Notes under the pieces: generated by a model
What the model was told of the DNA's origin: nothing
Databases searched by the model: none
Seen by the model: the letters and a program-made list of their open reading frames with translations, nothing else
Virus record (IMG/VR): IMGVR_UViG_3300025141_014441
Location: 1 to 44,824 of that record
From: a virus
Direction: 5' to 3' (one strand)
DNA length: 44,824 nt
Position numbers and translations under genes: made by a program
Shown: positions 1 to 44,824 of the stretch, in pieces
Position numbering within the stretch: the stretch's first letter is position 1
Layout of the letters: each line of letters begins with the position of its first letter

Positions 1-358
1 CTCTGGGAATCTTCAAATTGACTTCCTTACGGGCTTGTCCCGCTGTTAAATACTGTGGCTTGATGCCGAGTGTCGCATAAGAAATCCAGCTAACTGCACC
101 GTTGAATCTCTGAAGTGCGGACATTGTTTTAGCCGACGATCCTCCAGAGTTAAAAAACATAAAAGGTTGTTCGATGTAGATCTCAGATATGGCGAACTCT
201 GTGCGAACATCCATAAGCGCTGAACGCATCATTTCACACTTGGTGAAGAAATCTTTGAACTTCCGCAAATCAACAAACGTGCAACAGACTACATAACCTT
301 GCCGGTCAATAACTGAAATGCCTGTGATGGAGGTGGAAACATCTAGAGCTAATAGCAT
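1..358 (-). CDS. RuvC-like Holliday junction resolvase, 3' end cut by the window
   Basis: I translated the minus strand from the ATG at 358 to the window edge and got 119 residues without a stop. The N-terminus reads LALDVSTSITGISVID, the first strand of an RNase H/RuvC fold with a metal-binding Asp at residue 6. A second acidic motif, IYIEQPF, places Glu63 where RuvC-like nucleases carry their next catalytic acid. Known members cut branched DNA during recombination and packaging; here that role is inferred from the fold. The C-terminal acidic residues lie outside the window. The preceding gene ends 12 bases upstream. I see no Shine-Dalgarno sequence before the ATG, only TATAATA followed by GATAT, so the start is the weak point. 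The family is fairly secure, the exact substrate is not. Confidence 0.75.
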   Translation of the reverse strand, partial: MLLALDVSTSITGISVIDRQGYVVCCTFVDLRKFKDFFTKCEMMRSALMDVRTEFAISEIYIEQPFMFFNSGGSSAKTMSALQRFNGAVSWISYATLGIKPQYLTAGQARKEVNLKIPR

Positions 359-370
359 ATATCTATTATA

Positions 371-1474
371 CTACAAATCAAGCTTTATTTTAAAGGTATA
401 ACCCACATCTTCTGTCTTTTTAACAGGTTCGGCTAGATTAGCCACGCCGAGCAATTTTTTATTTTCATCATAAATCGCCACTTTAGAAATATAGGTTGTT
501 TTTGAAAAGGGCGCATTAAAATTACTATAAGAAGAAGAGACAACGTTTGTTATAGTATTAGGGGTTTCAAGATATGTAAAAGTTCCAGTTTTAGGGTTTA
601 AAGAAGATGCAGTAAGAGCAAAAGTGGGGTTATTGCTGGTATTAAAATTTCCCTGTGAAGCATGGGCAAACATCGTCATGGTGGGCGTATACGTTTGACC
701 ATTAAATTTTAATTTAAAAGAACTTGAGACAACCAGTGTACTAGGATCAGCAAAATCAATCCACGATCCTGTGCCATCGCCGCTCGTATAGGGGTCCAAC
801 ACGTCATCACCCAATGCACCACTATTAAAAAGAATCACGAAACCTTCATTATATAAAGCTAGCCCGACGACGCTTCCGGTAGAAGAGCCTGTGACTTGAA
901 TTAGCTCGCCATTTTTGTTTTTATCCTCTGCTTGAGCAATCAAAGAACCCGTATAATAAAAGTCCAACCTTATACTTCCTTCCTGTATAGAAGACCCATA
1001 AAATATGCTAGGTATGGAAATTAGCTTGATTCTCGTTCCATCTATGGAAGCCGAATAATCAAATTGTGTAGACCTATAGCGATAATAATTAATCACATTT
1101 TGAAGTGGGGTTGTGTGTGCCAAGTCTGTACCAAGCTCGACTTGCACCGAGGAGGTATACGCAAGATAATTTTTAAATTCAGCAGCAGGCACAGCAGTTC
1201 CATATGAACTAGTAGATGACGCTGGTGTGGTGACTTGTGTAGTTTTCCAAGCCGCAAAATCTGAATCTTTGTTTAAAAATTGATAAATGCGCTCATCGCC
1301 AGTACGATTTACGCTAAGATCGTAAGCAGAAATCATACCATTCGGAACGTTTGTATTGGAGCTTGATATGTTATTTAAATAAATTTCCCCAGCGACAAAC
1401 GTGAAAGTTACTTTTGGGTTTGCCTTAATGGTATTGAAAAGAATCTCATCTTGGGAAAACTTATTTAGCTTCAT
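371..1474 (-). CDS. Putative tail/fibre structural protein, paralogue of the gene upstream
   Basis: This 367-aa protein has no domain I can name. It is homologous to the 336-aa product at 1474-2484. Both end in a matching block (VAIYDENKKLLGVANLAEPV here, VGLYSPDNELLAVAKLSEPL there) followed by KKT and a short strand ending in LDL or LDY. Both also share a central ISIPSIFYGSSIQEGS-type segment and a VGLALYNEG/VGLIYYDAG strand. The composition is rich in Ser, Thr, Asn and Tyr with little charge, as in beta-rich fibre or adhesin proteins. There is no signal peptide or membrane segment. The ATG overlaps the previous stop as TAATG, so the two are translationally coupled. Position at the end of the tail gene block supports a virion role; this is inference. 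Confidence 0.6.
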   Translation of the reverse strand: MKLNKFSQDEILFNTIKANPKVTFTFVAGEIYLNNISSSNTNVPNGMISAYDLSVNRTGDERIYQFLNKDSDFAAWKTTQVTTPASSTSSYGTAVPAAEFKNYLAYTSSVQVELGTDLAHTTPLQNVINYYRYRSTQFDYSASIDGTRIKLISIPSIFYGSSIQEGSIRLDFYYTGSLIAQAEDKNKNGELIQVTGSSTGSVVGLALYNEGFVILFNSGALGDDVLDPYTSGDGTGSWIDFADPSTLVVSSSFKLKFNGQTYTPTMTMFAHASQGNFNTSNNPTFALTASSLNPKTGTFTYLETPNTITNVVSSSYSNFNAPFSKTTYISKVAIYDENKKLLGVANLAEPVKKTEDVGYTFKIKLDL

Positions 1475-2484
1475 TAGTAATCAAGTCTGACTCTTAGAGT
1501 CAATTCATTTGCTGGCGTTTTCTTTAAGGGTTCACTTAATTTCGCAACCGCAAGCAACTCGTTATCAGGAGAATACAGCCCCACTGTCGTCACATAAGAG
1601 AGGGGTAAATCATCCGGCGCAGTCTTGACAAATATCTGAGATTGTGTAAGATAAGTGGGATTAGAACTGTAGTTAAAATCTGAATGCATTGCTCGGCAAA
1701 AATAAATAGTTGAATTTAGTTCAGTCGTGTTGTTATAAGAACAGTTAATCCAACGTCGCCGCACAGCATTGCTAAAATCATCAATTGAAGACCCTGTTAA
1801 AGAAGCACTCATCGTTCTGCCATTTACATCAAAAGCAGTCGCATGTTGAAAAACCGAGCTAGTTATAACAGCGACACCAGCGTCATAATAAATCAAACCA
1901 ACCTTAGCAGAAGCGGTATCATACAAAATGGCATAATCGCCAGCCGGGGAGTTGATTTTGTAATTGTTGGAAGCATTTGTGTCTGTAATCGTAAACACCC
2001 CGTCTGGAACCTTATAGGTTCCTCCGTTATACATCGTAAGACTGAACGTGCCCTTCGCAATTTCATCCTTGTACAAGAGGCGGCTGAAATTAATAAAAAA
2101 GACATTTCTATCCTTTATACCGCTGCCGAGATCGCCGTCCTGATCAAATGCCCGAACATCGCCCGACACATCATAGCCAACCAGTTGCTGTGCCATAGAG
2201 TTATAAATGTTATTCTTTTTATCTTGATTAACTGTGGTCGATAGAGTAGCACTCAACGCAGAACTCGTAGGATAACCACAAGTAATATCAAAAACGTGAT
2301 TAGCCGAAGAACTCAAATAAGGATAATCATAAACAGAAATAAACATACCGTGTGAGTATGTTTTTATATTTTCATTTTTATAAGTTCCACTCACCAAGGT
2401 TCCAGTTAATGGAATCGCTTCGTGCAACAAAGTTTTTGTTGCAGTCTTATCAGTGGGGGTTATTGTTTTAAAAGAGCTAGCCAT
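1474..2484 (-). CDS. Putative tail/fibre structural protein (first of a tandem pair)
   Basis: A 336-aa beta-rich, Ser/Thr/Asn-rich protein with an ATG start preceded by an AGGAA ribosome-binding site. It has no catalytic motif I recognise. It aligns with the following 367-aa product over the central and C-terminal thirds, ending in AKLSEPLKKT and a terminal LDY, so the two arose by an old tandem duplication. Divergence in the N-terminal half is high, as expected for receptor-facing or decorating subunits. It follows the 306-aa collar-fibre-like protein in the same transcription unit, 17 bases downstream of it. A tail or fibre location is inferred from position and composition only; the family is not identified. 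Confidence 0.6.
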   Translation of the reverse strand: MASSFKTITPTDKTATKTLLHEAIPLTGTLVSGTYKNENIKTYSHGMFISVYDYPYLSSSANHVFDITCGYPTSSALSATLSTTVNQDKKNNIYNSMAQQLVGYDVSGDVRAFDQDGDLGSGIKDRNVFFINFSRLLYKDEIAKGTFSLTMYNGGTYKVPDGVFTITDTNASNNYKINSPAGDYAILYDTASAKVGLIYYDAGVAVITSSVFQHATAFDVNGRTMSASLTGSSIDDFSNAVRRRWINCSYNNTTELNSTIYFCRAMHSDFNYSSNPTYLTQSQIFVKTAPDDLPLSYVTTVGLYSPDNELLAVAKLSEPLKKTPANELTLRVRLDY

Positions 2485-2501
2485 GTTTTTTTCCTATTGT
2501 T

Positions 2502-3422
2502 CTAAATTTTCGCATAGCGAATAGGGATATCAATTGAATATCCAGTAGTGCCACCTGTCACTCTGACAGTGGTATCAATTATGTTATAAGTTGTTGGATC
2601 GGACGGCTTCGTAAACGTTGTCGTACTACCAAACTGAGTAAAATATGAAGTCGAGGTCCGCAGACTTGTAGAAGAGCGGACCTGAAATTGCCACTTGCCT
2701 TGAGGGGTCTCAACGGTATAATCGTTGTTGCCGTCGTCGGCGTTCTTGTTAAAAGCCGTCATAAAATTTGTCAACACATAAGTGGCAATCTGATCGTCAT
2801 CCAAGAAATCATAATTGTAACTATTGCCATCGACATCAGTAAGCGTTCCCAAGCGATTATCCATTTCCACTATTAGTTGAGTTTCTTTAAGATCTTCCTC
2901 AATGGGGGCGTCAGGTCCACCATATTTCGTAGAATCAATGCCAAAATCCACCCTAATATAATGGTCTGTTTTGTCCGGTGACACACCGTTGATAATCCCA
3001 GAAGTGCCGCCAGCATCAAGTCCGGTGGATTGGGCGGTGGTTGTATTATCAACAGCGATGACATGCTGACCCGCCTCAGAAAATACTGATCCATTCCCCT
3101 TCGTGTTCATTTTAATCACAGGTAAGTAAAGCAAGTCGTTTCTCACATAAGAAACAAGATAGTGTTTTAACAAAGAGGTATTATTCGTAAATGCCTCTAG
3201 CACGGGAGTTTGTAAAATCGACAAATCATAAAAAGCAGAGCCAGACGGGTGTGCGCCGAGGGGGTTGTTTTGATTTCGATATTCTTTGTAGTTAATCTCG
3301 TCATCCCCGAAAGCAAATTTCGTAATTTTAAAAGAGCCGTCACCCTTCGCTAAACGCATCCTGCCGGTGTCGGTCAAGACCGCATCTAAAATAATATCAC
3401 CGCTGTTGTCTAAATATGCCAT
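2502..3422 (-). CDS. Collar-fibre-like tail protein
   Basis: A 306-aa protein starting MAYLDNSGDIILDAVLTDTG and continuing with a GDGSFKITKFAFGDDEI segment. This resembles the N-terminal attachment region of phage tail-collar and side-fibre proteins, where an LT-x-x-G start is followed by a strand and a G-D-D/E turn. In such proteins this part plugs into the baseplate or tail and the rest builds the shaft. The remainder here is beta-rich, with a proline-containing FTKPSDPTTYN stretch near the C-terminus, and no enzyme motif is visible. The ATG has a good AGAGGA site. The 291-aa protein at 10268-11143 carries a related N-terminal motif. Fibre assignment is moderate, based on motif and neighbourhood. 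Confidence 0.55.
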   Translation of the reverse strand: MAYLDNSGDIILDAVLTDTGRMRLAKGDGSFKITKFAFGDDEINYKEYRNQNNPLGAHPSGSAFYDLSILQTPVLEAFTNNTSLLKHYLVSYVRNDLLYLPVIKMNTKGNGSVFSEAGQHVIAVDNTTTAQSTGLDAGGTSGIINGVSPDKTDHYIRVDFGIDSTKYGGPDAPIEEDLKETQLIVEMDNRLGTLTDVDGNSYNYDFLDDDQIATYVLTNFMTAFNKNADDGNNDYTVETPQGKWQFQVRSSTSLRTSTSYFTQFGSTTTFTKPSDPTTYNIIDTTVRVTGGTTGYSIDIPIRYAKI

Positions 3423-3436
3423 AATTGTTCCTCTTA

Positions 3437-6400
3437 TTAAGTAGATTTCATTTGCCTAAAATTCGCCAAAATCGATTGTAATGCTTGTTGATCTAATTTA
3501 CGATTTCTAATTTTCTCAACAATTGATTGTATTAACGCAGGGTTCACGCCAAATTCATCCTCAATATTAAATAGTGTTTTCATTGCTTTTGTGGACAAAT
3601 CAAAATAATTAGAGAGTTCTACCAAATCTCCCTGAGAAAAGCCTTTGCTTTTCATTAATTCTGCGGCTTGTTGTCCCACTGATCCTATTTTATCAAGTTT
3701 TTGAACGGTGGGGGTAAAATTAAGATCCATGACCCTCCCCGACGTTCTAGACTTAGCCCGAACCTTGAAATAATGATTACCAGATGTGTCCAAGGCTTCG
3801 ACCCTGTTGTTATCCGAAGCGGCATATGCCATCTTTTCCCACATGGCTTTGGCGTTGGCGCTGTTTAGGGGGGGATCTGCTTCATACTGTTCGGTTGATA
3901 AAGAAACCGACACAATCCCATTAGAATACATCGGCGCGATTTGTGGTTGAGGCGAAAGCTCTGACGGGAAAACATAGGGTCTCACCTCACCAATGTGAAT
4001 ATCTCCATCTGCATAAACATTAAGATGAAGAATGGGAGAGGGATTTGACGCATACCCGTGAGCGTTTATTGCACGGAAACAATAATAATAATCATGATTT
4101 GGTTCGATTGTATCTTCAAAGCCAACGCCTTGAGCCTTGTTTAAAGTTGTTATTTTTCCGTCAACAAAATCCACATAATCATCCGGTGGCGTATTGATTC
4201 TTAAGATTTGATATTTTGTGATGGGTGATTTTGTATCAAACTTTAATCGCGTCCAATCTAATTTTGCCTTAAGTATTTTTATTTCCTCATCCAAACTCGA
4301 TTTCGCAGCCAGAGCGTGAAGCTCGTCTACAATACCGACCGCCATGCTGGCTCCCGGCAGGGCGAATTGCTTGGAATATATTTTTGTTAAGTTCTCCTTG
4401 TCCTTGTCAAAAAGGGGAATCGGGAAATCCACGACGCCTCCTACATTATCCGATAAAACAATCTTTACCCTCGTAGGATCTTGCCGACTAGGAATGATCA
4501 ATGAAGTGGGATAAACTGGCGGCGAGTCCATGATATATTGTTTTTCCGATTGCCACATTGGCACTTTCATAATTCTGAGATCTGGATAGGAGATCCCACT
4601 CACTACTAAAGCAGCGTCGTAGTCCCATTGGTTAAAGTTTGGCGCATAATAACTGTCATCGGTTGCAAAACCAGTGCCAACGCTCAACACATGACAAGAA
4701 AATCTATAAACATAGGGGGTGTCATATTCTACTCCAGCGTCCACAACTTTAATAATGTCTTTCTTATCCATTGAGGCTGGGAGAATGTATTCTTTTTCAA
4801 ACTGTAAACTTTCTTCTATAAAGCCCTGCGGGTCTTTTGCTATCTCAACGCGAAAACGCTCCACAGAATATGCCAAAACCTCCGCATAATTTTTTAATGG
4901 TGTGGCACGGAGTTTATCTGGCGTTGTCTTCTCTCCATCTTCAGCGCTTAGATCACGGAACATCCTTATCAGCATTGGCTTATAGTTTTTATTAACAAAC
5001 TGTTGCAATCTCGCAGACAAAACGAACGCATCAAAATCAGTTACGGTTGTGTTTTCATTGTGTTCGGTGTAGATAAAATCTGTGTGTGCGGCAGCGCCTT
5101 TGCCCGCAGCGAGAGCGGCGGCGGCGATAGACGGCTGGGCGGCGGCACCGCCGAGGACGAGAAGTTGTGCCGCAAAGGAGGTCTGAACATTATCTTTTAG
5201 TTTAGTTAATTTCTCTGCCTGTTTCACTGGTAAGTCTTTTGGAGCAATAAGCCCAGAATTGGTAAGCGCATACTTCAAAGTTTGAGCAACAAGGGGCGCT
5301 CTTGAAATAATCGATGAATCGGGCGCAAAGTTTTTAGAAATTGTTTGAAAGTCAACCTCGCCGCCGTCCGTAATTGAAAAAAATGGTTTATCGTGCCTGT
5401 CGGCAAGATTATAAATAAAGGTTTCATACAGATTGAGATCCAACAACAACCTTTTAAATTCATTATTTGTGTTGGCTGGCATCAAATTATAGTTTGATTC
5501 AATCACGAAACTGAAAGGCAACATTTTTTCGGTGCCATGTGTAAGGTCGGTCAAGATTTTATCTTGAGAAATGAAAGAGGTGGGCTGGTTTAGAGTAAAG
5601 TTTGGCTTGGTAGCCATGAAACCCTCGGGACCATTCTCCTTAAACTGTTGAAGATATTGATTGCTGTATGTGCTATTGCTATACACCGCTGGTAGCGCTG
5701 ACACCGTCACATTATTAGTAGCTGCGTCAAAGATATATGACATTAAAGATAAATAAGGTTTATAAAAACCCGCTAACTTACCGGCTGGGATAGGTTTCCA
5801 CTTCAGCGCCGTTCTGTCCTTAACGTTATAACTTTTAGGGGTTGTCGCATATTCCATAAATGTCTTAATAGCAAACTCGTTTTTCGTGATATCTTCGCCT
5901 CTTATTTTTATAGAGTTGTAGGCATAATAATCGCTTGGTCTGAGTAGTTTTCTAAACCCAACAGGATTTTTCTTGCCAGCACCGAAGGTTTCATCAAACT
6001 TTTCAAGCTGCTCCACATAAAAATTATAGCTAGGTTGCGCCTTAATATATAAGGTTCCGGCTTCTGGAGTCCCAAGGACGTCGCCCAAGATACTCATATC
6101 AAAGTAATGTAAACTTTGTGGTAAAGCGGCAGCGTCGATGGCGGCTTCAAAAGTTTTGATTGCATCTTGTGTCAACGAAGCGGGTTCTAAACCAAGATAC
6201 ATATATTCACGGTTCACATTGCCCCCTAAATAATTATATGGACCATCTGATATCCAAGCTATATCCTCTGTCTCGTTTTTCATAATACCATTTTGTAGAA
6301 TTTTATAGTCCGCAATATCGGCAAGGGTCTCGCCCGCATCTCGGAGATATAAGCCGTCATCTTCCGTGGAACCATAAAATAACGCCAAAATAAAAGGATA

Positions 6401-6466
6401 ATTGCCGTAGGTATCTGACAATTGGTCAGTTCGGTTGTCGCCCCTATATGTAAAACTTTTTTCCAT
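3437..6466 (-). CDS. Large tail/baseplate protein with a fibronectin type III-like domain
   Basis: This 1009-aa protein has no overall family I can name. Around residues 740-830 it has an FN3-like sandwich: a KYQILRINTPPDD strand pair followed by a DTIEPNHDYYYCFRAINAHG strand typical of FN3 strands F and G. FN3 modules are common on the exposed surfaces of phage tails. An Ala/Gly-rich linker (GGAAAQPSIAAAALAAGKGA) lies near residues 440-460. The last 70 residues are helical and hydrophilic. There is no signal peptide or membrane helix. The gene follows the 1254-aa gene after a 37-base gap and precedes the 306-aa fibre-like gene. The ATG lacks a clear Shine-Dalgarno sequence, being preceded by an A/T-rich ATTTAAAAAT. 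A virion role is likely from size and context. Confidence 0.65.
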   Translation of the reverse strand: MEKSFTYRGDNRTDQLSDTYGNYPFILALFYGSTEDDGLYLRDAGETLADIADYKILQNGIMKNETEDIAWISDGPYNYLGGNVNREYMYLGLEPASLTQDAIKTFEAAIDAAALPQSLHYFDMSILGDVLGTPEAGTLYIKAQPSYNFYVEQLEKFDETFGAGKKNPVGFRKLLRPSDYYAYNSIKIRGEDITKNEFAIKTFMEYATTPKSYNVKDRTALKWKPIPAGKLAGFYKPYLSLMSYIFDAATNNVTVSALPAVYSNSTYSNQYLQQFKENGPEGFMATKPNFTLNQPTSFISQDKILTDLTHGTEKMLPFSFVIESNYNLMPANTNNEFKRLLLDLNLYETFIYNLADRHDKPFFSITDGGEVDFQTISKNFAPDSSIISRAPLVAQTLKYALTNSGLIAPKDLPVKQAEKLTKLKDNVQTSFAAQLLVLGGAAAQPSIAAAALAAGKGAAAHTDFIYTEHNENTTVTDFDAFVLSARLQQFVNKNYKPMLIRMFRDLSAEDGEKTTPDKLRATPLKNYAEVLAYSVERFRVEIAKDPQGFIEESLQFEKEYILPASMDKKDIIKVVDAGVEYDTPYVYRFSCHVLSVGTGFATDDSYYAPNFNQWDYDAALVVSGISYPDLRIMKVPMWQSEKQYIMDSPPVYPTSLIIPSRQDPTRVKIVLSDNVGGVVDFPIPLFDKDKENLTKIYSKQFALPGASMAVGIVDELHALAAKSSLDEEIKILKAKLDWTRLKFDTKSPITKYQILRINTPPDDYVDFVDGKITTLNKAQGVGFEDTIEPNHDYYYCFRAINAHGYASNPSPILHLNVYADGDIHIGEVRPYVFPSELSPQPQIAPMYSNGIVSVSLSTEQYEADPPLNSANAKAMWEKMAYAASDNNRVEALDTSGNHYFKVRAKSRTSGRVMDLNFTPTVQKLDKIGSVGQQAAELMKSKGFSQGDLVELSNYFDLSTKAMKTLFNIEDEFGVNPALIQSIVEKIRNRKLDQQALQSILANFRQMKST

Positions 6467-6503
6467 ATTTTTAAATAGTATTGAGATTACAGCTTCATAA
6501 CAT

Positions 6504-9500
6504 TCAAAACAGCTTAAGCTTCATAATATTAATTTTAATCATTTTTGTTTTCTTGCCGGTTTTCTTCATCTTGCTTTTCTTGCTTCCTGCTGGCTTCTTG
6601 GAGCCGTCAGACACCTGAAGCCCTATTTGATCTACTTTACCCTTAACACTTACATTTGTGGACGACTTCTTGAGAGCCATACCCGTCTTCTTTATCTCCT
6701 TGACGGGCTTCTTCACCCCCATGACAGGCTTCTTCACCCCCATGACAGGCTTCTTCACCCCCATGACAGGCTTCTTTACCCCCATGAAGGGTGCGCCGGT
6801 TTTGGATTTTTTTACCGCAGTCGAGGATTTCTTTTTCACACCATCCAGAACTTGAACCGCGTTGGGTTTGTCCATCGCGGAACCACCTTTGTAAGCTGGT
6901 TTTTTAAAAAGAGAACCCTTTAACATAGTATTTGCCGCTTGTTTGAGAGCAGTGTCACCCGAAAATTTTTCTTTTTTTAAAACAACTTCGATCTTTACAG
7001 GCGGGTCATTTTTGGATTTTGCTGGAATGGTGTATTTGATGGTATTAAACTCTTTTGATTCGGTATCAAAGACAAAATATCTATTATTTATTCTTTGATT
7101 CATTCCGACATTTCTCACCTGTACGAAGGAGCCGTTAGGATTTTTTAGTCCGCGCTCATAAAAAGAAAATCGTCCCAAAGTAGCCACTGACCCCAAGCCA
7201 TTTTTTACCTTATTATAAGGGTGCCATTCTCCTTCGTGCCAAAGCTCAATTTCTACGACATTGGTTAACATTAAAAAAGTGCCTATGGCTTCTTCAGGTC
7301 TCAAATTCCACTTCTTTTTGTCTTCCTTGGTTTTTAGTGTTTCTTTGTTGATCAATATTTTGTCAAACAAGGTTTTAAATTCGTTAGTTAGCGGCTTTAA
7401 AAGCTTGATTGACGGACCTCTTGATAAAACATAATAAGGTACAGGAAGATTAGTATTAAGAGCTTCACCTCCCTGTGATTCAATGCTTTCTATTTCATCC
7501 ATTGTGTTCGTATAAGTATTAAAACCCGCCAAATGTGAAAAAGAGTATATCATCGTTAAATCTTTTATGTTTTGAAACTGTTTTGTAATTGTCGGTGAAG
7601 TAGATTTTTTCTTATCCTGTGGTCCGCTTGAGCCGCCAAAAAAGGATTCAAAAGCAAACTTGCCGGGAGTAACAGGATTCACAACAGTCCCCTTGTCAGT
7701 TGTGCCAACGATGGCTACACCATCGTCTAAAAGCGCGTCCAACAATACACCATTCTTCTGCCAGAAGGGAAAGCCCGTTGCCCACGAAGTAGGAGTCTTT
7801 GCGGGATAAGTCTGGGTGATACCGGCTTTCATGCTCAACACCAAATCTATAATTTGAGTGAGCGGCAAGGAAAAGGTCAGGGCGTAACCTTCGGCGGTTT
7901 TCATATTCGCGCTACCTATGTCAAGCATCTGAGCCGTGACTTTTTCCGCTGTAATGGTTAGGGGCGTAAATGTGTGTGTGTCAAAATGTTGCCACACAAA
8001 TTCATCAATACCCCCCACATATTTGGCAAATTCTAACTGAAATAAATTTTCAAATTCCTTTTGTGTTATAACAAGCTCCGTGTTTTCAGATTGAGGTGGA
8101 GTCGCATAAAGATAATCTACCCAAAAACTGGGCTTCTCAGTAAACCCGACCGCATTTGCAAATTCATAATATTTAGTGGCGACAGTTGAGTTGCTTGAAT
8201 TCCCTTGGGTGGGCTTCACAGTCAAATTAGGAGCAACAGAAAAGTTTTTTACTTGGCTTAAAGATTGACCAATAGAATCCTTAAGCACCAGATATGTACT
8301 GGGTAAAAGTCTGGTCGTCTGCTTCTCCCAATCTACTGCTAACATATCTTTTATTGTTACAATTAAAGCTCCCGATTCCTGATTTTGTTCACTATCAGTT
8401 ATCATCGAACTAATGATGGACCACATACTATTAAATGTGTTCCACATTTCTTGTAGAACCTCTCCATGATGCTGAACAAAAAGAGGAGTCATTCTTTCAA
8501 AATCAGCATTATAATACTTGGAAAAAGCCATCACCGATTCCAAGGCGCTAAATTTATTATATGCCTCATTAACAAGTTCAAATACATATCTTAATTGTCC
8601 CAAAAACTTGGCTGTATATGTAATTTTTAAACCATAACGGTAGTGGTAATTTTTATTTACTGTTTTATCTTTGATCATAAAAAGCGTTTGCATAACACCA
8701 GCATTTGTCGTGCAATCGACCGATGCCACTCTTATATTTGCGTTATCAATAATGTTAATTAACACCCCCTTCGTACCGATTGGAACACAGGTAGCAAGAA
8801 CCTTTTCCATACATTGTTCTGTATATTGCTCTGCAATATTTTTTGCAACCTTCCTTCGGACAAGCTGCATACTTTTAATATTATCGGAATAAATATTTAG
8901 TTTGGTGCCCGTAAACGCGAATGCACTACTATTCATAAACTTTGTAGTATTAAAAATAAAAGCTGTATTGAAAGTGTTGGGTTCTATATCATCCCAGAAA
9001 AACATTTCGCTCAAAGGAGATTCTATTTTTTCCAATTTGTTAGGTTCAAAATATGCTTCCAGATTAAGCGTGGTAGTTTTAGATATGTCCTTAGCAGTAT
9101 AGGCTTCCCCGGTGGCTGGATTTTCTGTTGTCGTTACCCATTTTTTGTTTTTCTTGTCCCACTTGGTGAGCAGGGGCTGGTTAAAATCTAAATCAAAATA
9201 ATCGCCGGTAGTAAGACCCACAAAGCTTGAAACAACGGCTGGATCAGAAATAACAACAGGCAAAAGATATGGATAATGGTCTTCAGAATCGACGGGCAAT
9301 TTTTTTATTTGATCGGCAATAAGTTGATGACTGTGGTTCTTCTTGCCAATCGACGGTCCACCTTTAACAAAGACGTCGCTGTCAGCAACGATGCGGTTAG
9401 TTATTTTATGAACATGCCAAGAATCTGGAGTGGCATAGTGCTTTTCAGTCTCCCCGTCGCCGTCATCGTCCACTGTGTAATAATGAGTATGACCACGTTC

Positions 9501-10268
9501 AAGTGTTGTATTTCCTTTTGGTGGCGTTTCTTGTTTTTCAACAGAAAATGGTCCTACCCATATCTCATTATTTGATGTTTGAAGAGCTTGATAAGTAAAG
9601 TTTACCACTCCGTTTTTGGCGATCACAAATGGAAAAGAATAATTTATAGTATTCCCGCCGGAAATCGCGAAAGGAAGATTGTCTTTAAAATCAGCCATCA
9701 CCTCAATAAAGCCCATTAAATTGATTACCCGATCACCAGCTATAACTTTCCCAAACGGCTCAGTGGCTTTTAGATTGGTAAACTGTGCCTCGTAAGAATA
9801 TTTTCTAACTTGAATGCCCTTCAGATAAAATATGGACGTATCGGCGTGGACCAATGATTTACCGGGAGGACCAGTATCGATAGAAGGGTTGGTGTGACTG
9901 ATCCCCAACACTGAATTTAAAATATCGTAAACAGCCTTTGAAGATTTATAAAATGGTCCCTTGTCTTCAAGTCGATTTTGCTTATTGACGTTGGGACTAT
10001 TTTCTAAATAAGATATAAAATCTACATTTGGAAGCATGGGGGGAGGAATAGGTTCCGAAATATCAAATGTGAAAAGAGTCATATCTGTCCATATCAAATT
10101 CTTATAACTGTCAAATATGTCCTTATCTCCAGTTGTTATCGGCGCATAAAATGCATATCGCATATCCAAACTAATGCCATCTTTGTCATTTAATACAACA
10201 GACTCAATAAAAGGATACGGAACTTTCTGATCCAAGAGAGAACGTACATCGATGTCTTCAATATTCAT
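6504..10268 (-). CDS. Large tail/baseplate protein with a metal-binding-like insert and a lysine-rich repeat tail
   Basis: A 1254-aa protein without a recognised family. Residues about 258-315 hold a histidine-rich module: GHTHYY, then the acidic loop DDDGDGE, then HVH and NHSH, suggesting bound metal (the loop resembles a calcium-binding DxDxDG). The last 120 residues are strongly basic and low in complexity, with four tandem GVKKPVM units (DNA repeat 6700-6783) surrounded by further KK-rich segments and ending in MKLKLF. The middle is mixed alpha/beta without membrane segments. The ATG overlaps the stop of the 291-aa gene as TAATG. Its place between baseplate and fibre genes makes a peripheral baseplate role likely. 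The basic tail could bind nucleic acid or anionic polymers, but that is speculation. Confidence 0.65.
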   Translation of the reverse strand: MNIEDIDVRSLLDQKVPYPFIESVVLNDKDGISLDMRYAFYAPITTGDKDIFDSYKNLIWTDMTLFTFDISEPIPPPMLPNVDFISYLENSPNVNKQNRLEDKGPFYKSSKAVYDILNSVLGISHTNPSIDTGPPGKSLVHADTSIFYLKGIQVRKYSYEAQFTNLKATEPFGKVIAGDRVINLMGFIEVMADFKDNLPFAISGGNTINYSFPFVIAKNGVVNFTYQALQTSNNEIWVGPFSVEKQETPPKGNTTLERGHTHYYTVDDDGDGETEKHYATPDSWHVHKITNRIVADSDVFVKGGPSIGKKNHSHQLIADQIKKLPVDSEDHYPYLLPVVISDPAVVSSFVGLTTGDYFDLDFNQPLLTKWDKKNKKWVTTTENPATGEAYTAKDISKTTTLNLEAYFEPNKLEKIESPLSEMFFWDDIEPNTFNTAFIFNTTKFMNSSAFAFTGTKLNIYSDNIKSMQLVRRKVAKNIAEQYTEQCMEKVLATCVPIGTKGVLINIIDNANIRVASVDCTTNAGVMQTLFMIKDKTVNKNYHYRYGLKITYTAKFLGQLRYVFELVNEAYNKFSALESVMAFSKYYNADFERMTPLFVQHHGEVLQEMWNTFNSMWSIISSMITDSEQNQESGALIVTIKDMLAVDWEKQTTRLLPSTYLVLKDSIGQSLSQVKNFSVAPNLTVKPTQGNSSNSTVATKYYEFANAVGFTEKPSFWVDYLYATPPQSENTELVITQKEFENLFQLEFAKYVGGIDEFVWQHFDTHTFTPLTITAEKVTAQMLDIGSANMKTAEGYALTFSLPLTQIIDLVLSMKAGITQTYPAKTPTSWATGFPFWQKNGVLLDALLDDGVAIVGTTDKGTVVNPVTPGKFAFESFFGGSSGPQDKKKSTSPTITKQFQNIKDLTMIYSFSHLAGFNTYTNTMDEIESIESQGGEALNTNLPVPYYVLSRGPSIKLLKPLTNEFKTLFDKILINKETLKTKEDKKKWNLRPEEAIGTFLMLTNVVEIELWHEGEWHPYNKVKNGLGSVATLGRFSFYERGLKNPNGSFVQVRNVGMNQRINNRYFVFDTESKEFNTIKYTIPAKSKNDPPVKIEVVLKKEKFSGDTALKQAANTMLKGSLFKKPAYKGGSAMDKPNAVQVLDGVKKKSSTAVKKSKTGAPFMGVKKPVMGVKKPVMGVKKPVMGVKKPVKEIKKTGMALKKSSTNVSVKGKVDQIGLQVSDGSKKPAGSKKSKMKKTGKKTKMIKINIMKLKLF
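6700..6783 (-). repeat. Four-copy 21-bp in-frame tandem repeat
   Basis: Units occupy 6700-6720, 6721-6741, 6742-6762 and 6763-6783. The second and third are identical; the fourth differs at one base and the first at two. Each unit encodes the heptapeptide GVKKPVM or a near copy on the minus strand, inside the basic C-terminal tail of the 1254-aa protein. Near-identity at the DNA level points to recent slippage or unequal exchange, so copy number probably varies between related genomes. Confidence 0.95.
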
Positions 10269-11143
10269 TAGCAGAAATCCTCTACAACATCAGGTAAATT
10301 ATCATAAAGACCATCAGCAGCCAAGAAGCCCTCAGTAACATTTACTTCTATGTCTCGTTCAGTACGAACATCTAAATAATACCCCAAAGAGTTTTTTTGT
10401 TCAAAGGGAGCGGACGGATCTAACTGGACCACCGTGGTAGTTGTTATAAACTCAGGAGAAGGAACGGAGTTTTTTGTTTGAGTTTTTTTCACTAAATAAA
10501 ATTCCAATTCAAACGTCTCGTTCATCTTGTTTGCATTGGTTTCAAGCAACAAGCCTATTGTTTCACCCTTACTAATTTTAACCATCTCGCCAGTGGGGAA
10601 TATTTTAACAATAGTCTGGCGACCTTCACCAAAATCTGGTATAGGACTCCCACTATCTTCAACGGCTTTATACGACTCATGAAAGTCGGGAGTAGCCTGT
10701 TCTAAACTGGTAAAGACATTTAAATCAAAGTTCAACTGGGGGATTTGAAAAAAACTGTCTTTGCCTTGTGCCAAATCAGCAGAAGAAGATATTATGTTCC
10801 TTAAACAAATATAATTAAAGCGGGGCAATTGTTGAGAACCCAATTCAGAAGTTGACAGTCCGTAGGCACTTTGAAACAAGTCTTCCAGCGAAGGTTTAGC
10901 TCCGAGTGATAAAAATTTATTAGAATTTAGATTAGCAATATTTGTAATAAAAGAGTTTTTTGGCGTCTCTTCCACAATTCTAGAGTGCGCGGAGTTCTGG
11001 GTTTCAGTCGGCACATTATAAACAACATCATCATCTAGAAATCCATAAAAGGCGGGGGCGAACAACCCTTTAGAAATTTGTTCTTTGCCGTGCTTACTAA
11101 GCACTAACTTCATTACCTGTTCTTTGGAATCTAAAAAACTCAT
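10268..11143 (-). CDS. Putative baseplate/tail protein with a collar-fibre-like N-terminus
   Basis: A 291-aa protein starting MSFLDSKEQVMKLVLSKHGK. Its first 45 residues follow a pattern shared with the 306-aa protein: L-[ST]-x-x-G, then a KG turn, a strand, and a D-D-[DE]-[VI]-x-Y motif (GFLDDDVVY here, AFGDDEINY there). That segment may be a common docking element. The rest is mixed, with a GETIGLLLETNANKMNETFE strand region and no catalytic motif. The gene sits between the 2968-aa wedge-like giant (14 bases downstream of its stop) and the 1254-aa protein, which it overlaps by one base. I see no good ribosome-binding site before its ATG. A virion role is inferred from context. Confidence 0.6.
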   Translation of the reverse strand: MSFLDSKEQVMKLVLSKHGKEQISKGLFAPAFYGFLDDDVVYNVPTETQNSAHSRIVEETPKNSFITNIANLNSNKFLSLGAKPSLEDLFQSAYGLSTSELGSQQLPRFNYICLRNIISSSADLAQGKDSFFQIPQLNFDLNVFTSLEQATPDFHESYKAVEDSGSPIPDFGEGRQTIVKIFPTGEMVKISKGETIGLLLETNANKMNETFELEFYLVKKTQTKNSVPSPEFITTTTVVQLDPSAPFEQKNSLGYYLDVRTERDIEVNVTEGFLAADGLYDNLPDVVEDFC

Positions 11144-11157
11144 GTGTTATAAATAGC

Positions 11158-14100
11158 TTAAGGTGCCGGTTTGTTTGTCTTTATAAAATCAACCTCTACA
11201 GAAACTTTGGCGGTCTCTATCAAAGAACAAAAATCATAAGGATAGTTATAACTGTAATCATTTACAGACCAACCGCCCACTGTTTTAAATTTTGAATTTT
11301 GAACGCTGGGCAAGTCATCAAAACTAAAGTCAGTATATTGTGGATTATCTATAGTCATCTGAAAATAATTGGTCTGGGCGCGTTTCTTTACTTTAAATAC
11401 AACCCACTTCAAGTACCTCAACAGAGACTCATCAAACATAATAGACTTATCAAACTCAATATCAATATAGTCGGTTTCTTTCTCAAAAGTGCCCATCGCA
11501 GGAATTGGAAGATTTTGCCAAAAAAGTGCCATATCCTCTTTTTTCAATTCCAAATCATATTCTTGTACAACCATGCCCATTGGTTGGCTTTGTAATTTTG
11601 GATTCCTCTTCCAATCCCACGCAGGTGGAAATACATATTCATCAAGAATTTTATCAAGTCGCGACCATTCATTTGACTTTCCTGTCTTTTTGGCTTCAAT
11701 CACATAGGCATCTTTAACATATTTTGACACAGTGTGAAACACAGGATTACTGTTGGGCATGTCCATATACGGAATACAAACAATCGCCTCTTTAATAAAC
11801 GAACTATTGGAAGGAGTTCCCAGTGTTGCCTCGTCGGGCAAGCTCAAATAAGTTTTAAGAGAAAGATTATCAAGCGCACCGGGGGGAACGTAATCTTTAA
11901 AAACTAAACGTGAAGCTGCCTTATTGGTTATATTTGGAAGTTCACAAAAACTTTTCCAAATTCCTGTGCCGTTGACATTACTATTACGAGTTAAATATGG
12001 AGTTTCCCACTTGGGCTGAAAAGCCCAATAAGTTAAGCCTGCTGAGGCTGGATCTTCTGGTGTCTTGACCGAAGCAACCTCTTTTGTGGCGGGGTCTATT
12101 GTAGCAATAACACCCTGTAATCGACCAAGGTAGTTGATAGATTCGCTAAGAGAAGGAACAGAAGAAGTGACAAACGGTGAAAATCCAACACCGAGAGTCG
12201 AAGCTCCAAAAGTTGCAGTGAGTTCTTGCTGAATCTCAGCTATTGTGTATTTTCCAAGTTTAGTAGGTCGCCACTCCAACAAAATAGAAGCAGACCCAAA
12301 GCCCCATTGTGGTTGCCAGACGCGGTCAGTAGCTATATCTGTATTCTGACCAGTGCGACCTGAACCACTAACACTCGGACCCCACCCATTGGCATACACT
12401 GCATTCAAATCCCACGGTCCCTGATCTGCCGAAGAACCCGTAACCCCCATCACGCTAATTTCCATCCCGTAGACATCATCGAGATTTGGAATGAGGGCTA
12501 AATCCTTTTCAGGTTGTGAGACAACAGTTGTCAGGCTGTTGTTTTCTAAGCAAAAATCAATCGTACTTGCCATAAAATTGGACATAGCCATTTGATACAG
12601 GGGTTCAATAATTTCCTGTAATGATGCGGTCGAAGCTCGTGACATCGATTGGTGCGGATACATATCATAAAAAGTCTTTTGGTTTGTTAATTCACTAAGG
12701 GTTACAATCTCTTCAAACGGCAACGGCACAAAAGAGGCTGTGGCATCACCAATGGCGACCTCTCGATTTGCCTTGCCAAGACCCGAATCCCACGAATATG
12801 CCAGATCTAAATTATATGGGCTATTAAAATATCCATAACTCATTGCCAGACCCGCTTTTACTGAATTATAAAGAATCCCCGGCATAAAATAAGGCTGCAT
12901 CAAAGTTCTAAAAGTCGCTCCACCGCCGATCAAGCGAGCAGCGGGAGCGAGTGAAGAAGAAAATAATTGCGCGAGTTGAACCGTTCTTTCGGCTGGATAA
13001 AATCCTTCGTATGGCAACAATTTTTTAATTGCATCAAACCTTATTCTGATTTTTGGTATATCATACGTTCCAACTGGGGAAGCATCAAAAAGACCCCCAA
13101 ACTCTTTAAAGTTTAACAAGCTGTCACCTTCCATATATCTCGCAACAGTGTTCATCTGCACAACGGTATCGCTCATATCAACCACGCTGGAACCTGTGAT
13201 AGAATAACTTGAAACACTCTTTCCATCAAGATCGTCGCCAGCAACCAGAGCCGAAATGTGATTCGAAACAATATATTCGGGTATAAGAGAATAATCCTTC
13301 CCAAGTAATTTAATGTACTCTGAATAGTTGCTATGTTTGTTATAATAGGATGGACCTCTACCTAAAGACGATGAACCCGGTGCGGACCAAGGCGCAAAAA
13401 AGCGTTCAGCAATTTCTGGTCCGCGCTGTGGGTTGTCAGGAACAGCATTAATAAAGGGCATTTCCAATAATGGTCCATAGACATGATCGGGAACGCCAGC
13501 GATGCCATTATCTCCGAGATCCATTGCTGCCTGACCGGCGACCGTGCCATAGGCGGCGCTTGGCACCGTTATGATAAATTGGTTTATGACATTTTTTGGA
13601 TCTCTTAAAATCCCAAACGTCATATACTGTGCCGCTCTTCTATCATAAACTGCCTTATTATAAGCAACTCCTTCCACAGCCTGATAATAGTCGCCGACGC
13701 CGGGAAGATAATACAGATTGGGATACTTATCGGTAGAGTTGCCGTAAAAATAATTTCTTAAATCTAGATAAGTTTTTGTTCCACCAATAGACTGTGTTAA
13801 AAAATGTAAAGGAAACGAAGCTGATGGGATGTAATACTTACCGCCATCGAGCGCGAAGGTGGCGAATGGTGGACCAAGATCAGTAAAAGTGTCTAAAACA
13901 CTAATACTTGGTCCCACAGCGTTCACAAAAGAATCAGAAAACTGTTGTCCAACCGGCGACCCAAGCCACGAACCCGTTGCATCTGGTCCCTGATAAAGCA
14001 AATTAAAACCCATTGGATTAACAAAAGACTGTGTAGCGTTCGCGGCGACTATTCCATCAAGAGCGAGTTGATTAAAAGCCTTGCGAACAGAACGATTATA

Positions 14101-17100
14101 TTGAGAATCGGTCCATGTTTGGGTAAACGACTTTCTTAAGAGAGAATCCCCCAAATAACTGTATTTTTGCAAAGGATAAATCTGATGTGCGTATTTCGCA
14201 TAAGAAACATCCTCTTCTTTTAAAACATTTTGTGAATCAGATTTATAAAAATCATAAAACCTCTCTAAAGTAGAAATACGATTTTTATTTTTACCAATAA
14301 CCAGATCTTGTTCTAGTTCACTATCAAAAAAGTATCTCTTTTGAGAATTATAAGGCAAACTAAATATAGTTCCTTTGCCATCGCCCTCCAAATCAGCTAT
14401 CAACAAAACAGGCTTGTCAGAGACAACAGCGGGTTCATAAGCAGCCAAAGGAACTACTTCCCCAGCAACATCAAAAGCGCCTGCGGCTGGTTCTGACTTA
14501 TCTAACGGAGGTCTTTCAGAAACTATAATGTTTTGTTTTCTCAAGTTCCTTGCCAAAGGATTATAGCTACCTTGAAGCTGTCGGTAAGTTCCCCAGCCAG
14601 AGTTGCCATTGTTGATAACGTTGAGAAAGTAAATGTTCTTGAAGTCCTCACCAGTACCCAAACCGCCAACCATGAACGTACCCGTCACTGCCGCAGGATT
14701 TGGAAACCCATTGCCCTCGATCTGTATTATCTGATCCCACCAAGCGCGGTTGACTTGATTTCCTTGTGCGCCATCTAGCGTTAGACTGAAAGAACAAGTG
14801 GAGTCCGTGACGGTCACCGAGGATGATAGAAAGTGTACGTCGGCGAATTGGGCGATTGCAGAAATCAAAGATTGGCTAAAAGCGTTAGCAACTGCTGCCG
14901 GGACTGCGGGACCAGTGGCGAGACCGTCGACACCGATGATCGCCGAGGTGCTGCTGCCGGGAACGACCGTCGAATCGAACGCAAGCTCAAACGGGGCAAC
15001 AAAAAGGGAGTCGGGGCTAGGCAAGAAACGAACAATAGGATGAGCGATTTGAATATATTCTGAGGGATCAAGGGCGTGGAAAATCACCGACCCAGAAGCT
15101 TTCACACCCTTTTGGTTTAAAATTGTCGGGGCTATTAAATTAACCGGTGGAAAAACAGTCTCATCTATATTAAAATGATAAGGGAGTCGATTTGCCAATC
15201 TACCGGGAGTAACGTACCCAGCATAATTAATTTCATCGTATCCAATGCTACTCGTAGGCGAGCCAAAAGTTCTAATAGAAGAGGTGTAAAAAGTTATTGC
15301 TGTTGAGCTTGTTAAAACATGACCCGCCTCGATGACAAAATTACCGCTGGCTGGAGCCGATGATAAAATCCAACTATACCCAAAATCTCTTGCTGGAATG
15401 GGACGAGTAAAGAACCCATTATCTGCCAGCACACCAGTGACAACAAAACCTCCAGAGTTTTCCATAATCTTGGTTGTGTTTCTTTGAACTTTGTGAATAG
15501 AAGCTGAAAGGTCATTGCTGGCGGTTTGATATCCTCCGAAAACGCTAGAGTATTTTAGTAAACTGTTCCACGCTCCCCTTACCACAGAGTTTCTAAGGTT
15601 TAAATCGTTGTAAACACTATACTCTCTACCAACAGGGTCCAAGAAAGGACCGTTCGTATCAGGACCACCGGGCGCACTAAACCGTTCAACAAAAACAGTC
15701 TGGTTGGCTGTTCCAGTAATTCGCGGAAAATCGAAACCGCCCGAAATATAAGGGCTTTCTAAATTTCCAGCAATGCCAGTTAATTCCCTTAAAGCCAGAT
15801 TGTTTATAGATCTGCCCGAAGTTTGTACAACCTCATAATTTTTGGAAAAATTACCAAGAGCGGAGCCGCTTGTTTTAATATTTTTAATGTTGACCGGCGC
15901 ACGAACGGGGGGATCTTGATAAAACTGATCAATCGGCGCTGCATAACCACCATCATAGCGGGTAGACTGTATAAAAATATCCGTAGGATAGTCCATATCG
16001 ACTTGAAATCTTTCGGGGCGGTTTGTTTCATTGGTTAAATTATCGGTTAGGCGAATTTTTCGTGACTTAGAGCCGCCGACGCGCTGTGAAGTAAAAGTAC
16101 CCTGAAGAGGCTGATTAGACGTAGGACCGAACACATCGTGGTGAAGGTTGGTTACTATTTCATTCGGATTGCGAGCATCATATGCAGTATCAACGTAGCT
16201 CCCTGTGCCAACTGATGCGGAAAAAACATTAAATGGGGCGAGGAGTTGTAATTTAGAGCCTTGAGTCTCTTCGCGGTTGGCTTCCGCTTTGCCGGTCAAC
16301 TTTCTGTTGGTTAACAATTCTAAATCATCATCACATGATTTTAAAGGCGGCATCGCAGAAGAAACGGTCGAAGCTGGGATATTGATGAAATTGAAGTAGC
16401 CTGCACTATTCCACTTGCCATAAATAACACCCTTGTAATAATCTAACTTTTTGTTGGCTCCAAAATTAATGCCGCCGTGAATTTCTTTAGAAATGATGAC
16501 GCTTTCTTTTAAAGCGGATTCAACTTTTCTATCTTGAGCCTGTTTGGTCACCGACAATATCTGTTCGCGACCAATCACAACATGTTCAGGGAGATTAGAA
16601 TTAAATGTAGCGTTGTCTCTTTCTGCTTTATACCGCCACCAATAACAATTGTCTTTCTCTATGTCCGTCAAAGGATAATGAGCAAATTTCCACTTTACAT
16701 TATTTGAGCCACTGGCTACGGCTTCTAAATCTGGGGTTCTAAATTCAATAGTCGGAAGTTGATACTGAAATTTGTTTCTTTCTAAAATGTGGCTCTCGAT
16801 CACATTGTAGATTTTGTCTGAACCGTTTAATGAAGCTGGCAAGAGGTTAATGAGCATGTCGTTGATCGCATTATCAAGCCATTTGTAATATTCAAAAAAG
16901 GCAGCGCTTGTTCTTTTTGAAATCACCGTCGAAAAATATTCAGTAGCGAGCTTCTTAAGATCTTTATACTCCATCCGATATTTGTTAATGGGAGCGCCAA
17001 TAAGCTCGTTAAAGCCAGTTAGTGACGAAAAGAATGAAATAATGTCTCGGTTAATAGCCTGTTGGGCACTTTTTTCAATGGTAAAATAGGCAATCTTAGC

Positions 17101-20064
17101 CTTGATCAAGCTCTTTGTGGCGATGTCGTCTTCGTTAAGGATTCGGACCCCATCCAACTCACCAAAATTTTCGGGATTAATAGTTTTTCCAACCGTAAAA
17201 AATCTAGAAGTATAAACATTGGTCGAAGACTCAGTAAAGCCGTAGCCCTCAGATTGATATAAACTTCCCAGAACTGTATTTAAATAAGGTATCGGAGTTT
17301 CTTTATAGGATCCTGAAGATAAATCTGGCAAATAAAATTGTCCCGAATCATCTGACGAGGCTATATTATCAGTTCCCACATCCATAATGAGAGAATTGAT
17401 GGAGGGGACATATGTCCCACTGAACTCGGATGACAAGGGAAGAAAATTGTTGTAAGGTTCTGCCCTGCCCTTATTCCTTGGATCTTTGGCATGGCTGATT
17501 AATTCATCGTCTGTTAAGTTATCGAGCCACACCCGAAAAAAACCAATATTCAAATCAGACGGCATCAACATTGAGCCTGTAAAATTGGTTCGTGCTGCGC
17601 CGTAATACGGCTTTCGATTTTGGCTCAATAATTTAATGGCTCGATCAGAATGCATCGAAGCCGTTAAATTAAAAGAATTATAAACAGTATCGTCTTCAAC
17701 ATTGTAACCACGGAAATTAACAATATATGAACCGCTGTCGCGCTGGAGCGCGTTGTTTAAATCGCCCATACCATAAGCAATAGGCTTGATTGTTACTGCT
17801 ACGGTCCACGTCTCATTATCATAACTGTCACTAAAAAGCTCAGTGGTTAATTCAGGAAAAGTTTGAGAATCGCCCGCGACAACAGAAGACGTAAGAACAA
17901 ACTTCACTCTTCTAGAGGTCAAACTATCACGAACTGCATAAACTTCAAAACCAGCGTCATCTCCAGAAAAAGTAGTTGAAGTGTCGGTATGTGACGATGC
18001 CGTTACACCATGAACGCCAAAAATAGAAGAAGTCAACCCCGCAAAAGTTACATTCGTCGCATCTCCATATCTCGGATATTTGGGCAGAAATGCTTGACAC
18101 TCATAGGTGTTTGCCAAACGTGCTTCGATCGGAAGGGCAGTTCCAGAAGTGCCCGAAATAAAGGGCACACCAACAGTGCCAGAAGTACTGGTATACACAA
18201 CAGCAACATTGTTGGAAGCCGTGGCAAAATTAATAAACTTATATTTTTCCGAATAGAGTTCTCTCTTGTCGCCGAGTTGAATAATGGAGTTATCTTCATA
18301 AACCGAAAGATTGATAAGCTCATTATCAACGCCAAAGCAGCGCAAGGCATTTCGTAAACTTTCTGGAGTTCCTTTTGTTTTGAAAATCTCTACACTGTTG
18401 TTATAAAGATTGGAATAAATAACCCTCTTAACATCTTCAAGTTTTTGAAGAAACTCACCCTTGTCGCCCGTATTAAACATACTAACCAAGGCTGACTCAT
18501 CTTCTAAAATTCTGCCTATAACGAATCCGCTTGAATTTAAAGCCTTTTGAGCAAATTTGGAACGGCTAACTTTATCATTATAATACTCCATTGCTTTAAT
18601 CAATGGAAAGGTTTTAATTTCGAGGTACAACTCATCAAGCGCGGACGCCATAATTTGGGTTAATTTTTTTAGTTCGCCAGAATTTTGTTGATCTTCTGAA
18701 GTAATCCACTCTGGAAGGGTGTTATAAAAACTGCTGATATTCTCTTCATCATACACTGACCCAGTTATTATTTTTCCTGCTCGATAAGAGGAGAGAGATG
18801 GGTGAGATAAATAAAGGATTGGGTCTTTTGTTTCTTTGATTGCAAGTCCCGATAATACAAAAGCCGAACCAGTATTTCGCGCAGTGGAAGTATATCCTAC
18901 AAATGTGGCGTTATTTAACCTGCCAGAATAGTCTAAAATGGTTTTATCCGTTGCCGTTACCTCGGTAATGCCTTCGTTAAACTTATAATAAACTCCGAGA
19001 TCTATATTCGTAGATCCTGTTGATGCACCGCCGTCCACTGGTTGCCGCGCAAAAATACCAATTTGTTTTCCATCGCGGTTCCCGCGCCAAAAACGAAAAT
19101 CATCTAACGAAGCGGACAACTTTCCCCAACCAAGAGTAGTGTTAGTTGTTCCTGTTTGCTGAGTTACCAATGAACCAATCGTTGCAACAAATGCGCCAGT
19201 TACTTCTGTAATTTCACCAGAAATAGTATCGTCGCCTTGATAATTCCCGTCAAGATAAGACTCCACTGTTATGTTCGATGCGCCATAAGAAAAGTTTAAA
19301 GCCACATGATGCCACTCATTATCAATCAAGCTGCCCGAAGATATCGCAGTTAATGATGAGTTGGCATAAACTGAACCCGACGCTACTGAAACGTGTAATA
19401 CATCATCAGAAGCAGTAAGCTGCACCGTGAATCTTCCGTTATCTGTATTCGATGGTGTCAAGGCGCTGCCACTGTTCCAAATATCAATAATAACTTCTTT
19501 TTCTGTTAAGGATGGCAAAAACTCTGATTTTTTAATCCAGAACTCAACACAATTTCCGGCAGAATGTCCAAATCTCAAATTTGAAGTAAACCCTTCATCA
19601 TTGACAATATTACCGACGCGCAAACCACCATCAAAAAGAATATATTGGAATGTAGTTGGTTCACCATAGCCATCCTCATCAGCGTTTTGTGTGGACCAGC
19701 CATCCGAAGAGAAAATAACATTTCCGTTGGTTCTCGGATACTCATTCTCAAAAATCCAATTTTCTAGAAAAGAAGCACTGAATCCCCACAATTGTTTTTC
19801 AGTGAGTGTACCATCATAAGGATAATAATTGACAATATTATCAATGGCATTAATATAATACTCTTTAGCGGAACCATAAAATGCAAAGTTGCTAGCTGAA
19901 ACAAAATCAACAGGGGGAACATAACGATCGCTGATTTTTTGAGTTATTTTGACTGCTTCGCCGCTGTCAAAGGTAACCCCTGCCGATTGTCGTGTTTGCT
20001 TAATAAGCGGCTTAGATACCTTTTGTTGCGATTTTATTTGCTCTATGTATTTTTTAAAGCTCAT
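11158..20064 (-). CDS. Giant baseplate wedge/tail protein with gpI/gp7-like and LamG-like domains
   Basis: I place the start at the ATG at 20064, which overlaps the previous stop as TGATG, giving 2968 residues; an in-frame TTG lies one codon upstream. Residues about 170-345 form a LamG/concanavalin-like domain, with VEFWIKK, WHHVALNF, SYLDG and SLDDFRFW at the expected strands. Residues about 450-580 resemble the P2 gpI/T4 gp7 wedge family, with a helical DELYLEIKTFPL region and the hallmark KTKGTPESLRNALRCFGV. A second LamG-like region (about 600-860) ends in FFRVWLDNLTDDELISHAKD. Around 1670-1790 is an inserted beta-domain encoded by unusually GC-rich DNA. The remaining 1200 residues are unassigned. 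T4 gp7 is about 1000 residues, so this is roughly three times larger. Placement after gp25 and gp6 fits the conserved order W-J-I. It probably joins wedge scaffold and glycan-binding functions. Confidence 0.75.
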   Translation of the reverse strand: MSFKKYIEQIKSQQKVSKPLIKQTRQSAGVTFDSGEAVKITQKISDRYVPPVDFVSASNFAFYGSAKEYYINAIDNIVNYYPYDGTLTEKQLWGFSASFLENWIFENEYPRTNGNVIFSSDGWSTQNADEDGYGEPTTFQYILFDGGLRVGNIVNDEGFTSNLRFGHSAGNCVEFWIKKSEFLPSLTEKEVIIDIWNSGSALTPSNTDNGRFTVQLTASDDVLHVSVASGSVYANSSLTAISSGSLIDNEWHHVALNFSYGASNITVESYLDGNYQGDDTISGEITEVTGAFVATIGSLVTQQTGTTNTTLGWGKLSASLDDFRFWRGNRDGKQIGIFARQPVDGGASTGSTNIDLGVYYKFNEGITEVTATDKTILDYSGRLNNATFVGYTSTARNTGSAFVLSGLAIKETKDPILYLSHPSLSSYRAGKIITGSVYDEENISSFYNTLPEWITSEDQQNSGELKKLTQIMASALDELYLEIKTFPLIKAMEYYNDKVSRSKFAQKALNSSGFVIGRILEDESALVSMFNTGDKGEFLQKLEDVKRVIYSNLYNNSVEIFKTKGTPESLRNALRCFGVDNELINLSVYEDNSIIQLGDKRELYSEKYKFINFATASNNVAVVYTSTSGTVGVPFISGTSGTALPIEARLANTYECQAFLPKYPRYGDATNVTFAGLTSSIFGVHGVTASSHTDTSTTFSGDDAGFEVYAVRDSLTSRRVKFVLTSSVVAGDSQTFPELTTELFSDSYDNETWTVAVTIKPIAYGMGDLNNALQRDSGSYIVNFRGYNVEDDTVYNSFNLTASMHSDRAIKLLSQNRKPYYGAARTNFTGSMLMPSDLNIGFFRVWLDNLTDDELISHAKDPRNKGRAEPYNNFLPLSSEFSGTYVPSINSLIMDVGTDNIASSDDSGQFYLPDLSSGSYKETPIPYLNTVLGSLYQSEGYGFTESSTNVYTSRFFTVGKTINPENFGELDGVRILNEDDIATKSLIKAKIAYFTIEKSAQQAINRDIISFFSSLTGFNELIGAPINKYRMEYKDLKKLATEYFSTVISKRTSAAFFEYYKWLDNAINDMLINLLPASLNGSDKIYNVIESHILERNKFQYQLPTIEFRTPDLEAVASGSNNVKWKFAHYPLTDIEKDNCYWWRYKAERDNATFNSNLPEHVVIGREQILSVTKQAQDRKVESALKESVIISKEIHGGINFGANKKLDYYKGVIYGKWNSAGYFNFINIPASTVSSAMPPLKSCDDDLELLTNRKLTGKAEANREETQGSKLQLLAPFNVFSASVGTGSYVDTAYDARNPNEIVTNLHHDVFGPTSNQPLQGTFTSQRVGGSKSRKIRLTDNLTNETNRPERFQVDMDYPTDIFIQSTRYDGGYAAPIDQFYQDPPVRAPVNIKNIKTSGSALGNFSKNYEVVQTSGRSINNLALRELTGIAGNLESPYISGGFDFPRITGTANQTVFVERFSAPGGPDTNGPFLDPVGREYSVYNDLNLRNSVVRGAWNSLLKYSSVFGGYQTASNDLSASIHKVQRNTTKIMENSGGFVVTGVLADNGFFTRPIPARDFGYSWILSSAPASGNFVIEAGHVLTSSTAITFYTSSIRTFGSPTSSIGYDEINYAGYVTPGRLANRLPYHFNIDETVFPPVNLIAPTILNQKGVKASGSVIFHALDPSEYIQIAHPIVRFLPSPDSLFVAPFELAFDSTVVPGSSTSAIIGVDGLATGPAVPAAVANAFSQSLISAIAQFADVHFLSSSVTVTDSTCSFSLTLDGAQGNQVNRAWWDQIIQIEGNGFPNPAAVTGTFMVGGLGTGEDFKNIYFLNVINNGNSGWGTYRQLQGSYNPLARNLRKQNIIVSERPPLDKSEPAAGAFDVAGEVVPLAAYEPAVVSDKPVLLIADLEGDGKGTIFSLPYNSQKRYFFDSELEQDLVIGKNKNRISTLERFYDFYKSDSQNVLKEEDVSYAKYAHQIYPLQKYSYLGDSLLRKSFTQTWTDSQYNRSVRKAFNQLALDGIVAANATQSFVNPMGFNLLYQGPDATGSWLGSPVGQQFSDSFVNAVGPSISVLDTFTDLGPPFATFALDGGKYYIPSASFPLHFLTQSIGGTKTYLDLRNYFYGNSTDKYPNLYYLPGVGDYYQAVEGVAYNKAVYDRRAAQYMTFGILRDPKNVINQFIITVPSAAYGTVAGQAAMDLGDNGIAGVPDHVYGPLLEMPFINAVPDNPQRGPEIAERFFAPWSAPGSSSLGRGPSYYNKHSNYSEYIKLLGKDYSLIPEYIVSNHISALVAGDDLDGKSVSSYSITGSSVVDMSDTVVQMNTVARYMEGDSLLNFKEFGGLFDASPVGTYDIPKIRIRFDAIKKLLPYEGFYPAERTVQLAQLFSSSLAPAARLIGGGATFRTLMQPYFMPGILYNSVKAGLAMSYGYFNSPYNLDLAYSWDSGLGKANREVAIGDATASFVPLPFEEIVTLSELTNQKTFYDMYPHQSMSRASTASLQEIIEPLYQMAMSNFMASTIDFCLENNSLTTVVSQPEKDLALIPNLDDVYGMEISVMGVTGSSADQGPWDLNAVYANGWGPSVSGSGRTGQNTDIATDRVWQPQWGFGSASILLEWRPTKLGKYTIAEIQQELTATFGASTLGVGFSPFVTSSVPSLSESINYLGRLQGVIATIDPATKEVASVKTPEDPASAGLTYWAFQPKWETPYLTRNSNVNGTGIWKSFCELPNITNKAASRLVFKDYVPPGALDNLSLKTYLSLPDEATLGTPSNSSFIKEAIVCIPYMDMPNSNPVFHTVSKYVKDAYVIEAKKTGKSNEWSRLDKILDEYVFPPAWDWKRNPKLQSQPMGMVVQEYDLELKKEDMALFWQNLPIPAMGTFEKETDYIDIEFDKSIMFDESLLRYLKWVVFKVKKRAQTNYFQMTIDNPQYTDFSFDDLPSVQNSKFKTVGGWSVNDYSYNYPYDFCSLIETAKVSVEVDFIKTNKPAP

Positions 20065-21506
20065 CAATCAACCCTAAAATTAAACGTATCAGCCTGTTCA
20101 ATAAAACTTAAATCCTTTTTTACCACAAAAGAAATCTGATACTTATACCCTGATTCAAACTGCGAAAAATCTAAATCAAAATAGTTTCCTTCTCCATCAT
20201 ATGACATTCTTGTAAATCCGCTATTCCCCGAACCTGTTCCATATTGAATAACCTTTAAACCATCGCTGCGCCGCGTAATTGCATAATAAATGTTTTCCAA
20301 AATAATAGAATTGGGAGTCGAGGTTCCACTTGGATAAATAGTTGGAGACCAGTCTTTTGGTCGAGTATATAACCTAAGCCGCGTCTTTTCCAAAGTAGTA
20401 TAAGTTGATTTTAAATTTACGGGAGTGATAGTGTAATTCGCAAAATCTCTACTGCTAGCCGCATTTTGAGTCAAAATAGTAATTGACGAACCCGTAACAT
20501 ATTCCATAGTTCCTGAATGCCACACGGGAAACACATTTGTGATAGAACTTGAAGCATACGGAAAGCTCGCTGAATATATCCCTGCCGAAACATAGCCGCC
20601 TGTTACATTTGTGTCACCGGCTGTGACAACCCCGCTTCCTGCCGGAAGATTTAGTTTGGAACCTGCTGGAGATGATGAGCCAGAATAAAGGCTAACATAA
20701 ATGTTTCCAGTTCCAACGTCAGGAATGGTGGTCAATTGTCCACCAGCATAATTATATAAATAAAGAGTGTTTAAGTTGTCACTAGAAGGTGCCAAAGTCG
20801 AACTTAAATAAAAAGTCGAGACATCATCTTGTTTGGAATCATCAAAGCGAGATTCTATCACTGGGCGCTTGCTTATATACTCGCTGGTGCGACTATAAAA
20901 TAGTTTGGTGTGATAAGAGGCTGAAGTTGCCTCGTCACTAGAAGTGAGATAAACGGCGAGACCGTTATTTATTTTTGTGCCATCGAGCCATTGGTTGACC
21001 AAACTAGTAATGTCCACTTCTAAATTTTCATACCCCGTAGTAAAAGAACTAGTAAAAATAGGACTGCTATGAAAATCGCCGCCTGCCGTTGTCCATGCAA
21101 CGCCAGAACTCGCACTATCCCAATTAGAAACTCCGGTATAATCTTTGTTTGCAATGTCGGGACCGGTGCCTTCATCCCATGAACGAGACACCGCTGCCAC
21201 CACCAACGTAAAATTTGTTGGGGGAGGATTGGGTGTCGTCGCGCTAAACATGCGTAAAACAAAATTAGAACCACTTTCGATAACTGCATTATCAATATCT
21301 GTTTGAATGGAAGCTGAAGAAAATTCTAATAATGCTCTCGATTTTTCATTGCCATCGGCTGACGAAGTCTGTTGACCAAAGATAGAAAAGACCTCCATAA
21401 CATCTGCCAACCCTGCATTGGTTCCGGTTAATCGATTATCAAACACCTCGGCAAAGGCGTTGGTAATAGTGTTATCTTTTGTTGCTGTATATTTTTTTAC
21501 TGCCAT
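20064..21506 (-). CDS. DNRLRE-like adhesin/structural protein, second of a tandem pair
   Basis: A 480-aa beta-rich protein starting MAVKKYTATKDNTITNAFAE. Residues about 45-220 resemble the DNRLRE domain: RALLEFSSASIQ, a FTLVVAAVSRSWDEGTG strand and a NLEVDITSLVNQWLDG strand. DNRLRE-type domains are extracellular, carbohydrate- or adhesion-associated modules. The following region (TLYLYNYAGGQL, GDTNVTGGYVSAGIYSASF, VWHSGTMEY) matches the upstream 486-aa protein closely, and the C-terminus ends in FDLDFS-type and FVVKKDLSF strands. It overlaps both neighbours by one base. Position between gp6 and the gp7-like giant suggests a baseplate-attached receptor-binding or decorating subunit; that role is inferred. 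Confidence 0.7.
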   Translation of the reverse strand: MAVKKYTATKDNTITNAFAEVFDNRLTGTNAGLADVMEVFSIFGQQTSSADGNEKSRALLEFSSASIQTDIDNAVIESGSNFVLRMFSATTPNPPPTNFTLVVAAVSRSWDEGTGPDIANKDYTGVSNWDSASSGVAWTTAGGDFHSSPIFTSSFTTGYENLEVDITSLVNQWLDGTKINNGLAVYLTSSDEATSASYHTKLFYSRTSEYISKRPVIESRFDDSKQDDVSTFYLSSTLAPSSDNLNTLYLYNYAGGQLTTIPDVGTGNIYVSLYSGSSSPAGSKLNLPAGSGVVTAGDTNVTGGYVSAGIYSASFPYASSSITNVFPVWHSGTMEYVTGSSITILTQNAASSRDFANYTITPVNLKSTYTTLEKTRLRLYTRPKDWSPTIYPSGTSTPNSIILENIYYAITRRSDGLKVIQYGTGSGNSGFTRMSYDGEGNYFDLDFSQFESGYKYQISFVVKKDLSFIEQADTFNFRVD

Positions 21507-22966
21507 TAGACCACCCTGAAATCAAACTTTGGTATTTGTTCTCTATACTGCCCGCCTTCATAAAACACAAAAGATATGGTATATTCACCGAGCGTGACAA
21601 AATTCGAAAAATCCAAATCAAAATAATTACCTTTGGAATCATAAGAAAGTCTAGTAAACTCTTCATTGGCAGATCCAGTTCCATAGGAAATTACTACTAA
21701 GTTATCTCGTTTACGCACAATCTTATAATATGCCTTTTCAATAATTGTAGGCTCCATTGTTGTTGTGGCAGTTGTTTGTACTGTCGGTGATAGTGATGGA
21801 TTTCGCACGAACAAACGAAGACGGCTGGTCTGGCGCTGTAGATACTCTTCTTGAAGATTTGTAATGGATAAATAATATTTGTTTGTTAACCTTTGATTAG
21901 TAAATGTGCGTGCTGTTGGTTCTATAAGAGAACTTGTGTAATATTCAGTGGAGCCAGAATGCCACACAGCAAACACGCCCGACAAAGAACTTGAATTAAA
22001 AGCAAAAGATGCAGAATAAATCCCCGCCGAAACATACGTTCCGGTAACATTAGTATCTGCCAAAGACACAACCCCACCGCCTGATGGAAGAGCAAGCTTA
22101 GAACCTGTAGGTGTGGTTGTTGAGCCTGAATAGACACTCACCAAAATTTTTGCTGTGCCAACAGAAGGAATATTCGCCAAATTACCCCTTACATAGTTAT
22201 ATAAATACAATGTGTTGTTGTTGTCCGCTTCTGGCAATCTTGAAGAACTTAGAAAAAAATTGCCCCCATTGTCCTGCAAAGAATTATTAAAACGAGCTTG
22301 TAAAATGGGGCGCTTCAATACGTCCCCATACTGACAAGAATAAAAGTTTTTCTTGTAATAACTTTGAGCAGCCGACTCTTGAGAAGAAGTTAATTGTATT
22401 AACAATCCATAATCTGCCACCCCGTCAGTCAATACACTTTCCACATACCCAGTTACATCTAGTTCTAAATCCTCATCACCTGTAGAAAAGGACTGCGTAA
22501 AAATAGGACTATTTCTTACATCGCTACCTGTTGCCGTCCAGAAGGTTGTGGGATTAGACGACGCTGTTATCCAGTTGCTTCCAACTCTACTTGTCATATC
22601 CTCAAATGATTTACCATAACCCTCGTCCCATGATTGGGAAACTGGAGAAACGACCAGAGTAAAAGAAACCGGATTAGTAGAAGCGTGAGGATAGTTTTTT
22701 ACTTTCAAATAAAAAGAAACGCTCCCAGACGCAGGAATATCGGCATTGTTACGATCTGCAAGAACTTGGGCAGTATCAAATTGAATCAATGCCCGTGATT
22801 TTCCATTATACGCAGCAGACGCGGTCACCGTGTTATAAAGCGAATAAATTTCCAAATTATCAGTTAGCCCAAAATTAATATCGCTAATGCGCCGCGAATC
22901 ACTAGATGGTCTATAAGCATTACTAATGGTATTGTCCTTAGCTGCTTGATAATTTTTGATACTCAT
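21506..22966 (-). CDS. DNRLRE-like adhesin/structural protein, first of a tandem pair
   Basis: A 486-aa protein starting MSIKNYQAAKDNTISNAYRP, the same opening as its downstream paralogue. The N-terminal half contains RALIQFDTAQV, FTLVVSPVSQSWDEGYG and a DLELDVTGYVESVL strand, a DNRLRE-like pattern. The C-terminal half shares TLYLYNYVRG, ADTNVTGTYVSAGIYSASF, VWHSGSTEYY and GNYFDLDFSNF with the paralogue. No signal peptide is present, as expected for a virion protein assembled in the cytoplasm. The ATG overlaps the gp6 stop as TAATG. In P2-like tails the gpJ (gp6) gene is followed directly by gpI, so this pair looks inserted between J and I. Receptor binding is possible but not shown. Confidence 0.7.
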   Translation of the reverse strand: MSIKNYQAAKDNTISNAYRPSSDSRRISDINFGLTDNLEIYSLYNTVTASAAYNGKSRALIQFDTAQVLADRNNADIPASGSVSFYLKVKNYPHASTNPVSFTLVVSPVSQSWDEGYGKSFEDMTSRVGSNWITASSNPTTFWTATGSDVRNSPIFTQSFSTGDEDLELDVTGYVESVLTDGVADYGLLIQLTSSQESAAQSYYKKNFYSCQYGDVLKRPILQARFNNSLQDNGGNFFLSSSRLPEADNNNTLYLYNYVRGNLANIPSVGTAKILVSVYSGSTTTPTGSKLALPSGGGVVSLADTNVTGTYVSAGIYSASFAFNSSSLSGVFAVWHSGSTEYYTSSLIEPTARTFTNQRLTNKYYLSITNLQEEYLQRQTSRLRLFVRNPSLSPTVQTTATTTMEPTIIEKAYYKIVRKRDNLVVISYGTGSANEEFTRLSYDSKGNYFDLDFSNFVTLGEYTISFVFYEGGQYREQIPKFDFRVV

Positions 22967-24756
22967 TATAGAACAGTTCCGACTAAATCTCTATCAAAAT
23001 ATTTAATTTCAAAAATCTGTTTTTCACCCAGAACAACAGCGCGACCATCGGAAGATAAATTTTCTGTTATAGAAAAACTGGAATTTGAATAAATGCCGCC
23101 GGATCTTGCGGTGGCGAAAACCTCCGTTACATCTAGAACACCATCTACATCTTTTAATTCGCGAAAAGCGTCCCCATAAAAAAGCGGTTCGCCTATATTA
23201 AATTTAACTGTGTAAATGTCTATAAGCGCCGCAATACAGTTATTAAGAACATCAAACTTGTTCTGACCAACGTCCGCGATGACAGTAAAATGTATTACTA
23301 AATTTATAATCTCAGCATTGAGAATATCTACCGTATCAGTGATCATCTTATGTCGCGTGATCCACGTTTTAAGATTGTTTTTAATGGTACTATTGGATTC
23401 AATAAATTGACCATCAGCGTCTTCACTAATAATATACAAATTAAGATTCTTTTTAAAAGAATCCTTATCTTGCATTGCTCGCGCTCTCTTAATAGCCCCA
23501 AAATTAGGGGGCATCGCGTAACACAAAGCCTCATAGTCCTGTTTTGTAACCGCACGTTTCTGGCTAGACACAAACGAAATCGCCCTTACCCTCAATTCAT
23601 CTGCATCGGGGATCGTTACCGAACCAACAATAGGCTCCTCATTTGTCACACTAAGAGAAGATTGCACATAGTTCTGAACGCCGGGAGCATTATTAATGCC
23701 GGGGTACTCTATCAGCAAATCCGCAATATGAGTTAAAGAGCCTTTGGTGGCATTTGGATTTAAAGAAGCGTTGCGAATATATTTAATGGACAAAGTAGTA
23801 TTGGTGGGTGCGATGCCAAACTTGTCATTATCAATAAGATTAGACGGATCAAAGGTGATACTAGATACATAAGGTCTGCCAAATTTCTGGATTACGACAT
23901 TTTCAGGTCGTCCATAGGTGTCACTAGTGAGACTCCTTTCAGACCCATATCCAAATTGTAAAGTGCTACTATCCAACCCGCTTTCCACCGTAAAGCGGCG
24001 GGGAGTTAAAACCGGCTTCATTATAGAAGATACTTTGTCTTGGGGGGCGTTGGGATTCATCACTTCTTTATAAATCACATTTTGACTCAGACTATCCACC
24101 TCAAAATATTCGTTGCCGTCCGCGTCCAAAACACTTAAAATTTCGGTAATGAAATCATCTTCAATAACTATTTTTCTAAATCTCTCAAACTCACCAACAC
24201 CCATAGTTATGAATTCTTGTTGACCAGAAATTACACGCCCGACGCCGCGAACTGCATAATAAGCGGGAATATTAGTTGTTTGATCGAGAATCGCAACTTC
24301 TCGTTGATTGTTGGGATCGGCAAAGTTAATGTCGTCTATTAAAATAAATGTTTCGTCGTTATCTGTGGAAAATGCTGTGCCCTTCTTAATCACTGGAGCA
24401 TAATCAGTATTTAAATCTGTAAAGATGACTCCAGCGGGGATGGTGGCATACATAGAAACGACGCCCTGCGACGAATAATTAAACTTAAATCGATATCCCA
24501 ATGTCTTGGCAATTCGAATCACATTTTCAAACTCAAGTGCAGTATCTAGATAAGATTCATTTGCCTGATAATCTAAATAATAAGAAAGAACATCCCCCAC
24601 ATAAGAAACATAGTCTGTCATCAGTGCGCCGAAGCCAGCCTCGTTAAAATCACTAAATGAACTTGGATAATATCTTTTCGCGTAATTTATAAGAGACTGC
24701 TTAATCGAATCAAAATCGCGATTGGTATATTTTATTACGTTATTTCTCTTGGGCAT
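22966..24756 (-). CDS. Baseplate wedge protein gp6 (baseplate J family)
   Basis: A 596-aa protein with the T4 gp6/P2 gpJ pattern. The N-terminal helix-loop region reads KYTNRDFDSIKQSLINYAKR, followed by a YVGDVLSYYLDYQANESYLD segment and TLGYRFKFNYSSQG. In contractile tails gp6 forms the dimeric ring of the baseplate wedge that holds the inner baseplate together and opens on contraction. Length is close to T4 gp6 (660 aa). A C-terminal SQKRAVTKQDYEALCYAMPP segment is typical of the J fold. The gp25 gene precedes it with a 24-base gap carrying an AGAGGAG ribosome-binding site. The assignment is strong. Confidence 0.9.
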   Translation of the reverse strand: MPKRNNVIKYTNRDFDSIKQSLINYAKRYYPSSFSDFNEAGFGALMTDYVSYVGDVLSYYLDYQANESYLDTALEFENVIRIAKTLGYRFKFNYSSQGVVSMYATIPAGVIFTDLNTDYAPVIKKGTAFSTDNDETFILIDDINFADPNNQREVAILDQTTNIPAYYAVRGVGRVISGQQEFITMGVGEFERFRKIVIEDDFITEILSVLDADGNEYFEVDSLSQNVIYKEVMNPNAPQDKVSSIMKPVLTPRRFTVESGLDSSTLQFGYGSERSLTSDTYGRPENVVIQKFGRPYVSSITFDPSNLIDNDKFGIAPTNTTLSIKYIRNASLNPNATKGSLTHIADLLIEYPGINNAPGVQNYVQSSLSVTNEEPIVGSVTIPDADELRVRAISFVSSQKRAVTKQDYEALCYAMPPNFGAIKRARAMQDKDSFKKNLNLYIISEDADGQFIESNSTIKNNLKTWITRHKMITDTVDILNAEIINLVIHFTVIADVGQNKFDVLNNCIAALIDIYTVKFNIGEPLFYGDAFRELKDVDGVLDVTEVFATARSGGIYSNSSFSITENLSSDGRAVVLGEKQIFEIKYFDRDLVGTVL

Positions 24757-24780
24757 TAGAACACTCCTCTTTCTCTTTAA

Positions 24781-25146
24781 TTAGTTGATCACAACTATTT
24801 CCAAAAAATCTTGTAAGTTAACATCGGTCATTCCATAAAAAACCTTTACAAGTAGTGCATGTCCTTCTTCCACAATACGAATATCGTGAAGAATAACAGT
24901 CGGAAGATATCGCGCAAACTGGACTTCCACAGTCGATCTAATTTCAGCAGCAGTATTAGCAGCCTCATAATTTTCAAATAGATATCGTTTTAAACCGACT
25001 CCAAAATCCGGCAACATAACTCGTTCACCGGGGACAGTCAAAAGAACGTTTTTGACATTCTGTTTTACATAGTCCCTTATATCATCTATGTTATTATAAA
25101 TACTATCACTCCCTTGGTTTAACGGTAATTGTACAGTAATACTCAT
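24781..25146 (-). CDS. Baseplate wedge protein gp25 (GPW/gp25 family)
   Basis: A 121-aa protein, the usual length for the family. It carries the signature LLTVPGERVMLPDFGVGLKR followed by YLFEN, diagnostic for the gpW/gp25 lysozyme-like baseplate subunit. The protein sits at the inner baseplate, binds gp6 and gp7, and is thought to nucleate sheath polymerisation. No catalytic function is implied by this family in most phages. The ATG at 25146 has an AGAGGAA site upstream, and the gene lies 13 bases after the 1531-aa gene. Order with gp6 downstream is the conserved W-J pair. Very confident. Confidence 0.95.
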   Translation of the reverse strand: MSITVQLPLNQGSDSIYNNIDDIRDYVKQNVKNVLLTVPGERVMLPDFGVGLKRYLFENYEAANTAAEIRSTVEVQFARYLPTVILHDIRIVEEGHALLVKVFYGMTDVNLQDFLEIVVIN

Positions 25147-25159
25147 TTGTTTTTTTCCT

Positions 25160-28100
25160 CTATTTCTTACAGTCCAATGGTAGAAGGTTGCCCTTGTCCT
25201 TGGCAGCGCGTGCGCTAATTTTGTGCTGCAAATCTTTTGCTTCTTGCGAATCGGGATCTAATTTCTTTAAAATTGCTTTGTCAATTTGTTCTTGTAACCA
25301 ATCAATAAACTCTTCTGGACCAAGACCTAGTGCTGTCATAAGCATGATCAGAAAATACATCATAGGTGCGCTCATGTATAATGCAGTCATCAAAAGGGCT
25401 TTAATAGCCCCAATAATTATTTTGGGAATTAGTAACAAAATCATGAGCCACAGATTGAAATCCTGTTCCTCAACGTTCATTGCCATGTTGAACGCCTTGA
25501 AAGCGAGTGTCAATTCTTCTTCTGTGGCTGCTAGAGACATTCCTCCCGAAAAAGCCGCTAAAATAGTAGGCTGCAATTTTTTGAATATTTTGGTGCTTGA
25601 AGAAGCTTGAAGGGCATAAGCGTTCAAATAATAGGCAGCTACCGCTTCCATCAATTGGGAATTAAAAGCGTCCATAATGGGGTTTTGGATTGTGGGAAGA
25701 TTGGCTTCTCCAAAGAATTTCTTGACTTTGGTTGAATAAGTATATCCCGCAGAGTCTTTGAATGTCCCTGATCCCATCATTAGCATTAACTCAGAAGCTG
25801 CATACCCCGACACATAAGACTCTTGGGGATTGGCACTCTGCTTAAAAAACACGGCAACAGCCATAGCTGGCATTTGTTTCATTGCGGTGGTCATTTTTCC
25901 CAGTGGCATACCGACCATACTAATTTCTTTAACTACCACATCCTGCTCTTTTGTATAATACTTCAGCCTGCCGTCCCAATATTGAGAAACCGTGCCGTCA
26001 TCATATGTAAACGAGTCCGAATTAAAGAAAATGGTCTCCACCAATTTCTCAGTTTCTTTTTTTGACGGTTCGACCTTCAGCTTACCAGAAGCAACAAGAT
26101 TCTTGTTTTTGTATATTTCCATAAAAAGAAACGTGTTAATTATCAAAGGAAAAATGACCCGGAACTCATCCATTCCAGTAAAAGACCATGTCCCGAGGGT
26201 GGCACTAAAAAATATGTTAATTTTCGCGGCAAGCTGATCAATGTTCAGTTGTGTCCATGCTTTATTCTTGTTGGCAGACTTAACTATCTGAACTCCTTCT
26301 TCAGCGTGTCCATCTTTACCCTGTGTGGCGTTGATCAGCGCCTTGGAAATCATTTGATCCAAAAACGACTCGGCACTTTTGTCTGTTCCAAGTTTACCGA
26401 TCATGGTCAAATTTTTAACACCCACATAACCCTTTCCTGCTGCGCCGCTTGCGCCCGCAAATGTTTCCATCCAAGCGCCCCAAGCGCCCTTTGGGCGTCT
26501 ATATAGAAAGGGCACATTTTTGCTATAATCGACTGTCAAATTTGCTTCTAAGATTGATTGATAGGAGGGCAACGATGTCACATGTGATGGGACAACCGAC
26601 TTTATAAACTTAAGTTCGTCCTGTACAAGATCTTCCACTGTGAGATCCATTTCACACATTAGATTTTTAACTGGTATCGTGACTCCGTATTGTGCGACCA
26701 GATCTTTAAAAGCTTGAACCATCGATGGTATCATTCCTATCTTTATATCTGTTCCTAAAAAGCCCTCTGGGTTAACCACGGCGGTCCAGTATAAATACGG
26801 ATATTTTTCTATAATAAGACTATAAACCAAAACTCTCAGGCTCTCTACTTTTATAGCCAAACTATCATCAGCATAATGCTTATTAGCCTCTGTTTCGTCT
26901 TTGGTCGCCTTACAAAGTGAATCATGAATTCTCTTAAGGCGCTCCACTCTATAAAATTCTGGCTCCTTTGAAAGCCAAGCTGCCTTTATTTCGTCGCTTA
27001 CTTTTTGTACTTTTTCTTGAGTAATGCCGAACACAATATCCGCATAAAGATCTGCGACGGTAACGGAGGGACTTTCTATTAAAGTTCGCAGTGCTGGCGG
27101 TGTGTTTTTCTCGGAGGCGGGGAATGGTATATTTTCACCAATAATGGTTAAAGGAGACTTCTCGGCGTTGCTGCCCTTGGACGCTTTGCCTGTTTTCGGG
27201 ATATTGTTGTAAATAGCAGAGATGTTGGCTCCCACAGTAAAGTTGCCCTTGGTGTTAACGTTAAGCTTAAAATCAGCAGTGTTAATAAGCGTAAACGCTC
27301 CTTGAGCGGCTTCGGTCTTGTTGGGCGTTGTAAGAGTTTTTAAAGCCTGTTCGTCAAAAATAGGTACATCAAGCCTCAAAGAGCCAGTTGTGACTCCCGG
27401 CATATTTCCCAAAATATTGCCTAAAATTTTAGGAAACTGCATTTTTGGCGGTTTATCATCAAGTTTGTCTACCACGTTCTTGGCTTGGGATCCTGCTGAC
27501 GGCTTAAAAATATTATCAAGCGGAGAATGTACGGCACCTTTCCAATCACTATCAAACAAAGTTTTATAATCGCGCAGAGTGCTTTGCGAAGCGTGATATG
27601 AAGGCTCTAAAACTACAAGATTATCAAACTCTGGAACTATATTTTGGGGAAAATCGCCAGAAAGCAGGTCGGCGATGGCGTCGGCAGCGGCGTCGTCTTC
27701 TTGTTTTAAATTCTTTATAAGCCCTTCTAAGGCTTCGTCGTCCATCTTGTCGCCGAGATTGTTTCTAATGGGTGCCGCAACTTTTATACCACAAAAATCC
27801 ACCATTTCGATTTCTTCATTGGATTTTTTATTAAGCTCATCACATATGTAAGTGCCAGCATTAATTCCAATTTGTCTAAAAAAGTCCGCTATTTTTTGAG
27901 GGGAAATATTGCCGACTTCGTCGAGGAAGAATTTTTGGGCTTTGTCTTTATATTGTTCTTTCCTTAAAAGAAACTCACAAAACTGCACAAGCTCATAATC
28001 TGCCATCCCCTCTAAAAGACGACAGATTTGAGTCGGGGACATATTTTTAAAAACAGCGTCCACAAAATCCAGAACATTGGTGGCTTCGTCGGGGGTGGGA

Positions 28101-29755
28101 GGCTTGCCGCCCGCTATATGAGAGGGAAGACCCTTCAGCGGGAGATTTCGGTCGTCGTAGACTTGGTTAGGAGCAAGTCCTCCAAAATTAAAATCATTCT
28201 CTGGATTATCCGACCCCAGCTTCGATAAACAATAACGCAAACACAACTTAACCATCTGTACTGCGCCTTCTTCAAGAGCCGTGTATAGCGATTCTTTTAT
28301 AATTTTTCCCCAATCAATCGTCTTTCCTTGGCGCTTGCGAAGTTCCTCCCAGATTTTTCGATATTTTGCATATTCTACCGAAAATGCTAAAAAATTCCTC
28401 GCCAGTTTGTCTAATTGCACGGTTAACATAGCAGCTAGCGCGACATAACCTTGGGCTGCCATTTTTTCAATGGCGAGAGCAACCACACACTCTAATAATC
28501 CGATCAACCCTAGCCGATTTATCCATTTTATTATTGGCTCAAGTGTATTTTTTGATTTTTCAACCCACCTTTCCCAATCACTTTTTGCGCCCACGGCGTC
28601 GAGGTGCAAGGGATTTTTAAAATTTTTAATTGCCTGATCTATATCTCCAATTGCTGGGATACCTTGAATAAGAAAATAATCGGCAATAAATTCTGTGGCT
28701 TGTAGTGCTTCATTACTAACATCGGCGCGTGTGGGCAAGTCCTTGCTCGCCTTAGTAAAGAAATCAGTCATCGGTCCCATTATTGCCATGTCAAGTTGTG
28801 TCTTAAGATCTCCCGGCTTGGCATTTAGAGGACCAGCCAGATATTTTGAACGCAGTTGGGCACTAGATTCCACCGTGGCACCCAAAAAAGCATTCAGGTC
28901 ATCAAGATTTTGAATATTTCCTATTTTTTTTAAATCTTTAACAAACTTCTTGAACTTCTTAAATGGGTCACATTTTTTAGCGCATTGCCTTTTTTTGGAT
29001 TTGCTTGCGGTTTCGGGCGATGCCCCTAAACACTTTTTACGACAAAGTTTTGGACTATCATATACGTCCATCTTAAAATCAATAGATATCGAAAAATCTT
29101 TTAAACACTTGCCGTTAATACACTTAGCGCCCTTGACCTTGGCTGCGACACAGTCAGCAGTATTTTTACATTTAACTTTTTCGCCGCCAAGCCATTTATT
29201 AGCGGCGGCATATGCTTTTTGATCAGCGGATTGGGGCTTGTTTTTGTTGGCTTCCTCTTCATCAAATAATTTCTTAACCTTGTCGATATCGACAATTTGA
29301 GTTTTTGTTTTATTCTTACCAAATCCGGTTATTTCAAACGCATCAATTGAATAAAGCAACTTTATAGGGTCTTCAGGTCGAGGACCAATATCATATCTGC
29401 GACCGTTAACGGAAGAAAGCGTCAGCCCCGTTTCAACAGAAGTCCCAGATTTTTCCGTAGCTTCCGCAATCTCACAAGATTTATCTTTATCTTTTTGGCT
29501 CACGGGTAATACGACAGCAGGGGGTGTTTTATCTATCGGAACAAGAAAAAGCTTATGTTTATCAAAATAGTTCAAAACCTCTTTTATGTTCTCTTCATTC
29601 TTGAGAATCATATCCAACGTTATGCCATCTGGTAGCTTGGTTTTATCCACCAGATAAAGAGAATAATAAACACGACCACTTCCAGCATCATAATATGGCG
29701 AGCGAAATTCGCGCCAAGCTTTTGCAAGAAATAATTGTGTAGTTATAGTAGACAT
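25160..29755 (-). CDS. Large virion-associated protein with a Cys-rich patch and C-terminal membrane-like segments
   Basis: A 1531-aa, largely helical protein I cannot assign to a family. Residues 196-262 contain eight cysteines in two clusters: C196, C202, C212 and C217 in a pattern like small disulfide or zinc modules, then C238, C242, C258 and C262 as two CxxxC pairs in a lysine-rich setting. Around residues 405-450 is a hydrophobic helical stretch. Near the C-terminus, about 1433-1479, lie two strongly hydrophobic helices (LWLMILLLIPKIIIGAI and PMMYFLIMLMTALGLG). Size, helicity and hydrophobic segments would fit a tape-measure or a pore-forming ejected protein. The place between spike genes and gp25 also fits a baseplate hub component. 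Overlaps its upstream neighbour by one base. Function unassigned. Confidence 0.65.
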   Translation of the reverse strand: MSTITTQLFLAKAWREFRSPYYDAGSGRVYYSLYLVDKTKLPDGITLDMILKNEENIKEVLNYFDKHKLFLVPIDKTPPAVVLPVSQKDKDKSCEIAEATEKSGTSVETGLTLSSVNGRRYDIGPRPEDPIKLLYSIDAFEITGFGKNKTKTQIVDIDKVKKLFDEEEANKNKPQSADQKAYAAANKWLGGEKVKCKNTADCVAAKVKGAKCINGKCLKDFSISIDFKMDVYDSPKLCRKKCLGASPETASKSKKRQCAKKCDPFKKFKKFVKDLKKIGNIQNLDDLNAFLGATVESSAQLRSKYLAGPLNAKPGDLKTQLDMAIMGPMTDFFTKASKDLPTRADVSNEALQATEFIADYFLIQGIPAIGDIDQAIKNFKNPLHLDAVGAKSDWERWVEKSKNTLEPIIKWINRLGLIGLLECVVALAIEKMAAQGYVALAAMLTVQLDKLARNFLAFSVEYAKYRKIWEELRKRQGKTIDWGKIIKESLYTALEEGAVQMVKLCLRYCLSKLGSDNPENDFNFGGLAPNQVYDDRNLPLKGLPSHIAGGKPPTPDEATNVLDFVDAVFKNMSPTQICRLLEGMADYELVQFCEFLLRKEQYKDKAQKFFLDEVGNISPQKIADFFRQIGINAGTYICDELNKKSNEEIEMVDFCGIKVAAPIRNNLGDKMDDEALEGLIKNLKQEDDAAADAIADLLSGDFPQNIVPEFDNLVVLEPSYHASQSTLRDYKTLFDSDWKGAVHSPLDNIFKPSAGSQAKNVVDKLDDKPPKMQFPKILGNILGNMPGVTTGSLRLDVPIFDEQALKTLTTPNKTEAAQGAFTLINTADFKLNVNTKGNFTVGANISAIYNNIPKTGKASKGSNAEKSPLTIIGENIPFPASEKNTPPALRTLIESPSVTVADLYADIVFGITQEKVQKVSDEIKAAWLSKEPEFYRVERLKRIHDSLCKATKDETEANKHYADDSLAIKVESLRVLVYSLIIEKYPYLYWTAVVNPEGFLGTDIKIGMIPSMVQAFKDLVAQYGVTIPVKNLMCEMDLTVEDLVQDELKFIKSVVPSHVTSLPSYQSILEANLTVDYSKNVPFLYRRPKGAWGAWMETFAGASGAAGKGYVGVKNLTMIGKLGTDKSAESFLDQMISKALINATQGKDGHAEEGVQIVKSANKNKAWTQLNIDQLAAKINIFFSATLGTWSFTGMDEFRVIFPLIINTFLFMEIYKNKNLVASGKLKVEPSKKETEKLVETIFFNSDSFTYDDGTVSQYWDGRLKYYTKEQDVVVKEISMVGMPLGKMTTAMKQMPAMAVAVFFKQSANPQESYVSGYAASELMLMMGSGTFKDSAGYTYSTKVKKFFGEANLPTIQNPIMDAFNSQLMEAVAAYYLNAYALQASSSTKIFKKLQPTILAAFSGGMSLAATEEELTLAFKAFNMAMNVEEQDFNLWLMILLLIPKIIIGAIKALLMTALYMSAPMMYFLIMLMTALGLGPEEFIDWLQEQIDKAILKKLDPDSQEAKDLQHKISARAAKDKGNLLPLDCKK

Positions 29756-30843
29756 TAGTTTGCGTTGTTAAGGGTGCTGCAAATATACGTTTTTGAAGAA
29801 GACTCTAAGTAACTCAGTTCCACTGTTGCTCGATGTATATCTCCACAATGTAGTAAAGCTTTGTTCATTTCAAACGTCAACTCATACCACGGTTTTTTGG
29901 CGATGAGCATTGCTGAAGGCTGGCACGGCGAACCTCCCGGCGGGAAAATGCCCGCCAAGTGTATATGAGACGCCATATCTAGACTCATTTGTTTCATATC
30001 TTCAACTATATTGACCACAGTGTCTTTTAAATATTTGTTTGATTCCATTAGCTGCTGCAAACACATAACCAAGTTATATCCTTTCACCAGAGGCTGTAAA
30101 TCATGCGGTGCTGTGTCTATATTCGCGCCCACTAAATCAATACCCTTTCTTGTGCCCAGTGGTCCCCCAAGAGAATTAAGAAGTGGGTCATCTTCACCAG
30201 CATAAGTAACTAATTTTATTCCCTCTCTGCCTATAATTCTGACCGCATCCGCTTTGATCGCCACTGCTGACCGAGCAGCAGGACTGCCGTTAGGTGTATT
30301 TATAATTCCGAAAGCGCGGTCCACATCGGTTTTTTGAGCAATATAAATTCGGGCTGCATCATTAACAAAGCTTGGACCAGATGTTAATCTCTGTTCCTCT
30401 TGGTGTTGAATGGTTTGAAGCTTTGCGGATAGATTTTCGGCGTCGAGAGGTTCGATTTCGCTTGTCTGCAAAGAATCAATCTTAAATAGCGATTGGCGAC
30501 CAGCAACTATATCAATCATATAACAACCGTCTTCGCCATTTTGTCCATAACCAGTATCCACCAATACTTGAGGTTCTATTTCGATGTTATCTTTATCTTT
30601 ACCGGGCTTAAGGATACCTATTCTATCCACACCAAAAGTGATCTGGCAATTGCCATGATCGATAATTTTTTCACACGGCATTTGCGTAAACTTGGGATAT
30701 GAATCGCTGGGAAGCTTGGCATAGCCTGTTCCTGCATCCCGCGCTCTTTGTTGTATTGATGCCACTTTATTTTTGTCGGCGCGGGCGCGGGATGTTCCAC
30801 TCCCTTTCTGATTTGCTATTTTTCGTCTTATTCCTCGGCTCAT
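29755..30843 (-). CDS. Putative baseplate spike/hub-associated protein
   Basis: A 362-aa protein with a very basic N-terminus (SRGIRRKIANQKGSG). From about residue 85 it is beta-rich, with a strand series RIYIAQKTDVDRAFGI and SAVAIKADAVRIIGREGIKL that resembles the short repeated strands of phage spike or needle proteins. Residues 245-300 are helical (VMCLQQLMESNKYLKDTVVN). Residues near 292-310 contain HIHLAGIFPPGGSPCQPS, with possible metal ligands. It follows the gp5-like spike/lysozyme gene after 12 bases; a strong AGGGGG site precedes the ATG. Its position directly after gp5 and before the hub-sized protein supports a central baseplate role. No family is named with confidence. Confidence 0.6.
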   Translation of the reverse strand: MSRGIRRKIANQKGSGTSRARADKNKVASIQQRARDAGTGYAKLPSDSYPKFTQMPCEKIIDHGNCQITFGVDRIGILKPGKDKDNIEIEPQVLVDTGYGQNGEDGCYMIDIVAGRQSLFKIDSLQTSEIEPLDAENLSAKLQTIQHQEEQRLTSGPSFVNDAARIYIAQKTDVDRAFGIINTPNGSPAARSAVAIKADAVRIIGREGIKLVTYAGEDDPLLNSLGGPLGTRKGIDLVGANIDTAPHDLQPLVKGYNLVMCLQQLMESNKYLKDTVVNIVEDMKQMSLDMASHIHLAGIFPPGGSPCQPSAMLIAKKPWYELTFEMNKALLHCGDIHRATVELSYLESSSKTYICSTLNNAN

Positions 30844-30855
30844 TATTTATACCCC

Positions 30856-32436
30856 CTAAACACACTTCGGTCTTGTTTTATCATCCTTACCACATAAAAA
30901 TTTATAAGCATCAGTATGATCACAACTTGTCTTTTGACCAACGGTTTTTGTTCCTTTTGGGGCAGTGCGATACTTCTTGGGAACTTGTTTACACAATATT
31001 TCTAGGTTTTTATCTTGTGTGGGTGCGCCAGGAACTCTTACAAGAAGATCAACAGCCCCTGTAAGTTTGTCTGTCCAGCTTTGGCGGCGTACATTCTTCA
31101 AAGTCGAATTAAAATCTTTTTCGATGGCGTTGGCGGCTTGGATGTTGGACATCTTTGAATATTTTTTATCTTTTTTGCAAGCTTTGATTCCAGCCTTCAT
31201 TCTTTTGAGTATTACTTCATATGATGTCTTGCTAACCCAATTTCGCACGAGATTATACAAAATCCCGCACTTGTTGCCTGTGTTTGCTTTTTTGCCAAAA
31301 AGTTCTATGCGATTGGCTTTGTGTGATTTATTTGTACACTCTATTGGTTGGTGTGAGGCAAGTCGGGAAACATAGAACACGGCTTGGTGGATGCCATAGG
31401 GAACTGGCTGAAGAGTGTGGAAGTGTGCGGCACGAATAGCATAATTATTAAATGAAGGCACGTCCTCGGTGCCATAAAATTCTGAGATTTGGGTGGCACC
31501 AATACCGATGCCCGTACAAGGACCGCGACTTCGGTCGTCAAGTGCGGCAGCGAGCCTGTATGTTTTATTGGGTTCATTCTCTTTATATAAAAATTGATTA
31601 AAAACACCGGTCGGTCTCAAGCCACTCTCCCCAATCCACAACCTTTTCCAAAAACAAGTAGGTTGTAACTGATAGCTTTTTAATAAAGACTCCAAGAAAT
31701 TACGGGCAATGAGTGGTGGCTTTGCTGGTCTGGGGGCATATTGTTGTTTCAACGCAGGTTTCATTTTTTCGAACGAAACAAATTCCCGCTTAATATAATC
31801 TTTAATCGAGATCTGCTTGCCGCCACCGAGTGCGCGGCGCAGCGCGTAGCCGTTGCTGATTTTTGCCATCCTGAATCGCTCTTCGTCGGCAAGCGGATTG
31901 CCGATCATACCCATCCCCGGCAGCACGGCGGCAGTGCCGTCCCAAGGGATCTCGTCTCCAGAGCCAGAGGGTACAACAATCGTGGCTCCAGCCCCAACAT
32001 CAATAGTACCAAACGAAGTAGAATATACGTCATTGAATGCAACCGTTACAACATTTCCAAATTGATAACCGATAGGAGGACCGACACACAGCGCGTGGTC
32101 AGTAACGGTCGGACCAAATTCATCTTCGGGTTTTTCTAAGTAGCCATGAAGCTCTGGCACCCTGACATAAACTTGTACCATATTTGCGTCGTTTTCAGTT
32201 TGGCTTTGAGATTTTAACACGTTTAAAAGCCCAGCAGGGATGAGCGTTCCCTCTGGTAAAACTTTTAAAACAAATCCCCGAAAAGTGGCGGCTGAATCGG
32301 CTGAATTTCCAACTGCCGTTCCATAAATCGCACTTTTTACATTTTCGAAGCCTTCGCCTTCTGCAAGGTTCGATCCGACGATGTTGGAACGAAGAAAGCC
32401 CTTGTTTAAATATCCAAATTTCTCATTGGTCGTCAT
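30856..32436 (-). CDS. gp5-like baseplate spike protein with a transglycosylase-type lysozyme domain
   Basis: A 526-aa protein. Residues about 50-145 look like the OB-fold of T4 gp5 and P2 gpV: VQVYVRVPELHGYLEKP strands followed by PPIGYQFGNVVTVAFND. Residues about 255-360 carry a soluble-lytic-transglycosylase-like pattern: a GESGLRPTG segment with Glu270 as candidate catalytic acid, then GIGIGATQIS, the counterpart of the G-L-M-Q-I/L motif. This would cut peptidoglycan locally while the tail tube crosses the cell wall. T4 gp5 uses a different (T4-lysozyme) domain, so the enzyme module appears swapped. The C-terminus is Cys- and Lys-rich. No T4-like triple-beta-helix is visible within this protein. 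Start overlaps the upstream gene by 14 bases. The spike call is moderate; the lytic domain call is moderate. Confidence 0.65.
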   Translation of the reverse strand: MTTNEKFGYLNKGFLRSNIVGSNLAEGEGFENVKSAIYGTAVGNSADSAATFRGFVLKVLPEGTLIPAGLLNVLKSQSQTENDANMVQVYVRVPELHGYLEKPEDEFGPTVTDHALCVGPPIGYQFGNVVTVAFNDVYSTSFGTIDVGAGATIVVPSGSGDEIPWDGTAAVLPGMGMIGNPLADEERFRMAKISNGYALRRALGGGKQISIKDYIKREFVSFEKMKPALKQQYAPRPAKPPLIARNFLESLLKSYQLQPTCFWKRLWIGESGLRPTGVFNQFLYKENEPNKTYRLAAALDDRSRGPCTGIGIGATQISEFYGTEDVPSFNNYAIRAAHFHTLQPVPYGIHQAVFYVSRLASHQPIECTNKSHKANRIELFGKKANTGNKCGILYNLVRNWVSKTSYEVILKRMKAGIKACKKDKKYSKMSNIQAANAIEKDFNSTLKNVRRQSWTDKLTGAVDLLVRVPGAPTQDKNLEILCKQVPKKYRTAPKGTKTVGQKTSCDHTDAYKFLCGKDDKTRPKCV

Positions 32437-32731
32437 CTATGTGGTCGTCCTTATAATCATTCAAATTGTCATAAATCGCCTCTATCTCTTCACCCGTGAT
32501 GATAGTATTTTGTTTATTGGTCTTCGCCATTAGTGAGGCAACCTTTACTAATTGCTCGTTCGACCTTTGGAGAGTTTCAAGATACTTGGCGACAACCATA
32601 CCGACGCGGTCGTGACTCAGCTTACCACTGTGAATGTCTTGACAAACTTCGTCAAGTGCGGTGTTGGTTGCCTCTCTATCTAAATCTATGTTTTTTAACG
32701 CCTTCTCAAGTAGTTCTTTAAATTTCGCCAT
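32423..32731 (-). CDS. Small acidic helical protein downstream of the late sigma factor
   Basis: A 102-aa, mostly helical protein (KFKELLEKALKNIDLDREA to VAKYLETLQRSNEQLVKVAS) ending in a very acidic tail, IYDNLNDYKDDHIDDDQ. No named family recognised. It overlaps the gp55-like gene by 14 bases upstream and the spike gene by 14 bases downstream, so the three are co-translated. In T4 the late co-activator gp33 is a small protein that works with gp55 and docks on the sliding clamp with its C-terminus. Size, linkage and the acidic C-terminus make a gp33-type role conceivable. That is a hypothesis from context, not from a sequence match. Confidence 0.6.
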   Translation of the reverse strand: MAKFKELLEKALKNIDLDREATNTALDEVCQDIHSGKLSHDRVGMVVAKYLETLQRSNEQLVKVASLMAKTNKQNTIITGEEIEAIYDNLNDYKDDHIDDDQ

Positions 32732-33395
32732 CGTCCCAATCTTCCTTAAACCCTCGATACTTCACTTTCAACTTTCCAAGAACCGTTGCTATTTGTTTTG
32801 TGTTGAGGTCGGTGATCTCTCTCATGTATAAGTAAATAGCTTTTTTGTTGAAAATTTCAATATCATTGCTGTGTTCAAACAGGACTTTAATGGCGTTTAT
32901 TACTTTTATTTCATTTTCTTTGTCGGCGGCGGCATACCAACCATCTAAAGAGTCGCGAAAATGATGAACAAATTCTTCTTTTTGTCTGTCTTGTTCGTAA
33001 GGGTTTTGACTCACTAAGGCGTCTTCATATTGGTGGTAACCATCTATATTTGTCTCAGTCCTCATCCTCTTGGCTGTTTTTTTAACCTTGTGGATAAACC
33101 AATTTTTGGTAACGACCGAAAAATAAGAAAAGGCTTTAGAGCCTTTATTGGGATCATACTTGTCAAGAATGGTAACCAACCACGCCTTGCACTCTTCTCG
33201 CAGATAATCAATATTGGGAAGAGTGGTAAACTTATAAGTATAAATAATTTTGTCTACCAACTCATCAAACGCAGGATGAATAAACTGTATGTAAAGCTGT
33301 TCTTTTTCAAATCGGTCTGTGATGGCGCAATATTTTACGATGGCGTCTTCATGAACCTTTGTAAAATATTTGCGCTTCGGTCTCTTTCTCGGCAT
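32718..33395 (-). CDS. gp55-like late transcription sigma factor
   Basis: A 225-aa protein resembling T4 gp55 (185 aa) and its homologues in other T4-like phages. The core is a sigma region 2-like helix set with KGSKAFSYFSVVTKNWFIHK (residues about 84-103), preceded by LREECKAWLVTILDKYDP. T4 gp55 replaces the host sigma factor on RNA polymerase and recognises a TATAAATA-type -10 element of late genes. I chose the ATG at 33395, with GGAG six bases upstream; an in-frame TTG one codon earlier is less likely. The C-terminus KYRGFKEDWDDGEI could hold a clamp-binding motif. Its 5' end overlaps the upstream membrane protein gene by 47 bases. Expected to drive the structural genes in this window. Confidence 0.85.
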   Translation of the reverse strand: MPRKRPKRKYFTKVHEDAIVKYCAITDRFEKEQLYIQFIHPAFDELVDKIIYTYKFTTLPNIDYLREECKAWLVTILDKYDPNKGSKAFSYFSVVTKNWFIHKVKKTAKRMRTETNIDGYHQYEDALVSQNPYEQDRQKEEFVHHFRDSLDGWYAAADKENEIKVINAIKVLFEHSNDIEIFNKKAIYLYMREITDLNTKQIATVLGKLKVKYRGFKEDWDDGEI

Positions 33396-33672
33396 CAAGA
33401 TCTCCAGTTAATTCCGCTTGCAAGTCAAGAATATCTTTTAAATGAACATTTAGTTCATTGCTCATCTTCACAAAAGCCTCTATTGTTGCATCCCCATAAT
33501 AAGTCTCACTAGCATTTAACTTTTGCACAAATTCATCATAATTTTCCACAAAGAAATATAGTTCTTCAAGTCGGATTTGGATATTAGCAAGAGTTTTAAA
33601 CAGGTTTCGAACAAGCCACAAAAGGAGTACCATTGCAGCGACCAAACTTATAATTACTACCCACTCAATCAT
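33349..33672 (-). CDS. Small single-pass membrane protein
   Basis: A 107-aa protein with one N-terminal transmembrane helix (residues about 4-24, WVVIISLVAAMVLLLWLV) followed by a short basic stop (RN, then K) and a long amphipathic helical region of about 70 residues. This is an N-out or N-in type II-like topology with a cytoplasmic or periplasmic coiled region; orientation is uncertain. No family recognised. It could be a phage-encoded envelope protein, for example one affecting lysis or superinfection, but nothing in the sequence proves this. It overlaps the zinc-ribbon gene by 8 bases and the gp55-like gene by 47 bases, the longest overlap in the window. Confidence 0.65.
   Translation of the reverse strand: MIEWVVIISLVAAMVLLLWLVRNLFKTLANIQIRLEELYFFVENYDEFVQKLNASETYYGDATIEAFVKMSNELNVHLKDILDLQAELTGDLDAEKETEAQIFYKGS
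33396..33405 (-). promoter_or_regulatory. Ribosome-binding site deciding the gp55 start
   Basis: The minus strand reads GGAGA at 33405-33401, followed by a short spacer to the ATG at 33395, with six bases between GGAG and the start. It lies inside the coding sequence of the upstream 107-aa protein and favours the ATG over the neighbouring TTG. Confidence 0.6.
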
Positions 33673-33934
33673 CCGCTTTAAACTCGTTTGACGGAGCCTC
33701 CCTTTGCATCTGTTTTAATATTTCACGATTTGCTTCAATTCCCTCTTTTGTTTCCTCTCCCACCTTTCGTTTGGAAAAGGGCGCGTCGTTAAATGTGGTT
33801 GTAAACGGCTGTGGAATTTTTTCAAAATCTGTAATTCTTCGGTCACAGACGCACACCTTGCGTTCCTCAGTCATAGACCTCCACTCTTCCCACTCTTCGG
33901 GGCAGACGAGGCATCGGTAATAATATTTAGGCAT
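33665..33934 (-). CDS. FmdB-like zinc-ribbon protein
   Basis: An 89-aa protein opening MPKYYYRCLVCPEEWEEWRS, the form of the FmdB/zinc-ribbon family (M-P-x-Y-x-Y-x-C-x-x-C, then a W/F-E-x-x-S-M segment). Cys8 and Cys11 form the first ligand pair. The second pair is Cys28 and Cys30, spaced CxC rather than the usual CxxC, so metal binding may be altered. The C-terminal half is charged and probably disordered. Proteins of this type are common small genes in T4-like phages; their role is unclear, with regulation or protein binding proposed. Overlaps both neighbours by 8 bases, in the core block between the sugar module and the sigma factor. Confidence 0.7.
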   Translation of the reverse strand: MPKYYYRCLVCPEEWEEWRSMTEERKVCVCDRRITDFEKIPQPFTTTFNDAPFSKRKVGEETKEGIEANREILKQMQREAPSNEFKADD

Positions 33935-34109
33935 CAGCTTCTTCTTGTGGCATTATTTCAAACGTGGGGGGATTTTTTACATCAAGTTCTCCATGAACGG
34001 TTTCAAAAAAATCCAAATTTCTAAGAATGCCCGTTACGTCGATTTGGTCCAACAAACCCTTTTGTAATGTCATCATCACTGCGCCTAATGCTTGATTTGA
34101 TAGTTTCAT
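33927..34109 (-). CDS. Conserved small phage protein of unknown function
   Basis: A 60-aa protein starting MKLSNQALGAVMMTLQKGLL and ending in an acidic tail. It is helical in the first half and has a PPTFEI strand near the end. The style matches small proteins found near gp55 in T4-like phages of aquatic bacteria, but I cannot name a family. The ATG overlaps the stop of the GDP-mannose dehydratase gene as ATGA, with GGAG upstream inside the dehydratase coding region. This is therefore the exact join between the sugar module and the core phage genes. Downstream it overlaps the zinc-ribbon gene by 8 bases. Confidence 0.65.
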   Translation of the reverse strand: MKLSNQALGAVMMTLQKGLLDQIDVTGILRNLDFFETVHGELDVKNPPTFEIMPQEEADA

Positions 34110-35086
34110 TTATTTTTCTCCTTTTTTAAATCTTCGAAGTACATGTCTTTTGCCAAAAGACTAAAATCATATTCAGGTTGCCATTTCAAAATATCTCTTG
34201 CTTTGGATGAATCACCCAGCAAATATGGCACTTCCTGTGGTCTAAAATATTTTTTGTTTATTTTCAAATGTTGTTTGGGATCTCCCAATTCAGCTTGCTT
34301 CCAAACCTCGTGCAAAAACTCTTTTACACTATGCGTTTCACCAGTTGCGATAACATAATCGTCAGGTTTTTTTTGTTGTAACATAAGATGCATCGCCTTT
34401 ACATAGTCTTTAGCGTGACCCCAATCCCGTTTAGCAGCAACGTTTCCCAACTCTATGTGCGTCTGGTTTCCCAATCGTATATTAGCCGCAGCCATCGTAA
34501 TCTTTCTTGTGACAAAGGTTTCACCTCTTCGCGGGGATTCGTGATTAAAAAGAATACCGCTGCTTGCGTGCAAACCATAAGAAACTCTGTAGTTTCTCAC
34601 CAAGTTGTGGGCGAATACCTTAGCACAAGCATAAGGGGAGGCGGGCATTAGTCGGGAACTTTCATTGTACCCCGCTTCTGGAATTTCGGAATTTTCACCA
34701 AACATTTCTGATGAACTGGCTTGATAAAATCGGCAAGTAGGTAACACATGACGGATGGCTTCTAAAATGCGCGTTGTACCCAAGACGATGCCACTAACAG
34801 TATCTTCGGGTACATCAAAAGAAACTTTGACATGAGATTGCGCTGCAAGATTATAAAACTCGGTAGGCTTATATTCCAAAAGCAATCGATACGTTGAACC
34901 GGGGTCATTAAGATCCCAATATTCCATACGAAAGTTCTTATGATTATAAATGTGGTTAAGCCTCTCTGTGCAAATGAGAGACGTTCTCCTTTTCAGACCC
35001 ACCACAAAATAACCGCCGTGCAATAATAACTCGGCTAAATATGATCCGTCTTGACCCGTTATACCACTTATAAATGCAGTTCTCAA
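34106..35086 (-). CDS. gmd: GDP-mannose 4,6-dehydratase
   Basis: A 326-aa SDR enzyme converting GDP-D-mannose to GDP-4-keto-6-deoxy-D-mannose, first step to GDP-L-fucose and related deoxysugars. The NADP-binding motif GITGQDGSYLAE starts at residue 8. The catalytic residues are visible as SSSEMFG (Glu127 with a preceding Ser) and YACAK (Tyr152, Lys156). NHESPRRGETFVTRK and KRDWGHAKDYV are family hallmarks. Length is slightly below the usual 340-370. The start is TTG at 35086: an in-frame stop lies four codons upstream, AGAGGT sits five bases before it, and the family N-terminus aligns from this codon. It overlaps the GDP-fucose synthase stop as TTGA. All functional residues are present, so activity is expected. 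Confidence 0.95.
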   Translation of the reverse strand: MRTAFISGITGQDGSYLAELLLHGGYFVVGLKRRTSLICTERLNHIYNHKNFRMEYWDLNDPGSTYRLLLEYKPTEFYNLAAQSHVKVSFDVPEDTVSGIVLGTTRILEAIRHVLPTCRFYQASSSEMFGENSEIPEAGYNESSRLMPASPYACAKVFAHNLVRNYRVSYGLHASSGILFNHESPRRGETFVTRKITMAAANIRLGNQTHIELGNVAAKRDWGHAKDYVKAMHLMLQQKKPDDYVIATGETHSVKEFLHEVWKQAELGDPKQHLKINKKYFRPQEVPYLLGDSSKARDILKWQPEYDFSLLAKDMYFEDLKKEKNK

Positions 35087-36000
35087 CTCACACCTCTAAC
35101 ATCTGGATAGTTTATTATAAACCAATCGCAAGTTTTCTTTAACCCCTCGGCAAGAGGTGTATAAGCACTCTTCTCCCAGCCAAGGTCTAACAGTTTTTGA
35201 TTGCTGCTGGGTTTTCTATGTTGTCCTGCGGGCTTATCTGTGTTCCAGACGACTTCGCCGCCATATTCTAAAAACTCACAAAGCATCTCCACAACTTCTT
35301 TGATTGAATACTCGTCAGTGTTGCCGATGTTTATTGGTGTTGACTCATCGTAGTGTTCCAACAAGAAAAGAAGTATGCGAGCAATATCTTCCGAATAAGT
35401 AAACTCTCTTAAAGGAGAGCCATCACCCCAGCACTCAACGAAAGACTTTTTTTCTATTTTTGCTTCCCAAATTTTTCTCATCAAGGCTGGAATGACGTGA
35501 CTATTTTCTAAGTCAAAGTTGTCATTTTCCCCATAAAGATTGTTGGGGATCGCGGTGATAAAGTTGCAACCGTATTGCTGTCGATACGCACGGGACATTA
35601 CATCCACCATTCTCTTGGCATAAGCATATCCGAAGTTTGATGAGTGTGGTGGACCCATGTGTAGTTGGTCCTCCGTGAGAGGATATGTTACATATGGAGC
35701 ATCAGGATAAACACAAGTGGAAAGAAGCGAAACAACCTTTTTCGCGTCAGCGTCCTTTGCTCGTTGCAACACATTTTGATTAATTTTTTCATTTTCGTAA
35801 TAAAAATCGCCCATTGCACTCATGTTTGCTTGAACGCCGCCCACTTTAGCCGCAAGATGAATAATAATATCTTCGGCTAAAAAATTAACGTCGGATTGGC
35901 GAAGCAAGTCCATATCCCGGCGATCGGGATAATAGGCAGTGGGAACAACTCGCTTAAAAGCCGAACCGACCATTCCTGTGCCACCTGTGATAGTAATCAT
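35083..36000 (-). CDS. fcl: GDP-L-fucose synthase
   Basis: A 305-aa SDR enzyme that epimerises and reduces GDP-4-keto-6-deoxymannose to GDP-L-fucose with NADPH. The dinucleotide motif GGTGMVGSAF begins at residue 6. Catalytic residues match the E. coli enzyme: Ser94 and Cys96 in LSTCVYP, Tyr125 and Lys129 in YAYAK, and His168 in ENSHVIPALMRK. PNNLYGENDNFDLENSHVIP and WGDGSPLREFTYSEDIA are family signatures. Length is normal for the family (about 310-320). A strong GGAGGA site precedes the ATG. The dehydratase gene follows with a 4-base overlap, so the two steps of the pathway are made together. Complete and probably active. Confidence 0.95.
   Translation of the reverse strand: MITITGGTGMVGSAFKRVVPTAYYPDRRDMDLLRQSDVNFLAEDIIIHLAAKVGGVQANMSAMGDFYYENEKINQNVLQRAKDADAKKVVSLLSTCVYPDAPYVTYPLTEDQLHMGPPHSSNFGYAYAKRMVDVMSRAYRQQYGCNFITAIPNNLYGENDNFDLENSHVIPALMRKIWEAKIEKKSFVECWGDGSPLREFTYSEDIARILLFLLEHYDESTPINIGNTDEYSIKEVVEMLCEFLEYGGEVVWNTDKPAGQHRKPSSNQKLLDLGWEKSAYTPLAEGLKKTCDWFIINYPDVRGVS
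35084..35097 (-). promoter_or_regulatory. Ribosome-binding site and TTG start of the dehydratase
   Basis: On the minus strand AGAGGT (35097-35092) is followed by the five-base spacer GTGAG and the TTG at 35086-35084. The site lies in the last codons of the GDP-fucose synthase gene. No ATG or GTG is available before the upstream in-frame TAG, so TTG is the only reasonable start. Confidence 0.75.
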
Positions 36001-36001
36001 T

Positions 36002-36781
36002 TTATTCCTCCGATGTTCCAGTTGTTCTTATAGCTGCGTCTTTAGTTATGTATTTTACATTATCCACCACCCAGCACCTTTTGTCCAATGTTTCATCAAA
36101 GCTTTTAAAACCGTGTTGAGGGTACAGGCAAAAAATATCCACAGCAGAATCGTAATGAAATTTGATACACGACGACAACAAATGGCTTCCAGACCACAAA
36201 CAAACAAAAGTTTTACAACTGTGTATAATATCACAATAATGAAATAAGTCTCGCAACAAGAGAATAGAACCATTGTTGGGGGTTTGAGCCTTGGCAAAAG
36301 TGGCATCAAATTTGGTTGTTATGCTATAAAAAAAGTTGTCACCAACAAACTCTGCCAAAAGCTTCTCGACCAAAAGTTTGTCATATAGCCCGTCTCTAAA
36401 GCAAGTAATCGAACCAGCATCAACCACGATAGAGTCTTTGTATTCTTCCAAAAGGCGAGGAGTGTAATAAATTTTAGCGTATTGATTATAAGCCAGAAAG
36501 CCGTGCCTCATTTCATTTATACCAATCATGTTATAATAAGAACGATGAGGAATTGCGGGTGCCACCGCGCCAGCATTGGGAGGCAAAGGAAGAACACCCA
36601 CTACATAAGGATTGTCGCGCCATACCAAATCATATATTTCCCTATTTCTATACGCATTTTCCGCACTAAGATAAAAATTTATTCCACTCTGTGAACATAA
36701 TTCTGGAAGGGTGGAAAACTGAAGATTGTCTCCCAAGCCGCCCCAAGGTTGAGCCAGAATCATTGAGTTATCGGTTAACAT
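36002..36781 (-). CDS. Putative glycosyltransferase (GT-B-like)
   Basis: A 259-aa protein with an N-terminal AQPWGGLGDNLQFSTLPEL motif, a glycine-rich opening like those of GT-B transferases such as family 9 heptosyltransferases and family 11 fucosyltransferases. The last half has FVCLWSGSHLLSSCIKF, resembling the nucleotide-sugar-binding part in which donor-side residues lie. I cannot assign a sugar or a numbered family. It lies between the fucosyltransferase-like gene (7-base overlap) and GDP-fucose synthase (one base apart), so it probably uses a product of this module. An alternative start is the Met at codon 7, but neither start has a strong ribosome-binding site. The transferase call is moderate. 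Confidence 0.5.
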   Translation of the reverse strand: MLTDNSMILAQPWGGLGDNLQFSTLPELCSQSGINFYLSAENAYRNREIYDLVWRDNPYVVGVLPLPPNAGAVAPAIPHRSYYNMIGINEMRHGFLAYNQYAKIYYTPRLLEEYKDSIVVDAGSITCFRDGLYDKLLVEKLLAEFVGDNFFYSITTKFDATFAKAQTPNNGSILLLRDLFHYCDIIHSCKTFVCLWSGSHLLSSCIKFHYDSAVDIFCLYPQHGFKSFDETLDKRCWVVDNVKYITKDAAIRTTGTSEE

Positions 36782-37563
36782 CGCCTATACTCTTGTTGGT
36801 GGGCAACGAGAAGTTCTCTTTGAGCAGGCGAGTTTTCCCATTCTCCTATTTTAATATAATTTTTCATTTGAAACAAATTTACCTTTACATCAGCACAATT
36901 GTACAACATCGTCGGATTCAAGTGTTCTTTCAAAAACAACTCAGTACAATATAAAGTTTGTATGTGGGGCGAACACAGCGCAGCAGCGACTGCGAAGGTG
37001 CCCACACCAGAAGTAACCAGATTTTCCGAGCGCAACAACATAGAAAAATCGTTTTGAAGGGAACTGGCTTGTATCATCACCCGATTATCTTTTTCCAACT
37101 CCCGTAAAACGGGATTTCTTCGATCGTCCTCTGTAACAATTATAACATGTTCATAGCCTTCCATCACTTTTTTATAAAACGAGAGAGGATTTTGAATATA
37201 ATCGCGGGGTGGGGGAGATGCTAAAAAAACATCTCCACTTCGAATGTGAATAACTAAAATATCATTACCCAAAGGAAAAGATTGGGGAAATGTAAAATGT
37301 GGAACGACATATTTAAGAAGAATACTTCTTCTTTTCTCGTTTAAATCCACAGCATCACACTCAAAGTCAATATCGGGACCACTATAAAAATAAAATCTAG
37401 AAGAAAAGCGTGTCGGTTTTCCGAACTCTATTGTAAATGGTTTGATTAACGGATGCGGAGGACACACAAAGTTTATCTCATTTTTCCGACAAAAATATAT
37501 GGCGTTTGAGATTTGCTGAAGGTTGTTCCCCGTCCTTCCATACCACTCAGAAATTGTATACAC
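36775..37563 (-). CDS. Fucosyltransferase-like protein (GT11-type fold)
   Basis: A 262-aa protein with the GT-B fucosyltransferase pattern. Near the N-terminus is YGRTGNNLQQISNAIYF, corresponding to the G-x-x-G-N-x-x-x-Q motif of alpha-1,2-fucosyltransferases. Residues about 105-111 read HIRSGDV, the H-x-R-x-G-D motif that binds the donor in the alpha-1,2/alpha-1,6 superfamily. A later SENLVTSGVGTFAVAAAL segment matches the conserved serine-rich donor-site loop. The neighbouring genes make GDP-L-fucose, which fits as donor. The start is GTG at 37563, overlapping the radical SAM stop as TAGTG, with GAAGGAG seven bases upstream. No membrane segment. The acceptor is unknown. Confidence 0.7.
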   Translation of the reverse strand: MYTISEWYGRTGNNLQQISNAIYFCRKNEINFVCPPHPLIKPFTIEFGKPTRFSSRFYFYSGPDIDFECDAVDLNEKRRSILLKYVVPHFTFPQSFPLGNDILVIHIRSGDVFLASPPPRDYIQNPLSFYKKVMEGYEHVIIVTEDDRRNPVLRELEKDNRVMIQASSLQNDFSMLLRSENLVTSGVGTFAVAAALCSPHIQTLYCTELFLKEHLNPTMLYNCADVKVNLFQMKNYIKIGEWENSPAQRELLVAHQQEYRRC

Positions 37564-37577
37564 TATGTTGCTCCTTC
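37561..37577 (-). promoter_or_regulatory. Ribosome-binding site and GTG start of the fucosyltransferase-like gene
   Basis: GAAGGAG (37577-37571, minus strand) lies in the end of the radical SAM gene, with a seven-base spacer before GTG at 37563-37561. The GTG shares its G with the upstream TAG stop. Confidence 0.7.
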
Positions 37578-39068
37578 ATTCGCATTGCTATTACACAAAA
37601 TGAATTCTGGTATGGTTATATTACCTTGACCCATTGAGTGTTCATACTTTACAGCCGGTGCCGCAGAATGAAAGGGAATGTTGAGTTTTTTCCGTACCTC
37701 TTTTTCTAAAGCGTCCCTTTGTATAACTAACTCTTCTGGGCTGATGTAATCCGTCCACACATATGAAATATATCCACCATCGGGGTCTCCTTTATAATAG
37801 TCTGCTTCGGTCAAATAATTAAGAGATTTTTGATAAAGCTTGTCTCCCGTGATGTTGGAGGTATACACATAATGATCTCCCTGTTTTGTTGCCTCATCAA
37901 AATAAGGCGAACCGGGATATGTTGTAATAATTGTACAATCAAACTCTTCTGGTTGTGTTTTTAATAACCAATTTTTGGTATTTTCAATTGTTTTCTGGCT
38001 TTCGCCAGCATGACCCATAGACATAAGCGCCTTGACCTTAAGCCCATGTTTTTTTGCTATTTCAACGCACTTGGTATTGTCATCTTTTGTTGCCCTCTTT
38101 TGAATAGTTGTTAAAATTCTTTCATCGCCAGATTCAAAACCCGTTAGTATCCATCTAAAGCCTGCGCGATACATGGCTGTTGCCTGAACTTCGTTGAATA
38201 GCTCGGCTTTTATAAAGCCTCTTAGTTTAAAATCAACGCCATACTTTTCTTGTAAATCACTAATCTGGTTCATCATTGATACCATGTTTTTATTGACATT
38301 GAGTTCATCATCGTAAAACATAAATGCTTTAAAGCCATATTTTAAATATAGGTGTTCCATTTCATTAACAACCGAATCAATTCCTCTGGTGCGGACCTTT
38401 CTTAAAAAAGGAGAATTGCGACCGCTGCAAAAAGTACAATAAAATGGACAGCCCAACTGGGCGATCAAGCTTGTTGCATTTATGCCTTCGATCTGATAAT
38501 TGTATGAGTCGATATCTACCAAGTGGCGTGCAGGCATTGGAAAATCGGTAAATTGTTGATTACTCAAAAACAATGGTGATAATCTATCATCGGCATCAAC
38601 AATTCCGCTATCCACTTCAAGTGCTTCAAAAATTGCCAACTCGCCGTCGCCACAAACTAATACGTTATATAAATCAAGCAATTGCTCAATATCTTTTGTA
38701 GCACGATCACTACCCAAAAAATTGTTTTTCTTTTCTTTCTTTGACGCCGAGTTCATCAAGGAAACATGTGGTCCTCCAAGAATTAGTTTATCGACTTTGC
38801 CCTTTAAAGCCTTAGCGATCTGCACGGCAAATGGCACCTGTGGTGTTGTAGCCGTTATTCCAACAACACTTGCGCTATTCTCCATTCCAACATAATCATT
38901 TAAAACATCAAGAAAATTAAATATGCCGCTCAAATCAATAAAATCTACTTTCCATCCTTTTTGTTCCAATATAGCAGCAACTTTTAAAATACCAATGTGC
39001 ATAAAGACGCGCTCATCTAATAAAAACGGAGAAGGTGGCGTGACAAGACATATGTGTTTAACGCTCAT
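37563..39068 (-). CDS. B12-binding-type radical SAM enzyme
   Basis: A 501-aa protein with two parts. Residues 1-150 form a Rossmann-like cobalamin-binding-type domain (ICLVTPPSPFLLDERVFMHI, VVGITATTPQVPFAVQIAK, LILGGPHVSL), of the kind in BchE/P-methylase-like radical SAM enzymes; the classic DxHxxG cobalamin ligand is not evident, as is usual in this subclass. The radical SAM core starts at about residue 195 with the cluster motif CPFYCTFC (Cys207, Cys211, Cys214). Such enzymes carry out difficult methylations, ring changes or oxidations. In a sugar cluster it could alter a sugar or lipid carrier, but the substrate cannot be read from sequence. Overlaps the exostosin-like gene by 11 bases. 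Confidence 0.85.
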   Translation of the reverse strand: MSVKHICLVTPPSPFLLDERVFMHIGILKVAAILEQKGWKVDFIDLSGIFNFLDVLNDYVGMENSASVVGITATTPQVPFAVQIAKALKGKVDKLILGGPHVSLMNSASKKEKKNNFLGSDRATKDIEQLLDLYNVLVCGDGELAIFEALEVDSGIVDADDRLSPLFLSNQQFTDFPMPARHLVDIDSYNYQIEGINATSLIAQLGCPFYCTFCSGRNSPFLRKVRTRGIDSVVNEMEHLYLKYGFKAFMFYDDELNVNKNMVSMMNQISDLQEKYGVDFKLRGFIKAELFNEVQATAMYRAGFRWILTGFESGDERILTTIQKRATKDDNTKCVEIAKKHGLKVKALMSMGHAGESQKTIENTKNWLLKTQPEEFDCTIITTYPGSPYFDEATKQGDHYVYTSNITGDKLYQKSLNYLTEADYYKGDPDGGYISYVWTDYISPEELVIQRDALEKEVRKKLNIPFHSAAPAVKYEHSMGQGNITIPEFILCNSNANEGAT

Positions 39069-39867
39069 TTAATATTTTATTCTCCCAATAAGACACAAGC
39101 AGCATATCTTTAGGATTGTTTTTTACTCTTTCATACTCTGACTGTATAAAATCTAAATCTTCTAATTTGTCCCAAGTCTCTAATACTATGACAGGCAATT
39201 CAGTAAAAAACGAATTACCCCTGTTTTTCTTAATTATCGGAACTCTCCCCAAATAGAGTGCTTCCCAAAAACGATGAGTTTCGGCGGGGGCGTTGCCTCT
39301 TGGGCAGACCGTCATTTTATGTTCCAATATGCCAGCTAGATATTCACTATATGATCTAGAATTTGTCTCTTCGTGTGTCTGTGAAATATCAATTGTAACA
39401 TATGGCAGTTTTTTACAAATATTATAAACCTCTCGCCTTATTGGGTGAGTTTGTAAACTAAAATTTGCATACATTTCTTTTTCTGGATTTGTTGACGGTG
39501 GATCACACAGCAAAAGTATCTTGTCGGCTGTTTTTTTCCATCCCTTTCCATGACCCTCCACTATACACTCTTCGTGATTATCAATACCATATGGCATTCC
39601 AACCACCAAAGGATTGTCAGTGATAACACCTTGGGCAAACCATTTTTTGATACAAGAAGGTGCCAAACTTATCAACTTGTCATTAATGCCGATATCACTG
39701 TTACCAGTAATTAAAATAGATGGAACATTGTGGTCTCTCAAGGAAACAAAAAGCTGCGAAAGGAAATCTGTTTTACAGAAAAAAATATCTTTCCCATTAT
39801 GAAAATGGGCAAACTTATTGTATTGTATTATGTCTGATGGTGTGTAAAAATCATTCGTCTCGATCAT
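39058..39867 (-). CDS. Exostosin-like glycosyltransferase
   Basis: A 269-aa protein whose C-terminal half has the exostosin/GT47-like pattern: an EYLAGILEHKMTVCPRGNA strand-loop followed by ETHRFWEALYLGRVPIIKK. The Arg/Gly-rich loop and E-A-L-x-x-G-x-x-P motif are the nucleotide-sugar-binding part of the family. The N-terminal half is shorter than in eukaryotic exostosins, as in bacterial and phage members. No membrane anchor. It overlaps the HldD-like gene as ATGA, and the radical SAM gene by 11 bases. It probably transfers a sugar made by this module onto a glycan or protein. Donor and acceptor are unknown. Confidence 0.75.
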   Translation of the reverse strand: MIETNDFYTPSDIIQYNKFAHFHNGKDIFFCKTDFLSQLFVSLRDHNVPSILITGNSDIGINDKLISLAPSCIKKWFAQGVITDNPLVVGMPYGIDNHEECIVEGHGKGWKKTADKILLLCDPPSTNPEKEMYANFSLQTHPIRREVYNICKKLPYVTIDISQTHEETNSRSYSEYLAGILEHKMTVCPRGNAPAETHRFWEALYLGRVPIIKKNRGNSFFTELPVIVLETWDKLEDLDFIQSEYERVKNNPKDMLLVSYWENKILNER

Positions 39868-40685
39868 GCCGTACTCCGGTTTAAAAAAACACGATACTCC
39901 TCAACACCACGAGCTAAACCAAATTCGGGTTTCCAGTGCGGCATCCACTTCTTTTTATCACCACATGTGTAAAACTGATATCCGAGGGGGATCTCATTTT
40001 CATCTATATATTTATATTCAATATTAGCAAGTGTCAACATCTCTTCAAAAGTAGAGGAAACGGCGGTACTAACTTCATAATAACGACCAGCCAGATGTTG
40101 ATAGTTTTTCATAGCAAAAATATTTGCAGACACCACATCATCAATATAAATAAAATCACGACTTGGAGTATGAGGAAAAAGCAAAACATTTTCACTGTTC
40201 ATTTTTTTTTGATATGCCTGAAAAAGAAACGAAGCCATTTTTCCCTTGTTGTGTTCTCCCCGTCCATAAACATTAAAATATCTAAGGGCTGTGCCACCCG
40301 CGTTTATAACATAATCCTCGGCAACATATTTACTCCAGCCATATAAATTTGATGGGTGTTGATTGTTTGTCCCATAATTTGCCGCCGATGAAGAATAAAC
40401 CAATGGGACTGCTTTTTCGCGGCACCAATCTGCCAAAAGTTTGGTAGCTTCATAGTTACGAATCATCATATAGTTTACTCGTTTTTCCAAAGTATCGGAA
40501 CAAGCCCCTACATGAAAAATGACGTTAGGATAAAAATCCTCTAACGTTTTTTTCATTCGTATTTGCCAATCAGGCATCTCCAAATATTCTTCATCCATTT
40601 CTAAAATTTGCGTATAAGTAAGACGCAGGCGTTCTACAATCCTCTTTCCTATAAATCCTTTCGCACCAGTTACTAAAATTTTCAT
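39864..40685 (-). CDS. HldD-like nucleotide-heptose epimerase (SDR)
   Basis: I start this gene at the ATG at 40685, which overlaps the kinase stop as ATGA and gives 273 residues; a longer upstream extension carries no family sequence. MKILVTGAKGFIG is the NAD(P)-binding motif. Strong matches to ADP-L-glycero-D-manno-heptose 6-epimerase follow: IFHVGACSDT, VYSSSAANYG, LYGWSKYVAEDYV with Tyr115 and Lys119, and ALRYFNVYGRGEHNKGKMAS. Lys147 in that last block aligns with E. coli HldD Lys178, the second base specific to this subfamily. A segment of about 30 residues after the first helix is missing relative to E. coli HldD. I infer that it epimerises or otherwise processes a nucleotide-activated heptose. 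Confidence 0.8.
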   Translation of the reverse strand: MKILVTGAKGFIGKRIVERLRLTYTQILEMDEEYLEMPDWQIRMKKTLEDFYPNVIFHVGACSDTLEKRVNYMMIRNYEATKLLADWCREKAVPLVYSSSAANYGTNNQHPSNLYGWSKYVAEDYVINAGGTALRYFNVYGRGEHNKGKMASFLFQAYQKKMNSENVLLFPHTPSRDFIYIDDVVSANIFAMKNYQHLAGRYYEVSTAVSSTFEEMLTLANIEYKYIDENEIPLGYQFYTCGDKKKWMPHWKPEFGLARGVEEYRVFLNRSTA

Positions 40686-41425
40686 ATAATGGTGACTCCT
40701 CGTTGGGTGACAACCTGTGAAGCACACTTATTAGCAAAACGAATACTCTTTTCAATGTCCTGAGTTAATAAAAATTTAACCGCCAAAGCAGCCATGAAGC
40801 TATCCCCGGCACCGGAAGTGTCACGCACTTCAATTTTTTTCACTCGATACTTTTTTCCTTTATAAACGCAGCCGCCGCTTCCTTGGGTATGAATAAGCTT
40901 ATTTAACATAAGGGCGTTGTTGTTAATAAAAGATTTCGACCGTTGATATTCATAATCATTAATCTTAATATACGTCGCGTTGGTCGCCCACTCGCCCAAA
41001 ATCTTTTTAGTATCTAAAAACACCATTTGATGTTTAGAACAAATATGCAAAATATCTTCTTCGGATAAAAATCCCTTATCGTAATCGGCTATAACAATTA
41101 AATCATAATCATAGTCTAGTTCTTCAACATTAATACGAGATATATTATGAGACGTATCTACCCGAAAAAAAGCGTGATTTGAATTATTATGCATATAGCG
41201 TGTCTTAGTGATACCATTCCAATTAGCATTAGTAAAAATATCACACTGTGGAAAAATACTGCTTATATTTCTGTAAACATTTTGTGCCATACCACCGTTT
41301 TCCACTTGATGTTTTACACTTAAAACAGGAACCGGTAGTGCGGGGGCAAGACGTTCTGCGCCGCAATACACAAAAATATCGCGGCAGCTTTCTCCAATAA
41401 CTAAAATTTTCTTTTTTACAGACAA
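40682..41425 (-). CDS. PfkB-family sugar kinase, HldE kinase-domain type
   Basis: A 247-aa ribokinase-family protein. AERLAPALPVPVL near residue 23 matches the R-x-S-P-E-A-P-V-P-V motif of the HldE (RfaE) heptose-7-phosphate kinase domain; GGMAQNVYRNIS and IADYDKGFL are the matching substrate and sheet motifs. DTSGAGDSF carries the catalytic Asp208 and anion hole. The HldE domain usually has about 315 residues, so this one is shortened in the middle. No adenylyltransferase domain is fused and none is seen in the window. The start is TTG at 41425, inside the end of the TPP enzyme gene, with a weak AGAGA site. Likely product: a sugar bisphosphate, probably heptose 1,7-bisphosphate. Confidence 0.8.
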   Translation of the reverse strand: MSVKKKILVIGESCRDIFVYCGAERLAPALPVPVLSVKHQVENGGMAQNVYRNISSIFPQCDIFTNANWNGITKTRYMHNNSNHAFFRVDTSHNISRINVEELDYDYDLIVIADYDKGFLSEEDILHICSKHQMVFLDTKKILGEWATNATYIKINDYEYQRSKSFINNNALMLNKLIHTQGSGGCVYKGKKYRVKKIEVRDTSGAGDSFMAALAVKFLLTQDIEKSIRFANKCASQVVTQRGVTII

Positions 41426-42618
41426 CTTTTTCTCTCTACAATCATTACTGGTCCCTTTGACATCTTTGCTTTTTCATAAGCAATCAAGACCTCCTTCGGA
41501 GTGCTTGGTTCAAATATTGGAAAATCTACCATCTCTCTAAAGGTGGAAGCAAAATCTTGCGAATGGGTTGGACCTGAATAAAACGGTCCACCATCAGCCA
41601 CCACTGTGCGTAAAATGAGTGGAACATTGTATTCCCCGTGAGAAAGTCTGTTAATGTGCTGAATGTGGTTCCCAATTGCATCAGCGGCGACGAGCATAAA
41701 ATCGTGTCTTTCATAATATACCACAGCTTTGATGCCCTCAAAGGACATTCCTATCCCCAGACCAGCCATTAAATTTTCAGCCACGGGGGTTTCAATTTTT
41801 TGTTCGGGGGAAACATTCTTTAAATTTCCCATAGCATCTCCATACTTTACATTGTAGCCAATAAACACACTTCCACCTTCTCCCAACTCCGTCATAGCTT
41901 TTGTTGTCGCCTCTTTATAAGTCAGGCTAGCGGGGTCAATATTTGTAAAATCGGGAAAATGTTGCGGGGGGATAGGAGGAAAATATTCGTCACAAGTTTT
42001 CTTATTGGTCCTCTTGAGATCAATCATATCTGGAGTGCGACAATGTGGATAAGTAATATCATAATAATACTTTATCACGGAAGGGGAGTCCCACTTAATA
42101 TCACCAGTTTTACCCCACCTATCACAATTGGTAGCTTCCACAGAACGATCGTTGTTTTCTATAATAAATTTACAAGGCAAATCCCACCCATCAACATAGC
42201 GGACAGCTTCGGCTAAATGCCCTGAGTCCTCAGTTCCATCACCAACAAAACACCACACCTTTTGTGTTGATCCTTTTCGCTTAAGTGCTAAAGCAATCCC
42301 GGCGGCGATGGCAGGGGTGCCACCAATAATAGCAGAAGTAAAATAATTCCTTTTTCTATCATATATAAACATGCTGCGACCGTCGAGAATTCTCTGCTTG
42401 ACCGTTTCTGGGGGTATCCCGTGCAGTAAAGCATGATAATGTCCTCGGTGGTTAGAGAGAACATAGTCGCCCTCATTTATATCTTTAAAAATCTCTAACA
42501 ACTGTTCTTCGTTGCCTCCCGAAAGATGAAAAAGAAACGGTAATTGACAATCTTTGTAAAGCTCTACAATCTCGTCTTCAAAAGCAATCAATTTTTCCTT
42601 AGTCCAAATAGTTTTCAT
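41416..42618 (-). CDS. Compact TPP-dependent E1-type enzyme (alpha and beta domains fused)
   Basis: A 400-aa protein containing both thiamine-diphosphate halves. Residues 1-200 are the E1-alpha/PP domain: SNHRGHYHALLHG, then the TPP-Mg motif GDGTEDS (126-132) ending in ENND (Asn155, Asn156). Residues 230-400 are the Pyr/E1-beta domain: TPVAENLMAGLGIG with the conserved Glu281, and GPTHSQDF. The usual C-terminal transketolase domain is absent and the halves are short. No E2 or lipoyl protein is nearby, so a dehydrogenase complex is unlikely. Together with sugar enzymes it may make or cleave a keto-sugar or transfer a two-carbon unit; the substrate is unknown. Overlaps the alcohol dehydrogenase gene as ATGA. 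Confidence 0.8.
   Translation of the reverse strand: MKTIWTKEKLIAFEDEIVELYKDCQLPFLFHLSGGNEEQLLEIFKDINEGDYVLSNHRGHYHALLHGIPPETVKQRILDGRSMFIYDRKRNYFTSAIIGGTPAIAAGIALALKRKGSTQKVWCFVGDGTEDSGHLAEAVRYVDGWDLPCKFIIENNDRSVEATNCDRWGKTGDIKWDSPSVIKYYYDITYPHCRTPDMIDLKRTNKKTCDEYFPPIPPQHFPDFTNIDPASLTYKEATTKAMTELGEGGSVFIGYNVKYGDAMGNLKNVSPEQKIETPVAENLMAGLGIGMSFEGIKAVVYYERHDFMLVAADAIGNHIQHINRLSHGEYNVPLILRTVVADGGPFYSGPTHSQDFASTFREMVDFPIFEPSTPKEVLIAYEKAKMSKGPVMIVERKSCL
41423..41436 (-). promoter_or_regulatory. Weak ribosome-binding site and TTG start of the kinase
   Basis: GAGAGA (41436-41431, minus strand) lies five bases before the TTG at 41425-41423. The TTG is the first available start that keeps the family N-terminus KKKILVIGES, and it overlaps the upstream gene by 10 bases. 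Confidence 0.5.
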
Positions 42619-43667
42619 AGTCGCTCCTCGTCGATGTGAATCATAATTCGCCCAGCGTTGCCAGTTTTCATTAAATCGAACGCCTCGTTTACCTTTTCCA
42701 AAGGAAAAACATGGGTAATAATTTTTTCGATGTCTATAAGTCCCGCTTTATACATCTTAATATAGCGCGGAATGTCTTCGTGTGGTGCTGTATCACCGCC
42801 TTGCGAAACTTTGACGGTTTGTCCTCTCGGAGTCCACATTTTAGTAGCGTCTGGCAGCAAGAGAGCCACGTCAGGCGGTGGTTGACCCACCAAAATATAT
42901 TTACCGTTATCAGCCAAATGTGAAAAAGTCTCAGAAATCACCGTAGAAATTCCTGTTGTGTCAATAATCACATCAAATTTGGCAATATCAAGGCGGGCGG
43001 TCTCTTGTGCTATTTTATGTTTACCCGCATTAATAAAAGCTGTTGCGCCGAGAGCAAGTGCTTTTTCTTTTTTATCTTCTTGTATATCAATCGCAACAAT
43101 CGGATAAGCACTTGCTAATTTAGCGCCCTGAATCAAATTTAACCCAACGCCGCCGCAGCCGATGATTAGCACACTTTCCCCAAATTTTAAGTTAGCGTCA
43201 TTATTAATGGTGCCCAATGCGGTTGTCATACCACAGCCGAGTAACGCACACAAATAGGGAGAAGTATCTGAGGGAACAGCAGTCGTTCTATTTTCAGAAA
43301 CGATCGAATATTCGCTCAAAGTTGTTACTTTGCCGCTGCTAATTTCTTTACCATTCAACACATATTTGGGAAACGGTGCGTCGATTCCTTCCCCTTTGCG
43401 CCAATGCATAACAACCTTGTCACCCACTTTAACGGTGGTAACACCGGGACCAATAGCCTCGACAATACCACACCCTTCGTGACCCATCAAATGCGGAAGA
43501 AATTTAGCATTTCCCTTATGACCTTTTATTTCATGAAGCTGTGCCCCGCACAACCCACTAACAATATTTTTTACCAATACCTGACCCACTTGTAAAGTTG
43601 TTAATTCAACTTCCATTAAAGCCAGTGGCGCATTCAATTTTTCTAAAACTGCTGCTCTAAATTTCAT
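42615..43667 (-). CDS. Zinc-dependent alcohol dehydrogenase (MDR family)
   Basis: A 350-aa medium-chain dehydrogenase. The catalytic-zinc ligands are visible: Cys39 in SGLCGAQLHE, His62-Glu63 in GHEGCG, and the Cys in LLGCGMTTALGT. A Rossmann motif IIGCGGVGLNLIQGAK follows. The loop that normally carries four structural-zinc cysteines (between VMHWRKGEG and KVTTLSEY) has none, so only the catalytic zinc is expected. It resembles the class III/formaldehyde dehydrogenase branch in sequence. In this setting it may oxidise or reduce a sugar or polyol hydroxyl for the TPP enzyme, whose gene follows with a 4-base overlap. The ATG has a GGGGA-type site. Confidence 0.85.
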   Translation of the reverse strand: MKFRAAVLEKLNAPLALMEVELTTLQVGQVLVKNIVSGLCGAQLHEIKGHKGNAKFLPHLMGHEGCGIVEAIGPGVTTVKVGDKVVMHWRKGEGIDAPFPKYVLNGKEISSGKVTTLSEYSIVSENRTTAVPSDTSPYLCALLGCGMTTALGTINNDANLKFGESVLIIGCGGVGLNLIQGAKLASAYPIVAIDIQEDKKEKALALGATAFINAGKHKIAQETARLDIAKFDVIIDTTGISTVISETFSHLADNGKYILVGQPPPDVALLLPDATKMWTPRGQTVKVSQGGDTAPHEDIPRYIKMYKAGLIDIEKIITHVFPLEKVNEAFDLMKTGNAGRIMIHIDEERL

Positions 43668-43679
43668 TTATTCCCCAGC

Positions 43680-44480
43680 CTATTTATATATTTCATATCC
43701 GAAAGAAGTTTGTTCGCTGCACTCATGGAAGTATTTTTCTATCGCCAAGATTGCATCGTCAGTGGGTAATGTAAGCCACTCTTTGACGTTCTTGTTATAC
43801 CAAAAACCAGCGGTCTCCCAACCAGCATTTCTATAAAGTTCATCATAACACTCTTCGGGAGTATAATCTCTAAAAAGAATATTTTTTTCTCTTTTTATAG
43901 CATATACGTTGTTAAATGTAAGGTTGACAATATCATAGCCATGTTTTTCAAACAACTCACCAAATTTGCAAATACTAGCTCCGTAATAGTGACTCAGATC
44001 CGACCAGTAGTTTTCGTGATAGTTGATGGTAAATTTTATTGGTGGTGGTATTTTTTCGTTTATTTCTGCGACTATTAATGTTGGTGTAAATTTTTGTAAA
44101 AGCGACTCTAATACAAAATAATCATATCCGTCAATATCAATGTCTACCAAATCTGGCTGACGATCTGGAAAATATTTGTTATGATTTTTTATCTTATTTT
44201 CAAGTAATTCAACCACGTTATATGGAGTAACCTTTTCTGTTATTGCTAAAAAGTTTTGTTCATTTTGTTCTAAAGAGAGAACTTGATGCTGGCGATGTGG
44301 GTGACACTCACACAAAACAATCATATCAGCTTTATTTCTTACCGAACTTGGTACATTGGAATTAAATGCTCCGATATCAACGTAAAACCCGCCGTCATCA
44401 ATGCCGAGCAATCTTAGATAACTTTCTAAAACTTTCGCGTCGTCATTGGTGTTGTTATTTATAACCTTGCCGTCTATCAT
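43680..44480 (-). CDS. FkbM-like SAM methyltransferase
   Basis: A 266-aa protein with the SAM-binding motif FYVDIGAFNSNVPSS and a later PDLVDIDIDGYDYFVLESLL strand-helix, the form of FkbM-type O-methyltransferases. IVAEINE follows as the next core strand. These enzymes often methylate sugar hydroxyls in polysaccharides or glycolipids. The post-core region is longer than average and Tyr/Asn-rich. A clear AAAGGAGA site lies 10 bases before the ATG. The SDR gene ends 56 bases upstream, the largest gap in the window. The alcohol dehydrogenase starts 12 bases downstream. The family is likely; the acceptor is not known. Confidence 0.7.
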   Translation of the reverse strand: MIDGKVINNNTNDDAKVLESYLRLLGIDDGGFYVDIGAFNSNVPSSVRNKADMIVLCECHPHRQHQVLSLEQNEQNFLAITEKVTPYNVVELLENKIKNHNKYFPDRQPDLVDIDIDGYDYFVLESLLQKFTPTLIVAEINEKIPPPIKFTINYHENYWSDLSHYYGASICKFGELFEKHGYDIVNLTFNNVYAIKREKNILFRDYTPEECYDELYRNAGWETAGFWYNKNVKEWLTLPTDDAILAIEKYFHECSEQTSFGYEIYK

Positions 44481-44536
44481 TTCTAATCAATCTCCTTTTA
44501 TAACTCTGTGACTGTCTTCATTTTTTTCCTTGGCGG

Positions 44537-44824
44537 TTACCAAGCACTCCAACCGCCATCAACAATTAAATTTTGCCCTGTTACATATGATGAAGCCTGA
44601 GAAGATAAATATACCACCGCGCCGCATATTTCATCAGGGTGACCAACGCGCTTCATGGGCGTCTTTTCGCTTAACGCAACGATGTAACCGGGGCGGTCGG
44701 GCGAACCTTTTGTTTTTTTTGGAAAATTACCGGGACTTATACAGTTAACCCTTATTCCTTTGGAGGCATATTCTGTAGCTAATCTACGAGTCATTTGTAT
44801 AACGCCTCCTTTGGCTACTGAATA
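44537..44824 (-). CDS. SDR-family oxidoreductase, 5' end cut by the window
   Basis: Reading open to the window edge gives 96 C-terminal residues. The first residues, YSVAKGG, hold the catalytic Y-x-x-x-K of classical short-chain dehydrogenases exactly at the edge, so the true gene starts outside. Then come RLATEYASKGIRVNCISPGN, DEICGAVVYLSSQASSYVTG and QNLIVDGGWSAW, the usual C-terminal SDR motifs. The first ATG inside the window is internal, not a start. It is the first gene of the sugar module seen here, which probably continues beyond the window. Likely an NAD(P)-dependent oxidation or reduction of a sugar or keto intermediate. Confidence 0.9.
   Translation of the reverse strand, partial: YSVAKGGVIQMTRRLATEYASKGIRVNCISPGNFPKKTKGSPDRPGYIVALSEKTPMKRVGHPDEICGAVVYLSSQASSYVTGQNLIVDGGWSAW

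Follow-up and report, generated by a model that had tools for sequence, protein, structure and literature searches.

The window analysed here, a whole stretch of 44,824 nucleotides of viral DNA, carries a run of sugar-enzyme genes that leads into a gp55-like gene. In relatives, the corresponding locus is bounded by PhoH, nuclease, GT-I and GT-II genes on one side and by o60, zinc-ribbon and gp55 genes on the other, and its content is replaced as a block. The significance of the finding is this locus, rather than the enzyme mix. Sequence comparison suggests, with about an even chance of being right, that the module is an exchangeable glycan cassette at a fixed locus of far-T4 phages, which most likely decorates virions.

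ORF calling found 12 consecutive minus-strand ORFs that fill positions 34106-44824. An earlier note had counted at least twelve consecutive genes, and this count was reproduced; the outermost ORF (SDR, 44537-44824) is cut by the contig end, and its 5' part is missing. From 43667 down to 25160, neighbouring genes overlap or are no more than 13 bp apart, and the sole larger gap in the module is 56 bp (44480 to 44537). The module and the genes that follow it are as follows.

44537..44824, minus strand: SDR oxidoreductase, partial (Pfam PF13561, 2.4e-27)
43680..44480, minus strand: FkbM-type methyltransferase-like protein, weak (PF05050, 0.0011; 19.5 against a cut-off of 22.7 bits)
42615..43667, minus strand: zinc-dependent alcohol dehydrogenase, Zn-ADH (PF00107/PF08240; phrog_2640, 1.3e-94)
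41416..42618, minus strand: fused E1-alpha/beta-like thiamine diphosphate (TPP) enzyme, 400 aa (PF00676, PF02779)
40682..41425, minus strand: PfkB sugar kinase, HldE kinase-domain-like (TIGR02198, 2.3e-28, below equivalog cut-off; phrog_8133, 2.6e-88)
39864..40727, minus strand: HldD-like nucleotide-sugar epimerase (TIGR02197, 5.2e-50, below equivalog cut-off)
39058..39867, minus strand: GT47/exostosin-like glycosyltransferase (PF24785, 1.5e-6, over cut-off; PF03016, 1.5e-5, below cut-off)
37563..39068, minus strand: B12-binding radical SAM enzyme (PF04055, PF02310)
36775..37563, minus strand: protein with HIRSGD motif, possible fucosyltransferase (motif only)
36002..36781, minus strand: GT9-like (heptosyltransferase-fold) glycosyltransferase (AF2 model, pLDDT 76.9, pTM 0.82)
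35083..36000, minus strand: GDP-L-fucose synthase-like protein, Fcl (NF047922, 8.7e-75; 252 against a cut-off of 500 bits)
34106..35086, minus strand: GDP-mannose 4,6-dehydratase, Gmd (TIGR01472, 416 against a curated cut-off of 415 bits)
33927..34109, minus strand: o60, conserved 60-aa gene, right flank of the cassette (tblastn)
33665..33934, minus strand: zinc-ribbon-like protein (PF09723, 2.3e-5, below cut-off)
33349..33672, minus strand: 107-aa protein with one predicted membrane helix (ORF call and helix prediction)
32718..33398, minus strand: gp55-like late sigma factor (phrog_234, 3.5e-5)
24781..25146, minus strand: gp25-like baseplate wedge (PF04965, 2.1e-10; phrog_261)
22966..24756, minus strand: gp6-like baseplate wedge (phrog_10646, 3.6e-18; phrog_219)

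Profile searches and structure comparison gave family or fold support for 10 of the 12 module ORFs. The earlier reading of sugar and transferase enzymes throughout holds for these ten; the 43680-44480 protein falls below its cut-off, and the 36775-37563 protein is without a family. Catalytic motifs are retained in the module enzymes. Fcl carries STCVYP, YAYAK and SHVIPAL, which we take to be the motifs expected of this enzyme. The TPP enzyme carries GDG..NN, presumably the expected thiamine diphosphate motif, and matches the PDH E1 alpha and beta chains in the PDB. A Zn-ADH relative lies directly upstream of the TPP gene in 45 of 54 viral loci, and SDRs adjoining TPP genes in L033-L036, L038, L039 and L058 show 75-79% identity. 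Iterative search tied the FkbM-like protein to 88 proteins of the fetched loci, and the radical SAM enzyme has 14 viral relatives (53-85%). The HIRSGD protein had no family match in profile searches, no convincing PDB match, a predicted model with pLDDT 40 and no viral relative in a pattern scan; its motif is assumed by us to point to a possible fucosyltransferase. Foldseek matched the AF2 model of the 36002-36781 protein to 3tov, TibC (4rap/4rb4), 1psw and WaaC. It is closest to GT9 enzymes including TibC, whose PDB title is heptosyltransferase, and the modelled fold would match the adjoining heptose-type genes. The kinase and epimerase are homologous to the HldE kinase and HldD equivalogs yet score below their cut-offs (99 against 345 bits and 170 against 275 bits), so canonical ADP-heptose is a less likely product than a related sugar. 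Family searches among the 12 window genes found no GmhA, GmhB or nucleotidyltransferase; these may sit past the contig end, since the module runs off the contig.

The overlap with a phage gene that had been reported at 34106-34109 is present. It is an ATGA on the minus strand, in which the Gmd stop overlaps the start of o60, and it forms the cassette's right boundary. A tblastn search detected o60 in 74 of the 81 sequences, counting the window; the gene has no family match in Pfam or PHROG. The note had gp55 follow the overlapped gene, but gp55 does not come next; three small genes (o60, the zinc-ribbon-like gene and the 107-aa gene) separate it from the module. In T4, gp55 serves late transcription as a sigma factor and is not itself a late structural gene. 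The putative 'spike' at 30856-32436 matched nothing in Pfam or PHROG, and nothing significantly in the PDB. Coupling to late tail genes was not upheld, as the module in relatives is flanked by PhoH/nuclease/GT genes and the gp55 block. The gp55-like sigma factor has at least 594 relatives on viral contigs. Its clade consists of IMG/VR contigs; no cultured member was found there, and cultured relatives are distant. A gp23-type major capsid protein (Gp23) occurs in 11 of 15 records of relatives. The one Gp23 compared, from L201, has its closest matches in an uncultured phage, Immutovirus and Mel-JY01, and RM378 belongs to the group that follows. The window itself has gp55-like late sigma and gp25/gp6 baseplate genes, as in the T4 superfamily. 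By these markers, the window appears to be an allele from phages in the far-T4 neighbourhood of this superfamily.

On the other side, GT-I and GT-II are conserved GT4-type glycosyltransferases, and the nuclease is of the PD-(D/E)XK type. Among 80 loci, GT-II was found in 18, GT-I in 14, the nuclease in 12 and PhoH in 11. Moving out from the island, they stand in this order, which is invariant as far as each locus reaches. GT-II lies 0.8-20.9 kb from gp55, and two of the 18 loci with a visible GT-II are empty sites (L123, L129). The window contig stops short of GT-I and GT-II, and its module would share the PhoH/nuclease/GT-I/GT-II flank past the contig end. GT-I is similar to the GT4-conflict domain PF20706, and its best PDB match is chlorovirus B736L, a GT-B enzyme. 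GT-I relatives occur in phages of Flavobacterium, Microcystis and Rhodothermus (the last at 74% coverage), and weaker ones in the unrelated phages phiPsal1, S-CBS4 and a faecal phage. In the Flavobacterium and Microcystis phages, GT-II stands beside GT-I and is followed by sugar genes. In RM378, the GT is not followed by sugar genes; the next gene is only weakly GT-II-like (20% identity), has no GT family in Pfam and is absent from the GT-II search results. A first transferase that is constant across phages of unrelated hosts suggests a constant, phage-made acceptor.

Block replacement is visible between close relatives. In 30 pairs with 90-98% identical gp55, a mean of 4% of island genes was in common. 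Among 12 pairs above 98%, most of the island was common in eight and none in four. The 552 upstream genes form 306 families, 199 of them singletons. The point where homology begins could be compared in 63 pairs: it lies no more than 60 bp from the o60 start codon in 29, downstream of o60 in 26, and well upstream in 8, which have the same or a related island. L147 and L154 are 97.3% identical over 11.6 kb from the island edge, and the roughly 9 kb available upstream is without a match. In L089 and L092, both flanks are 89% identical, with nothing matching in the approximately 12 kb between them. The Spearman correlation with gp55 was 0.03 for Gmd, -0.28 for Fcl and -0.26 for PfkB (17, 10 and 9 sequences, preselected at 45% or more identity to the window), against 0.59 for PhoH, 0.58 for o102 and 0.63 for o362. 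Cassette genes thus appear not to track gp55, while PhoH, o102 and o362 do. Correlation was weak for GT-I (0.31), GT-II (0.27), the nuclease (0.29) and o60 (0.23), suggesting that the flanks recombine too. The fixed, coupled module described earlier therefore needs revision; gene order in relatives shows that the site is retained and the contents are exchanged.

Fifty-seven relatives extend 5 kb or more upstream of gp55. Of the 541 genes there that encode 150 aa or more, 540 have the orientation of gp55. Sugar families predominate there (Epimerase in 39, in a sample of 120 of 302 pooled near-gp55 genes). Together, these results indicate that the module is not due to chance. In 48 of 65 loci, window included, the nearest upstream frame that is 100 codons or longer overlaps o60 or stops within 30 bp of it, as counted on stop-to-stop frames not individually confirmed as genes. 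The identity of this upstream gene varies, and the proposal of a contiguous glycan module joined to phage genes is supported despite that variation. Isolating promoters and terminators had been named as evidence against the module. Terminator-like sites were at the shuffled level (14 against 13.4 +/- 4.0), and promoter-like sites were slightly above it (54 against 40.8 +/- 8.0). Host-only homologues had also been named, and phage relatives proved plentiful.

Bacterial O-antigen and capsule loci have blocks replaced between conserved flanks, and the present locus resembles them in that a sugar-gene block is swapped whole between otherwise similar viruses. None of the 552 upstream proteins is predicted to be polytopic (at least 3 predicted helices), and there is no flippase-, polymerase- or ligase-like candidate among them, against 14 of 237 polytopic proteins in control loci around cellular TPP relatives. 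The islands are thus not self-sufficient O-antigen (Wzx/Wzy) loci. The cultured Immutovirus (Flavobacterium phage, MW353176) and Mel-JY01 (Microcystis phage, PP395634) have nuclease, GT-I, GT-II and sugar genes as one run, in which one gene separates the PD-(D/E)XK nuclease from GT-I. They differ in that the run lies away from gp55 and has other cassette contents. The enzyme combination, regarded in the note as unusual, has precedents. Cyanophages P-TIM68 and S-SM2 have runs of Zn-ADH, TPP, PfkB and epimerase genes, and the account of cyanophage S-SCSM1 includes Gmd and Fcl with fucosyltransferases (PMC9602691). These three phages differ in lineage and genome place, and a GT-I/GT-II flank is unmentioned in that paper's account of the S-SCSM1 glycan genes. 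The TPP gene is part of a pool common to cyanophages, CPR bacteria and Prochlorococcus genomes. The host recognition cluster of pelagimyophages and cyanomyophages is described as lying between VrlC and gp14 and holding tail fibres (Zaragoza-Solas et al. 2020, PMC7029224). As described, it is likewise a hypervariable island with glycosyltransferase and sugar-nucleotide genes at a fixed spot in T4-superfamily phages. In contrast, the present island lies between GT-II and o60/gp55 and is rich in sugar enzymes, with two conserved GT4-type transferases at its edge; no tail fibre gene was found by family among the 12 window genes. Chlorovirus capsid glycans are reviewed as having a conserved core and strain-specific variable sugars (PMC9614988). 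The present phages may similarly combine a conserved core glycan with variable sugars. Chloroviruses are algal viruses, and B736L is given no settled role in the review's account.

In the preferred explanation, transcription would run through the cassette into the gp55 block. Gmd and Fcl would make GDP-L-fucose, and the PfkB and HldD-like enzymes a heptose-type nucleotide sugar, which the Zn-ADH/TPP pair, the radical SAM enzyme and the methyltransferase would modify. GT-I and GT-II may start a short glycan, and the cassette transferases (GT9-like, GT47-like and possibly fucosyltransferase) would add the activated sugars to it. The acceptor would be constant and made by the phage, with a virion protein as the likeliest candidate. 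Homologous recombination in the flanks would exchange cassettes and change the virion sugar coat. More tentatively, and with a somewhat less than even chance, far-T4 phages may have an ancestral virion glycosylation system, in which two constant GT4 enzymes start a glycan on a virion protein that is itself constant, and the exchangeable cassette beside them sets the particle 'serotype'. Exchange as one piece, bounded on the right by the o60 start, would let phages with near-identical gp55 differ in the whole sugar coat.

The main rival to virion decoration is host-surface modification, which is possible but rather unlikely. Acting from the cytoplasm, the cassette enzymes would alter the lipopolysaccharide or other surface glycan of the infected cell. 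This would keep competing phages from adsorbing or progeny from being lost to debris, and cassette exchange would follow host surface types. Sugars of the heptose and fucose types are characteristic of lipopolysaccharide, as are GT9-like transferases, and the window has heptose- and fucose-type genes with a GT9-like transferase. The cassettes are highly diverse, and soluble cytosolic transferases could equally act on the lipopolysaccharide core at the inner membrane face. This is also the view given in published accounts of the glycan genes of pelagimyophages (PMC7029224) and cyanophages (PMC9602691). However, flippase-, polymerase- or ligase-like polytopic proteins are lacking among the 552 examined, and GT-I is retained across phages of very different hosts. 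The phages also resemble lytic T4 relatives, and phages of that kind would probably gain less from altering the surface late in infection.

Glycosylation of DNA is improbable. In this scheme, the two GT4 enzymes would put sugars on modified phage bases, and the cassette would vary the sugar against restriction; the GT4-conflict similarity of GT-I and the adjoining nuclease and PhoH fit it. The thymidylate synthase/hydroxymethylase family PF00303, on which T4-type hydroxymethyl bases depend, had no member in any of 15 records, which include five clade records of 180-206 kb, several fragments and L078, a record without a gp55 relative. The annotated thymidylate synthase of the distant Mel-JY01 tempers this absence. 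The chlorovirus GT-B match of GT-I also speaks against DNA as the target, and a pathway this long and varied exceeds, to our knowledge, those of DNA sugars. Marginally less probable again is neutral or metabolic cargo, gathered from pooled sugar genes at a recombination-prone spot with little effect on the phage. The two empty sites and the common TPP gene pool agree with it, but 16 of 18 GT-II loci are occupied, upstream genes are almost uniformly co-oriented and catalytic motifs are kept in the window. An assembly artefact, by which conserved flanks joined unrelated phages during metagenome assembly, is very improbable. The gp55-clade relatives are IMG/VR contigs, but six islands were found again, at 99.9-100% identity over 16-20.7 kb, in metagenome records with different numbers, some of which could be one sample re-assembled. 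Breakpoints at o60 lie between flanks mostly 75-89% identical, which assemblers would not be expected to merge, and the nuclease/GT-I/GT-II/sugar-gene layout is found in cultured phages.

Phage glycan genes are usually catalogued singly as auxiliary metabolic genes. Here, they constitute a locus whose edges are constant, whose alleles include empty ones and whose content is replaced whole among close relatives. The phages that carry it form a common group in public collections of viral contigs. Because a transferase is common to phages of unrelated hosts, what phage sugar genes decorate becomes testable in the cultured members Immutovirus and Mel-JY01, with RM378 as a comparison without sugar genes. 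If virions are the target, as virion decoration by the cassette would have it, these phages would have variable coats comparable to those of chloroviruses.

The minus-strand interval 34106-44824 of the window, a virus record of 44,824 bases, is filled by twelve ORFs, which are arranged in the downstream direction as follows.

Gene 1, minus strand: SDR, cut by the contig end
Gene 2, minus strand: FkbM-like, weak
Gene 3, minus strand: zinc alcohol dehydrogenase (Zn-ADH)
Gene 4, minus strand: fused E1-alpha/beta-like TPP enzyme
Gene 5, minus strand: PfkB kinase
Gene 6, minus strand: HldD-like epimerase
Gene 7, minus strand: GT47-like
Gene 8, minus strand: B12-radical SAM
Gene 9, 36775-37563: orphan protein (gtA) with an HIRSGD motif, no family
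Gene 10, minus strand: GT9-like protein (gtB)
Gene 11, minus strand: Fcl
Gene 12, minus strand: Gmd; its end is the ATGA that starts o60, a conserved 60-aa gene
After o60, in order: zinc-ribbon-like protein, 107-aa protein, gp55, 102-aa protein (o102), 526-aa "spike", and on to gp25 and gp6

The twelve ORFs and the ATGA overlap described in the earlier note are therefore present, and gp55 is separated from that overlap by o60, the zinc-ribbon-like protein and the 107-aa protein instead of following it directly. From 43667 to 25160, all neighbouring genes overlap or lie no more than 13 bp apart. The 526-aa protein that had been called a spike has no match in Pfam, PHROG, or PDB searches. Two very large ORFs lie among the baseplate genes, one of 2969 aa at 11158-20067 and one of 1531 aa at 25160-29755, the latter with no PHROG match. 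A near-identity search of cultured phages gave no near match to the module.

A search with gp55 gave at least 594 confirmed relatives, and the best 80 were kept. The strand is conserved in these loci: 540 of 541 upstream genes of at least 150 aa lie on the strand of gp55 (57 loci with at least 5 kb upstream). The earlier note suggested a search of relatives for the same gene order; the position persists in them, but the content is exchanged. The 552 upstream genes of the 57 loci and the window, a set that includes conserved flank genes in a few loci, form 306 families at 40% identity, with 199 singletons. Pairs with 90-98% gp55 identity (n = 30) have on average 4% of island genes in common, versus 67% for the first three downstream genes. 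Among the 12 pairs above 98%, six are duplicates or near-duplicates, L089 has 70% in common with L090 and L091, and L089/L092, L147/L154, L112/L124, and L120/L132 have no island gene in common. The gp55 of L087 is 91% identical to that of the window, and the two loci have no gene in common within 10 kb at 40% identity. For six islands, copies 99.9-100% identical over 16-20.7 kb exist in IMG/VR metagenome records with different numbers, some of which could be re-assemblies of one sample; this recurrence argues against assembly artefacts as the source of the variation. A random sample of 120 genes, taken from a pool of 302 near-gp55 upstream genes (51 loci) and containing at least three flank genes, was scanned against Pfam. 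Among the first 25 of 98 families, which overlap, were Epimerase (39), GDP_Man_Dehyd (36), NTP_transf_3 (7), DegT (6), FkbM (6), CTP_transf_3 (5), and Radical_SAM (4).

The variable block has a constant setting on its left side. As far as visible in the 80 loci, the order is always PhoH, PD-(D/E)XK nuclease, GT-I, GT-II, cassette, and o60, where GT-I and GT-II are GT4-type glycosyltransferases. GT-II is visible in 18 loci, GT-I in 14, the nuclease in 12, and PhoH in 11. Upstream extension of 12 records reached GT-II in 11 and PhoH in 9; L080 stops short of the flank, as does the window contig, beyond whose end GT-II, GT-I, the nuclease, and PhoH are predicted to lie. The distance from GT-II to gp55 is 0.8-20.9 kb, and L123 and L129 are empty sites in which GT-II adjoins o60. 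Because the GT-II gene of one record (L213:16327-18387) encodes an extra GT2 domain, and GT-II genes of similar length (669-714 aa) occur in other records, the cassette may begin on its left within this gene.

Two pairs show sharp edges. From 930 bp before gp55 onwards, L147 and L154 align for 11.6 kb at 97.3% identity; the sequence available upstream of that point, roughly 9 kb, shows no match. In L089 and L092, GT-II is 89% identical, as is the stretch that begins at o60 and ends 960 bp past the gp55 start; no match is seen in the about 12 kb that separates GT-II from o60. Among loci that include o60 and have 5 kb or more of upstream sequence, a gp55-covering alignment of at least 75% identity was obtained for 63 pairs. 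The alignment started within 60 bp of the o60 start in 29 of them, further upstream in 8 (duplicates or shared islands), and further downstream in 26. A ribosome-binding-site-like stretch directly before o60 recurs in many of 73 aligned loci, in which no shared promoter was seen by eye. The ATGA at this start is mostly due to the second codon (58/73). Close coupling is a general property of the o60 junction, of which the window's overlap is one form: the frames there overlap or are spaced by 30 bp or less in 48 of 65 loci, and the exact 4-base overlap occurs in 7. Promoter-like sites were slightly above the shuffled level in scans, and terminator-like sites were at that level. A late-promoter reading of TATAAATA was rejected: it has five minus-strand copies, one of them intergenic, and that one lies directly 5' of an ATG.

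Identity of the cassette enzymes between loci does not track that of gp55 (Spearman correlations: Gmd 0.03, Fcl -0.28, and PfkB -0.26, from 136, 45, and 36 pairs of 17, 10, and 9 sequences). PhoH, o102, and o362 track it at 0.59, 0.58, and 0.63. GT-I, GT-II, the nuclease, and o60 follow it weakly (0.31, 0.27, 0.29, and 0.23), so the flanks recombine too. Several pairs also change abruptly past gp55, and in such pairs the roughly 2-kb o60-gp55-o102 block is therefore a conserved stretch between two variable modules. In L089 and L092, this abrupt difference in the genes after gp55 and o102 sets in about 960 bp downstream of where gp55 starts.

The window enzymes carry motifs typical of working enzymes. 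Gmd exceeds its curated cut-off by one bit, while Fcl, the kinase, and the epimerase are clear homologues that score below their equivalog cut-offs; canonical ADP-heptose was considered as the product and is not claimed, given the scores of the kinase and epimerase. The module is not made of host-only homologues, as viral contigs contain 62 relatives of the TPP protein and 14 of the radical SAM gene. In PDB the TPP protein matches the two chains of PDH E1, and P-TIM68 and S-SM2, both cultured cyanophages with two records each, encode full-length relatives. The TPP gene was usable in 61 of the viral loci, near-duplicates included, and 54 of them have at least two upstream genes; Zn-ADH is the immediate upstream neighbour in 45 of the 54 and one of the two nearest upstream genes in 52. 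PfkB is among the three genes that follow TPP in 47 of 58. A pattern-based scan of genomes of 84,980 species gave 32 cellular TPP loci, the first 14 of which are 47-71% identical (CPR bacteria, Prochlorococcus, archaea, and scattered MAGs) and the remainder lower. The TPP/Zn-ADH/PfkB half of the module would be a mobile unit dedicated to a modified, heptose-like sugar. The TPP enzyme is encoded by two adjacent ORFs rather than one fusion in islands L118, L143, and L148 and in L180-L182. A contig labelled Bifidobacterium breve (L175), possibly mis-binned, has two nucleotidyltransferase-like genes, Zn-ADH, TPP, PfkB, HldD, and GmhA consecutively, the fullest heptose-type set among the cellular loci listed.

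A close gp55 relative is present in four of the radical SAM records and a weak one in two more; in L067 and L068 the gene lies a few kb upstream of gp55. The predicted model of gtB (pLDDT 76.9, pTM 0.82) matches 3tov, TibC, and E. coli heptosyltransferases at TM-scores of 0.36-0.61, with one unrelated photosynthetic-complex chain also within the first ten, and its likeness to heptosyltransferases would be at the fold level only. Pattern scanning found no relative of gtB, and iterative search among the fetched loci found 14. The pattern scan, PDB search, and comparison with the S-SM2 GT11 gave nothing for gtA, whose single-sequence model was unusable; iterative search of the fetched loci gave a single weak match (L011, E 0.0017).

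Relatives that cover 91-99% of GT-I occur in the cultured far-T4 phages Immutovirus and Mel-JY01 (in Mel-JY01 split into two annotated genes) and in an uncultured phage of 484 kb. The RM378 relative covers 74%, and three further phages have weaker relatives. The clade capsid protein, compared for one member, is nearest those of an uncultured phage, Immutovirus, and Mel-JY01, with RM378 among the next. The idea that cultured far-T4 phages lack the island was rejected, as it is found elsewhere in the genome attached to GT-I/GT-II. Immutovirus and Mel-JY01 have the same run as the clade (the nuclease, one gene, GT-I, then GT-II and sugar genes), but away from gp55, and the glycan run adjoining gp55 is therefore a feature of the clade studied here. 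RM378 has no sugar genes downstream of GT-I; the gene before GT-I has a DNA polymerase I-like annotation, and the following one is only weakly GT-II-like (20% identity), with no Pfam GT family, and absent from the GT-II search results. The searches made found no paper on this island. The main text of two far-T4 papers does not mention glycosyl, sugar, or epimerase (PMC7198788, PMC4360716), and one refers to genes of far-T4 genomes "putatively related to carbohydrate metabolism" that are itemised in its supplement (PMC7198788). The photosynthesis marker psbA, looked for as a host indicator, was in 0 of 15 records.

The observation in the earlier note is largely correct; its reading as a phage glycan module was right in kind, and its emphasis on the enzyme list was misplaced, the striking feature being a cassette that is swapped at a site whose transferases are ancient and conserved. 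By hydropathy, 548 of the 552 upstream proteins lack membrane helices, and three or more helices are predicted for 0 of 552. The same method predicts three or more for 14 of 237 proteins encoded near the TPP relatives of bacteria and archaea. The 552 thus show no sign of machinery for export or polymerisation, so the predicted enzymes should act in the cytosol. Possible acceptors are virion proteins, the host lipopolysaccharide core, and DNA. DNA is the least likely, because a search for the hydroxymethylase family was negative in all 15 records, several of which are fragments and one of which (that of L078) has no gp55 relative. Addition to the host surface is possible and is the published opinion for other T4-like phages (PMC7029224, PMC9602691). 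However, that phages of Flavobacterium, Microcystis, and Rhodothermus have all kept GT-I speaks for an acceptor made by the phage rather than the lipopolysaccharide core. Virion proteins are placed ahead of the other acceptors with moderate confidence.
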